Shown here one piece after another: positions 1 through 64,000 of a stretch of 64,000 bases of DNA; the first letter of the stretch is position 1; each line of letters begins with the position of its first letter. The stretch covers positions 7,631,001 through 7,695,000 of the forward strand of contig JAZBRI010000011.1 in NCBI GenBank assembly GCA_036874045.1. Direction: 5' to 3'. The translations under genes were made by a program, and so were the position numbers. The notes beneath the pieces were generated by a model, which saw nothing but the letters and a program-made list of their open reading frames with translations, did not search any database and was not told where the DNA came from. Origin of the DNA: Cymodocea nodosa. Its lineage: Eukaryota > Streptophyta > Magnoliopsida > Alismatales > Cymodoceaceae.

Positions 1-699
1 ATGTTTAACTCGTTAAGTTAACATAACTAAACACGTTGAGTTGCTATATTGAACACTAAGGCAACGCGTTAGGTTAGCGTTATAAACTTAAGTTGTTATT
101 TTTGCACGTGGTAAAATTCTTATTATAAAAACATTTGTTTATTACTGAATTAGTGAGTTAAAGTTTTTCGGAGATTTACAGTCGTAACTATCCGAAAGGT
201 AACTTAAGTCATGTTTTCAGGTCTTGACACGTGTCTCACTAGTTTTATAATATAAAGAGTTTTTCGGTGACTTACATCCGTAACTATCCGAAACTTAAAT
301 TGTTTTCGGTGAGTTATCGTTTAACCTTCTGAAAGAAAGGTTAAGCTGGTTCGTTGAGTTAGCATAACACCACAGACTTAGTTCGTTGAGTTAGCTACAG
401 TATTTGTCACGTGAAATGGCACATGAGGAACTCGTTAAATTATATATATATACTTGTGTTACTCGTTTATTTAACATTAAAGTAACGACTTCTTATTATA
501 CTGATGAAAAATTTTTTGGACGAGAAAGTTTATTTTGCAGGAAATTTTTCAGAGATCCAAGACTGATGATTAAAGGAAATTCGAAATATAAACGTGGGTT
601 GGAACGTGTGTGTTTCGATGAAAGAAAAAGAAAAGACGTGGAGAAGTGGAAAACTAGTAGTGATTAAACGTGGAGGATATGCATGAAATGAAGATACAG

Positions 700-707
700 T
701 ATAAAAG
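700..707 (+). promoter_or_regulatory. TATA box of Copia A1 LTR
   Basis: TATAAAAG sits in the same LTR context in four copies (700, 7859, 44018, 55841). It is preceded by a conserved GATATGCATGAA stretch, as expected for the U3 core promoter. Transcription would start about 30 bp downstream. Confidence 0.6.
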
Positions 708-1146
708 ACATAGAGTTCTCGTTGATCAAACCATCCTTGCACACCAAAAAGAAAAATCTTTTCAAGGATCAAACCATCCCTGCACACCAAAAGAAAAATC
801 TTTTTCAGGGATCAAAAACACCTCTTCAGGCAAAATCTCTCAAGTGGAAGAAAATTCAATGAAGCATAAAAAGGTAAGATTTTCGTCATTGAAGATTTGA
901 AGTATCAGATGAAAGCAAATTCGGTGAAACATAAAAAGACAAGATATTTGTCACTGAAGAATTACTGAAGAAGAAAGAAGAAGAAGAAGAAGAAAGATCT
1001 CAAACAGGGAGAAATGTTTTAAATTCCGCAAATTAGTTTTCTCTGTTTGTAGTTATGAAATTGTATAGATGAAACATGGTATCGAAATATAATTGCATCT
1101 ACAATTTCTGAGGAGAATTGAATTGTATATTGTAATTGAAACCTTG

Positions 1147-1152
1147 AATAAA
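1147..1152 (+). promoter_or_regulatory. AATAAA polyadenylation-type signal in Copia A LTR
   Basis: AATAAA occurs about 120 bp before the LTR end and is kept in the A3 LTR (56365-56370). The position fits the R/U5 border. Confidence 0.45.
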
Positions 1153-1271
1153 AATGATTTTATGAAAACACTATCTCGACTTGTTTTTGAGTTTTAAAGT
1201 TTCAATTATATTTCAGAAAATATTAAAAATACACAATTCACCCCCCTCTTGTGTAGCCATACGATGTTACA

Positions 1272-1560
1272 AAAATCTTGGTATGAACTTGCTCAAAAGT
1301 ATGAGCGTGACCAAAATAAATTAACATTTGAGAAAAATTGGTTTGGTCTTGGTTATACTACATCTGAACATAAACAGAATGTTTATAAGAGCAATAATTC
1401 TATAAGTGAGTATGAAGCTAATGATGAATCAATAATACTTACAACTAATAAGAATGTAAATAATAATGTTAAACTGTTTTTAAACAAAAAGAAGAAATAT
1501 GCTTTTAATGAACTTGGTCCTCAAAGACATTGGGTACCAAGAAATAGTTCTTCGTAATTT
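1272..1560 (+). pseudogene. Copia A1 gag C-terminal remnant
   Basis: This short coding remnant lies directly after the LTR and ends about 30 bp before the protease. It has the Lys/Asn-rich composition and the NWFGLGYTTSEH type of phrase typical of late SIRE gag. The capsid and zinc-knuckle parts are absent from this copy, and no primer-binding site remains. Confidence 0.6.
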
Positions 1561-1569
1561 GTTTTGTAG

Positions 1570-4500
1570 GATGAAACAACATCAAAATGGATTTTAGATA
1601 GTGGAGCTTCTAGTCACATGACTGGATAGAAAGGTCTATTGAAAAATTTTACAAATACCAAGAAAGGAAGTGTAATATTTGGAAACAAAAGCAAGGATAA
1701 AATCATAGGTATGGGCAATGTTCAAATAACTCCTACTTGTGTTATTTCGAATGTACTGTATGTAGAAAATCTAGGGTTTAATTTGCTGAGTGTTATAAAA
1801 CTAATTGATAATGGATACTATGTAGTGTTTGAAGATAATGTATGCAAAATTATTGATAAAATTACAAATGAACTTAAGTTTATTGCTAAAAGAAAAGGTT
1901 CTATATGTATTTTATCTTTACCTTCTGGTGTAGTTGATTTAAATTCATGTTTACTAACTAAAACTAGTGATGCATATCTTTGGCATAGAAGGATCAGACA
2001 TATAAATATGAAACTGTTACATAAACTGTTCAGAAAAAATTTAGTGAGAGATTTACCAAAGATTAAATATTCAAAGGATTTAATATGTGATGCATGTGAG
2101 TTAGGTAAACTTCACAAAAACTCTTTTAAATCCAAAACTGATATATCAAGTAAGAGAGTCTTAGAACTTATACATATGGATTTATTTGGACTAATAAGAA
2201 TCATGAGTCTTGGTGGTACATGGTATATGTTTGTTTTAGTAGATGACTTCTCTAGATATACTTGGGTATATTTTCTAGCAACTAAGACAAAAGTTTTTGA
2301 AATGTTTAAAATGTATTGCAATCTTGTTCAAAATGAACAAAGTGTCATTGTTCAAAAACTTAGGAGTGATCATGGTACTGAATTTGAAAATGATCAAATG
2401 GATAATTACTATAAAGATCATGGCATTGATCACAAATATTCTTTTACAAGAGCACCTTCTCAAAATGGTGTTGTTGAGAGAAAAAATCGATCACTTCAGG
2501 AAATGGCCAGAACTATGTTACATGAACATAATTTACCTCAAAATTTTTAGGCTGAAGTAGTGAATACAACTTGTTATATTATTAACAGAAGTCACCTAAG
2601 ACCTCTTGTTAATAAAACTCCTTTTGAAATTATGTTTGCTAAGGTTCCAAACATTTCTTATATGAAACCATTCGGGTGTAAGGGTTTTATCCTTAACACT
2701 AAGGATAAAAGGGATAAATTTCAAGCTAAAGTGGATGAAGGAGTTTTTGTAGGTTATTCAACTAGAAGTAAAACTTATAGAGTTTATAATAAGACTTCTA
2801 GAACCATTGAAGAAATCCTTTATGTAAGCTTCAATGAAAATTCTTTTAGAAAATCTCAATCTAAAGCTGATAATGATGATATGATCAATTTCCCAAAAGA
2901 ATTAGAGATCAATAGAGAGATTGAAGATTTATCTGAGAAAATTAAAAGTATGAACTTAAATGATCAAACTAATGATCAAAGTGATGTATCTTCAGATGTT
3001 GGTGAGAATATTTAGGAGAATCATAGAAATTGGCATTATTCTTCATCACATCCCATCACTCAAGTCATTGGTAATATTAATGAGGGAGTTAAAACTAAAG
3101 CTTTAGTAAACTTGAATAGTATGCGTATGTTTGTTTCTAGGGTGGAACCAAAGAATATAGAAGAAGCATTATTTGATGAAAATTGGATAGTAGCAATGCA
3201 AGAAGAACTAAATCAATTCATTAGAAATGATGTTTGAGAATTAGTCTTTCCACCAGAACATCAGTCCATAATAGGTACAAAGTGAATCTTTAGAAACAAA
3301 ACTAATGAGACTAGTCAAGTTATAAGAAACAAAGCTAGATTAGTTGCACAAGGGTATACACAGGAAGGACTTGATTATGATGAAACTTTTGCTCTTGTGG
3401 TTAGGTTAGAAAGTGTTAGAATATTATTGGCCTATGCTTGCTATATTAAATGGATGTAAAGAGTGCATTTCTAAATGGTTTAATTAATGAAGAAGTTTAT
3501 GTGAATCAACCACATGGATTTGAAGATATTAAAAATCTTAACTATGTGTATAAATTGTAGAAAGCCTTATATGTTTTGAAGCAAGCACCTAGATCGTGGT
3601 ATGAAAGGTTATCTACTTTTCTAATAGAACAAGGATATATCATGGGAAAAGTAGACCATACTCTATTTATCAAGAAAGATGATAAAGATCAGATTGTTGT
3701 TCAAGTATATGTGGATGATATAATCTTTGGAGCAACTTCTGATAAACTGATAAAAATATTTTCTAAAGAGATGACTAGTTAGTTTGAAATGAGTATGATA
3801 GGAGAACTTTCATATTTTCTAGGACTTCAAATTAAGCAAATGGATAAAGGTATATTTTTAAATTAGGAAAAATATGCAATTGAAATGCTTAAGAAATTTA
3901 ATTTTAATGATACAAGGATTCGAGGAACTCCTATGAGTATTTCTTTAAAGTTAGATATTGATGACATGGGAAAACCAATGGATCAAAGGAAATACAGAAG
4001 TATGATTGGTTCTTTACTTTATTTGACAGTTAGTAGACCTGATATTTTGTTTGTTGTGTGTGCTTGTGCTAGATTTCAATCTAATCCTAAAGAATCACAC
4101 TCAATTGTTGTTAAAAGAATATTTAGATATATACAAGGAACTAAAAATTTCAGACTGTATTATTCTAAGGATAGTTCAATAGATCTTATAGAATATACTG
4201 ATGTTGATTATGCAGGATCTAAGTCTGATAGAAAGAGTACCAGTGACACATGTCAGTTATTGGAAAATAATTTGGTGTCATGGTTTAGTAAAAAGCAAAA
4301 CTGTGTAGCACTTTCAACCACTGAAGCTGAATATGTTGCTACTGCATTGTGTTGCACTCAGATTCTGTAGATAAGGAAAACTTTAGAAGATTTTGGATTA
4401 TCTTATGATACAACTGAGATTTATTGTGATAGTAGTTCTGTAATAAATCTTTCTAAAAATCTAGTATTACATTCTAGAGTAAAGCATATAAAGGTTAGAC

Positions 4501-4660
4501 ATCATTTTCTAAGAGATAACGTAATTAAAGGAAAAATTAAATTAGGATTTGTGTCTAGTAAAAATCAATTAGCTGATATATTTACAAAATCTCTAGATGA
4601 AAATACATTTTGCAACATAAGATTAAATTTAGGTATTTGTAGGCCATGTGATGTGTAAAA
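1570..4660 (+). pseudogene. Copia A1 pol (protease-integrase-RT-RNase H)
   Basis: Polyprotein of a Copia element. The protease signature DSGASSHM is near 1600. The integrase zinc module with CDACELGKLH is near 2080-2120, the catalytic core with SDHGTEF near 2370 and APSQNGVVERKNR near 2450-2490. The RT has YVDD at 3708-3719, and the RNase H region has STTEAEYVA near 4315. Integrase before RT is the diagnostic Copia order. The region carries roughly ten breaks and is a fossil. Confidence 0.92.
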
Positions 4661-6245
4661 TACTTAAACTCCACAAAAGATAAATAATGTTGATGATGTT
4701 GATTACCTCATAGATATTATATACTTATCATAAATATCTAAGTAATATCTAAACTACTACATGAGATACTATGTATCTATGATAAAATTATTGTAGTGTC
4801 TTATTGATTTCACTTGTTTTTAAAGTTTAATGGTTTTTCAAAATTTCAAGTGGAAATGTCAATGAAAAACATTAAATTCCTCCAAAATCCTGAAATTTTG
4901 ATTAAGTGTTTTCTTTGGATCAATGAAATTGCATATGATCAAAAATGAGTTTGACTTGATTGATTAAACTTGTAGAATAATTTATATGTAAATCTTATTA
5001 AACTACCACTCAAAAGTATAAGCTTATTGAGATTGATTCATATTTTCAGTAAAATTATAGATGTAAAAATTGTATGAGATTTGTGTTTTATCGCATCTAT
5101 ATTAATGAAATACATATATACTGTGCTTAAAATAAAAAATGCTTACAAAGTGAAAATATTTGAGAGTTTATTGATCAGTTTGATCATGAGCCTCTTGTAC
5201 TTGAGTAGATAGGTATGTAAGGATTGTTATCCTAAAAAAGGATTCTTTAAATCTAGCAACCTAAGGTCCTGATCAGATTTGGGATTGTTGACTGAAAGCT
5301 CATTACATGGGTACATTAGAAAGCTCTCGTATGATTTAAGCTTTTCAAACTAACTTTTAAAGAAAATTATCAATATTTACTGCTTTGAAAAGATAAAAGT
5401 TGTTTCATTAGTTACAGATATCTTTGAATCAAATATAGTTTCTACCAATATGACTACTAATTTGTTGAATCAAAATTAGTACTTTTGGAAGTGTTTATTT
5501 GAGATACATTCCTTTATTCTGCTTGAGTTAATCAAATTAAGTTCAAAGTTATGTTTTGATTCATATGTGGTTGAAGTTGATTCTGGAAATCATTCTTGAT
5601 GAATTCAGGATAACGAAAGTTTCTGAAAAGAAAATTTAAAGAATAGTTATAAGTAACACCTACTTTATACAAGTATATTTTGTATGTTATTGAATATATT
5701 TGAAGTATATTTGTAGGGGGAGGAATTACAATATCAAAAATAGATTAATATCATTCAAAATATAGATCTTAGTTAATTTGAGTTTAGTCCTCTTAAGATC
5801 TTGGTGAAACAATTTAATAAACAATCAAACTATTTTAGGTTCATAAAAAGAATATTATAATAGTTTACAATGTTCTCAAGATAATGGTTAGTTAAGTTAC
5901 TTCTAGCTTGTATGTTGTTTTCGGAAGCTTTCAGTTGAAAACATCTGAATTTTTGTTAAGTATATTAATTAGACGTTATGTTATGTAAGTTAACATGTAA
6001 AACTACTTCTAGACAGTGTTTTACTCATTAGGTTAGGTAACTCAACGAGTTATGCTTAAATGTTTTGGGTATCTCGATTGAAGAAACTTTATTCAATATT
6101 TATTTAAAACACAAACCCGACTAATAGACTCGCTAAGTTATTCTACAGAAATCCTATTTAAACACTTATTACACAGGAACTTAGGTTATCTCGTAAACAT
6201 CTTTCTTAAAATCTTTCTCACTTGTTCTTGTTACAACCTGCGACG
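4661..6245 (+). other. Copia A1 non-coding tract between pol and ORF2, with module shared with Athila
   Basis: There is no ORF of note here. Positions about 4920-5715 match Copia A3 (48960-49750), part of A2 (41400-41785) and, at about 75-80% by eye in the best part, the DNA between the F-box ORF and the 3' LTR of the Athila-like elements (18425-19260; 59315-60065). Recognisable words include ATTGTTGACTGAAAGCTC and GATAGGTATGTAAG. The module ends in a purine run, GTAGGGGGAGG (5714). After that the DNA holds GTTA-rich words and an AACTCAACGAGTTA motif near 6040. Confidence 0.75.
6155..6162 (+). promoter_or_regulatory. Possible internal TATA box before Copia A1 ORF2
   Basis: TATTTAAA lies 84 bp upstream of the ORF2 ATG at 6246, followed by a pyrimidine-rich leader. 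An internal promoter or a spliced message could serve ORF2. This rests on spacing and consensus only. Confidence 0.3.
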
Positions 6246-7600
6246 ATGTTTTCCAAGTTCAACAAAGGTCATGGCAGAGGCAAAGGAAGAGGTAGAGGAA
6301 GTGCCAAAGGCAAAGAAATAGATGTAGATGATGTTCCATGAGTGTGGTTTAAGAAAATTTTGCAAGTTGACAAAAGGTTAGCTTAAATATATCGTGACTA
6401 TTTCTTTTCTAAAGAAATACTAGATGAAGTTAGACAAGAACTTCAAACTACAGATGCCAGTATACAATATATGGGAATAAGAAGTAAATATGATGGGGAA
6501 TATCGTATGAAGTGTGCTGAAATAGCATTTTTAGAACAATATGCAAAATACCTGGAAAAAGGAGTAGGTTCTTCCAATAGAATTCCTCAAACCCCTATCA
6601 GTGGTACACGACTACAACCATTTGAGGAAGAACATGACTTTGCAATACCTACACCCTTATTTTCAAAGGACAAACAAACAAATATTGTTGTTGATAAAGA
6701 AAAAGTTGAAAGTCTTTGAAAGGCAATTGCTATAGAAAGTGCCTTTGAAGAATTAAAACAGAAAACTTTTTTGGATCAAATTCAAAAAAAAATAGCAACA
6801 ATACGGGAAGAACATATGACTTGCTACAAGAGAAAGAGAGTTAGGAAAATGAAGCAAAAAGAGCTTGTTTCTATGGAAATAGATATTGTTGAAAATGAAC
6901 AATCAAATGAGATTTTATTTCCTAAAGGCAATGTATGTTTAGACATTGTACCTTTCAGTGCATTTGATAAGCTCATCAGTTCCGAACACATTGAAACTAA
7001 TGATGATGATGAGACTTTATTTTCTTTGTTTAGAAAACTTGAAACGAAATCAAAGAAATAAATTAGTTCAAGTTTTTCTATAGTTTTAAGTCCTGATGAT
7101 AAGGAAATTGAATAATCAGAGCATTAGGCAACTAATATTGAACAAGTTATTGAAGATGTGCTTGAAAATATTGAGTCAATAACTAGTTCAAAGGTTGGAT
7201 TGTCTGGAGTAGCAACTATTGAAAAAGATAAGATTCCAAAAGAGCTTAATGTAGATCAGCCTATTTCAAAATCTATAGAACGAGAGTCTGAGAATTCACA
7301 GCATGTACAAATGGAAATATCTATTGCAGAAACTGAAGAATTACAGACAGATACATAGGCTGTTGAATTTGTGGAAAATTTGAACTCTGAACACTCTATA
7401 GAAATTGAACAAATGGATGTAACGAATATTGCAAATGTTCCTCAATCTGTTGAAGCTGAAAAATCAAACTTACCTAAGTAGCTTCAAGAAAATATTTTGA
7501 CAAAGGAACACAATGATATTCATTTTGAAGAAGACGTTCCTGAAGATGAATTAAATTCTGTATCAAGGCTTCAGGTATCACCTTCTTCGTACAAAATACA
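6246..7600 (+). pseudogene. Copia A1 ORF2, 3' accessory ORF (SIRE env-position)
   Basis: This second ORF follows pol, in the place where SIRE elements carry an env-like ORF. The start has a basic Gly/Arg/Lys stretch (GHGRGKGRGRG), which suggests nucleic-acid binding or nuclear entry. The middle is acidic and low in complexity, and Copia A3 shows the conserved C-terminal domain. I see no signal peptide or membrane segment, so calling it an envelope is not supported. The remainder is cut by the jump into the LTR piece. It has several breaks. Confidence 0.7.
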
Positions 7601-7604
7601 AGTT

Positions 7605-7996
7605 ATAAATCTACTTGTATTACTCGTTTAGTTAACATTAATACAATGACTTATTATTACATTTGATGAAAAATTTTGGACGAGAAAGTTTATTTTGCAG
7701 GAAATTTTTTAGAGATCCAAGATTGATGATTAAAGAAAATTCAAAAAGAAAACGTGGGTCAAAACGTGTGTATTTCAATGAAGGAAAAAGAGAAGACGTG
7801 AAGAGTGGAAAATTGATTGTGATTATATATGGAAGATATGCATGAAGTGAATATATAGTATAAAAGGCATAGAATTCTCGTTGATTAGTTATCCCTACAC
7901 ACCAAAAGAAATATATTTTCATGGATCAAAAACACCTCTTCGGGGAAAAGCTCTCAGATGGAAGAAAATTTAGTGAAGCAGAAAAAGTCAGATTTA
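7605..7996 (+). repeat. Copia A1 3' LTR inner piece
   Basis: Matches 463-900 of the first LTR and 55590-56090 of the A3 LTR, including the TATA region at 7859-7866. Both ends of the LTR are missing. It runs directly into DNA that is the reverse complement of Athila ORF1. Confidence 0.8.
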
Positions 7997-9031
7997 TGTG
8001 ATCTAACCATCTACAACCGTCTTAGTTTCAAACAATCAGAGATGTCGTGACCTTCCAAATTGCAGAATTCACATATGCTAACTACAGGTTTCAGAAATCT
8101 TTGAGCATAAGTATATGCCATATTCTCCATTATAGAATAAAACACACAACACTCCTCCTGCTATTAAAACAAAACAGCACTCACAGTTGCTTAGCTTCTC
8201 AATCCCCAGCAATGGTGCTAGAAAACTTGTATTGATTTGTTAACTTCTATTTGTTAGGTGGCACTAGAGAACTTGATAAGTTCCTCAGCAACAGCACTAG
8301 AAAACTTGATTGGGTTGCAAAGTGAAATCTTAAACTTGTTTAAGATTGTCTTTATGCTTATATCAATAATTAATTTTAGAAGTAAACAAACAACTTTTCA
8401 CACAAATTAGATATTAATTCTAATTTGTGTTTTAACTATAAGTGCACAATGTATATTGTATTTGTGTGCAAGTACAGGTCGATCCCATAGAGATTGAGTA
8501 AGAATTGTGTACTATTTTGATTTTTATATTGGAGTATAAATGTGTTCAGTAAGCACTCCATTGAGTTACAGTTGACACAACAGACTTAGTTCGTTGAGTT
8601 ATGGCTAACTCAATGGACTGATCTCGTGGACTTAAGTTAACTCCATGAGCTTATCTTTCTAGTTAAATACTACTATTTACAAAGGAATTCAGCCAACCAT
8701 TGGGTAGTTCCACAGATTGTAAATAACATCAATTAAGCTATTTAATGTTAATTAATATTAAATTTATCATTAAGCAACACTAACATTCAAATATTTCAAA
8801 TAGTAACCATTAAAATCTTTAAGTATCTGGAACAAATCAATTTCAGTAAACAATAAAACTATTTTCTATTTTCTGAATCAAACAAACATAAAACATTCAC
8901 AATACTAACAATGATACAATTAATCACGATACAAAACAAACAATACAATACTTTAATACTAAACGTAAACATAGATAATTTGTTATTTTTGGTATTTTTG
9001 TTTTGATATGTTCCTGAAGATGAATGAAAGG
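7997..9031 (-). mobile_element. Athila-like piece C0 (ORF1 start, PBS, LTR 3' half), minus strand
   Basis: On the minus strand this reads LTR 3' half, primer-binding site, then the knuckle ORF that starts with MAYAYAQ-type sequence in the sister copies. 7997-8202 is the reverse complement of 12640-12760 and 32629-32750. The PBS at 8203-8220 matches 14 of 18 bases of the tRNA-Asp type site, all differences being C-to-T or G-to-A. LTR DNA from 8228 matches 61760-62500. The piece ends where the Copia B LTR begins, so Copia B probably landed in it. Confidence 0.82.
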
Positions 9032-10242
9032 TGTTAAGAATTTTGTTTTGATGATAAATACTTTATTAAAGTTTATAAAATAAGTCTAAATAATATTCTC
9101 TAAGTATAATTGTCACGTAATTAAATGTTAACAAGTTATCAGAAAGTTTCATTTAAAATTTCAGATAGTTAACTTTCGGATGGTTAAAGTTTTCGGATAG
9201 TTAGATTTTCAGATAGTTAAACTTTTGGATAGTTAACGTTTTGATTTAGTCAAAGAGTTATGTTAAAAACTCGTATAGTTAAGTTATCTGCATGTGTGTT
9301 TTTAATGTTTTAAGTTGTCACGTGTTTTCCATGTGCATTCGGTAATGAAAATCGAAGAGTATACGCATGGATAGATAACTGTGTGAGTTTTATAAAATGA
9401 CTAATGAACAGATAAGTTTTCCTTGTTCAGTTATGTGTTTTGCAGGTGCAAAAACTCGAAGAGTTACAGATAAGTGTTCGAGTTTTTACAAGACTTAAAG
9501 GATAAGTGTTCAACTAAAACGAAGACTTAGAAGATATTCTATAAAACTCAAGGAAGATAAAGTTTCAGTGAATCTATGAGTGGAGATCGTGGAAATTCAA
9601 AATGATAGTGAAGAAAGTGGAAATTCGAAAAGATATTAATTTGGATTAAAGAAAAAATTGGTACATGGATTATGGATTGTGGATTAAGTGGATGAAAATG
9701 TTGAACGTGAAGACATAGTTCGACTACTAATAGAGAGTACGAGCTACATTATAATGTGGATCCAAATCTCAAAAACCAAGTTTGAATATTCAATCTGGAT
9801 CCCAAACTGAAAAGTTAAGTTTGAATATTCATATCTAGAAAAATTCTCCAACATCAGAAAAAGAAGTTTGAAATTCCAAGCAATTTCAGAAAAGGAGCTG
9901 CAAACGCAAGAAGTCTGGAAATTCGACAACTAGAGAAGAAGAGATACAAAAGTTGAGCAAAAAGAAGGAAAGGAGCTACGTGCATAAAAATCAGGTTTTA
10001 TACAATTCGAAATTAGTTTTGAATAAAGACTTCATTTTCTATTTGAATTGTATATCAGACATTACTATATCAAAACCGTCAAGAAGGGAATTGAGCTAAA
10101 AAGATATTGTAAATTCTATCTTTAAAGTTTATAAAGTATAGAATTTTATTTATGAGTGTTTTGTGCTCTTGTTTTATCCGTTGGTAATTTTAATTACTAA
10201 AGACACAATTCACCCCTCCTCTTGTGATACAACGATCCTACA
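9032..10242 (+). repeat. Copia B 5' LTR
   Basis: Begins TGTTAAGAATTTTGTTTTGA and ends CGATCCTACA after the CACCCCTCCTCTTGTG tail, giving about 1.2 kb with TG...CA ends. A primer-binding site follows directly. U3 is filled with variations on CGGATAGTTAA. A minus-strand partner piece is at 31659-32258. Confidence 0.88.
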
Positions 10243-10245
10243 ACT

Positions 10246-10257
10246 AGTATCAAAGCT
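10246..10257 (+). other. Copia B primer-binding site (initiator Met tRNA)
   Basis: TAGTATCAAAGC, placed 3 bp after the LTR, matches the usual plant Copia site TGGTATCAGAGC at 10 of 12 bases. Both differences are G to A, as expected from decay of methylated cytosine. Confidence 0.75.
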
Positions 10258-10376
10258 AAATTCTTGTTAGATTGTCTACACTCTACTACATCTAGTATCA
10301 AAGCATCTAAAAAGCTTTCATTTCTCTATTTAGGAATTGATTTTTCCTGTCATTTACTTAGGATCATCTGTTTAAA

Positions 10377-10685
10377 ATGGATAATACTAAAATCTTAGTT
10401 ATGACTAAAGGACAGACTACTAATCGTCTTCCTATGTTCGAGGGTAGTAATTATGGCTACTAGAAATATAGAATGAAAGTATTCTTTCAGTCAATTGATT
10501 TCAAATTATGGCATATAATTAGCAATCCTATAATGTTAGTTATGACTCCATATGATACTTTGACTTTTGATGAAAAGGAGAGAATGACATTGAATGCCAA
10601 AGGTTTAAACATCTTGTTTTGTGCTTTATCTCATGATCAATTTAACAAAGTTTCTACATATCAAACTGCATATGAGATATGACAT
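10377..10685 (+). pseudogene. Copia B gag, N-terminal part
   Basis: Starts at an ATG about 135 bp after the LTR. It has the Copia gag opening with FEGSNYGYW-type words (UBN2/DUF4219-like start) and continues into the capsid region until the C1 insertion. The rest of gag resumes at 21258 on the far side of C1. Confidence 0.82.
10681..10685 (+). repeat. Target site duplication, left copy, of Athila C1
   Basis: GACAT directly precedes the C1 LTR and is repeated exactly at 21253-21257 after the right LTR. Five bases is the normal size for LTR elements and fixes both ends of C1. Confidence 0.9.
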
Positions 10686-12532
10686 TGTTTAGAATGAAAA
10701 AGTGCATATTATTAACGGTTAAATGATGGTTAATTGCATAATATTTAGCTTATCATATGAGAATTAAGCCATTATGTTATAATTTCACTGTTATACGCTT
10801 TAATTGAAGAATCTGCTTAATTTTGGGGAATTAATGTTAATTTAGTATATTTTTGAACTGTCGGTAAATTACAGGCTGTGAAATTCTTAAGTATCTGAAA
10901 ATGCATCTAAGCATCGGATAGTTATACCTGTAACTCTCCGAAATGTTATTTTATGTTTAAACTGCTACTGACACGTGTCGAGATCTGGTAGATTTACTTA
11001 AGTTATAACTCGTTAAGTTAGCATACCTGTACGCATTGAGTTGCTATATTGAACATTAAGGCAACGTGTTAGGTTAGCGTTATAAACTTAAGTTGTTATT
11101 TTTGCACGTGTTTTATAGTTAAATCAACGAAGGAAGTCGGTTGAGTTATCTGTAACTCCACGGACTATATATTTTCTAATATGCCACTGTAGCGGTTGCA
11201 GGATTAGACAGTTGGAAGGAAAAACCACGTTTACACGTATCACGTAGGAATTCAATCGTGTAGGGAGAAAGAAATCATTACCGTTGATCTGAAGGAAGGA
11301 AATCCAACCGACCATTCAAGCAGAAGTAGTTACTACTGAAGAAATATAAAAGAAAAGAAGAAAAAAAGATGAAGTGTGTGTGATCGATGGACGACCAGTG
11401 TATACAAAGGAGGAGCATCGAGCTTTCTGCAGACAGTATCAGCGATTCTCCGAAGTATCACACCAACCATCATTATCACCACCATAATCACCAATCATCG
11501 GAGGTCTGTGAGGATACTTGCCTGATGTCGGGTCGATTCCGAGCCAAACACAGTGCCTGACAACCACTGTGAGGACTGATCACGTCACGGGAAGGGAAGA
11601 CATTTTCACCAAGCGCCAACTCATATTTCAGGAGATCGTAAAGCTTTTAGCCTTGGCTTCGGGTTGATGCCTGTACGCTGAAGAGGAGATCATCTTGCAA
11701 TTCTGGACTCGTGATTCTATAGGGAGAGGAGACAGAATTGTAAGTGGTTAAATTTTCAGTGGTGTAATCGCGTTGCAAGTAGTGTCGGAAGTATTTACTA
11801 TCAAGTGAGATTACTTTACATTTCACCTTTCGCCCATTTCATCAAGAACAAAAAATACCAAAAACAATTTATCTTTGTTTGTATGTTATATTATTTGTGT
11901 TTTATTGTGACTAATGTTATTTGTATCAGTTTTATGATTGTTTTATGTTAGTCTTAATTTTACAGTTTACTGAAATTGGTTCGTACAAAAAAACTTAAAG
12001 ATTTTAATGGTTACTATTTGAATCATCTGAATGTTAGTATTGCTTAATGATAAATCCAATGTTAACTAGCATTAAAAAGCTTAATTGATGTTATTTACAA
12101 TCTGTGGAATCGCCCAATGGTTGGCCGAATTCTTCTGTAAATAGCAGTATTATAAAGAAGAGACAGGCTCGTGGAGTTAACTTAAGTCCACGAGGATAGT
12201 CCGTTGAGTTAGCCATAACTCAACGAACTAAGTTCGTTGAGTTAACTGTAACTCAACGGAGTGCTTATTGAATATAAATTTGAATTGTTCACAATCAAAC
12301 ATTTCTTAAATTCATCAGCAATTCCCTGTGGGATCGACCTGTACTTGCACATAGATACAATAGACACTGTGCACTTGCAGTTAAAGTACAAATTGGAATT
12401 AATATCTAAATTGTATTAAAGGTTGTTTGTTTACTTCTAAAAGAAAGAATAGGCATAAAGATAAATTAACTAAGTAAAAATAGAAGTAACAAATCCAAGT
12501 TTTTCTAGTGTAGTGCTGGGAAAACACGAACA
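10686..12532 (+). repeat. Athila C1 5' LTR
   Basis: Starts TGTTTAGAATG and ends ACACGAACA, 1847 bp. It contains a block at about 11005-11110 shared with Copia A LTRs. Near the end come three consecutive inverted repeats (12170-12192, 12200-12226, 12233-12260) and the U5 phrase GGGATCGACCTGTACTTGC, typical of Athila/Tat-type LTRs. Confidence 0.93.
12170..12260 (+). repeat. Triple inverted-repeat block in Athila LTR
   Basis: Three adjacent stem-loop-forming units: CGTGGAGTTA/TAAGTCCACG-like, CCGTTGAGTTA/TAACTCAACGA and TTCGTTGAGTTA/TAACTCAACGGA. The block recurs at 20889-20978 and, decayed, at 62149-62240, 63300-63360 and on the minus strand at 8560-8650. Confidence 0.75.
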
Positions 12533-12539
12533 AGTTTTA

Positions 12540-12557
12540 TGACGCCGTTGTCGGGGA
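12540..12557 (+). other. Athila C1 primer-binding site (Asp tRNA type)
   Basis: TGACGCCGTTGTCGGGGA matches the Athila/Calypso-type site TGGCGCCGTTGCCGGGGA at 16 of 18 bases. It sits 7 bp after the LTR. This and the gag and pol relatedness put the element in the Athila lineage. Confidence 0.85.
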
Positions 12558-12646
12558 ATTGAATTGAATTGAATTAATATAAGCAACTGTTAGAGCTGTT
12601 TCGTTTTAATAGCTAGAGTTGTGTGTTTTCTTCTGTAATTGAGAAT

Positions 12647-13075
12647 ATGGCATATGCTTATGCTCAAAGATTTCTGAAACCTTTAATTAGCATATGTGAA
12701 TTTTGCAATTCTGAAGGACACGACATTTCTGATTGTTTGAAATTGAGACATTTACAAATTGTTAGATCCCATGAACAACAAATGAATTATCCTCAATATA
12801 ATAGAGCCGAGTATGAGAATCCTATAGTTTACCCAACTGACAGTCAGTATAGAATGTGTAATATGATGAGAGACACTGAAGTTTGGGATAGCTATGACAG
12901 ACTGGAGCATAGTATAGAGCAAAATCTGGACAAACTGGAATACTTTATGTGTCAACAACAAGAAGTCAACCGGTTAAACTATAAGGAGGCATATTCAAAA
13001 CCTAAATAGGATATAATTTACGAAACTGAAAAAGCCATAAAGAGAATTGATCAAAAATTGAATGCAATGAAAATA
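12647..13075 (+). pseudogene. Athila C1 ORF1 start: detached gag CCHC-knuckle part
   Basis: This short ORF opens the internal region with no capsid in front of it. Near its start it has a CX2CX4HX4C knuckle (CEFCNSEGHDISDC), followed by a polar region with predicted helices. The same start, about 115 bp after the LTR end, occurs in G (32629), C5 (about 63668) and C0. In ordinary Athila elements such a knuckle follows the capsid domain in one gag; here the capsid lies at 15087. About two breaks. The ORF runs into an integrase part because the middle of pol is missing. Confidence 0.75.
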
Positions 13076-13138
13076 CAAGTTTTGCAACAGGACAATGAAA
13101 ATTATAATGTTATAATCCTGCACAACTTGCAAAATATA

Positions 13139-13965
13139 CAACAAACAATTCCTACAAAAACTAATGATAACAAAGTGGTAATACAATTTATAAGAACAAA
13201 TATATTTGCCAGATTTGGAATACCTAAAGCTATTATCAGTGATAGAGGAACTCATTTCTGTAATAGAAGTTTTGAAGCCTTAATGAAGAAATATGGAGTA
13301 AACCACAAAATTGCAACATCATATCATCCGCAAACAAGTGGACAAGTAGAAAGTGTAAACAAACAAATTAAATTAATCTTGGAAAAAGTAGTAAATCCTA
13401 CTAGAACAGATTGGGCTAATAGATTGATAGATGCACTTTGAGCTTATAGAACTGCTTATAAAACGAGCTTAGGTATGTCACCTTTAAGGCTAGTATATGG
13501 AAAAAGTTGTCATTTACCTGTTGAAATAGAACATAAAGCTTATTAGGCATTAAAAACTCTAAACACTAATTTAAATCAAGCTGCTGAAAATAGGAAAATG
13601 CAACTAATTGAATTAGAAGAATTTAGAAATGAAGCTTATTTGAAGACTGTAAGAGAAAAAGAGAAAATTAAATTCTAGCATGATAGAAAAATTATTCCTA
13701 AAAGCTTTGAAATAGGACAAGAAGTATATCTTTATATGGCTAGACTCCATAACCATCTAGGAAAATTAAGATTTAGATGGGAGGACCTTACATAGTTCGG
13801 AATGTTTATCCTTATGGAGCTATTGAAATTGAAAATCCTAAAAATTAGAATATATTTAAAGTAAATGGACAAAGACTTAAACCTATTCTGAAAACACCAA
13901 AAAACTCCTTTGGAATTATAGAAGAAGTCAGAGTAGATGATTGCTCGAGCTCTACTTAGTAAGAA
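13139..13965 (+). pseudogene. Athila C1 integrase part
   Basis: C-terminal two thirds of a Gypsy integrase. It has the core with ISDRGTHFCNRSFE near 13235-13275 and TSYHPQTSGQVE near 13317-13350, then the WANRLIDAL...YRTAYKT region and a C-terminal tail. The same DNA in G is at 36465-37260, about 93-95% alike by eye. Protease, RT and RNase H are absent. Several breaks. Confidence 0.85.
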
Positions 13966-14395
13966 ATCAGTTTTTATGTTTATATATATATGTTTATCTT
14001 AAAAAAAAATATATATAACATAAAAATAGTTGCGGTTCAACCGACTGGATCCATCGGTATGACCGGAAAATTAAAAAATATTTAGGTCTGACCGAAGCGT
14101 GGCATTAGTATGACCGGAACATTAAAAAAATATAGGTTTTACCGAAACATAATATCGATTCAACCGAAAGAAAAGTAAAAAATTAAAAAAATATTTAGGT
14201 CTGACCGAAGCATAGTATCGGTTAAATTGGAAAAAAAAATTGTATATTAATTTTCAGAAAAAAATATTGGTTTTACCGAAACATAGTATCGGTTCAACCA
14301 AAAGAAAAAAAAAAAAAAAAAAAATATTTAGGTCTGACCAAAGCATAGTATCGGTTAAACCGGTAAGAAAATAGAATAGAAAACTTACGAGAGTG
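13966..14395 (+). repeat. Degenerate ACCGAA/CGGTT repeat tract after C1 pol
   Basis: No ORF. Irregular repeats of about 50-60 bp are built from GGTTCAACCG, GGTCTGACCGAAGC and CATAGTATCGGTT, separated by A-runs. A matching tract lies after pol in G (37300-37640). It may be an old minisatellite or a structured RNA region. Confidence 0.7.
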
Positions 14396-14399
14396 AAAC

Positions 14400-14600
14400 T
14401 TAGATGTTGCCTAGTGTTAACTCAATGAAGTAAGTCCGTTGAGTGAACCGTAACTCCACGAGGTCAGTAGTATAATATAAGGTCACTTCGTTGAGTTATC
14501 TGTAACTCAACGAAGTTAGTCCGTGGAGTTAGCAACAGTAACCGACTTTGTTCTGTTGAGTAATCTGTAACTCAATGAGGTTAGTTCGTGGATTAAGCAG
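14400..14600 (+). repeat. Hairpin block upstream of C1 capsid ORF
   Basis: Holds several CGTTGAGTTA/TAACTCAACG-type inverted repeats. The best, at 14486-14515, has perfect 13-bp arms CTTCGTTGAGTTA and TAACTCAACGAAG around a TCTG loop. The corresponding block of G is at 45820-45915. Confidence 0.75.
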
Positions 14601-15086
14601 AACGGTTATTCTTTTAACCACAAACGAAACTTCGTCGGTTTAGCGGTTACCAAAATTTGAAATTAGTAGTGGTACATGTACCCATAAAAACAGGAACCAC
14701 GATGCACGTTGCAAGCCACGTTCTTGCAACAAGATTTATTCACTTTATGGATGCGCAGTATATATATGAAACAGAATGTTATTTACGAGTTACCAGCACT
14801 TTTAAAAGAAAGGAGAAAGCGTTGGAGGAATTGGAAGGAGAAGCAACTGATTCAACCTTCATCCGACAACAAATATTTATAGAATGGAAAGCTTCAAACT
14901 GGTATGTAATTAATCTTCTGCTATTTGTTTATGAGCACATGGACTCATTCTCTAAGCACTAAACGATTGGTAAGAACACCTACCTAGGAATTTTCATTGT
15001 AGAGGAGTACTGAAAAATTTTCTGAACTGAACTTTAACGAAATTCTTTGGGGTGTAACTAACCTTTCTTTAAAAGAGAACGTAGAG
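14601..15086 (+). other. Leader region of C1 capsid ORF
   Basis: Matches 45930-46435 of G. It holds a TATATATA run near 14759 where G has TATAAATA, then a CTGGTATGTAATT word resembling a 5' splice site, and an AG-rich lead into the ATG at 15087. It looks like a promoter plus 5' leader for a separate transcript. A short open frame at 14657-14962 lies here, but it is not conserved enough for me to call a gene. Confidence 0.4.
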
Positions 15087-16273
15087 ATGGCTGCTCCAGT
15101 AGAAAAACCATTAGGAGAGATTCTGTATCCTGAATTAATTGATGAACCTTCATGTATTCGATTGCCAAACTTTGAGGGAGATAGGTTTGAACTGAAATCT
15201 AATTATATTAGTCAATTGCCACATTTTCATGGATTAGAAAAAGAGGATGCCTATTATTTCCTTAGAGAATTTAACGAAGTTTGTCAAATGATGAGAATGC
15301 CGAACATGAGTATAGATGCTATTAAACTTAGATATATCCCTTTTGCTTTAAAAGATACAGCTAAGAGATGGTTATATACTCTATCGCTTGGTTCAATTTC
15401 TATATGGACTGAATTTTGCTCTGTTTTTCTGGAAAAATACTATCCAACACATCAAACGATTAAAAAGAAGAAAGAAATATTAATGCGTAGCCAAAACCAG
15501 GGTGAATCATTCTGGAAATATTTTGAAAGATTTAAAGATTTACTGACTCAATGTCCACATCATGCAATGAGTAAAGCACAATTAATAGGCATAATTTCTG
15601 AAGGCATAGATGTTTCAACGAAATCTTTATTAAAATCTACTTGTCAAAATGGATTTTTAAAATTATGTAGTGAAGAAGCATAGGCATATTTAGAAAATTT
15701 TGCAAAAAGAACTACACAGTGGGAAAATTCGGTTGAAGCTATTGCAGATAAAAGATTATTGCCAAGAGGAATGCATGAAATAGATTCCAATACTATGCTT
15801 GAGGTGAAATTAAATGAATTAACAAAGGAAATAGAAGAGTTATCATTAAATCAAAAGCTAGCAGAAAAGAATACAAACATAAATGACTTAGATATTATTT
15901 ATGCTAGAAACCAGAGAGATAACTTGGGAAATTCTTATAATCCTAATTGGAGAAATCACCCGAATTTATCTTGGAGAAACAACAATTTCCAGGGAGGAGA
16001 AAATATAAATGAGAAGAACATAAGTTATGAAGTATTAATTGAACAAGGAGCTAGAATATAGAAATTAGAAAAGATAATCCAACAACTAAACAATCGTCTA
16101 GAATTTATATTTGGAAATGCTGCAAATCAAAATCAGAATAGAAATATATCACTTAGACAAAAGGAACCAATGGAAGTTAGACCTACTGGAGGATTGCCAA
16201 TACAAGCTAAACCTAATCCTGTCAATAGAACGGTTAATGAAATTGATACCTCTTCTGGGAGGGCAGCTGAATG
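15087..16273 (+). pseudogene. Athila-like gag capsid part lying downstream of pol (C1)
   Basis: Starts at an ATG with MAAPVEKPLGEI-type sequence. The first 200 codons match the Athila/retrotransposon gag capsid domain: RLPNFEGDRFELKSNYI, then HFHGLEKEDAYYFLREF, then RYIPFALKDTAKRWL, then WTEFCSVFLEKYYP and GESFWKYFERFKDL. A coiled-coil stretch (KLNELTKEIEELSLNQK) and an Asn-rich tail follow. There is no CCHC knuckle here; that motif is in ORF1 at the other end. The ORF lies between integrase and the F-box ORF, the reverse of the normal order. About three breaks. The G copy is at 46436-46962 and 56487-57063. Confidence 0.85.
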
Positions 16274-16462
16274 AAGCAGCATATCTGAAGCAACTATCTG
16301 TATGTGTATATGTTTTATTTTAAGTTAATAGTATCGTAGAGTTAATTTTTAACTCAACGAACTTAGTCCGTTGAGTTATACCTTAACTCCACGAGGGTGT
16401 ACAGTAGTTATGTTAATTTTTGTCTCTGCTAAATTTTTGTTTTTATTTTACAGAATCGACAA
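16274..16462 (+). other. C1 spacer between capsid and F-box ORFs, possible intron with hairpins
   Basis: Contains the inverted-repeat words (16335-16395) and ends in a T-rich tract with TTTTATTTTACAG (AG at 16452-16453), a good plant 3' splice site 9 bp before the F-box ATG. A GTATGT near 16303 could be the donor. In G a GTAAGT at 57098 and ACAG at 57271 hold the same places. Confidence 0.45.
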
Positions 16463-17602
16463 ATGGAATTAATGCAATTACCGTTGGATGCACAAAGGGA
16501 AATACTAATTAACTTGTCAGCTAAAGATCTGTGCAGGCTATGTTGTGTATCAAAGGAAATTAAAGACTGTATTAAAGAAAAATATTTTTAAGGACTACAA
16601 GCTGCAAAAATGATTAAGATTAGAGATGGATTCATATGGAGGTCATTTAATCGTAGTTCAAATACCCATGAATATTTGGCTATGGAAGAAACTACTGGAA
16701 TTCCACCCAATGCATTAGAAGGAATGAGTCATATTATGGGGATAGATGAAGGATTAATCATATACAAGACGAGACCAAGGTATGCAAGTTTATCATTACC
16801 TGATATTTTGATATGAAATCTTATAACAGGAGAAGAATGTAATATAGGAAGACCTAATATATTTGAAGCACCAACTGAAAATTGTGGGTCAGCTTTAATA
16901 TTTTCTGATAAAAATTCTACAATTCCTGAAAAATTATATTATTGGAGACCTACAGGAAATTGGGGTGAAGATTTACGCTTAAGTGTGTATAATTTTTTGA
17001 ACAGATCTTGGAATGAAAACATTATGATATATTTAGGACAGAAATCATTAATTAACCAAACACATGTCATACTTGATGGATATATCTATTTAGTCACAGA
17101 GATATCAATAGCATATAGATCTGATTTATACATAGTGAGCATAGAAAGTTATGATGATTATATACAAATTTTACCTGTACCGAGTGAAATAGCTAAACCA
17201 CCATCTGCGGAATTTAATGAAATTCAAATAGGAATGTGGTATAATGAAGAAGATGATCCTACTTTATGTCTGATAAGATGGTGGGATGAACTGATGAAAT
17301 TTCAAATATGGATTATGGAAGACATGAATGAATGGAAGTGGGAAGAGGAGTATATTGAAATAGATGTAGAAATAGAAACTGCTACATTACCTTGGAACCA
17401 AAAAGGATCCCTTTCTGCATTACATATCATTAATGATAATACACTTGTATTTGGAATTTATAATATATTGCATGTTTACAAATTAAAAAGGAACAAGAAC
17501 TGCATTAAAACAGAATTAATAGCAAGAAGAACTATGCCTAAAAAGTTTGCTTGGACTGATACATTTATTCCATTTGTTTCTACTTTTCAATCATGTTCTT
17601 AA
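16463..17602 (+). pseudogene. F-box / F-box-associated-like ORF carried by Athila C1
   Basis: Encodes an F-box type protein of about 380 residues. The N-terminal 45 residues have the F-box pattern LPLDAQREIL then NLSAKDLCRLCCVSKE. The C-terminal half is rich in aromatic residues, with LIRWWDE and FQIWIMEDMNEWKWE, which recall F-box-associated domains (WMKE-type words). Known F-box proteins bind SKP1 and bring substrates to SCF ubiquitin ligases; the target here is unknown. It lies between the gag capsid and the 3' LTR, a position shared with G. No RT-like or membrane motif is seen. A few breaks; most changes against the G copy are conservative. Confidence 0.8.
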
Positions 17603-19392
17603 GGTGTGATTTTGTGTGTTTAACGTGTGTATTCTGCATTTATTTTTAGAAAGAAAAAAAAGAAAAGAATTTTGAAGTTTTCATGTTCATTTTATAAAAA
17701 AAAAAAAAAACAAAACAAAATATCAATCCAGTTTGTTGGTATCTGTTCTGGGAAACCAACTAGCTTGCTTGTGAGCCACCAAAGGCATAGAAGCCTGGGT
17801 TCCACACAAGACACTGATTTATTAATATCTGTTAAATGTTATTTTGTTTTATATTCTGTATTTATCTGGGAATGAAAAGATTTTCAAAATCAAAAATCGG
17901 AATATGCAGAAAGAGATACAAATGGAACAAGGTATGTAACCAATTACTTATCCTAAATTTTAAATCAAACAAAACTTTATTCATGCCTGCTACAATTACT
18001 GTACTTATTGTCAAATCTTTTACATTGAGGACAATGCAAAATGTAGGTATGAGGGGGAGGTAATTAAAGTAACAGCCATGTAAGTTTGTTAATTAAAGGA
18101 ATTAAAATGGTACTGCAAAGTTTTGAGGAAATTGAAAATTTTTATGAACTTGCTGTAACTATTTGATAATTGAGACTGTAAAATTTTTATAAACTACTTG
18201 AATGTTATATTTAGAAGGCTATAGAAGATGCTATAGAATTTATTATTTATGTAAATCTAGATATAGTATCTTATGATTTTTCTGAATTTCATGAGTTTAA
18301 CAGTTTCACGATTTTAAAATGAAATCAGAATATTTAATGCTTAATCAGAAAATTATCTGAAGTCCTGAAGGAGCTGAGATGTGAATTCTAGATTAAATGA
18401 AATAGATATGATGAAAGATACATTTACTTTGACTAATTGAACTTGTAGAATGATTTATGTGTAGATCTTATTGAACTACAGATAAAGTATGAGCTTATTG
18501 TTATGGATTCATATTTTTAGTAAATGATAGAAGCAGGATTATATGAGATTGGTGTTTTACTGCATCTGTATTAATGAAATACGTGCATATACAGTATGTG
18601 ATTAATGCTTTGTTTTGTGTGTGCATTTATTTTTTTTTTTTAAAAAAAAAAAAGGAAAAAAAAAACTTTGAGAGTTTATTGACTTGTTTGATCACGAGCC
18701 TTTTGTACTTGAGCAGATAGGTATGTAAGTATTGTTGACCTGAAAAAGGACTTTGAAAATTTGGCAACCTAAGATCCTGATTAGATCTAGGATTGTTGAC
18801 TGAAAGCTCGTTACATGGGTACATTAGAAAGCTCTTGTATGATTCAAGTTGGTCAAATTAACTTTTAAAGTACACAAAAAAAGAAAAAAAAAAGAAAAAG
18901 AAAAAAACATATACTGTTCTGTAAAGATACAAGTGTTTTGTGAAATACAGATATCTTATGAATCGAGTATATTTTCTGTTATCTAGAATTGCTGAAAGAT
19001 GAATCTGGAATTGACTTTTGAAGTTGTTTAATGGAAATACAATTCTTTATTCTACTTGTCTTAATTAGATTGAATTGGATTGTACTTTGATTCGTATGTT
19101 GAAATTTCTTCTAGAGAAACTTATTGGAAAATTCAGGATTACAGATGATGAAAAGAAGAACAAACGATAATATAATTAACACCTATATGAAGATGATATA
19201 CTTTGTATGTAATTTACATATCTTCTAAATATCTTTGCAGGTTGATTACTGAAACATACAGAATATATGTTTATGCTGAACAGAAGAAAAAAAAAAACAA
19301 AAGGGGAAGAATTAATTCTAGCACTTTTTGAAAGACCAATTAATTAGATCTTAGTTTGCTAAGGGACTAGCAAAATTTAGGTATGGGGGAAG
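17603..19392 (+). other. C1 non-coding region between F-box ORF and 3' LTR
   Basis: No gene. 17735-17818 is a block conserved with G (58560-58645; CTGGGAAACCAACT). 18010-18060 has CATTGAGGACAATGC followed by a purine run, a motif known from Athila/Tat elements as a polypurine-like site. 18425-19260 is the module shared with Copia A. The region ends in the true polypurine tract GGTATGGGGGAAG at 19380-19392, next to the LTR. Confidence 0.7.
19380..19392 (+). other. Polypurine tract of Athila C1
   Basis: GGTATGGGGGAAG ends exactly at the 3' LTR start (TGTTTAGAATG). G has AAGTATGGGAGAAG at 60230-60243 in the same place. Confidence 0.8.
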
Positions 19393-21252
19393 TGTTTAGA
19401 ATGAAAAAGTGCATATTATTAACGGTTAAATGATGGTTAATTGCATAATATTTAGCTTATCATAAGAGAATTAAGCTATTATGTTATAATTGCACTATTA
19501 TATGCTTTAATTGAAGAATTTGCTTAATTTTGGGGAATTAATGTTAATTTAGTATATTTATGAACTGTCGATAAATTGCTGGTTGTGAAATTCTTAAGTA
19601 TCCAAAAATGCATCTGAGCATCGGATAGTTATACCTGTAACTCTCCAAAATGTTATTTTATGTTTAAACTGCTACTGACACGTGTCGAGATCTGGTAGAT
19701 TTACTTAAGTTATAACTCGTTAAGTTAGCATAACTATACGCGTTGAGTTGCTATATTTAACACTAAGGCAACGCGTTAGGTTAGCGTTATAAACTTAAGT
19801 TGTTATTTTTGCACGTGTTTTATAGTTAAATCAATGAAGGAAGTCTGTTGAGTTATCTGTAACTCCATGGACTATATATTTTCTAATATGCCACTATAGC
19901 GGTTGCAGGAACAGACTGTTGGAAGGAAAAACCACGTTTGCACGTATCACGCAGGAATTCAATCGCATAGGGAGAAAGAAATCATCGCCGTTGATTTGAA
20001 GGAAGGAAATCCAACTGACCATTCAAGTAGAAGTAGTTACTACTGAAGAAATATAAAAGAAAAGAAGAAAAAAAGATGAAGTGTGTGTGATCGATGGACG
20101 GCCAATGTATACAGAGGAGGAGCACTGAGCTTTCTGTAGACAGTATCGGTGATTCTTTGAAGTATCACACCAACCATCGTTATCACCACCATAATCACCA
20201 ATCATCGGAGGTCTGTGAGGATACTTGCCTGATGTCGGGTCGATTCTAAGCCAAATATAGTGCCTGACAACCACTGTGAGGAGTGATCACATCGCGGGAA
20301 GGGAAGACATTTTCACCAAGCGCCGACTCATATTTCAGGAGATTGTAAAGCTTTTTGCCTTGGCTTCGGGTTGATGCCTGTATGCTGAAGAGGAGATCAT
20401 CTTGCAATTCTGGACTCGTGATTCTATAGGGAGAGGAGACAAAATTGTAAGTGGTTTAATTTTCAGTGGTGTAATCGCGTTGCAAGTAGTGTCGGAAGTA
20501 TTTACTGTCAAGTGAGATTACTTTACATTTCACCCTTCGCCCATTTCATCAAAAACAAAAAATACCAAAAACAATTTATCTTTGTTTGTATGTTGTATTT
20601 GAGTGTTGTATTATTTGTGTTTTATTGTGACTAATGTTATCTGTATTAGTTTTATGATTGTTTTATGTTAGTTTTAATTTTACAGTTTACTAAAATTGGT
20701 TCGTACAAAAAAACTTAAAGATTTTAATGGTTACTGTTTGAATCATCTGAATGTTAGTATTGCTTAATGATAAATCCAATGTTAACTAGCATTAAAAAGC
20801 TTAATTGATGTTATTTACAATCTGTGGAATCGCCCAATGGTTGGTCGAATTCTTCTGTAAATAGCAGTATTATAAAGAAGAGACATGCTCGTGGAGTTAA
20901 CTTAAGTCCACGAGGATAGTCCGTTGAGTTAGCCATAACTCAACGAACTTAGTCCGTTGAGTTAATTGTAACTCACCGGAGTGCTTATTGAATTTAAATT
21001 TGAATTGCTCACAATCAAACATTTCTTAAATTCGTCAGCAATTCCCTGTGAGATCGACCTGTACTTGCACACTGATACAATAGACACTATGCACTTATAG
21101 TTAAAGTACAAATTGGAATTAATATCTAAATTGTATTAAATGTTGTTTGTTTACTTCTAAAAGAAGGAATAGGCACAAAGATAAATTAACTAAGTAAAAA
21201 TAGAAGTAACAAATCCAAGTTTTTCTAGTGTAGTGCTGGGAAAACACGAACA
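19393..21252 (+). repeat. Athila C1 3' LTR
   Basis: 1860 bp with the same ends as the left LTR. About 21 differences in the first 415 aligned bases and fewer after that. Followed by the GACAT duplication at 21253-21257. Confidence 0.93.
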
Positions 21253-21257
21253 GACAT
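21253..21257 (+). repeat. Target site duplication, right copy, of Athila C1
   Basis: GACAT, identical to 10681-10685. Copia B gag resumes here. Confidence 0.9.
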
Positions 21258-22960
21258 GCATTAGAAGTTGCCAACAAAGGTACTAACTAGGTCAAGGAAT
21301 CTAAGATTAATATGCTTGTACATAAATATGAGCTTTTTAAAATGCACAAAAATGAATGTATCTCTGATATGTTTTCCCATTTTCTTGAGATTGTAAATTC
21401 ATTAAAATCTTTAAGCAAGAAATTCGAGGAGAAAGACTTGGTAAGAAAGATCCTTAGATCTTTAGCTAAAATTTGGACTCAAAAGACAACATCTATTGAA
21501 GAGTCCAAAGATTTAAATACATATACTCTCGATGATCTCATAGGAAATCTGACAACTTATGAAGTACAACATTTAGATCCAAAAGGGAAGAATCCTAGAA
21601 GGGATCTGGCTATTGAGGTTGATAAAGTCTTAGAAGTCACTAGTGATTTTGATGATGATTTATTGTTGTTGACCAGAAAATTTAGAAATTTATTGAAGAA
21701 ACGTAGGAACTTTAGGTTAGCAAAGACATCTAGAGATATGGAGAAGAAGTCATTCATGAAAGACAAAATCATATGCTACAAGTGCAGCAAGCCAAGTCAC
21801 TTTCAAATTGATTGTCCTCTCAATAAAGATAAAAGAATTCAAGGAGGAATTTCAGGAATAAGAAATTCAAAAAAAGAAGGGCACTTAAAGTAACATGGGA
21901 TGACTCTTCAGCTTCACAAAGTGAAGAAACAAAGGATTCAACATCAATCAATGAGTCCTCATCAACATCAGATTCAGAAGAAAATTTGGCAAATGTATGC
22001 TTCATGGCAAAATCTAGTGAGGTATCCTCTAATCAAAATGCTAGTTTTGATGGATTACTTGTTGAATACAATAAACTGGCTAGAAAATATAAGAAAGTAA
22101 AAACAGAAGGAAAGAACACTAGGAAAATGCTAGATGAATCTGAAAATAAGATTGATTTTCTGAACTCTACGTTGAATAAATTTAAAGAAGAAAATCAAAA
22201 GCATGCATAGGAAATTTTAAAGTTTACTACAATAGAAAGAAAATTGCATGCAAATTGTGAAAATTTAATTGCTGATAAAAAGAAAATGATCTGTGAAATT
22301 GAAAAACTGAAACTGACTATTACTAATTTAAATTCAGAAATTGATATGTTAAAGATTAAGGTTTGCGATCAAAAGGCTACATTAAGTAAATGGAATAATA
22401 GTCAAACTATAACAAATGAACTTAGTAGTAAAATATTAAATGTAGAAAAATATGGTATTGGTTTACACGATGCATCTTCTGAAAATTATATATTGCATGA
22501 TGGTATTGCTGAAAATAATGTCTTTATTCCTAGTACTAAGAATAGTAAAAGAAAAACTATTCCGTGTGTGATTAAAAAAGGAGATAAATATGTGCAAATT
22601 GATAAAATGCAGCATATAAATTATAGCACACGATGCAAGAATTTCAAAAGAAATTTTCAAAAAAATCAAGCTAAGTCATTTGAGAATTTTAATATTTTTG
22701 ATCAGTTTTCTTTATATTTAAAAAATATCAGATATTGGGATCAACAATCAAATAATGTCAGAAATGAAAATTTCAACTCTGATTTACATAGAGATAAATG
22801 TTCTGATAATTATAATACTAAGAGAAATAAACGTAAGAATAATTATCTGAAGAAAGATAAGTTGAAGTTTAAAAATATTTATTATTTTGATATGACTCTC
22901 TAAAATTCTTGGACCCACTCAAAAATGGGTTCCAAGAAATAAAATCTCTTCTTGACTGTT
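21258..22960 (+). pseudogene. Copia B gag, remaining part with CCHC knuckle
   Basis: Continues gag after the C1 insertion. The capsid region has FKMHKNECISDMFSHF and a leucine-rich helical stretch. The knuckle CYKCSKPSHFQIDC (CX2CX4HX4C) is near 21776-21817. A long coiled-coil, Lys/Glu/Asn-rich tail follows to the protease, as is usual for SIRE gag. A few breaks. Confidence 0.85.
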
Positions 22961-25900
22961 TTGTAGGTACACAAATCAAAACGGATAATAGACAGTGGAG
23001 CATCTAGCCACATGACTAGAGATATACGATTACTTACAGAAGTAACAAAGACCAAGAGTGGACACGTTACCTTTGGAAATAAAAGTAAAACAAATATCCT
23101 TGGGTTTGGCAAGGTTCAGGTAATTGAAAAATATTTTATAAATGATGTCTTATTAGTAGAAAACTTAGGTTTTAATTTATTGAGTGTTCCTGTTTTAATG
23201 AAGTTTTAGAGAGTAATTTTTGAAAAAGATTCCTATAAAATTATGGACATGTCTACAAACAAAATTTTATTCATTGCATACAAGAAAGGATCTGTTTGTA
23301 TTCTGAATTTGCCTTCTGATATTATTAAAGACAATGCTTGCTTAATTGCAAAATCGGATGAAGTTATTTTATGACATAAAAGGCTAGGACACTCAAACTT
23401 AAAATTATTACAAAAGTTGTCTAAAAAGAATCTAGTTAGAGGTTTACCTAGTATTAAGTACTCGAAAGAGTTTATGTGTGATGCATGTCAACTAGGTAAA
23501 TTACATAAAACATCCTTTAAAAGTTTAAATGAAATAAGAAGCAAAAGAGTATTAGAACTAGTACATATGGATTTATTTGGACCTACTAGGACTACTAGTC
23601 TAGGAGGTAAACATTATGTTTTTGTACTAGTTGATGACTATTCTAGGTTTACTTAGGTTTATTTTCTAGCTAATAAAATTGAAGTTTTTGAAATATTTAA
23701 GATATTCTGTAATAAAGTTTAGAATGAGCAAAATGTTAAAATTCAAAAACTTAGGAGTGATCATGGTACAGAATTTGATAATGATTAAATGGACACCTTT
23801 TGTGAAGAATTAGGCATAGATCATAAGTACTCATTTCCAAGAGCTCCTTCACAAAATGGGATAGTAGAATGTAAAAATAGATCACTTCAGGAAATGTCCA
23901 GAACCATGTTAAATGAAAATAAGTTACCCTTATCTCTTTAGGCAAAAGCAGTTCATATAGCATGTTATGTTATAAATAGAGTACATCTAAGACCAATTTT
24001 GGATAAAACTCCTTATGAGATATGGTATAATTGGGTTCCCAAAATAAGTTATTTAAAACCCTTTGGCTGTAAGTGTTTTATTTTAAACACTAAGGAATGA
24101 AGAGACAAATTTAGAGCCAAATCAGATGAGGGTATTTTTGTTGGTTATTCCATTAGAAGTAAGGCATATAGAATATATAACAAATCAACAAAAACCATTG
24201 AGGAAAATTCTCAGTTGGATTTTAGACATGCTGAAAACTTTGATTTAGAAATTCTCCCAAAAATGGTTCTAAATGATGTTGACAGAGAAATTGAGAGATT
24301 ATCTGATGGAATAAGAAATATAAACTTAAATGATGAAGATTTAGAAGAAAATAATGTCATACCTATAGAAAATGTGGAACAACATAGAAATTGGCGTTAT
24401 ACTTCATCTCATCCTATTGATTAGATAATAGGCGATCTTAATCAAGGAGTTAGGACTAGGTCATTAGTAGTCAACATTTGTGGTGCTTACTCATTTGTTT
24501 CTTTACTAGAACCTAAGAAAATTGAAGAAGCCTTAGAAGATGAATTTTGGTATTTAGCTATGCAAGATGAGGTAAATCAGTTTATAAGAAATGAGGTATG
24601 AGATCTAGTTCCACCACCTGAAAATCAGTCCATAATAGGAACAAGGTGGGTATTTAGAAACAAAATAGATCAAGATAGACATATAGTTAAAAATAAGGCT
24701 AGGTTAATTGCTCAAGGTTACAAGCAAGAGGAAGGAATTGACTATGATGAAACATTTGCTCTTATTGCTAGACTAGAATCAATACGAATTTTGTTAGCAT
24801 ATGCTTGTTATATGGATTTCAAATTATATCAAATGGATGTTAAGACTGATTTTTTAAATGGATATATAAAAGAAGTTTATGTAAAACAACCTCTAGGTTT
24901 TGAAGATTCAAAACATCCTGAGTATGTTTACAAGCTTAAGAAGGCACTATATAGCCTTAAACAAGCCCCTAGGTCTTGGTATGAGAGATTATCTAAATTT
25001 CTTATGGAAAAAGGGTATTCTATGGGAAAGGCAGATCACACTCTTTTCATCAAGAAGGTCGAAAAAGATATATTGGTAGTTCAAAGCTATGTAGATGACA
25101 TTATATTTGGAGCAACAAATGATAAATTAGTTGAGTCTTTTTCGAAAGACATGACTAATCAATTTGAAATGAGTATGATGGGTGAACTATCATTTTTCCT
25201 AGACTTACAAATTAAGCAGTTAGATCAGGGTACTTTTATTTCACAAGAAAAATATACTCAAGATTTATTAAAGAGGTTTGGTTTAGACAACACTAAAACA
25301 AAGAATACACCAATGAGTATTATCACTAAGTTGGATAAAGATGACTTTGAAAAAACTATAGATATAAAACAATATAGAAGTATGATTGGTTCATTACTTT
25401 ATTTAATAGCTAGCCGACCAGATATTATGTTTAGTGTGTGTACTTGTGCTAGATATCAATCTAATCCTAAAGAATCACACCTACTTGCTGTTAAACGAAT
25501 TTTTAAATATCTATTAGGAACCATCAATTTTAGATTGTTTTACTTTAAACACAGTTCTTTAAATTTAATAGGTTATAGTGATGCTGATTTTGTAGGATGT
25601 AAGTCTGAAAGAAAAAGCTCTAGTGGTACTTGTCAATTATTAGGAAATTCTTTAGTATCATGGTTTAGCAAAAAGCAACATTGTGTAGGCATTATCTACA
25701 ACTAAAGTTGAATATATAGCTGTTGCACTTTATTGTGCTCAAATCCTATGGACCAAACAAACTTTAAAAGACTTTAATTTAGCCTATGAACCAACTAAGA
25801 TTTTCTGTGATAGTAGTTCTGTAATAAGTTTGTCTAAAAATCCTATCTTACATTCACGAGCTAAACATATAGAAGTTCAACATCATTTTCTAAGGGATAA

Positions 25901-26040
25901 TGTTATAAAAGGAAAAATAGTATTAAATTTTGTTCCTACCATAGAATAATTAGCAGATCTATTTACAAAACCTTTAGATGAGAATATCTTTTCAAAATTA
26001 CGATTGAAACTTAGTATTTGTAGCTTATCTGATATTTAAA
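22961..26040 (+). pseudogene. Copia B pol (protease-integrase-RT-RNase H)
   Basis: The protease signature IDSGASSHMT is near 22987-23016. The integrase zinc region has CDACQLGKLH near 23478-23508, then the core with MDLFGPTR, SDHGTEF and APSQNG. The RT is the best kept part, with [13 protein letters not shown] and YVDD at 25088-25099. The RNase H region has [18 protein letters not shown]. The order is Copia. About 70-75% alike to Copia A pol in sequence. Around ten breaks, most in the integrase half. Confidence 0.92.
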
Positions 26041-26090
26041 TTGTCCTATTCATTGCATAACATTTTGGTTTGTTATAAAGTAGCTTTAGA

Positions 26091-26793
26091 ATTTAATTTC
26101 TTTATTAAAAAAAAAAAACTCAAAATATCTATTTTAGAATTACTATTTACTGGTAGTTAAGAATTTATGAAATTTTGATTTTTATTGAAGTCAATTTATT
26201 TAAGAAAAATTCAGAAAAGATTACTTAAGGAAAGTTAACTTGATTCAATGTGAGTGCCAATTGTATTTTTGTTACTTATGTATACGCTATTATAGAGATT
26301 TTAAATAGAAAATACATAGAAAATATGTACCGTTTATTAAAGGAAAGTTATTAACATATTGTTAGAAAAATTAAGTCTTGCAGTTGACTTTATTCAATTT
26401 ACTGTCTTGTTCTATTTCTTTTTGTCTACAATTACTTGAGTATTTAATTTCTTTATTAAAAAAAAAAACTCAAAATATCTATTTTAGAATTACTGTTTTC
26501 TGGTAGTTAAGAATTTATGAAATTTTGATTTTTATTGAAGTCAATTTATTTAAGAAAAATTCAGAAAAGATTACTTAAGGAAAGTTAACTTGGTTCAATG
26601 TGAGTGCCAATTGTATTTTTGTTACTTATGTATACGCTATTATAGAGATTTTAAATAGAAAATACATAGAAAATATGTACCGTTTATTAAAGGAAAGTTA
26701 TTAACATATTGTTAGAAAAATTAAGTCTTGCAGTTGCCTTTTATTCAATTTACTGTCTTGTTCTATTTCTTTTTGTCTACAATTACTTGAGTA
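26091..26793 (+). repeat. 351-bp tandem duplication in Copia B
   Basis: Copy one is 26091-26441 and copy two 26442-26793. By eye they differ at only about four places plus the length of an A run near the start. It is much younger than the element. Confidence 0.88.
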
Positions 26794-27404
26794 ATTAAGT
26801 TTGTTGGGGGATCTTAAACCCTTGTCACTTGAACCAACTGGTTTGAGATGTGTTGACTGAAAACTCATTTTACAAGTAATTCAGATTCTATTTAAAAAAA
26901 AAAAAAATTGACTTGTTCCACTTGTCATTGAGTAACTAGTTATCTTTCCCATAAACTAGGGATTGTGATCACGTAAAAAGATGATATTGTGGGAGGTAAT
27001 ACATAAAGTATATATATATATATATATATGAATATAAAAAAAAAAGGGGGGGGGGGGCAATGTACTCAAGCTTAATTTATTTTACAAGTGTTATAACAAT
27101 TCTACCATAATCTATGCATATAATCTTTGTTATTATCTATTCTTTACACATAATGTACTACATTTATTTCCTTAAGTTCATGTACTCATTATTGAATTCT
27201 TTTAAGTTACCTTAAGGTATATCTCTATGAATTTTCTTTTGTAAACTAAATAAGATAAAAGCCAGAATGTCTAAATTGTTAAATATACTACTTATTTCTA
27301 TATTTAAATTAAAAAAAAAGGTAGAGAGACTCAAATCTATTAAGGCTTGGCAACCCAGTTTAAGTACGCCAAAGATTCTTTAGACTACATTTATGTAGGG
27401 GGAG

Positions 27405-27800
27405 CAATTTCTCATATAATAATTCAACCATTATGAACTATTATATGCTTTAATGAAAGAATTTGCATAATTTCAGGAAATTAACATTAATTAAGTACAT
27501 TTTTGAATCGTCGGTGAAATACAAGCTTTTTAGTTCTTAGGTATCCGAATTTTCTGTTATTTTGGAAAGTTATATTGTATATATTGGATAGTTATGTTTT
27601 AAACGATTAAAAGAATATTTTATTATTTCCTGAAGTACACGTGTTGAAGCCTTAATGCATACCTTAAGTGAATGTTTGGTAAGTTATCTAGTAACTATCT
27701 GAAATGCATCTGAGCATCAGATAGTTAGGTTTGTAAGTATCCGAAATATCTGAACTCCTTAAGTTAGAATTATGCATGTGTTGAATTTTATTGCTTTATT
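27405..27800 (+). repeat. Athila-LTR-like block inside Copia B, upstream of ORF2
   Basis: Aligns with 60340-60640 of the G 3' LTR at about 80% by eye (ATTATATGCTTTAATGAA; GGTAAGTTATCTAGTAACTA), then with 60930-60975 after a gap. It follows a purine tract, just as an LTR would, yet no second half of an LTR follows. Confidence 0.7.
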
Positions 27801-28293
27801 ATGTCTCATGTTGAAACTCAAACAGCTATGCTTAAGTTTTTGACTTTTTCACATATTCATCTGAGAAACTTGAACTGTTAACTTAATATTACTATATTTT
27901 TATGAAAGATTTAAAATCTAACAATAACTATTCTAGTTTGTCATATAGTTATGTGCTTTACTGCTCACAAAACTCGAATAGTTATCATAAGTCTTCGAGT
28001 TTTCTCAATTTTCACTTAGCCTGTAATTATTTTCTTTACACAAACAGTTACGCTAAGTATTCTACTTTTGTTAGTTGTAAAACTCGTACAGTTATTGTAA
28101 GCATTCGAGTTATTTATCAGTAACGGATTTTATATTTATGATTTCAATGATTGAATCCGTTTATAAACTTGAAGAGTTATAAATGTTTTACTGCCAACCC
28201 TTCGTGTTTCTACCCTAGTAAAACCTTAATTTCACAATCTTTACTTCCACTAAGTTCTATAGTGAACAACGAATATTAATCGACAATTTCAAG

Positions 28294-29221
28294 ATGTGGA
28301 AGAGGACGTGGTAGAATGACAAAAGTGCAGAAAAGAGAGATGAAATTTCAGAAGATAGAAACTGAAATCAACGACATCTACTCAAGGTATACTTTTTCTA
28401 ATGAAGTACTACATGAAATTAGAAAAGCTGTTTAAGACGAGAAAAATTTCTATTGGTAATTTATTCAAAATTATGATAAATCACAGTTTAGAATAAAATA
28501 GACTGAACTTTCTACGTTACAAATGTGGAAACGAACTTTACAACCTAACCCTGCGGTTGTTACAAGTTCTAGACAAGTACCTGAAAAATTGGTACAGTCT
28601 ATCACTTATTATGGAAAGAAATGAGGACCAATGATAGAAAATGCCAACAAGGAATTAGAATCTTTGTATTCCCAACATTATTTTACCCCAGCTGTTTTAG
28701 GCGACATCCAACAATTTATTGATGAATAGAAAACTATCATTTGGAAAATGGGCCTTCGTAGTGAAGGACAAAAAGTTTATCAACCAAAAATGGCAGAGGT
28801 TGAGAGCTTAAAACTCTATATTCCATTATTGCAACCTAGACATCATGGTGAAGGACTATCACGACCATAGCTGCCTTTAACAAGAGAAATTAAGAAAACT
28901 TTAGAACCTCTTGAACAACCAGAAACATTGCAGACATATAATCGAAAAAAAAAGAAGACATTAGAATATTTTGGACTGACTATAGGTGTACAAGGCATAT
29001 TGCAGCAAAGAGAAGAATCTTTGAAAAATAGAAAACTATGTTCCATTGCACAAGCTGGACAGAATTTTGTTTCAGGAATCCTAGCAAATGTGACAAATAT
29101 CGAATTACAAGCATACACTCTAAGGTATTGTGTCACAGTAGTGCATAATGTTTCTTTTAATACAATGGACAATTTTTCACATCATGTTGCAAGCCAATAT
29201 TCTTTTCCTATTGCAACTAAT
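28294..29221 (+). pseudogene. Copia B ORF2, 3' accessory ORF, start only
   Basis: Begins with a Gly/Arg basic stretch (CGRGRGRMTK) like Copia A ORF2 and then IYSRYTFSNEVLHEIRK, which matches IYRDYFFSKEILDEVRQ of Copia A1 ORF2. The same helical region (IYS/LYS..Y-F) appears twice, near 28375 and 28663, so there may be an internal repeat. It is joined at about 29222 to Athila gag DNA. Several breaks. No membrane segment seen. Confidence 0.62.
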
Positions 29222-30150
29222 TTAGAAGGTCACAACATCTCTGATTATTTGAAACTGAGATGATTGTAGATGGTTGGATCACATGAACAACAAATGAATT
29301 ATATTCAATATAATAGAGTTGAATATAAGAATCCTATAGTTTACCCAACTAATGGTCAGTTTAGAATTTGTAATATGTTGAGAGACAAGGAAGTTTGGGA
29401 TAGGTATGACAGATTGGAGCGAAGCATAGACCAAAACATAGATAAATTGGAACAATACATGTGTCAGCAACAAAAAGTCAACCAATTAAACTATAGGGAA
29501 GAATATACAGAACCTAAAATTGATATCATATACGAAACAGAAAAAACCATAATGAAAATTGATCAAAAATTGAATGCAATGAGATTAGATGATTTGGAAA
29601 GAAAACTAAAAGCATTGGATGAATTTACAATGAAATTACAAGTTATGCAATAGGAAAACACAAATCAAAACTTTAATGCTACAGATTTGCATAATTTGCA
29701 AGATATACAGACAAAAGAAAATACCAATGTAATAAAATTTAAAAAATGTAAGTTAAAACTAAAAATAATTGAAGATCGAAATTATGAAAATGAAATACAA
29801 GAACATCATGAAAGTAATGAAAATCTAGAAGATGTATGTATAACATTAAGATCTGGAACTGATATACCACCAAGAATTCAAAAAGAAAGTAATATGAAGG
29901 TGGATAAGAACAAAATTCAAAATCGTAAGGAAAATGTAATATTTGAAAATTTAGAAATCAATGAAGAAAAAATTGAATTTGAAAATGAGACTAAAAATGA
30001 TCAAACAAATGAAATGAAAGATAAAGAAGCTTGTAAATCACAATCACTAGCACCCTATCCTAAAAGATTACAACAAACATTTCCTGAAAAATAAGAAAAA
30101 ATTAGAGAAATTTTCAAAAAAGTACAAGTTAACATTCCTTTGTTAGACTT
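29222..30150 (+). pseudogene. C3 ORF1, post-knuckle gag region
   Basis: Opens within the knuckle (LEGHNISDYLKLR) and continues with a Gln/Asn/Lys-rich region, the phrase CITLRSGTDIPP and a Glu-rich acidic stretch ending in SQSLAPYPKRLQQ. That APYPxR phrase is typical of the linker before the Athila protease. A few breaks. Confidence 0.75.
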
Positions 30151-31658
30151 ATTGTAGAAAATGCCACCTTATGCTAAATTTCTTAAGGATTGGTGTACTA
30201 AGAAAAGAGAGCGAAAAGTTTTAAGGAAAGTCTTTTTAGCTGAGCAAAGTAGTTCCCTATTTCTGCCACAAATTCCTAAAAGGTTATCTGAACCTGGAAT
30301 CCCTGTTATATCATGCACTATAGGAAATACCATTCTAGAAAGAACCTTGATAGACCTAGGTGTAGGTATAAATGTTATGTCGAGTAATATATTTACATCC
30401 TTAGGATTAGAAGGCTTAACCCTTATTAGGACTGTTATTCAATTAGTTGATAGAAGTATAAGATACCCTAGAGGAAAAATAGAGGATGCCTTAATTAAAA
30501 TCAAAAACTTTATATATCCTATTGATCTTGTGATTTTGGATTCCCAACAAATTAAGCATCAAAATCATGATACATCTTTAATTTTGGGAAGACCATTCTT
30601 AGCAACATCAGGAGTTGTTATAAATTGTAAAATTGGAGTAATGAAGTTAGCATATGGTAATGTGGATACTCAATTAAACATTTTCAAACCAGAAAAGTTT
30701 GAGGAGTTAGAAATGTGCTTACATACTATAGAATTTTTAGAGGATGAAGGAGATATGCTAGATGATGTGATTCAAGAAGAACTAAATAGACAACTAAACT
30801 CTAAAACTTTAGAAGTAAGTGAAAGCATAAATGTAGAAGGAGATCAAGAAGATATTTACAAAAAAGATGAAAATGTTCAATTAGGAGCTCTAGCTTTTGA
30901 TGGTCAACATTTAGATTTAAAACCTTTACCTCCTGAATTAACCTATATATTTCTAGAAGAAAAATGAACATGTCCAATCATTATTGCTTCAGATTTAAAA
31001 GAGGATTAAATTTCTAAATTAAAAGATGTAGTAAAAACTTATAAAGAGGCAATAGGATGGACTATGACTAATATAAAAGGGTTAAGTACAACTTTATGCT
31101 GTCACCACATATATTTAGAAGAGAATGCTAAACCAATTAGAATTCTTGAGAGGAGATTAAATCCAAACCTCAAAGAATTAGTTAAGAAGGAAATAGTGAA
31201 ATGGTTAGATAATAACATAATTTATTCGATTTCTAATAGCTCATGGGTTAATCCAATCCATGTAGTTCCTAAGAAATCAGGATTAATAGTTATTAGGAAT
31301 GAAAGTCAGGACTTGATACCTATTAGAATTTAATGAGGCTGGAGAGTGTGTATAGACTATAGAAAGTTGAATGCTGTGATTAGGAAAGATCATTTTCCCT
31401 TACCTTTTATAGATCAAATACTAGAGAAATTAGTAGGGCAAGAATATTTTTCTTTCCTAGACGGGTATTCGGGATATAACTAAGTTTCAGTAGCATTAGA
31501 GGATCAAGAGAAAATAACTTTCACATGTCCTAATGGAACTTATGCTTTTAAGAGAATGCCATTCGAATTATGCAATGCACTAGCCACCTTTCAAAGGTGT
31601 ATGTAGGGCATATTGACTAGAATGACTGAGGATTTTTTAGAAATATTTATAGATGATT
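30151..31658 (+). pseudogene. C3 protease and start of RT
   Basis: The protease shows ERTLIDLGVGINVMSS (Athila-type active site with D-L-G in place of D-S/T-G) and the flap-end phrase LILGRPFLAT. An acidic linker leads to RT with LNPNLKELVKKEIVKWLD and SSWVNPIHVVPKKSG. RT is interrupted by the Copia B LTR piece. Several breaks. Confidence 0.85.
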
Positions 31659-32258
31659 TGTAGGATCGTTTGTATCACAAGAGGAGGGGTGAATTGTGTC
31701 TTTAGTAATTAAAATACCAGTGGATAAAACAAGAGCACAAAACACTCGTAAACGAAATTCTATTATTTATAATCTTTAAAGACAGAATTTACAATATCTT
31801 TTCAGCTCAATTCTCTTCTTGAAAGTTTTGATACAGTAATGTTCGATATACAATTGAAATAGAAAAACAAAGCTCTTATTCAAAACTAATTTTGAATTGT
31901 ATAAAACCTGATCTTTATGCACACAACTTCTTTTCTTCTCTTTGCTCAACTTCTGTATCTCTTCTTCTCTAGTTGTCGAATTTCCAGACTTCTTGCATTT
32001 GCATCTCCTTTTCTGAAATAGCATGAAATTTCAAACCTCTTCTGATGTTGGAGAATTTTTCAGAATATGAATATTCAAACTTAACTTTTCAGTTAGAGAT
32101 CCAGATTGAATATTCAGTCTTGGTTTTTGAGATTGGGATCCTCTGTTGTAATGTAGCTCGTACTCTTTATTAGTAGTTGAACTATGTTTTCACGTTTAGC
32201 ATGTTCATCCACTTAATGCACAATCCACGTACTAATTTTTTCTTTAATCCAAATTACT
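31659..32258 (-). repeat. Copia B-type LTR piece, minus strand
   Basis: Starts TGTAGGATCG, the reverse complement of the Copia B LTR end, and corresponds to about 9635-10242 reversed. It directly interrupts Athila RT on its left and meets Athila LTR DNA on its right. Only the 3' half of the LTR is present. Confidence 0.88.
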
Positions 32259-32522
32259 CAATCTTTGTGGGATCGACCTGTACTTGCACACAAATACAAT
32301 ATATACTATGCACTTGCAGTTAAAACACAAATTGAAATTAATATCTAATTTGTGTGAAAGGTTGTTTGTTTACTTTTAAAAGTAATTATTTATATAAGCA
32401 TAAAAGCAAATTAAACAAGCATTTTTGGCACCGTTTAACAAATATAAGTTCACAAATTCAATACAAGTTTTCTAGTGCCATTGTATATGCAAGTTTAAGA
32501 ATTAACTTAACAACCTCAAACA
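32259..32522 (+). repeat. Left LTR remnant of G
   Basis: Last 264 bp of an Athila-like LTR, starting at the GGGATCGACCTGTACTTGC region and ending CCTCAAACA. It differs at about 14 of 265 positions from the right LTR end (62300-62563). Within it lie two earlier primer-site-like words (TGGCACCGTT near 32428; TAGTGCCATTGT near 32473). Confidence 0.85.
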
Positions 32523-32529
32523 AGTTTTC

Positions 32530-32547
32530 TAGCACTGCTGCCAAGGA
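32530..32547 (+). other. Primer-binding site of G (Asp tRNA type, decayed)
   Basis: TAGCACTGCTGCCAAGGA matches the Athila site at 12 of 18 bases, with mostly transition differences, and starts 7 bp after the LTR exactly as in C1. Confidence 0.65.
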
Positions 32548-32628
32548 TTGAGAAGCTAAGCAACTATGAGTGCTGTTTTGTTTTAATAGCAGGAGGAGTG
32601 TTGTGTGTTTTATTCTATAATTGAGAAT

Positions 32629-33640
32629 ATGACATATGCTTATGCTCAAAGATTTTTAAAACCTATAGTTAGCATATGTGAATTCTGTAATTTGGAAGGT
32701 CACGACATCTCTGATTGTTTGGAACTGAGACAGTTGCAGATGGTTAAATCACATGAACAACAAATGAATTATATTCAATATAATAGAGCTGAGTATGAGA
32801 ATCCTATGATTTACCCAACTAATGGTTAGTTTATAATGTGTAATATGTTGAGAGATAAGGAAGTTTGAGATAGGTATGACAGACTGAAGCGTAGCTTAGA
32901 GCAAAACATGGACAAACTGGAACAATACATGTGGTAGTAACAATAAGTCAACCAATTAAACCATAAGGAAGAATATTTAAAACCTAAAATTGATATCATT
33001 TACGAAACTAAAAAAACCATAATGAAAATCGATTAAAAATTGAATGCAATGAGATAAGATGATCTGGAAAGAAAATTAAAAGCATTGGATGAATTTACAA
33101 TGAAATTACAAGTTATGTAATAGGAAAACACAAATGAAAACTTTAATGTTACAGAAGTGCATAATTTGCAAGACATTAGACAAAAGAAAATACTAATGCA
33201 ATAGAGTTTAAAGAATGCAATTTAAAACTAAAAACAGTTGAAGATCATAATCACAAAAATGAAATACAAGAACATCAAGAAAGTAATGAAAATTTGGAAG
33301 ATGTATGTATAGCATTAAGATCTAAAACTAATATACCACCAAGAATTCAAAAAGAAAGTAAGATTAAGGTGGATAAGAACAAAATTCAAAATGATTATGA
33401 AAATGTAATATCTGAAAACGTAGAGATCAATGAAGAAAAATCTGAATCTGAAAATGAGACTAAAAATGATCAAACAAATGAAATGAAAGAAAAAGAATCT
33501 TGTAAATCACAATCATTAGCACCCTATCCTGAAAGATTACAACAAACATTTCCCGAAAATAAGAAAAAAGTAGAGAAATTTTTGAAAAAGTACAAATTAA
33601 CATTCCTTTGTTAGAGTTATTACAGAAAATGCCACCTTGT
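32629..33640 (+). pseudogene. G ORF1 start: CCHC-knuckle gag part
   Basis: Begins at ATG 32629 and carries the knuckle CEFCNLEGHDISDC near 32674-32715. It continues through the Gln/Asn-rich region to the CIALRSKTNIPP phrase, a Glu-rich acidic region and SQSLAPYPERLQQ, then the protease. No capsid domain precedes it. It is one of four copies with this start in the window. About ten breaks. Confidence 0.8.
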
Positions 33641-34440
33641 GCTAAATTTCTTAAGGATTGATGTACGAAGAAAAGAGAGTGAAAAGTTTTAAGGAAAGTC
33701 TTTTTAGCTGAGCAAAGTAGTTCCCTATTTCTGCCACAAATTCCTAAAAAGTTATATGATCTTGGAATCCCTATTATATCATGCACCATAGGAAATACCA
33801 TTCTAGAAAGAACCTTAATAGACCTAGGTGTATGTATAAATGTTATGTCGAGTGATATATTTGCATCTTTAGGATTAGAAGGCTTAATCTCTACTAGGAC
33901 TGTTATTCAATTAGCTGAGAGAAGTATAAGATACCCTAAAGGAAAAATAGAGGATGCCTTAATTAAAATCAAAAATTTCACATATCCTATTGATCTTGTG
34001 ATTTTGGATTCCCAACAAATTAAGCATCAAAATCGTGATACATCTTTAATTTTGGGAAGACCATTCTTAGGAACATCAGGGGGTGTTATAAATTGTAAAA
34101 CTGGAGTAATGAAGTTAGCATATGGTAATGAGGATACTCAATTAAACATTTTCAAACTAGAAAAGTTTGAGGAGTTAGAAATGTGCTTACATACTATAGA
34201 ATTTTTAGAGGATGAAGGAGATATGCTAGATGATGTGATTCAAGAAGAACTAAATAGACAACTAAACTCTAAAACTTTAGAAGTAAGTGAAAGCATAAAT
34301 GTAGAAGGAGATCAAGAAGATATTTACAAAAAAGATGAAAATGTTCAATTAGAAGCTCTAGCTTCTGATGGTCAACATCTAGATTTAAAACCTTTACCTC
34401 CTGAATTAACCTATATATTTTTGGAAGAAAAATGAATATG
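33641..34440 (+). pseudogene. G protease region
   Basis: Retropepsin-like Athila protease with TLIDLGV active-site region near 33820, SLILGRPFLGTSGGVI near 34040-34090, and an acidic C-terminal linker (EVSESINVEGDQEDIYKK) nearly identical to C3. A few breaks. Confidence 0.85.
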
Positions 34441-35935
34441 TCCAATCATTATTGCTTCAGATTTAAAAGAGGATCAAATTGCTAAATTAAAAGATGTAGT
34501 AAAAACTTATAAAGAAGCAACAAGATGGACTATGACTGATATAAAAGGGTTAAGTGTAACTTTATGTTGTCACCACATATATTTAGAAGAGAATGCTAAA
34601 CCAGTTAGAATTCCTAAGAGGAGATTAAATCCAAACCTTAAAGAAGTAGTTAGGAAAGAAATAGTGAAATGGTTAGATAATGACATAATTTATCTGATTT
34701 CTGATAGCTCATGGGTTAGTCCAATCCATGTAGTTCCCAAGAAATCAAGATTAACAGTTATTAGGAATGAAAGTTAGGACTTGATACCTACTAGAATTAA
34801 ATCAGGTTGGAGAGTGTGTATAGACTATAGAAAGCTGAATGTTGTGACTAGGAAAGATCATTTTCCCTTACCTTTTATAGATCAAATGCTAGAGAAATTA
34901 GTAGGGCAAAAATATTTTTGTTTCCTAGACAGGTATTCAGGATATAACCAAGTTCTAATAGCATTAGAGGATCAAGAGAAAATAATTTTCACCTGTCCTA
35001 ATGAAACTTATGCTTTTAAGAGAATATCATTCGGATTATGCAATGCACCAGCCACCTTTCAATGGTGTATGCAGGGCATATTTACTGGAATGACTAAAGA
35101 TTTTTTAGAAATATTTATGGATGATTTTACTATTTATGGAACTTCATATGAAGTGTGTTTAAACAATTTAGACCAAGTATAAAAATGCTGTGTGGAAAAA
35201 AGTCTAGTTCTAAATTGGGAAAAATGTCACTTTATGGTTAAACAAGGAATAGTCTTGGGACATGTTTCAAAGAAAGGGTTGGAAGTAGACAAAACTAAAA
35301 TAGAAGTAATTTCTAATCTACTAGAACCAAAATCAATAAAAGATATTAGATCATTTCTAGGATATGCTGGATTTTATAGAAGATTTATTAAAGATTTTAG
35401 CAAAATAGCTAGACCTTTAACTGATTTATTAAAAGATGTCCCATTCAACTTTAATAGAAATTGCAAAGAAGCATTTTTCAAGCTTAAAACTAGCTTAATT
35501 TCAAATCCTATAATACAAGCACTTGATTGGAGCCATCCATTTGAATTAATGTGCGATGCATCTTATTTTGCTGTAGGAGTAGTGTTGGGACAGAAGATAG
35601 AAAAATCTCCTAGAGTGATTCATTATGCAAGCAAAACTTTAAATGATGCTCAAGTTAATTATACAACTACTGAAAAAGAGCTGTTAGCTGTTGTGTTTGC
35701 CTTAGAAAAGTTTAGATCATATCTGATTGGAGCTAAAGTGATAGTATACACATATCATTCAACTTTGAAACACCTAATAGTAAAGAAAGAAACTAAACCT
35801 AGATTGATCCGATAGATATTATTATTACAAGAATTTGATCTAGAAATTAAAGATAAAAAATGTTGTGAGAATGTAGTAGCAGATCATTTATCAAGATTAC
35901 AAATAGAAAAATCAAATATTGAAATTAAGGATTAT
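34441..35935 (+). pseudogene. G reverse transcriptase and RNase H
   Basis: Gypsy-type RT: SSWVSPIHVVPKKS, WRVCIDYRKLN, FPLPFIDQMLEKL, SGYNQ, and the catalytic FMDD at 35114-35125. The connection and RNase H follow, with [22 protein letters not shown], then [15 protein letters not shown] and [18 protein letters not shown]. The arrangement RT-RNase H-integrase is the Gypsy order. It is the most complete pol in the window, with about half a dozen breaks. Confidence 0.93.
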
Positions 35936-37260
35936 TTTCCTGATGAACAATTAATGACCATGAACACAATGCCTTGGTATGCAGACATAGTTAATTACTT
36001 AGTTACTGGTTTAACACCTAAGAATTGGAATAGACAGGATAAGAAATTGTTCTTTTCAAGAGTAAAATATTACTATTGGGAAGACCCATACTTATTTAAG
36101 AAATGTTTTGATTTGGTTTTAAGGAGGTGTGTTCTAGAAACTGAATATCAAAACATATTGTCATTCTACCATGACCAAGCATGTAGAGGGTATTTTGGTT
36201 CAGGAAAAACTACTGCCAAAATTCTACAATGTGGATTTTATTGGCCAACACTATTCAAAGATGCTCATAAATACTACTTAAGTTGTTTAAGATGTCAACA
36301 AATAGGAAGAATATCAAAGAGGATTATGATGCCTCTGAATTCTATTGTTGAGGTTGAAATCTTTGATGTGTGGGGAATAGATTTTATGGGTCAATTTCCT
36401 ATGTCTAATCAATTTAATTATATATTATTGGGGGTGGATTATGTATCTAAATGGATAGAAGCTATTCCTACAAAAACCAATGACAACAAAGTGGTAATAC
36501 ATTTTATAAGAACTAATATAATTGCCAGATTTGGAATACCTAAAGCAATTATCAGTGATAGAGGAACTCATTTCTGTAATAGAAGTTTTGAAGCCTTAAT
36601 GAAGAAATATGGAGTAAATCACAAAATTACAACATCATATCATCTGCAAACAAGTAGACAAGTAGAAAGTGCAAACAAACAAATTAAGTTAATCTTAGAA
36701 AAAGTAGTAAATCCTACTAGGAAAGATTGGGCTAATAGATTAATAGATGCACTTTGGGCTTATAGAACTGCTTATAAAACAAGCTTAGGTATGTCACCTT
36801 TTAGGCTAGTATATGGAAAAAGTTGTCATTTACTAGTTGAAATTGAATATAAAGCTTATTGGACATTAAAAATTTTGAATACTAATTTAAATCAAGTTGT
36901 TGAAAATTGAAAAATGCAATTGATTGAACTAAAAGAATTTAGGAATGAAGCTTATTCGAAGATTGTAAGAGAAAATGAAGTTCTTGCATGACAAGAAAAT
37001 TATTCCAAAAACCTTTGAAATAGGACAAGAAGTATATCTTTACATGACTAGACTCCATAATCGTCTAGGAAAATTAAGATCTAGATGGGCAGGACCTTAT
37101 ATAATTTGAAATATTTATTCCTATGGAGCTATTGAAATTGAAAATCCTAAAAATCAGAATATATTTAAAGTAAATGGACAAAGCCTTAGACCTATTTTGA
37201 AAATACTAACAAGTTCCTTTGGAATTATAGAAGTAAGTGTAGAGGACTACTCGAGGTGTA
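35936..37260 (+). pseudogene. G integrase
   Basis: The zinc-binding N-terminus has FYHDQACRGYFG and CLRCQQIG, followed by GFYWPTLFKDAH. The catalytic core shows WGIDFMGQFP, ISDRGTHFCNRSFE and the Glu of the DDE triad in the VESANKQIK region. The C-terminal part ends near 37260 with the KVNGQSLRPI-type tail of Athila integrases. A few breaks. Confidence 0.92.
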
Positions 37261-37299
37261 CTTAGTAAGAAATTATCTAGGTGTGTGTTATGTTAAAAA

Positions 37300-37640
37300 A
37301 AAAAAAAAAACTTATTTAAACATAGTCACGGTTCAACTGAAAGAAATTATCGATTTTACCAAAACATATATTAAAAGAAAAAAATCGTTGCAGTTCAATT
37401 GATAGGATCCATCGGTTTGACCGAAACATAAAAACATAAAAAATTCTATATATTATATTAAGTAAGAATGTTGGTTTTGCCAAAGCATAGTATTGGTTCA
37501 ACCAACAAAAGAAAAAAAAAATACAGTATTTAATTTAGGTTCAACCGAGGAATATAACGGTTTGACCAAAATGCTAAAATGTTGAAAAATTAGGAGTCAA
37601 TTAGACTGAAAATTCTTCGGTCTTGACCGAAGTAAAAATT
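37300..37640 (+). repeat. Degenerate ACCGAA/CGGTT repeat tract after G pol
   Basis: Irregular repeats with GGTTCAACYG, TTTTACCRAAACAT and CATAGTATTGGTT words between A-runs. Homologous to 13966-14395 in C1 and in the same place after integrase. No ORF. Confidence 0.7.
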
Positions 37641-37679
37641 ATTGTTATAAGTATTTTTATTAGTTATAACTTTACAGAA

Positions 37680-37840
37680 AGTTTGTTGAGTTACACTTAA
37701 CTCAACGAACATACTCTGTTGAGTCTAAGATAAGTTAACAAGCTTACCCCGTTGAGTTAACTATAACTCAATAGAGTACTATAGTTAAGTCTACGAACTT
37801 AGTCCATGGAGTTAACTTAACTCCACGGAGAGGTAAATGA
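37680..37840 (+). repeat. Hairpin block upstream of ORF-X
   Basis: Four or five inverted-repeat units: GTTGAGTTA/TAACTCAACGAAC-type at about 37683-37712, GTTGAGTTAACTATAACTCAA at about 37759-37780, and GTGGAGTTAACTTAACTCCACGG-like at 37806-37829. Also contains the TATTTATA word near 37897 downstream. Confidence 0.7.
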
Positions 37841-37999
37841 AAGAGTGAGAGTTTGTGCGAGAAAATGACCCGATTACCCGCCTAAAACATAGGGTTTATT
37901 TATACTAAAACTTAGGATTTGGGGGCATTATCCGCAGACTCATTTGGAACCTAGAACAGTAGAGATCAGAGTGATTCCATTCCATTCCATTACTCCACA

Positions 38000-38923
38000 A
38001 TGACAAAGATGACACCAGAATTCTAGGAGGACGTAGTTGACATGAAAGAATTTCTTAAAGAATTGGAAGAATGGCACACAAGGCAGAAGATTAGAAATAC
38101 AACATAAGAAAAAGAACTACAAAAGGTAGAATCTGACCTTTTCTATTGGAGGAAAGTTTTAGTAGATTTAAACATAAAAATACCTCAGATTAGGGAAACG
38201 AGAATCAAAGTAGCTACAGAAGTTGCATTAAACAAAGAGAGAAAAATCAGACCAAATAATGAAGTTGCCCTAGAATTGATCCAACATAAGTCCCGATTAT
38301 GGTTCAAAAGATGCATAGGTGGACGTGCTCGGTGGGCAATCTAGGAACAATAGAGAAAAGGAGATGAAGAACATGCTACTGAAGAACAAAAGAAATTGAC
38401 TGCTGAAAGACCTGTCCTTGAGGAATAGTAGCTTGAACCTTTAGTTCCACCACCTAAACCACTAGAAAGGGTGGTGGTTATGGGGCCTTCCACTGAAGAA
38501 GAATTAAGAGAATTTGGAGAAGTGATTCGAGTTGGGAAAAACCATGGAGAACTAGAAGATTTGGTAGTAGCTAAAGCACATTTGGTGTTTGATGCACTTC
38601 ACAAAAGGAGGGCTGTAGAAAAGTTGAAGGCCTAATACAAAGTTAAAGTTGAACAGCAACTAGAAGCCACTGCCATACCTACTGCTAAAGAAATGGAAGT
38701 TGGTCCTTTGAGACTAGTAGTTATAGAAAAGGTAAAATAGGAAGAGCTAGTACTTGTGGCTCGAGGGCTTGCAGAGCCTATTTTTGTAGATTTAAACTCA
38801 AAAGAAGAAGAGGAAGATCAGACATAGTTAATTAGAAGAAGGAAAGGAAAAGAGATAGTGCCTAAACATAAAGAAGAGATTAAATCTAAGATGCAAATAT
38901 CAGTAGGGCTTGTAGAGCAAATT
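38000..38923 (+). pseudogene. ORF-X of G, N-terminal part
   Basis: Long coding-like region from an ATG at 38000, about 100 bp after a TATTTATAC word at 37897. The sequence is helical, Lys/Glu-rich and acidic toward the end (KEEEEDQ). I do not recognise a catalytic motif. It is cut by the Copia A2 LTR at 38924; related coding DNA resumes at 44297. Several breaks. A role in the env position is inferred from place only; I see no membrane segment. Confidence 0.55.
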
Positions 38924-39191
38924 TGTTGAGTATTTTTGTTTTGATGATGTGTGCTGAATGAAAATAATCATATTTGCTCAAGTACTATTGCTTGTGAAAA
39001 GAAATTAAAATCATCAATTAATACAGAAAAAGCTTACTAATATAAATACTTGTCTGTATTGGATCTGAAGTTAATAACTAGTCGTTTCGTTGCATTAATT
39101 TCTCATTTAGCTAAACGTTAAGTTAACGTGTGTTTTTATTGAAAAGCATGATATGTTTTAATGTTATATCTTCTATATCATGAACAGTGCA
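38924..39191 (+). repeat. Copia A2 left LTR, first 268 bp
   Basis: TGTTGAGTATTTTTGTTTTG start, matching 42972-43239. It ends at GAACAGTGCA, where internal DNA follows directly. Confidence 0.9.
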
Positions 39192-39204
39192 TTTCTATAC
39201 GTGA

Positions 39205-41140
39205 ATTTTTGTAGGTTACTCTACTAGAAGTAAAGCCTATAGAGTATATAATATGACTTCTAGGACTATTGAAGAAACCCTCCATGTAAGCTTCAATGAA
39301 AATTCTCTTAGAGAATCTCAATCGAAAGTTGATAATGATGATATGATCAATTTTCCAAATGAGTTAGAGATCAATAGAGAGATTGATGATTTATCTGAGA
39401 AAATCAAAAATATGAACTTAGATGATCAAACTAATGATGAAAGTGATGGACTTTCAGATGTTGATGAGAATATTGAGGAAAATCAGAGAAATTGGCGTTA
39501 TTCTTCATCACATCCCATTACTCAAGTCATTGGTAATATTAATGAGGGAGTTAAAACTAGAGCTTCAGTAAATTTAAATAGTATGTGTATGTTTGTTTCT
39601 ATGGTGGAACCAAGGAATATACAAGAAGCATTATCTGATGAAAATTGGATAGTGGCAATGTAAGAAGAACTAAATCAATTCATCAGAAATGATGTATGGG
39701 AATTAGTCTCTCCACCAGAAAATCAGTCCATAATAGGTACAAAGTGGATCTTTTGAAACAAAACTAATGAAACTGGTCAAATTATAAGGAATAAAGCTAG
39801 ATTAGTTGCACAAGGGTATACACAGGAAGAATGATTAGATTATGATGAAACATTTGCTCCTGTGGCTAGGTTAGAAAGTATTAGAATATTATAGGCCTAT
39901 GCTTGTTATATGGATTTTAAATTATATCAAATGGATGTAAAGAGTGCATTTCTAAATGGTTTAATTAATGAAGAAGTCTATGTAAAACAACCACCTGGAT
40001 TTGAAGATATTAAAAATCCTGACTTTGTGTATAAATTGAAGAAAGCCTTATATGGTTTGAAGCAAGCACCTAGATCATGGTATGAAAGATTGTCTACTTT
40101 TTTAATAGAAAAAGGCTGTATCATGGGAAAAGTGGATCATACTCTATTTATTAAGAGAGATGGTAAAGATCAGATTGTTGTTCAAATATACGTGGATGAT
40201 ATAAACTTTGGAGCAACCTTTGATAAGTTGATAGAAATATTCTCTGAAGAGATGACTAATTAGTTTGAAATGAGTATGGTAGGAGAACTTTCATATTTTC
40301 TAGGACTTCAAATTAAGCAAATGGATAAAGGTATATTTTTAAATCAGGAAAAATATGTAGATGAAATGCTTAAGAAATTTAATTTTAATGATACAAGGAT
40401 TCGAGGAACTCCTATGAGTACTACTTTAAAGTTAGATATTGATGACATAGGAAAATCTATAGATCAAAGAAAATACATATGTATGATTGGTTCTTTACTT
40501 TATTTGACTGCTAGTAGACTTGATATTATGTTTGCTGTGTGTGTTTGTGCTAGATTTCAATCTAATCCTAAGGAATCACACTTAATTGCAGTTAAAAGAA
40601 TATTTAGATATATACAAGGAACTAAAAATTTTGAATTGTATTATTCTAAGGATAGTTCAATAGATCTTATAGGATATAATGATGCTGATTATGCAGGATC
40701 TAAATCTGATAGAAAGAGTACTAGTGGCACATGTCAATTATTGGGAAATAATTTGGTGTCATGGTTTAGTAAAAAGCAAAACTGTGTAGCACTTTCTACT
40801 ACAGAAGCTGAATATGTTGCTGCTGCACTATGTTGCACTCAGATTCTGTAGATAAGGCAAACTTTAGAAGATTTTGGATTATCTTATGATACAACTGAGA
40901 TTTATTGTGACAGTAGTTCTGCAATAAATCTTTCCAAAAATCCTGTATTACATTCAAGAGCAAAGCATATAGAGGTTAGACATCGTTTTCTAAGAGATAA
41001 CGTAATTAAAGGAAAAATTAAATTAGAATTTGTGTCTAGTAAAAATCAATTAGCTGATATATTTACAAAACCTCTTGACGAAAATACATTCTACAACATT
41101 AGATTAAATTTAGGTATTTGTAGGCTATGTGATGTGTAAA
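39205..41140 (+). pseudogene. Copia A2 pol remnant (integrase end, RT, RNase H)
   Basis: Starts in the region after the integrase core (GYSTRSKAYRVYN-type words) and holds the whole RT with [27 protein letters not shown] and YVDD at 40189-40200. RNase H follows with DADYAGSKSDRKSTSGT and STTEAEYVAAALC. About 95% alike to Copia A3. About five breaks. Confidence 0.92.
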
Positions 41141-41785
41141 ATGCTTAAACTCCACATAAAAAGATAAATATTATTGATGATGTTGTTCACCTCATAGATA
41201 TTATATACTTATTATAAATATCTAAAGTAATATCTAAACTACTGCTTAAGATACTATGTATTTATTGTAAAATCATAGTAGTATCTTATTGATTTTAAGT
41301 TGTTTATCAATTTTAATGGTTTTTACGATTTTAAGTGGAAGTGAAATGAAAAACATTAAATACTTCTGACATTCTGAAATTTTGATTAAATGTTTTCTTT
41401 GAATCAAGGAAAATGCATATGATCATGCATAAATTTGACTTAATTGATTAAACTTGTAGAATAAGTTATATGTAACTCATCTTAAACTATTAATCAAAAG
41501 TATGAGCTTATTGAAACTGATTCATATTCTCCGTAGAATCATAGAAGTAAAAATTGTATGAGATTTGTGTTTTACTGCATCTGTATTAATGGAATACATA
41601 TATACTGTGCTTAAAATGAAAAGTTCTTACAAAGTGAAAATCTTTGAGAGTTTATTGATCAGTTTGATCACGAGCCTTTTGTACTTGAGCAGATAGGTAT
41701 GTAAGGATTGTTGTCCTCAAAAAGGATTCTTTAAATCTGGCAACCTAAGGTCCTAATCAGATCTGGGATTGTTGACTGAAAGACT
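41141..41785 (+). other. Copia A2 non-coding tract (shortened shared module)
   Basis: No ORF. Matches 48691-49330 of A3 and 4661-5300 of A1, then jumps straight into ORF2 at about 41786. It includes the start of the block shared with Athila-like elements. Confidence 0.75.
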
Positions 41786-42468
41786 CAAATAAATGAATAG
41801 GAGTTTATATTGTCTCCTAAGTTAATTTTTGAAGTTTTGGGATTAAAGAATGAAGGTGTTGTTGTTACAAACAGATTTGACATGATAAGACAACTGGAAT
41901 GGAACATTCAGTCTTTATTAAAAATTCCAGATGTATATTTTGAAATGAGATTAATGGAAAATCTGAATGTAGAGGTAAGGTTTATTGCAAATATATTGCA
42001 TGCAAATTTATTTTAGAGAGTTGGACACAATATGGAAGTCAGCAGAAGTTGTTTATATGCAACTTATAGCTTGCTGAATAGAATTCAAATCAATTGGTTT
42101 GATGTTTTCACTTCTCAACTACAGCATATGAGTTCAAAGTTATTTTATGGTGATGCTGTATGTTGACTCATTGCAAGCCAATTAAATTTATCCGACTGGC
42201 CCTCTCAAAATAAAGGCATGAGAGCATTTAGTGTCAAAGATTTGCAAAAATTCCAGGCCATGCATAAACCTCAACGTCAACAACAACAACAACCTGATAC
42301 AGACCATATACAACAACAACAACAACAAAGTTATTCAGTTCAAGCAGAACAGCAAACCCAGCTACCTCCTGACTTAGATACAGTGCTTAACGACACCAGA
42401 AATGATATTAGGCATCTAGGAGATAAAATATGTAATGCTATAAGTGATATACTTAGGAGGGGTCGCTA
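41786..42468 (+). pseudogene. Copia A2 ORF2, C-terminal domain
   Basis: Holds only the last third of ORF2: SPKLIFEVLGLKNEG, FDMIRQLEWNIQS, RFIANILHANLF, then a Gln-rich run from CAA repeats (about 42265-42360) and NDTRNDIRHLGDKICNAISDILRR at the end in parts. Same domain as A3 (51440-52090). A few breaks. Confidence 0.75.
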
Positions 42469-42971
42469 ACTGTTTTTGTTTGTTTCTGAATACAAAATGT
42501 AATGTTTGTATTACTTGTTTGATTCATTGAAGAATACATTTTTTTGTAAATATCTTCAATTATTATTCTTGTTTACAGAAAGAGTTGTTGTAATTGTAAT
42601 TCTCTTATATATGTATATATATTCTTTGTAATTATCTTTTTGATTAATGACAAAAAGGGGGAGAAATATTATAAAAAGATGATTATGATCTTAACTGCAT
42701 ATATATATTATAAAAGGAGATGCTATTTAAATGGTTATTATAATCTGATAGATGATAATTAGAAAACTGATACTTATATAATTATTGACATTTGAGAGTT
42801 TTAGTTCTGAGAGGTAAAATTTACACAAACAATAGAAATAAGCTTAAGTGAACTTAAGTCAACAAACAAGTTTGTTGAATTAAAAGTTAACCCAACGAAG
42901 GTGCTTTGTTGAGTTATACATATTTCATAATTGATTTAATATGGTTTTGTCATCATCAAAAAGGGGGAGAT
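42469..42971 (+). other. Copia A2 3' untranslated region and polypurine tract
   Basis: Contains a GTTAACCCAACGAAGG/CTTTGTTGAGTTA inverted-repeat pair near 42885-42916 and the polypurine tract AAAAAGGGGGAGA at 42958-42970 before the LTR. An earlier copy of AAAAAGGGGGAGAAA is at 42653-42667, about 300 bp upstream. Confidence 0.7.
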
Positions 42972-44296
42972 TGTTGAGTACTTTTGTTTTGATGATGTGT
43001 GCTGAATGAAAATAATCATATTTGCTCAATTACTATTGCTTGTGAAAAGAAATTAAAATCATCAATTAATACAGAAAAAGCTTACTGATATAAATACTTG
43101 TCTGTATTGGATCTGAAGTTAATAACTAGTCGTTTCGTTGCATTAATTTCTCATTTAGCTAAACGTTAAGTTAACGTGCGTTTTTATTAAAAAGCATGAT
43201 ATGTTTTAATGTTATATCTTCTGTATCATGAACAGTGCACGTTTAGACAACTCGTTAAGTTAGAGTTTTGTTTGTATAGAGGTCACGTGAGAACTCGTTA
43301 AGTTAGAGGCTTAAAGGTTATAATAGGTCACGTAATAACTCGTTAAGTTAGTGAGTAAAAGAAGAGACGAACTCGTTAAGTTAGTGTTATACACGTGGTG
43401 AAATTATAAGTTACGAATGTTGTATTGTATCACGTGAGGTGCACATGTTTAACTCGTTAAGTTAACATAACTAAACGCATTGAGTTGCTATATTGAACAC
43501 TAAGGCAACACGTTAGGTTAGCGTTATAAACTTAAGTTGTTATTTTTGCACGTGGTAAAATTCTTATTATAAAAATATTTGTTTATTACTGGTTCGTTGA
43601 GTTATCATAAAACAACGGAGATGGTTCATTGAGTTATCATAACACAACGGAGATGGTTCGTTGAATTAGCATAACACCACAGACTTAGTTCGTTGAGTTA
43701 GCTACAGTACTTGTCACGTGAAATGGCACATGAGGAACTCGTTAAGTTAGAAACGTTAAGTTATATATATACTTGTGTTACTCGTTTAGTTAACATTAAA
43801 GTAACGACTTCTTATTACACTAATGAAAAACTTTTGGACGAGAAAGTTTATTTGGCAGGAAATTTTTCAGAGATCCAGGACTGATGATTAAAGAAAATTC
43901 GAAATATAAACATGGGTTAGAATGTGTGTGTTTCGATGAAGGAAAAAGAAAAGACATGGAGAAGTGGAAAGCTGGTGGTGGTTAAACGTGAAGGATATGC
44001 ATGAAATGAAGATACAGTATAAAAGGCATAGAATTCTCATTGATCAATTTATCCTTGCACACAGAAAGAAAAATCTTTTGAAGGATCAAACCATCCCTAC
44101 ACACCAAAAGAAAAATCTTTTTCATAGATCAAAAACACCTTCTCGAGGAAAATCTCTCAAGTGGAAGAAAGTTCAGTCAAGCATAAAAAGGTAAGATTTT
44201 CGTCATTGAAGATTTGAATTATCAGAAGGAAGAAAGTTCAGTGAAGCATAAAAAGGTAAGATTTTCGTCACTGAAGATTTGAAGTATCAGAAGGAA
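42972..44296 (+). repeat. Copia A2 right LTR, end missing
   Basis: Begins TGTTGAGTACTTTTGTTTTG. TATA box at 44018-44025. It lacks roughly the last 400 bp compared with the A3 LTR and meets ORF-X DNA of G directly. Confidence 0.88.
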
Positions 44297-45365
44297 GAAC
44301 AGATTCTACTAAAGAGCAAGAGACTCTTCAACAAATTTTGGAAAGAATTCAAGAGAGAAGAGTGGAGAGTTCTGCCGGCTCACCACCATAGACAAAAGTA
44401 GAAGCAAAAAGGTTGGAATCTCCGAATCATTTCCAACTAAATCAAGTTCAGCACATGGAGGAGGAAATTCAAGAACAAACCCCTCTAGAGTAACAAATTC
44501 AAATTCCTAACCCGACTGAAGCAACAGTTTTGAATGAAGTACACTTTTGGAGTCAAGAAGCATATAATAAATATCAAGAGATTAGGGGTTATGATATTAT
44601 TTACAGTAGACTAGTAAACTGGGATGGTATGTAGGAAATAAAGAATTGTTTGAGTTCCAAGGTCTACTACAATTTATTTCTCAATAGAAAAGGCGTGCAG
44701 TATACAAAAATTTAGTGCCCTGTTTCTATGCAAATTTAAGAGAAGAAGAAGGACAATTAATTTCCAACGTGGAACAAGCTGATGTACAGATAATACCAAA
44801 ACTTCTCCACAACATTTTAGGATTGACAAATGAAGGGAAAGAAATTTTAGAAAGCACAATTGTCGTTGAGTAGGCAGAACAGGAAATCAAGGATAGTTTA
44901 GCTACTATCAATCCTAGTGTGCCATTATTAAATAGACTAAAGCACTTAAATGTTAAAGCACACATGGTAGCTAACATTTTGATTAAAAATGTCTACCAAC
45001 GACAAGGCCATGATATTGAACTAAGTCAATTTGTCAAATGGGCCACATATGCAGTTGTGAACATAATCCAAATTAACTGGTGTCAAGTCTTCCTGTCCAT
45101 GATAAAATTTGCAAAGAAGAAATTATTTTATGGAGATTTGATACCTATATTGATGGTGGACTGTATTGACTTCACGAAATGGGCATCTAAAAGGATAAGA
45201 TCAAGAACCATTTCAGTAAAGGAATATAGAAACTACAATGCTACAACTACTGAAGTACCTGTACCTTCTAGAGACATTATTGGAGCTGTTGAATGGATAA
45301 ATCAATTAGAGCAACAACTAGAAAAACTCTAAAAGGAAGTAGATGAACTTAGGAAAAAAGATTAA
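44297..45365 (+). pseudogene. ORF-X of G, C-terminal part
   Basis: Coding-like DNA on the right side of Copia A2. It matches Copia A ORF2 in several stretches. HFWSQEAYNKYQEI with IYSRLVNW parallels FRFEEALQKYNNL with LHARLIKF of A3; VANILIKNVYQRQGHDIELS parallels IANILHANLFLRVGHNMEVS; IQINWCQVF parallels IQINWFDVF; KLFYGD parallels KLFYGH. The spacing of these words recalls the Pfam family of putative plant transposon proteins found in plant LTR elements (from memory, not searched). It ends in a coiled coil (INQLEQQLEKL). About ten breaks over both parts. Confidence 0.7.
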
Positions 45366-46435
45366 TTGTATTGTTCATTTACTTGTATTAAAAATATCTT
45401 ATTGATTGTATTGTAAAACTATATATATAAATGAATGTTTGAATTTTAGATGTTTTTTTTTTTAATTCGTGTTTGAGAATGAATGATATAATTGATGAAC
45501 TGTATTGAATATTATATAACTATTTGAACAATGTGCAAGACTATTTAAAATATTTACAAATTTTCTGAATAACATGGTTAAATGCATGATAATTAGTTAA
45601 TGCTGAAAATATCTGCATGTTGAAAATTAAAATGTAAATTCTACACAACAGGAAATGAACTGTAAGTTAAAAATGTATATATGTTTAGATTTGAATGAGT
45701 TTTAATTAGAATTCTGCATTAATGACATGTATTTAACTTTATTTAAGTTGCCAAAATGCAGGAGAAAATATATATAGAAGTTAATACGAGGAGTAAGTTT
45801 TAGAAATTTGCTAAGTGCTAACTTAGTGGAGTAAGTCCGTTGAGCTAACCTTAACTCCACGAGGTCAATAATAAAATATAAGGTCACTCCGTTGAGTTAA
45901 CTGTAACTCAACGAAGTTAGTTTATGGAATAAGCTGAACGGTTACTCTTTTAGCCAAGAATGAAACTTTGTGGGTTCAGCGGTTACTGAAATTTAAAATT
46001 AGAAGTGAAACACATATTCATAAAAATAGGAACCACACTACATGTTACAAGACACGTTCTTGCAACAAGATTCATTTGCTTTATGGACGTGCATTATAAA
46101 TATAGAACAAAATGTTATTTATGAGTTACCAGCACTTTTGAAAGAAAAGAAAATTCGTTGGGGAACTGGAAGGAGAACCAACTGATTCAACTTCATTCGT
46201 CAACAACTATTTACTGAAAACAAAGCTTCAGGCTGGTATGTAATTAATTTTCTACTATTTTACTTTATGTTAAGAGATTATGAGCGCATGGATTCGTTCT
46301 CCTAGCACTAAACGATTAGTAAGAACACCTACACAGGATTATTCAACATAGAGGTGTATTGAAATATTTTTTGAATTGGACTTTAACAAAATCTTTAGGG
46401 GTGTAGCTAACCTTTTTTTAAAAGAGAACAAAGAT
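45366..46435 (+). other. G spacer upstream of capsid ORF: hairpins, TATA, leader
   Basis: No gene. 45366-45800 is AT-rich with nothing recognisable. 45820-45915 has the hairpin words, the best being CGTTGAGTTA and TAACTCAACG around a 4-base loop (45890-45913). TATAAATA is at 46095-46102, then a GGTATGTAATT donor-like word near 46232 and a T-rich stretch before the ATG at 46436. Homologous to 14400-15086 in C1. Confidence 0.6.
46095..46102 (+). promoter_or_regulatory. Possible internal TATA box for the capsid ORF of G
   Basis: TATAAATA lies about 335 bp upstream of the capsid ATG, in a place where C1 keeps TATATATA. A second promoter would explain how gag could be made from a downstream position. 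Consensus and conservation only. Confidence 0.35.
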
Positions 46436-46962
46436 ATGATTGCTCTAGTAGAAAAACCATTAGGGGAAATTATGTATCTTGAATTAGTTGATGAACCTTC
46501 ATATATTTGATTACCAAACTTTGAGGGAGAAAGGTTTGAACTGAAATCTAATTATATTAGTCAATTGCCTCATTTTCATGGATTAGAAAGAGAGGATGCC
46601 TATTATTTCCTTAGAGAATTTAACGAAGTTTGTTAAATGATGAAAATGACGAACATGAGTATTGATGTTATTAAACTTAGATATATCCCTTTTGCTTTAA
46701 AAGACACAACTAAGAGATAGTTATATACTTTGTTGCCTAATTCAATTTCTACATGGATTCAATTTTGCTCTATTTTTCTGGAAAAATATTATCCAACACA
46801 TCAAACAATTAAAAAGAAAAAGGAAATATTAATGTGTAGCCAAAAATAGGGAGAATCATTTTGGAAATATTTTGAAAGATTTACTAACTCAATATCTACA
46901 TCATGCAATGAGTAAAGCATAATTAATAGGTATAATTTATGAAGGCATAGATGTTTCAACGA
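46436..46962 (+). pseudogene. G capsid (gag N-terminal) downstream of pol, first part
   Basis: Matches C1 15087-15620: KPLGEI, LPNFEGERFELKSNYI, HFHGLEREDAYYFLREF, KYYPTHQTIKKKKEI words are all visible in parts. It is interrupted by Copia A3, with a short stretch of capsid lost at the junction. About half a dozen breaks in the capsid as a whole. Confidence 0.82.
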
Positions 46963-47029
46963 ATAACTAGTACCCCTACGGTGTCATATAAATTTGGCTT
47001 AGGATTTGATTATCCTGAATATCTTGAAT

Positions 47030-48690
47030 CTCAGAGAAATTGGCGTTATTCTTCATCACATCCCATTACTCAAGTCATTGGTAATATTAATGAGGGAGTT
47101 AAAACTAGAGCTTCAGTAAATTTAAATAGTATGTGTATGCTTGTTTCTATGGTGGAACCAAAGAATATAGAAGAAGCATTATTTGATGAAAATTGGATAG
47201 TGGCAATGCAAGAAGAACTAAATCAATTCATTAGAAATGATGTTTGGGAATTAGTCTCTCCACTAGAAAATCAGTCCATAATAGGTACAAAGTGGATCTT
47301 TAGAAACAAAACTAATGAAACTAGTCAAGTTATAAGGAACAAAGCTAGATTAGTTGCACAAGGGTATACATAGGAAGAAGGACTAGATTATGATGAAACA
47401 TTTGCTCCTGTGGCTAGGTTAGAAAGTATTAGAATATTATTGGCCTTTGCTTGTTATATGGATTTTAAACTATATCAAATGGATGTCAAGAGTGCATTTC
47501 TAAATGGTTTAATTAATGAAGAAGTCTATGTAAAACAACCACCTGGATTTGAAGATATTAAAAATCTTGACTTTGTGTATAAATTGAAGAAGGCCTTATA
47601 TGGTTTGAAGCAAGCACCTAGATCATGGTATGAAAGATTATCTACTTTTTTAATAGAAAAAGGCTATATCATGGGAAAAGTGGATCATACTCTATTTATC
47701 AAGAGAGATGGTAAAGATCAGATAGTTGTTCAAATATATGTGGATGATATAATCTTTGGAGCAACTTCTGATAAGCTGATAAAAATATTTTCTAAAGAGA
47801 TGACTAATCAGTTTGAAATGAGTATGATAGGAGAACTTTCATATTTTCTAGGACTTCAAATTAAGCAAGTGGATAAAGGTATACTTTTAAATTAGGAAAA
47901 ATATGCATATGAAATGCTTAAGAAATTTAATTTTAATGATACAAGGATTCGAGGAACTCCTATGAGTACTTCTTTAAAGTTAGATATTGATGACATTGGA
48001 AAATCAATAGATCAAAGAAAATACAGAAGTATGATTGGTTCTTTACTTTATTTGACTACTAGTAGACCTGATATTATGTTTGCTGTGTGTGCTTGTACTA
48101 GATTTCAATCTAATCCTAAAGAATGACACTCAATTGCAGTTAAAAGAATATTTAGATATATACAAGGAACTAAAAATTTTGGGCTGTATTATTCTAAGGA
48201 TAGTTCAATAGATCTTATAGGATATACTAATGTTGATTATGCAGGATCTAAATCTGATAGAAAGAGTACTAGTGGCACATGTCAATTATTGGGAAATAAT
48301 TTGGTGTCATGGTTAAGTAAAAAGCAAAACTATATAGCACTTTCTACTACAGAAGCTGAATATGTTGCTGCTGCACTATGTTGCACTCAGATTCTATAGA
48401 TAAGGAAAACTTTAGAAGATTTTGGATTATCTTATGATACAACTGAGATTTATTGTGACAGTAGTTCTGCAATAAATCTTTCCAAAAATCCTGTGTTACG
48501 TTCTAGAGCAAAGCATATAGAGGTTAGACATCATTTTCTAAGAGAATGTAATTAAAGGAAAAATTAAATTAGAATTTGTGTCTAGTAAAAATCAATTAGC
48601 TGATATATTTACAAAACCTCTAGACGAAAATACATTCTACAACATAAGATTAAATTTAGGTATTTGTAGGCTATGTGATGTGTAAAATGC
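47030..48690 (+). pseudogene. Copia A3 pol remnant (RT and RNase H)
   Basis: RT opens with NWRYSSSHPITQVIG and continues with [34 protein letters not shown] and YVDD at 47737-47748. RNase H has [17 protein letters not shown] and STTEAEYVAAALC. Nearly the same as A2. About four breaks. Confidence 0.92.
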
Positions 48691-50147
48691 TTAAACTTCA
48701 CATAAAAAGATAAATATTATTGATGATGTTGTTCACCTCATAGATATTATATACTTATCATAAATATCTAAGTAATTCTAAACTGCTGTTTAAGATATTA
48801 TGTATTTATTGTAAAATCATAGTAGTATCTTATTGATTTTAAGTAGGTTATCAATTTTAATGGTTTTTACGATTTTAAGTGGAAGTGTAAATAAAAAACA
48901 TTAAATACTTTTGAAATTCTGAAATTTTGATTAATTGTTTTCTTTGAATCAAGGAAAGTGCATATGATCATGCATAAATTTGACTTAATTGATTAAACTT
49001 GTAGAATAATTTATATGTAACTCATCTTAAATTGTTAATCAAAAGTATAAGCTTATTGAAACTAATTCATATTTTCAGTAAAATCATAGAAGTAAAAATT
49101 GTATGAGATTTGTGTTTTATTGCATCTGTATTAATGAAATACATATATATTGTGCTTAAAATGGAAAGTGCTTACAAAGTGAAAATCTTTGAGAGTTTAT
49201 TGATTAGTTTGATCACGAGCCTTTTGTACTTGAGTAGATAGGTATGTAAGGATTGTTGTCTTGAAAAAGGATTCTTTAAATCTGGCAACCTAAGGTCCTG
49301 ATCAGATTTGGGATTGTTGACTAAAAGCTCATTACACGGGTACATTAGAAAGCTCTTGTATGATTCAAGCTTTTCAAACTAACTTTTAAAGAAAATTATG
49401 AATATTTACCATTTTGAAAAAAAAAAAAATGTTTCATTAATTACAGATATCTCGAATCGAATATAGTTTCTACCAATAGTACTACTGATTTATTGAATCA
49501 ACATTAGTACCTTTGAAAACGTTTACTTGAAATACATTCTTTTATTCTCCTTGAATTAATCATATTGAGTTCAAAGTTGTGTTTTGATTCATATACAGTA
49601 GGACTTGATTCTGGAAATCATTTTTGATGAAGTTAGAATAATGGAAGTTTTTGAAAAGAAAATTTAAAAGTATAGTTATACTTAACATCTATTGTTATAC
49701 AAGTATATTTTGTATTTTGTTGAATATATATATGAAGTATATTTGTAGGGGGATGATTAACAATGTCCAAAATAGATTAATATAATTCAGAATACAAATC
49801 TTGGTTAATTTGAATTAATATCCTCTTAAAATCTTGATGAAATATTCTCAAAAGACAAACAAACTATTTTAGATTCAAAGGACAGAAATGTTAGAATAGT
49901 TTACAATGTTCTCAAGAAAATGTTAAGGTATAGCTATTGTGATGTGTTCGGAACGTTTCAGTTGGAAGCATCCGAGAATTGTTTTAAGTGTACTAACTGA
50001 ACGTTATGTTATATAAGGTAATGTGTAAAACTGCCTCTAGACAGCATTTTACTTGTTAGGTTAGTTAACTCAACGAGTTATACTTGAATATTTTGGGTAC
50101 CTTGATTGAATATACTTTATTCAATATTCATTTAATATAAAAAAGGT
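48691..50147 (+). other. Copia A3 non-coding tract with module shared with Athila
   Basis: No gene. About 48960-49750 is the shared module (TTTGATCACGAGCCTTTTG, GGGATTGTTGACTAAAAGC). It ends in GTAGGGGGATG near 49745, then GTTAACTCAACGAGTTA near 50063. It runs into ORF2 past its start. Confidence 0.75.
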
Positions 50148-52090
50148 GTAGGTTCATCAAATAGAATTCCTCAAACTCCTATAAGTGGCACACGCTTACA
50201 AGCATTTGAGGAAGAACATGAATCTGCTATACCTACCCCTTTATATTCAAAACAAGTAGAATCAAATATTGCTGTAGATAAAAGAAAAGTTGACAGTCTT
50301 CGAAAGGCTATAGCAATAGAAAGTGCTTTTGAAGAATTGAAATAGAAAGCTTTTATGGAGCAATTTGAAAAGAAAATAGTAATACTTGAAGAGGAGAAAC
50401 ATAAATTTTATAGAAGAAGGAAAGTCAGAAAAATTCTGTCTAAGGAAACAAAGTCTGCTGAAAAAGGAAAATTAGGTGAGCATTTATTTCCAAAGGACAA
50501 TGTATGTCTAGACATTGTACCTTATAGTGCATTTGATAAACTCATCAGTTTTGAGCATACTGAAACTGATGAAGATAATGAGACTTTATTTTCCTTTGCT
50601 AGAAAACTTGAGAAGAAATACAAGTTAAATATGAGCTCAAGTTTTTCTATTAATAGAAGTCCTAATGATGCAGAAATTGACAAATTAGAGCATCAGGCAC
50701 CTGACATTGAACAAGTTATTGCTGATATAATTGATAATGTTGAGGCAGTAACTAGTTCACAGGCTGAATTGTCTAGAGTAGCAGATATTGAAAAAGTTAA
50801 GACTCTAGAAGAGCTAAACATCAACCAGCCTTCTTCAAAATCTATAGAAGTAGAGTTTTGAGAATTCACAGCATATATCAATGGAGATATCTGTTGAACA
50901 AAATGAACAATCACAGACAGATACACCAACTGTAGAATTTGTGGAAAAATTGAACTATGATCATTTTATAGAGATTGAACAGATGAATGTTGAGCATATT
51001 GAAAATGTTCCTTACACTGTTGAAGCTGAAGAATCAAGCTTATATACGCATCTTCAAGAAAATATTTTCACAAAGGAACAACATGACATTCATTTTGAAG
51101 AAGAGGTTCCTGAAGATGAATTAAACTCTGAATCAAGGCTTCAGGTATCACCTTCTCTGTGTACAATATTAAAAATTCAAGGTAATTCAATTCATTTTAG
51201 ATTTGAAGAAGCATTGCAGAAATACAATAATCTGATTACATGTCAAATTCTACATGCTCGACTAATAAAATTCAGAAATTTGATGGAAATAAGAGATCTA
51301 TTTGAGTATCAAGGACTCATTCAATTCTTGCCAATTGGAACGAAATGGAAGCAATACACAGCTTATTACAGCTTTTTATAGTAATCTGGTCAAGAATGAA
51401 AATTTTCTGAAAACTCAAATAAATCAATAGGAGTTTATATTGTCTCCTAAGTTAATTTTTGAAATTTTGGGATTAAAGAATGAAGGTGTTGTTATAAACA
51501 GATTTGACATGATTAGACAGCTAGAATGGGACATTCAGTCTTTATCAAAAATTCTAGATGTATATTCTAAAATGAGATTAATGGAAAATCTGAATATAGA
51601 GGTAAGGTTTATTGCAAATATATTGCATGCCAATTTATTTCTAAGAGTTGGACACAATATGGAAGTCAGCAGAAGCTGTTTATATGCAACTTATGGCCTG
51701 CTGAATAGAATTCAAATCAATTGGTTTGATGTTTTTACTTCTCAACTACAACATATGAATTCAAAGTTATTTTATGGTCATGCTGTATGTAGAATCCTTG
51801 CAAGTCAATTGAATTTATCCGACTGGCCCTCTGAAACTAAAGGCATGAGAGCATTTAGTGTAAAAGATTTGCAACGATTCCAGGCCATGCATAAACCTCA
51901 ACAACAACAACCAACAGATTATACAAACCATATACAACAACAACAACCAAGTTATTCAGTTGAAGCTGAACAGCCACCCCAGCTACCTCCTAACTTAGAT
52001 GTAGTGCTTAACGACATCAGAAATGATATTAGGCATCTAGGAGATAAAATATGTAATGCTATAAGTGATATACTTAGGAGGAATAGATAA
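50148..52090 (+). pseudogene. Copia A3 ORF2, most complete copy of the accessory ORF
   Basis: The basic N-terminal stretch is absent. The acidic middle has KDNVCLDIVPYSAFDKL and long Glu-rich helical stretches. The C-terminal domain runs FRFEEALQKYNNL, SPKLIFEILGLKNEG, RFIANILHANLFLRVGHNM, IQINWFDVFTSQL, KLFYGH, FSVKDLQRFQ. A Gln-rich linker from CAA repeats (about 51895-51960) and a short helical end (NDIRHLGDKICNAISDIL) follow. The domain is shared with ORF-X of the Gypsy element G. Function unknown. A few breaks only. Confidence 0.78.
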
Positions 52091-52126
52091 TTGTCTATTG
52101 GCTTGTATATGAATACCAAATGTAAT

Positions 52127-54313
52127 TGTAAAGTATCAATTTGTGTATTTTATATATGTTAATTCATGCATGTTAAGGATTATAAAGTGCAAATATATAT
52201 GTTCTAATGTGGAATTACATGCAAATCATATTTTTAGACATATGCATGAATTAGGGATTAAATAGTCAATAATGCACAAATTTATCCTTTATTAAATTAA
52301 CACCTAGTCAATTAGCCCATGTGTAAGTTTAAGTAATTTTTATATTGATTTCATGTATGTCTTAAAAGAATTATCATTAAGATATGAAATCAAATAATCC
52401 TCAATTGAGCAAGCAATATATTATGTACATTTCATTTTTGCTTTATAATTGAGTAGAAATTTATGTGTAATGTGCATATGCATTTAATGTTATGTTTGAG
52501 TTGTTGATAATAGGTGAGGACGTGGACCCTTGGATTAAATCATGGGAAATCAACAACCCATGGTTGTCCATCACACACTTCCAATTCTTAAAGATATCAA
52601 TCAATCAACCATCAAGACTTGCTTAATTTAGGAGGTCACAAATTGGAAGTTGTTTGAATTCTTTCCATAGATGAATGACAAGGGAAGAGAAAAGTGCATG
52701 GCTGACCAAGGAAACATCTCATCTCCTCTTTCTCCTCCACGCAAAGGACCAAGAAAAGAACTCCAAAGAAAATTTCATCCTCCCTTCTTCCAGCCAAGGT
52801 TGTGGACGAGCTCTCCTCCAAGATTGGTGAGCTAGGCGTCTTTCCCCTCATACTAGAAGACCTCCTTCTCTCCACTCCAAGTCGACATACGAAAGGACCT
52901 CCACAGGTGAAATTGGTGGTATTGGAGGCATGTGTGCAGCATTGGAAGAGCTTGGGACATGATCTTCAAGATGAGGTAATAGGAAGCATCAACATTGAGA
53001 GGAAAGCCAACAACTTCATATATCTTGGAAGTGGTTGAAGACGTGCAACCACCACTTCAAAGCAACCCTAGAGACCTCTTTTGGACGTGCTACAGGTGGT
53101 GACAGCCCTATGGTGTGTTGGTGTGATGTGATTCAAGGTTGAAAGGGAGCTCGTGCTTGAAGAAAGGTGGAGAACTCAAAGGTATATTGGAGAAGAGAGA
53201 TCCTCATACTTGAATATCGAATTTTCATATCATATGTGTATGAGTATTTAAGTTTTTAATTCATTTGTTATGTGCACATGTAGTGTGTTATTTAAATGAT
53301 GATTTTGATTAAGAATATTAATTTTTTTACAATATATTTTGTGGAATATAGTTGCTTCATGTGAATATGTGAATGTTGTGTATAAAACTAACTCTTAACC
53401 CTTGTGAATGCGTGTATATCCTATTTGCTGTAAATTCCTATATGAGTCTCATTTTGTTATATGTTGTACGACTTGATTTCTCAGAGTTATATGTTGTGTT
53501 ATAGCTTTTTTTGTAAGTACTTCAAGTGTACAATATTTATGTAGAGTTTTTGAAATTTTTTAGAATGCATTTCTTCGGTTTTTTGATTATTCTTTCGAAG
53601 GTAGCATCTACTCTGTTTTACTAGTCGAGTGACAGAAATTATGCTCGACGCCTTCGTGTTTCCTTGCTTTTGTACGTTACGAAATGTTTTCCTGTAAATT
53701 TTCTGGATTAGAGAAACGAGTTATCTTTCAAGGCGCGGTAATTTCGTGGTGTTTCATGAAGATTTGATTGAGTTATGATTTTTACACCAACGATGCGTTT
53801 TTGAAAGGTTTTCAGAATCTTTTGGCGCACTGTTTTTATATCCGACTTTGGCAGTAACCTAAAGTGAATTAGTCCTGGAAATTACTGCCATTTAAAGATA
53901 ACTCGATGACCTTTCTAACCAATATTTTCTCTGGATTTTTCAATGTCCAGATTTGAAGGAAGAAGAGTTAGAATTCGGACTAATTTCTGTGATTCCAGAA
54001 ATGTGAACTTAAGATTTTCTTGAGTTTTCTAGTTATTAGCTCTAGGAATTAACAAGTTTTATGCTACTTTTGAAATCTTTATTGTATTTTTGTAAATTGT
54101 AACTTGATTACACATAATTAGAGTTTTAATTGTGGATTTAATAGAGTGGATGTTTTATCAAACAATCATTTTAATAAAATTATTTAAGACAAACTCCTTG
54201 TGGATTCGACCTATACTTGCACATGCTTATTACAATGGGTACCGTGCGTTTGCGGTTATAAATGTAAAATTTGCACTTTTGCCATTAATTTAACAACACA
54301 TAAAAGCATTACA
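52127..54313 (+). repeat. Solo LTR of a third, Gypsy-type family inside Copia A3
   Basis: A 2187-bp insertion with TGTAAAG ... ATTACA ends, absent from the same place in A2 (42490). The flanks GTAAT (52122-52126) and GAAAT (54314-54318) look like a 5-bp duplication with one difference. The end has GTGGATTCGACCTATACTTGC and GTACCGTGCG, the U5 pattern of Athila/Tat-type LTRs. It lacks the hairpin words common elsewhere in this window. No internal region remains, so it is the product of LTR-LTR recombination. Short open frames near 52640-53040 are LTR DNA. Confidence 0.78.
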
Positions 54314-54318
54314 GAAAT

Positions 54319-54822
54319 GTTTGTATTTCTTGTTTGATTCATTGAACAATACATTTTTTTCTGTAAATGTTTACAATTCTTATTATTGTTTACAGAAAGA
54401 GTTGTTGTACATCTATCTCTTACTATATATATTCTCTGTAATTATCTTTTTGATTAATGACAAAAAGGGGGAGAAATGTTATAAAAAGATGATTATGATT
54501 TTAATTGAATATAGTATAAATGGAGATGATATTTATGGTTATTGTAATCTGATAGATGATAATGTAATCTGAAAGAAAATTATATGGTTATTAAATTATA
54601 TAATGAAAGGTAGAGAAATGATACTTATATAATTATTGACATCTGAAAGTTTTATTTCTGAGAGGTAAAATTTACACAAACAATAGAAATAAGCTTAAGT
54701 GAACTTAAGTCAACAAACGTGTTTGTTGAATTAAAAGTTAACCCAACGAAGGTGCTTTGTTGAGTTAAATATATATCATAATTGATTTAATATGGTTTTG
54801 TCATCATCAAACAGGGGGAGAT
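54319..54822 (+). other. Copia A3 3' untranslated region and polypurine tract
   Basis: Continues the Copia after the solo LTR and matches 42495-42971. It has the CCCAACGAAGG/CTTTGTTGAGTTA pair near 54741-54765 and the tract ACAGGGGGAGA at 54811-54821. Confidence 0.8.
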
Positions 54823-56486
54823 TGCTGAGTATTTTGTTTTGATGATGTGTGCTGAATGAAAATAATCATATTTGCTCAATTACTATTGCTTGTGAAAGGA
54901 AATTAAAATCATCAATTAATACAGAAAAAGCATACTGATATAAATACTTGTCTGTATTAGATCTAAAATTATACTAAGTTAATAACTAGTCATTTTGTTG
55001 CATTAATTTCTCATTTAACTAAACGTTAAGTTAACGTGTGTTTTTATTAAAAAGAATGATATGTTTTAAAATTATATTTTCTATATCATGTACAATGCAC
55101 GTTTAGACAACTCGTTAAGTTAGAGTGTCATTTGTATAGAGGTCACGTGAGAACTCATTAAGTTAGAGGCTTAAAGGTTAAAATAGGTCACGTGAGAACT
55201 TGTTAAGTTAGTGAGTAAAAGAAGAGACGAACTCGTTAAGTTAGTGTTATACACGTGGTGAAATTATAAGTTACGAATGTTTGTATCACGTGAGGTGCAC
55301 ATGTTTAACTCGTTAAGTTAACATAACTAAACACGTTGAGTTGCTACATTGAACACTAAGGCAACACGTTAGGTTAGCGTTATAAACTTAAGTTGTTATT
55401 TTTGCACGTGGTAAAATTCTTATTATAGAAACATTTGTATATTACTAGTTCATTAAGTTATCGTAACACAACGGAGATAGTTCGTTGAGTTATCCATAAC
55501 ACAACGGAGTTAGTTCGTTGAGTTAGCTACAGTACTTGCCACGTGAATTGGCACATGAGAAACTCGTTAAGTTGAAAATGTTAAGTTATATATATACTTG
55601 TGTTACTCGTTTAGTTAACATTAAAGTAACGACTACTTATTACACTAATGAAAAATTTTAGACGAGAAAGTTTATTTTGCAGGAAAATTTTCAGAGATCC
55701 AGGTCTGATGATTAAACAAAATTCGAAATGTAACGTGGGTCAGAACATGTGTATTTCGATGAAGGAAAAAGAAAAGACGTGAAGAAGTGGAAAACTGGTA
55801 GTGATTAAACATGGAAGATATGCATGAAATGAAGATATAGTATAAAAGGCATAGAATTCTCATTGATTAAACTATCCCTGCACATCAAATGAAAAATCTT
55901 TTTTAGGGATCAAACTATCCCTACACACCAAAAGAAAAATCTTTTCAAGGATCAAAAACACCTCTTCGGGGAAAAGCTCTTAGGTGGAAGAAAATTCAGT
56001 GAAGCATAAATAGGTAAGATATATGTCATTGAAGATTTGAAGTATCAGGTGGAAAAAAATTCAGTGAAGCAAAAAAGGTCAGATTTATGTCACTGAAGAT
56101 TTAAAATATCGAAAGAAAGCAAATTTGGTGAAGCATAAAAAGACAAGATATTCGTCATTGAAGAATTGCTGAAGAAGAAAGAGAAGAAGAAGAAGAAGAA
56201 GAAGAAGAAGAAAGATCTCGAACAGGGAGAAATGTTTTAAATTTCGCAAATTAGTTTTCTCTGTTTGTAGTTATGAAATTGTATAGATGAAACATGGTAT
56301 CGATATATAATTGCATCTACAATTTCTGAGGAGAATTGAATTGTATATTGTAATTGAAACCTTGAATAAAAATGATTTTATAGAAACAATGTCTCGACTT
56401 GTTTTTGAGTTTTAAAGTTTCAATTATATTCGAAAATATTGAAAAACACAATTCACCCCCCTCTTGTGTAGCCATACGATCCTACA
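54823..56486 (+). repeat. Copia A3 right LTR, complete
   Basis: 1664 bp, starting TGCTGAGTATTTTG (TGTTGAG in sisters) and ending CGATCCTACA. TATA box at 55841-55848, AATAAA at 56365-56370, GAA microsatellite at about 56180-56212. 54970-55410 resembles the G LTR at 60650-61090. Confidence 0.93.
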
Positions 56487-57063
56487 TTTGCAAAAAGAAC
56501 TGCATAGTAGGAAAACTCGACTGAAGCTATTATAGATAAAAGAATATTGCCAATGGGAATGCATGAAATAGATTCAAGCACTATGCTTGAAGTTAAATTA
56601 ACTGAGTTAACAAACAAAATAGAAGAGTTATCATTAAATCAAAAGCTAACAGAAAAGAATGCAAACGTTAATGACTTAGATATTATTTATGCTAGAAACT
56701 AGAAAGATATCTTTGAAAATTCTCATAACTCTAATTAGAGAAATCACCCGAATCTATCTTGGAGGAACGACAATTTTAAGGGAGGAGGAAATATAAATGA
56801 CAAAAATATAAGTTATGAAGCATTAATTGAACAAAGATCTAGAATAGAGAAGTTAGAAAAGATAATTCAACAATTAAATAATCGTCTAGATCTTGTATTT
56901 GGAAATGTTGCCATTCAAAATCAAAATATGAATAGAAATATACCCCTTAGAAGGAATCAATAGAAGTTAGACCTACAAGAGGATTGCCAATGCAAGCAGT
57001 ACCTAACCCTATCAACAGAACTGTTAACGAAATTGATACCTCCTATGGGAGGGAAGCTGAATG
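56487..57063 (+). pseudogene. G capsid (gag) downstream of pol, second part
   Basis: Resumes right after Copia A3 with FAKRTA-like sequence, matching C1 15698-16273: a coiled-coil stretch (KIEELSLNQKLTEKN), NHPNLSWRN and the Asn-rich tail ending in the NEIDTSYGREAE region. No CCHC knuckle is present. Confidence 0.8.
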
Positions 57064-57282
57064 AAGTAGTATAACGAAAGCAACTATGTATAATATAGTA
57101 AGTATAAAAAAATAAAATAAAAAAATATAAGTTTAATTATAGTTAGTAATATCGTAGAGTTATTACTTAACTCAACGAACTTGGTCCGTTGAGTTATGAC
57201 CTAACTCCACGAGGATAAGTAAGTAGCTATGTTAATTTTGTCTCTGTTAAATTTTTGTTTATGTTATACAGAATTACAATAG
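57064..57282 (+). other. G spacer between capsid and F-box ORFs, possible intron with hairpins
   Basis: GTAAGT at 57098-57103 and TTATACAG ending at 57271 would bound an intron of about 174 bp, with a T-rich tract before the AG and the F-box ATG 11 bp after it. Inside lie the AACTCAACGAAC/GTCCGTTGAGTTA words (57155-57215). Confidence 0.45.
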
Positions 57283-58422
57283 ATGGAATTGATGAAATTA
57301 CCACTGGATGCACTGAGGGAAGTACTGAGTAACCTGTCAGCTAAAGATCTATGTAGATTGTGTTGTTTATCAAAGGAAATTAAAGATTGTGTTAGAGAAA
57401 AATATTTTCATGGACTACAAGCTACAAAAATGACTAAGATTAGGGATGGATTTTTATGGAAGTCATTTAATCGTAGTTTAATCAGCTATGAATATCTGAA
57501 TATGGAAGAAACTACTGGAATTCCACCCAATACATTAGAAGGAATAGATCATATTATGGGGATAGACGAAGGATTAATTATTTATAGAACCAAACCAAGG
57601 TATGCAATTCTATTACCTGATATTTTGATTAGAAATCCTATCATAAGGGAAGAATGGAATATAGGAAGACCTAATAGATTTGAAGTACCAACTAAAAATT
57701 GTGGGTCAGCCTTAACATTTTCTAATAAAAATTTGACCATTCCTGAAAAATTGTATTACTGCAAACTAACTGGAAATTGGGATGAAAATTTATGTTTAAG
57801 TGTGTATGATTTTCTGAATAGATCTTGGACTGAAAATACTATGATATATCTAGGACAAAAAGCATTAATTAACAACATACATGTCATACTTGATGGATAT
57901 ATATATCTAGTCACAGATATATCAATTGCATTTAGATCTAATTTATACATGGTAAGCATAGACAGTTATGATGATGACTTTATAGAAATATTGCCTATAC
58001 CTAGTGATATAGCTAAACCACTGTTTGTAGAATATGATAAAATTCAATTAGGAATGTGGTATAATGAATATGATGATCCTACTTTATGTCTGATAAGATG
58101 GTGGGATGAATGGAGGAAATTTCAAATATGGATTATGAAAGACCTAAATGAATGGAAGTGGGAAGGGGAATATATTGAAATAGATGTAGAAATAGAAACA
58201 ACTACATTATCTTGGAATAGAAAAGGATCCCTTTCTGCATTTCATTTCATTAATGGTAATACACTCATATTTAGTATTGATAACATACTGTAAATTTACA
58301 AGTTAAAAAGGAAAATGGACTGCATTGAAATAGAATTAATAGCAAGAAGAATTATGCCTAAAAAGTTTGCTTGGACTAACATGTTTATTCCATTTGTTAC
58401 TACTTTTCAATCATGTTCTTAA
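57283..58422 (+). pseudogene. F-box / F-box-associated-like ORF carried by G
   Basis: Encodes a protein of about 380 residues, open over most of its length with about one break. F-box at residues 5-45: LPLDALREVLSNLSAKDL then RLCCLSKEIK. The middle has GIDEGLIIYRTKPRY and CGSALTF. The C-terminal half has LDGYIYLVTDISIAF, LGMWYNEYDDPTLCLIRWW, and FQIWIMKDLNEWKWE at about residues 279-293, which recalls F-box-associated domains. By family it would link SKP1-CUL1 ligases to a substrate. The position matches C1: after capsid, before the non-coding module and LTR. About 80-85% alike to C1 in protein, with many conservative changes. A captured host gene is the likeliest origin. Confidence 0.83.
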
Positions 58423-60243
58423 ACTGTGATTTTGTGCTTTTAATGTTGTGTGTATTCTGCATTTATTTTTTAAAAAAAAGAAAAAAAAAGAAAATTTTTA
58501 GTGTTAGTTTTATTTTATAAAAAGAAAAAGAAAAGAAAAGCAAAATATCAATCAAGTTTGTTAGTATCTATTCTGGGAAACCAACTGGCTTGCTTGTGAG
58601 CCACCAAAGGCATAGGAGCCTAGGTTCCACACAAGACATTGAATTAACAATTTATGTTTTGTTATTTTGTTATATATTCTACTTTTATTCGTGAATGGAA
58701 AGTTTTTCAAAATCAAAAATCGAAAGATATGGAAAGAGATACAAAAGAACAAGGTATGTAATTGATTACTTATCCTGAATTTAGATTTAAACTCAGTTCA
58801 TAGAGTTATTCATTAACTCAACGAATTAAGTTTGTTGAGTTAGGTGCTAAGTCAACGAAACAATATTCATGCCTGCTAACAATTACTGTGTTTACTGTAA
58901 AATCTTTTACATTGAGGACAATGCAAAATGTAGGTATGGGGGGAGGTAATTAAAGTAAAAGTCAAGTAATTTTGTTAATTAAAGGAATTAGAATGGTACT
59001 GTAAAAGTTTTGTGAACATTGAAATTTTTTTTTTGAATTTGCTGTAACTATCCAATAATTGAGATTGTAAAATTTTTAAGCACTGTAACTACTTGAATGT
59101 TATATTTATAATCTTATATAAGATGCTACAAATTTTACTATTAATACAAATCTATATATAGTATCTTATGTTATTGCTGAATTTTATAAGTTTAACAGTT
59201 TCACGATTTAAAAAAAAAGAAATCAAAATGCTTAACTAAAACTTAGTAAATTATTTGAAATCTTGAAAGAGCTAAAATGTTGATTTTGGATTAAATGAGA
59301 TGGATATGATCAAGAATACATTTAATTTGATTGATTAAACTTGTAGAATGATTTATTTGTAAATCTTATTAAACTATAGAAAAAGTATGAGTTTATTGAT
59401 ATGGATTCATATTTTCAGTAAATAATAAAAGCAGGACTATACGAGATTTGTGTTTTATTACATCTGTATTAATGAAATACCTATATATATTGTGTTGAAA
59501 AAAAAAAAAAAAACTTTGAGAGGTTTTTAACTTGTTTGATCACGAGCTTTTTGTACTTGAGCAGATAGGTATGTAAGGATTGTTGACTTGAAAAAGGACT
59601 CTTTAAATCTGGCAACCTAAGATCCTAATCAGATCTGGGATTGTTGACTGAAAGCTCGATACATGAGTACATTAGAAAGCTTTTGTATGATTCAAGCTTT
59701 TCAAATTAACTTTTAAAGTACAAATATGCATATGCTGTTCTAAAAGGATAAAAGTGTTTGTGAAATATAGATATCTTTTGAATCAAGTATATTTTCTGTT
59801 ATTTAAGATTACTAATGTATGAATCTAGAATAGACTTTTGAAGTGCTTATTTGAGATACAATTCATTATTCTACTTGTTTTAATTATATTGAATTGGATT
59901 GTGTTTTGATTCGTATGTAGTTGAAATTTATTTTGAAAATCATATTGAAAAATTCAGGATAACAGATGTTTGAAAAGAAGAAAAAATGATAATATAATTA
60001 ACACCTATGTGATGCTAATATATTTTGTATGTAATTTACATATGTTTTAAATATATTTGCAGGTTGAAGAGGAGAAAGCAAAGTTAAAATAGATTGCTGA
60101 AAAATACAGAATATTTATATAGTAATCTAATGTATGTATTCTGAAGAAGAACAAAATGAAGAATTAATTCTAGAACTTTAGAAAGACCAACTAGTTAGAT
60201 CTTAGTTTGCTAAGAGACTAGCAAAATTTAAGTATGGGAGAAG
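58423..60243 (+). other. G non-coding region between F-box ORF and 3' LTR
   Basis: No gene. 58560-58645 is the conserved CTGGGAAACCAACT block. 58795-58860 has two more hairpin units (TTAACTCAACGAATTAAG and GTTGAGTTAGG). CATTGAGGACAATGC with AGGTATGGGGGGAGG is at 58911-58947. 59315-60065 is the module shared with Copia A. The region ends in the polypurine tract AAGTATGGGAGAAG at 60230-60243. Confidence 0.72.
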
Positions 60244-62563
60244 TGTTTAGAATGAAAAAGTGCATAATGTTAATGATTAAATGATGGTTAATTGCATAAT
60301 ATTTAGTTTATCATATGAGAATTAAGCCATTATGTTATAATTGCACTATTATATGCTTTAATGAAGGAATATGCATAATTTCAAGGAATTAATGTTAATT
60401 AAGTACATTTCTAAACTATTGGTAAGTTGCAAGTTTTTAATTCTTAAGTATCCAAATTTTTTGTTATTTCGGAGAGTTATATTGCATGTACCAGACAGTT
60501 ATGTTTTAAGTGCTTAAAGAATATTTTATTATTTTCTGAAGTACACATGTTGAAATATCAATGCATGACTTAAGTGGATTTTTGGTAAGTTATCTAGTAA
60601 CTATCCGAAATGCATCTGAGTATCGGATAGTTAGGTTTGTAAGTATTTGAAAAATCTTTTTATCATAAAATTTATTAAGGACACGTGTTGTTATCTGAAA
60701 ACCTGATTTAAGTGTGGTTTTATAGTATTAAGCATGATCTATTTTATTTGCATATATTTATATCATGTACAGGTACACAGTAACAACTTGTTGAGTTAGT
60801 GTTCTTTTTGTTGAAAGATCATGTGCCAACTCGTTGAGTTACAGGTTTAAAGGTATAAAAAAGTCATGTGAGAACTCGTTGAGTTATTGAGTAAAAACTT
60901 TAAGTTGTATATCGAACTCGTTAAGTAGAATTATGCATGTATTGAATTTAAATGCTTTATTATGTCATGTGAACTACACATGTATAACTCGTTAAGTTAG
61001 CATAACTATACACGTTGAGTTAATTGAATATACACTAAGGTAACACATTGTATTAGCAAGCTTATAAGTTATTTATTTATTGCACGTGCTTTATAGTTAA
61101 ATCAACGAAGTAAGTCCGTTGAGTTATTTGTACTTCCACGAACCATTTATTTTCTAATATGCCATTGTAGTAGTTGCAGAAATAAGAAATTTGAAAGAAA
61201 ACCACGATCGCACGTTTCACATAGAAATTCACTTGTGGAATGAAGAAGAAATCACCATCATTGATATGAATGAAGAAAATCCAACTGATCAATTAAGTAG
61301 AAGTAGTTACTACAGAAAGAAATATAAAAGAAGAGGAAAAAGACAAAGAAAGTGTGTGTGTAGAGGTGGAGGACCGTGCTAACTGTAGGTAGCGTTGGAA
61401 GTTCCCTAAAGCTCCACACCACCACCAAAATCACTAACCATCAGAGGTTTGTGAGGATACTTTTCTGATGTTGGGTCGATTCCAAGCCAAACATGGTGAC
61501 TAGCAACCATTGTGAGGAGTGATCACGTCGTGGGAAGGGAAGCCATTTTCACCAAGCACTGACTCATCTCTAGAGATCATAAAGCTTCTAGCCTTGGTTT
61601 CGGGTTGATGCCAGTATGTTGAAGAGGAGATCATCTTACAATTTTGGATTTGTGATTCTATAGGGAGAGGAGGCAAGATTGTAAGTGATTAAGTTTTCAG
61701 TGGTGTAATCGCATCGCATGTAGTGACAAAAGTTTTTATTGTCAATAGAGATTTTTACATTTCACCTTTCATTCATCTTTAGGAACATATCAAAACAAAA
61801 ATACCAAAAACAACAAATTATCTATGTTTAGATTTAGTATTAAAGTATTGTACTGTTTGTTTTGTATCGTGATTAATGCTATCATTGTCAGTATTGTGAA
61901 TGCTTTATGTTTGTTTGATTCAGAAAATAGAAAATAGTGTTATTGTTTACTGAAATTGATTTGTTCCAGATACTTAAAGATTTTAATGGTTATTGTTTAA
62001 AATATCTGAATGTTAGTATTTTTTAATGATAAATCTAATATTAACTAACATTCAAGAGCTTAATTGATGTTATTTACAATATGTGGAACTGCCTAATGGT
62101 TGGCCGAATTCCTCTGTAAATAGCAATATTTAACTAGAAAGATAGGCTCGTGGAGTTAACTTAAGTCCATGAAATCAGTCCGTTGAGTTAGCCATAACTC
62201 AATGAACTAAGTTCGTTGTGTTAACTGTAACTCAATGGAGTGCTTACTAAACACATATAAACCCCAATATAAAAATTGGAATAGTACACAATTTTGACTC
62301 AATCTTTGTGGGATCGACCTGTACTTGCACACAAATACAATATACACTGTGCACTTGAAGTTAAAACACAAATTGGAAGTAATATCTAATTTGTGTGAAA
62401 GGTTGTTTGTTTACTTCTAAAAGTAATTATTTATATAAGCATAAAAGCAAATTAAACAAGCATTTCTAGCACCGTTTAACAAATATAAGTTCACAAATCC
62501 AATACAAGTCTTCTAGTGTCGTTGTATATACAAGTTTAAGAATTAACTTAACAACCCCAAACA
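60244..62563 (+). repeat. Right LTR of G
   Basis: 2320 bp, from TGTTTAGAATG to CCCCAAACA. It shares start, order and end with the C1 LTRs at about 75-80% and its last 265 bp with the left remnant of G at about 95%. Contains hairpin words at 62149-62240 and a 450-bp U3 stretch resembling Copia A LTRs. Confidence 0.88.
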
Positions 62564-64000
62564 CTCCACAACACCACCACCAATCACCAACCATTGAAGG
62601 TCTATGAGGACACTTTCTAGATGTCGGGTTGATTTCGAACCAAACACGGTGATTGACAACCATTGGAAGGAGTGATCGTGTCGTAGGAAGGGAAACCATT
62701 TTTACCAAGCATCGAATCATCTCTTAAGAGATTGTAAAGCTTCTAGCCTTAGTTTCAGGTTGATGCCATTATATTGAAGAGGAGATCAACTTACAAGTCT
62801 CGGTTCACGATTCTATAGGGAGAGGAGGCATGACTATAAGTGATCAAGTTTTTAGAGGTGTAACCGTGTCGCATGTAGAGATGGAAGTTTTTATTGTCGA
62901 TAGAGAATTTTTACATTCACCTTTCGTTTCTCTTCAAGAACATATCAAAACAAGAACAAGACTAAATATTTGTTTTTATAGTTAGCATTTATGTATTGTA
63001 TTGTTTGTTTTGTATCGTGATTAGTGTTATTATTGTTAATTTTGTGAATGTTTCGTGTTTATTTGATTTAGAAAATAGAAAATAGTTTTATTGATTACTA
63101 AAAATGATTCGTACAAAATATCCAAAATCTTAATGGTTACTATTTAAAATATCTGAATGTTAGTATTGATTAATGATACATACTAGATGAACTAACATTA
63201 AAAAGCTTAATTGATGTTATTTACATTTTGTGGAATCACCCAATGGATGGTCGAATTCCTTTGTAAATTGCAAAATTTAATTGGAAATCACTAGTTAGGC
63301 TCATGGAGTTAACTTAAGTCCACGAGGATAGTTCGTTAGGTTAGTAGTAAGTCAATAGAGTGCGTAATTTAACACATATGAAACTCTAGTTGTAAACATC
63401 AAAATAGTATGTAATTTTTACTCAATCTCTATGCGATTGACCTGTACTTGCATACAAATACAATAGACACTATGCACTTGTAGTTAAAAATAAATTAGAT
63501 TTAATATCTAATTTGTGAAAATTGTTTATTTACTTTTAAAAGAAATTAATATATATTTAAAGTAAACAAAATTCTCCCAAACAAGTTTTCTAGTGTTGTT
63601 GCAAGGAACTGTAGTGGTATTTTGTTTTAATAGCATAAGGAGTGTTGTGTATTTTTATCATTGAGAATATAGCATATGCATATGCTCAAAGATTTTTGAA
63701 ACCTTTAGTTAGCATATGTAAATTCTACAATTTGGAAGGTCATGACATTGCTGATTGTTTGAAACTGAGACGATTGCAGATGATTCGATCACATGAATAA
63801 CAAATGCATTATATCCAATACAATAGAACTAAGTACGAGAATCCCATAGTTTACCCAACCAATAGTCAATTTAGAACAAGTGATATGTCGAGAGACAAGA
63901 AAGTTTGGGATGGGTATGACAGACTTGAGCGTAGTTTAGAACAAAACTTAGATAAACTAGAACAATACATGTTATTAGGATCTTATGGCTCACCAGTGGG
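62564..64000 (+). mobile_element. Athila-like copy C5 (LTR 3' half, PBS, ORF1 start), runs off the window
   Basis: 62564-63583 is the second half of an Athila-like LTR (CTCCACAACACCACC on), matching 61400-62563. The PBS-like TAGTGTTGTTGCAAGGA is at 63591-63607, and the knuckle ORF begins near 63668. G ends exactly inside this LTR, so G probably inserted into C5 or its relative. Confidence 0.85.
63668..64000 (+). pseudogene. C5 ORF1 start with CCHC-knuckle region
   Basis: The fourth copy of the short ORF that opens this family's internal region. AYAYAQRFLKPLVSIC, LEGHDIADCLKLR and VYPTNSQF words align with G 32629-33000. The knuckle is recognisable though decayed. It continues past the window edge. 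Several breaks. Confidence 0.75.

What the first reader, a model, noticed from the sequence alone, without database searches (positions are those of the whole stretch)
57283..58422. An F-box protein ORF is standing cargo of this retrotransposon family
Seen: two copies (C1 16463-17602 and G 57283-58422) in the same slot between capsid and 3' LTR, each with an F-box at residues 5-45 and an F-box-associated-like end with IWIMxDxNEWKWE. They are diverged yet largely open, with many conservative changes, while pol in the same elements is more broken. Known: retroelements such as maize Bs1 can capture host genes, and viruses use F-box proteins to redirect SCF ligases. Inference: the element may have used SCF-driven degradation against host silencing or to control its own proteins.
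Basis: partly seen in the sequence, partly recalled or inferred. Interest (0 to 1): 0.92.

Follow-up and report, generated by a model that had tools for sequence, protein, structure and literature searches.

The report
F-box gene carried by plant retrotransposon
A very abundant plant jumping gene carries its own version of a plant protein that normally marks other proteins for destruction, and natural selection kept that gene intact while the jumping gene was active.

Summary
Confirmed and strengthened. Both ORFs are F-box proteins (PF00646 6e-10; F-box-associated TIGR01640 4e-8, below that model's cut-off), in sense between capsid and 3' LTR of an Athila-like Ty3/gypsy element; C1 has LTRs and a GACAT target duplication. 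In the window's own 374.6-Mb genome the 120 scored matches (of 6687 first-look candidates) are all 85-100% identical. Of 20 capsid loci picked without regard to the F-box, 16 have it downstream in sense. G/C1 dN/dS is 0.36 (0 of 2000 neutral simulations as low), like integrase (0.41). Over 71 copies, variants shared by 5+ copies have N/S 1.13, private ones 3.00 (2.87 and 2.72 expected; p=1.6e-4): selected while the family moved, decaying after insertion. A splice-acceptor-like site precedes the ATG in 55 of 71 copies. A divergent element (33-41% aa) also has an F-box gene beside its capsid. Inferred mechanism: an accessory protein, made from spliced mRNA, that plugs into host SKP1/SCF ligases; target unknown, SKP1 binding untested. 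Extra ORFs in gypsy elements, and one F-box gene inside an LTR element, are already in print; conserved F-box cargo was not found.

The parts
57283..58422 (+). F-box ORF, copy G: 379 codons, one stop at 58291-58293
   Evidence: PF00646 6.1e-10; TIGR01640 4.1e-8; translation
16463..17602 (+). F-box ORF, copy C1: 380 codons with stop, two internal stops
   Evidence: 76.6% aa identity to G over the matched part; TIGR01640 2.2e-6 for 16817-17602
16434..16453 (+). Splice-acceptor-like T-rich tract ending CAG, 9 nt before the ATG of C1's F-box ORF (inferred function)
   Evidence: one of 10 such sites on the + strand of the window by a simple rule set after seeing it
57252..57271 (+). Same acceptor-like site, 11 nt before the ATG of G's F-box ORF (inferred function)
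   Evidence: kept in 55 of 71 copies by a looser rule
10686..12532 (+). 5' LTR of element C1
   Evidence: 94.6% identical to the 3' LTR; target duplication GACAT at 10681-10685 and 21253-21257; K2P 0.050
19393..21252 (+). 3' LTR of element C1, preceded by a purine tract
12540..12557 (+). Primer-binding-site-like sequence after C1's 5' LTR
   Evidence: read; likeness to the tRNA-Asp site of Athila is recalled
12617..13009 (+). Zinc-knuckle (nucleocapsid-like) start of C1's first ORF
   Evidence: CX2CX4HX4C read by eye; relatives at four other places in the window; no Pfam zinc-knuckle hit
13100..13591 (+). Integrase remnant of C1 (rest of pol deleted)
   Evidence: 81.7% aa identity to INT 35816-36910
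15087..16274 (+). Capsid ORF of C1, downstream of pol and upstream of the F-box ORF (stops at 15681 and 16060)
   Evidence: PF03732 6.3e-18 on 15003-15683
32602..36910 (+). Zinc-knuckle ORF, protease, RT, RNase H and integrase of element E, which I take to be the 5' part of the element of copy G
   Evidence: Pfam hits; LTR ends of E and G 94% identical
44874..45332 (+). Extra ORF of element E/G, related to the PF20167-like ORF of L071
   Evidence: 28-36% aa matches to the same query; L071 ORF hits PF20167 at 4.2e-4, below cut-off
46436..46963 (+). Capsid piece of element E/G, broken by stops and cut by nested DNA
   Evidence: 76.8% aa identity to C1 capsid
56487..57062 (+). End of the capsid ORF of element E/G
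   Evidence: 74.2% aa identity to C1
60244..62563 (+). 3' LTR of the element of copy G
   Evidence: LTR start and purine tract as in C1; end 94% identical to E's LTR end

Best explanation
The ORF is a resident accessory gene of an Athila-like Ty3/gypsy family. SHOWN by the sequences: it encodes a plant-type F-box / F-box-associated protein in a fixed slot (capsid ORF, about 190-220 nt, F-box ORF, 3' LTR), it is present in most family members examined, and it was under purifying selection while the family was replicating. INFERRED: it is translated from a spliced mRNA whose 3' splice site lies 9-11 nt before its ATG; the protein binds host SKP1 through its F-box, joins an SCF ubiquitin ligase, and uses its C-terminal half to choose a substrate. 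The substrate is most likely a host protein that restricts the element (for instance a silencing factor; I give this step about 0.35) and less likely the element's own proteins.
For: F-box and F-box-associated profile matches. G/C1 dN/dS 0.364, 0 of 2000 simulations as low; F-box domain 0.11. Flank and off-frame controls 0.55-0.93. Integrase 0.41 and zinc-knuckle ORF 0.39 under the same method. Site classes over 71 copies. 120 of 120 scored genomic matches near full length; 34 of 50 loci have capsid end and both 3' flank pieces; 16 of 20 capsid loci have the F-box downstream. Gene order seen in an independent copy. Acceptor-like site. Divergent element with F-box beside capsid.
Against: No expression, splicing, SKP1 or substrate data. 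Only 4 of 71 copies have neither stop nor frameshift. One pair, C1/L082, gives omega 0.73, not below neutral. The C-terminal part is less constrained (0.52). TIGR01640 scores of G and C1 are under its cut-off and FBA_1 is weak. 16 of 71 copies lack the acceptor by my rule. L074 has the F-box before, not after, the capsid. Some copies seem to lack pol, so part of the amplification was in trans.
Confidence: 0.62

Rival explanations
1. Self-control: the F-box protein directs turnover of the element's own capsid or pol proteins, to set particle stoichiometry or limit copy number.
For: It sits next to the capsid ORF in both the main and the divergent subfamily, and capsid lies outside the pol ORF, so its dose must be set some other way (inference).
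Against: Neighbourhood alone; nothing shows that the two proteins meet. Runaway amplification of the family does not look like tight self-limitation.
Confidence: 0.18
2. Passenger: a captured host F-box gene that rode along without a function for the element.
For: LTR elements do capture host genes (PMC7264820), and an F-box 'LTR-gene' is reported in Thlaspi arvense (PMC8764390, passages). Most copies are decayed.
Against: Purifying selection on shared variants and between subfamilies, in-frame indels, and an old divergent subfamily with the same cargo.
Confidence: 0.08
3. The selection signal belongs to a host gene family and the elements re-captured it several times, or the ORF is used by the host.
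For: A divergent F-box at L074 differs in gene order from the main family, as two captures would. No host donor tree could be made.
Against: All element copies share slot, spacing and flanks; the 3 of 4 top F-box places read that were not a host gene were element copies.
Confidence: 0.1
4. The ORF is the family's env-like/other 3' accessory gene that only resembles an F-box protein.
For: It lies in the pol-to-3'-LTR region in which plant elements carry sense extra ORFs (PMC7264820).
Against: F-box at 39 bits against a 20.5 cut-off and an independent F-box-associated match; the element has a separate PF20167-like ORF, the kind seen in sunflower Athila.
Confidence: 0.02

Closest known systems
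Phalaenopsis Ty3/gypsy elements with an AlkB (2-ODD) ORF (PMC9289625; abstract, section 12 and passages seen)
   Same: A gypsy lineage carrying a host-type domain as an extra ORF, conserved over many copies and proposed to act against host control
   Different: AlkB RNA demethylase, not an F-box protein; activity shown in vitro there, nothing measured here. F-box is not named in section 12 and 'F-box' has 0 hits in the main text; its supplementary chart was not seen
F-box 'LTR-gene' of Thlaspi arvense (PMC8764390; passages only)
   Same: An F-box gene reported inside an LTR retrotransposon
   Different: Reported there as a host gene copied by LTR-linked duplication, one named gene; no conserved slot or family-wide cargo in the passages seen
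Athila elements with 3' extra ORFs, e.g. sunflower Athila 14 with Transposase_32 PF20167 (PMC11728184; passages seen)
   Same: Similar pol domains order and a PF20167-like ORF between integrase and 3' LTR
   Different: No F-box ORF mentioned ('F-box' 0 hits); here capsid also lies behind pol
Plant-virus F-box-like silencing suppressors, polerovirus P0 (PMC3588083, section 3.3 read)
   Same: A parasite-encoded F-box protein proposed to recruit SKP1/SCF
   Different: P0 is a short F-box-like protein without a known C-terminal interaction domain; here a full plant-type F-box/FBA protein in an LTR element, target unknown
Retand antisense TRP28 ORFs (PMC11963269; passages seen)
   Same: Extra ORF between pol and 3' LTR kept across most members
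   Different: Antisense and unrelated domain; 'F-box' 0 hits

Membership tests
F-box proteins | F-box domain | tested here: met
   PF00646 39 bits, cut-off 20.5; 36.7 and 34.9 bits in L003 and L029
Plant F-box/FBA (F_box_assoc_1) proteins | F-box-associated C-terminal region | tested here: inconclusive
   TIGR01640 4.1e-8 for G but below cut-off; copies L075 and L076 above it; FBA_1 0.017, below cut-off
F-box proteins | Binds SKP1 / acts in an SCF ligase | not testable with these tools
   Needs an experiment; the fold model was too poor (pLDDT 34.7)
LTR retrotransposon cargo | Lies between LTRs inside a target-site duplication | tested here: met
   C1: LTRs and GACAT on both sides
Conserved extra ORF of a retrotransposon family | Present in most members in one slot and selected | tested here: met
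   16 of 20 capsid loci; site classes
Ty3/gypsy | Integrase after RT-RNase H in pol | tested here: met
   Order PR-RT-RH-INT at 33683-36910 and in L071
Athila lineage | RT phylogeny within Athila | not tested
   No plant RT set was at hand
Athila lineage | PF20167-type 3' ORF (as in PMC11728184) | tested here: inconclusive
   L071 ORF 4.2e-4, 20.7 bits, cut-off 45
Athila lineage | gag (capsid plus zinc knuckle) upstream of pol | tested here: not met
   Capsid lies after integrase in C1 and L071; only the zinc-knuckle part precedes pol
P0-type silencing suppressors | Destabilises AGO proteins | not testable with these tools
   Needs an experiment

The most novel reading that the evidence does not exclude
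A retrotransposon lineage took over a plant F-box gene long ago and made it a dedicated counter-defence SCF adaptor, expressed from a spliced 3' mRNA beside a capsid gene moved behind pol; its amplification means that element copies make up most of the F-box/FBA coding sequence of this plant genome.
Probability: 0.3. Interest if true: 0.9.

Novelty: new variant of a known kind. Interest (0 to 1): 0.76.

Why it matters
Many plant LTR elements carry extra ORFs whose role is unknown. Here the extra protein belongs to a family with well-understood biochemistry, so its role can be tested directly: does it bind SKP1, and what does it remove? If the target is a silencing factor, LTR elements would have their own counterpart of viral P0-type suppressors. 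It also warns that F-box gene counts in such a genome can be dominated by transposon copies (150 of 4220 first-look F-box candidates were scored; of four read, three were element copies).

Tried and rejected
Searches outside the genome found no relative: 811 word-sharing candidates, none at E<=0.001, in the protein set; none in PDB for G, one meaningless hit at E 1.3 for L003; none in viral contigs or plasmids. These collections hold few or no plants, so this says little. The AlphaFold model of G on a two-row alignment had pLDDT 34.7 and was dropped; no fold search was run. My first capsid dN/dS was in a wrong frame; the rerun gave omega 0.40 with 195 of 1000 simulations as low, not significant by itself, and that script then failed at its next line; its remaining controls were rerun. 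Considered: a master copy with an inherited stop at codon 160 (TAG in 14 of 31 copies, TGA in 2), which would mean a truncated cargo was amplified. On the flank tree TAG copies lie beside TGA and TGG copies, and 13 of the 14 have TAC before it, which makes a CTG/CAG (CHG) site, so recurrent deamination is likelier; the label test (2 changes, shuffled mean 1.9) is uninformative because copies without a stop were put in no group, and L007 and L026 were left out of that tree. Six stop-type variants are still shared by 5 or more of 71 copies. Host donor: TIGR01640 (150 of 1635 candidates scored) and PF00646 (150 of 4220) in the own genome are swamped by element copies; of four F-box places read, one (L079) is a host gene that recalls HAWAIIAN SKIRT and is not close to the cargo. 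A count of copies by DNA pattern did not complete.

Full report
OBSERVATION. G (57283-58422) and C1 (16463-17602) align over 379 codons at 86.4% nucleotide identity with two indels, both of 3 nt; the 3' flank has 21 indels in 1704 nt, 16 of them not multiples of 3. G matches Pfam F-box PF00646 at 6.1e-10 (39 bits, cut-off 20.5) and FBA_1 weakly (0.017). TIGR01640 F_box_assoc_1 matches G at 4.1e-8 and, on its own, the C1 ORF 16817-17602 at 2.2e-6, both below the model's cut-off. L003 and L029 give PF00646 36.7 and 34.9 bits and TIGR01640 34.5 and 29.3 bits. 'Pol more broken' holds for C1 but not for the element of G (protease 0 stops in 250 codons, RT-INT 2 in 710).

ANATOMY. C1 is a genuine insertion: LTRs 10686-12532 and 19393-21252 (94.6% identical; K2P 0.050 over 1848 sites), TG...CA ends, GACAT on both sides, a primer-site-like sequence after the 5' LTR and a purine tract before the 3' LTR. 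The F-box ORF lies inside it in sense. G belongs to an element that is cut up by nested, mostly Ty1/copia-type DNA: pol at 32602-36910, capsid at 46436-46963, capsid end and F-box at 56487-58422, 3' LTR from 60244. The pieces are collinear with C1, and the LTR ends at 32254-32527 and 62290-62563 are 94% identical, against 71-87% for their matches to the other LTR ends compared. I take E and G as one element; that is an inference, as about 76 nt of capsid ORF are missing at the junction and no target duplication could be checked. L071, the 9 kb upstream of the F-box of L029, shows protease, RT, RNase H, integrase, a PF20167-like ORF (4.2e-4, below cut-off), capsid (PF03732 2.4e-18) and then the F-box, all on one strand. 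Two other 9-kb stretches (L072, L073) have capsid but no match to the pol pieces of E.

STANDING CARGO. In the own genome (374.6 Mb, 28 contigs) the F-box query gave 120 scored matches of 6687 first-look candidates; the 120 cover nearly the whole query at 85-100% identity, and by my count 20 of the 120 rows show no stop in the matched part. The candidate figure is not a copy number. Of 50 copies held with 1.5-kb flanks, 43 have the capsid end within 500 nt upstream, 44 and 39 the two 3' flank pieces, 34 all three; of 20 more held with 500 nt, 18 show the capsid end. The reverse test does not start from the F-box: from the 150 scored capsid loci (6407 first-look candidates) I took 20 + strand places down the list; 16 of 20 have the F-box in sense at the same distance. 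Of the other four, two (L087, L088) keep about the first 30 nt of the F-box ORF and then run into LTR sequence, one (L086) shows 3' non-coding sequence of the family there, and one (L099) other DNA.

SELECTION. G against C1: dN/dS 0.364 (59 synonymous, 92 nonsynonymous changes); 0 of 2000 simulations that keep the base changes but place them at random were as low (mean 0.74), and C1 has 2 stops where simulations average 8.9. Controls: the 3' flank read as codons gives 0.79, 0.64, 0.80 in three frames, the other two frames of the F-box ORF 0.55 and 0.93. Same method on other genes: integrase 0.41 (4 of 1000 as low), zinc-knuckle ORF 0.39 (49 of 1000) and 0.19 (0 of 1000), capsid end 0.41 (32 of 1000), protease D/E 0.73 (702 of 1000); capsid 0.40 (195 of 1000). 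Other F-box pairs: L003/L029 0.257, G/L003 0.34, L003/L082 0.40, G/L082 0.43, L029/L082 0.44, L029/C1 0.44, each below all 300 simulations; C1/L082 0.73 is not (107 of 300). Site classes over 71 copies (70 of the listed matches, G among them, plus C1; only two-state sites counted): private variants 56 synonymous, 168 nonsynonymous, 13 stop (N/S 3.00; 2.72 expected); in 2-4 copies N/S 2.86 (3.01 expected); in 5 or more 47, 53 and 6 (N/S 1.13; 2.87 expected; Fisher 1.6e-4 against private). Shared variants record the active phase and private ones the time after insertion, so the protein was selected while the family moved. Constraint is strongest in the F-box (first 45 codons omega 0.11; shared variants 7N/14S). 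The copies were picked by protein similarity, which could lower N/S, but the private class looks neutral. Only 4 of 71 copies have neither stop nor frameshift; 19 of 29 indels are multiples of 3.

EXPRESSION (inferred). A T-rich tract ending CAG lies 9 nt (C1) and 11 nt (G) before the ATG. By a simple rule, set after seeing the sites, 10 such sites occur on the + strand of the window, 4 with an ATG within 18 nt, two of these being the F-box copies. By a looser rule it is kept in 55 of 71 copies, and it can be read in most of the 16 capsid-anchored loci. The divergent locus L074 has TTTATTTTATTTTCAG 11 nt before its ATG. Donor-like GTATGT at 14902 is kept in E. No transcript was seen.

DEPTH. 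The best TIGR01640 match in the genome (49.8 bits) is L074, 33-41% identical to G. A capsid 64% identical lies downstream of it (L078:352-825), and a short stretch upstream (L077:3863-3966) matches DNA behind integrase in this family, so it too sits in an element, though with F-box before capsid. A search with it finds six further places at 61-85% identity, most with stops, and then the main family at 33-38% (148 matches listed of 5334 candidates). L080 and L081 are further diverged copies of the main family (69% and 64%). So F-box cargo is old in this lineage, or was taken up twice; a tree with plant F-box genes is needed. No host donor was identified.

MECHANISM AND RIVALS. I favour an SCF adaptor acting for the element, target open. 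Counter-defence is the bolder reading: plant viruses use F-box-like proteins in this way (PMC3588083, section 3.3 read), and the host F-box protein FBW2 targets AGO1 (PMC9035678, abstract read). Self-control of capsid is the main rival. A pure passenger is disfavoured by the selection data.

KNOWN OR NEW. Extra ORFs in plant LTR elements are well known (PMC7264820, parts 1-2 of 3 read; PMC11963269, passages). A screen of 121 angiosperm genomes reported 15 unusual domains in gypsy elements (PMC9289625, section 12 and passages); F-box is not named there, but its supplementary chart was not seen. 'F-box' has 0 hits in the main texts of PMC9289625, PMC11963269, PMC12786077 and PMC11728184. A paper on Thlaspi arvense mentions one F-box 'LTR-gene' (PMC8764390, passages), so an F-box gene within an LTR element is not without precedent. 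My searches (open-access library, listings seen) showed no paper whose title or opening abstract reports conserved F-box cargo. Hence: new variant of a known kind. I lowered interest from 0.78 to 0.76 after the Thlaspi passage. The capsid-behind-pol order may be a second oddity; one narrow search found no precedent.

Noticed in passing
12617-13009 and 15087-16274; 32602-32988; 63648-63971; 8148-7990 (-); L071: gag seems split: a zinc-knuckle ORF starts just after the 5' LTR and leads into pol, while capsid is a separate ORF behind integrase. This gene order is unusual and may need a spliced or separate mRNA.
   Followed up: partly
whole window, e.g. 12202-12258, 16350-16378, 43595-43700, 57168-57196: CGTTGAGTTA occurs 32 times (0.07 expected) and CGTTAAGTTA 17 times (0.12 expected), often as facing pairs, in LTRs and spacers of both gypsy- and copia-type elements. 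Why unrelated elements share it is unexplained.
   Followed up: partly
41801-42466, 51431-52090, 44874-45332: Related extra ORFs behind pol in copia-type elements and, at about 35% identity, between integrase and capsid of the gypsy element.
   Followed up: no
13009-15003; L072; L073: C1 has lost most of pol, and L072 and L073 show none within 9 kb, yet capsid and F-box are kept: perhaps a non-autonomous form that retains these two genes.
   Followed up: no
codon 160 of the F-box ORF in L001-L030 and C1: TAG in 14 and TGA in 2 of 31 copies; 13 of the 14 TAG follow TAC, a CHG context, so it looks like a methylation-deamination hot spot.
   Followed up: partly
L074, L077, L078: Divergent element with an F-box ORF before, not after, a capsid ORF; six further relatives in the genome.
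   Followed up: partly
L079: A host F-box gene with a long open frame; resemblance to HAWAIIAN SKIRT is recalled, not tested.
   Followed up: no
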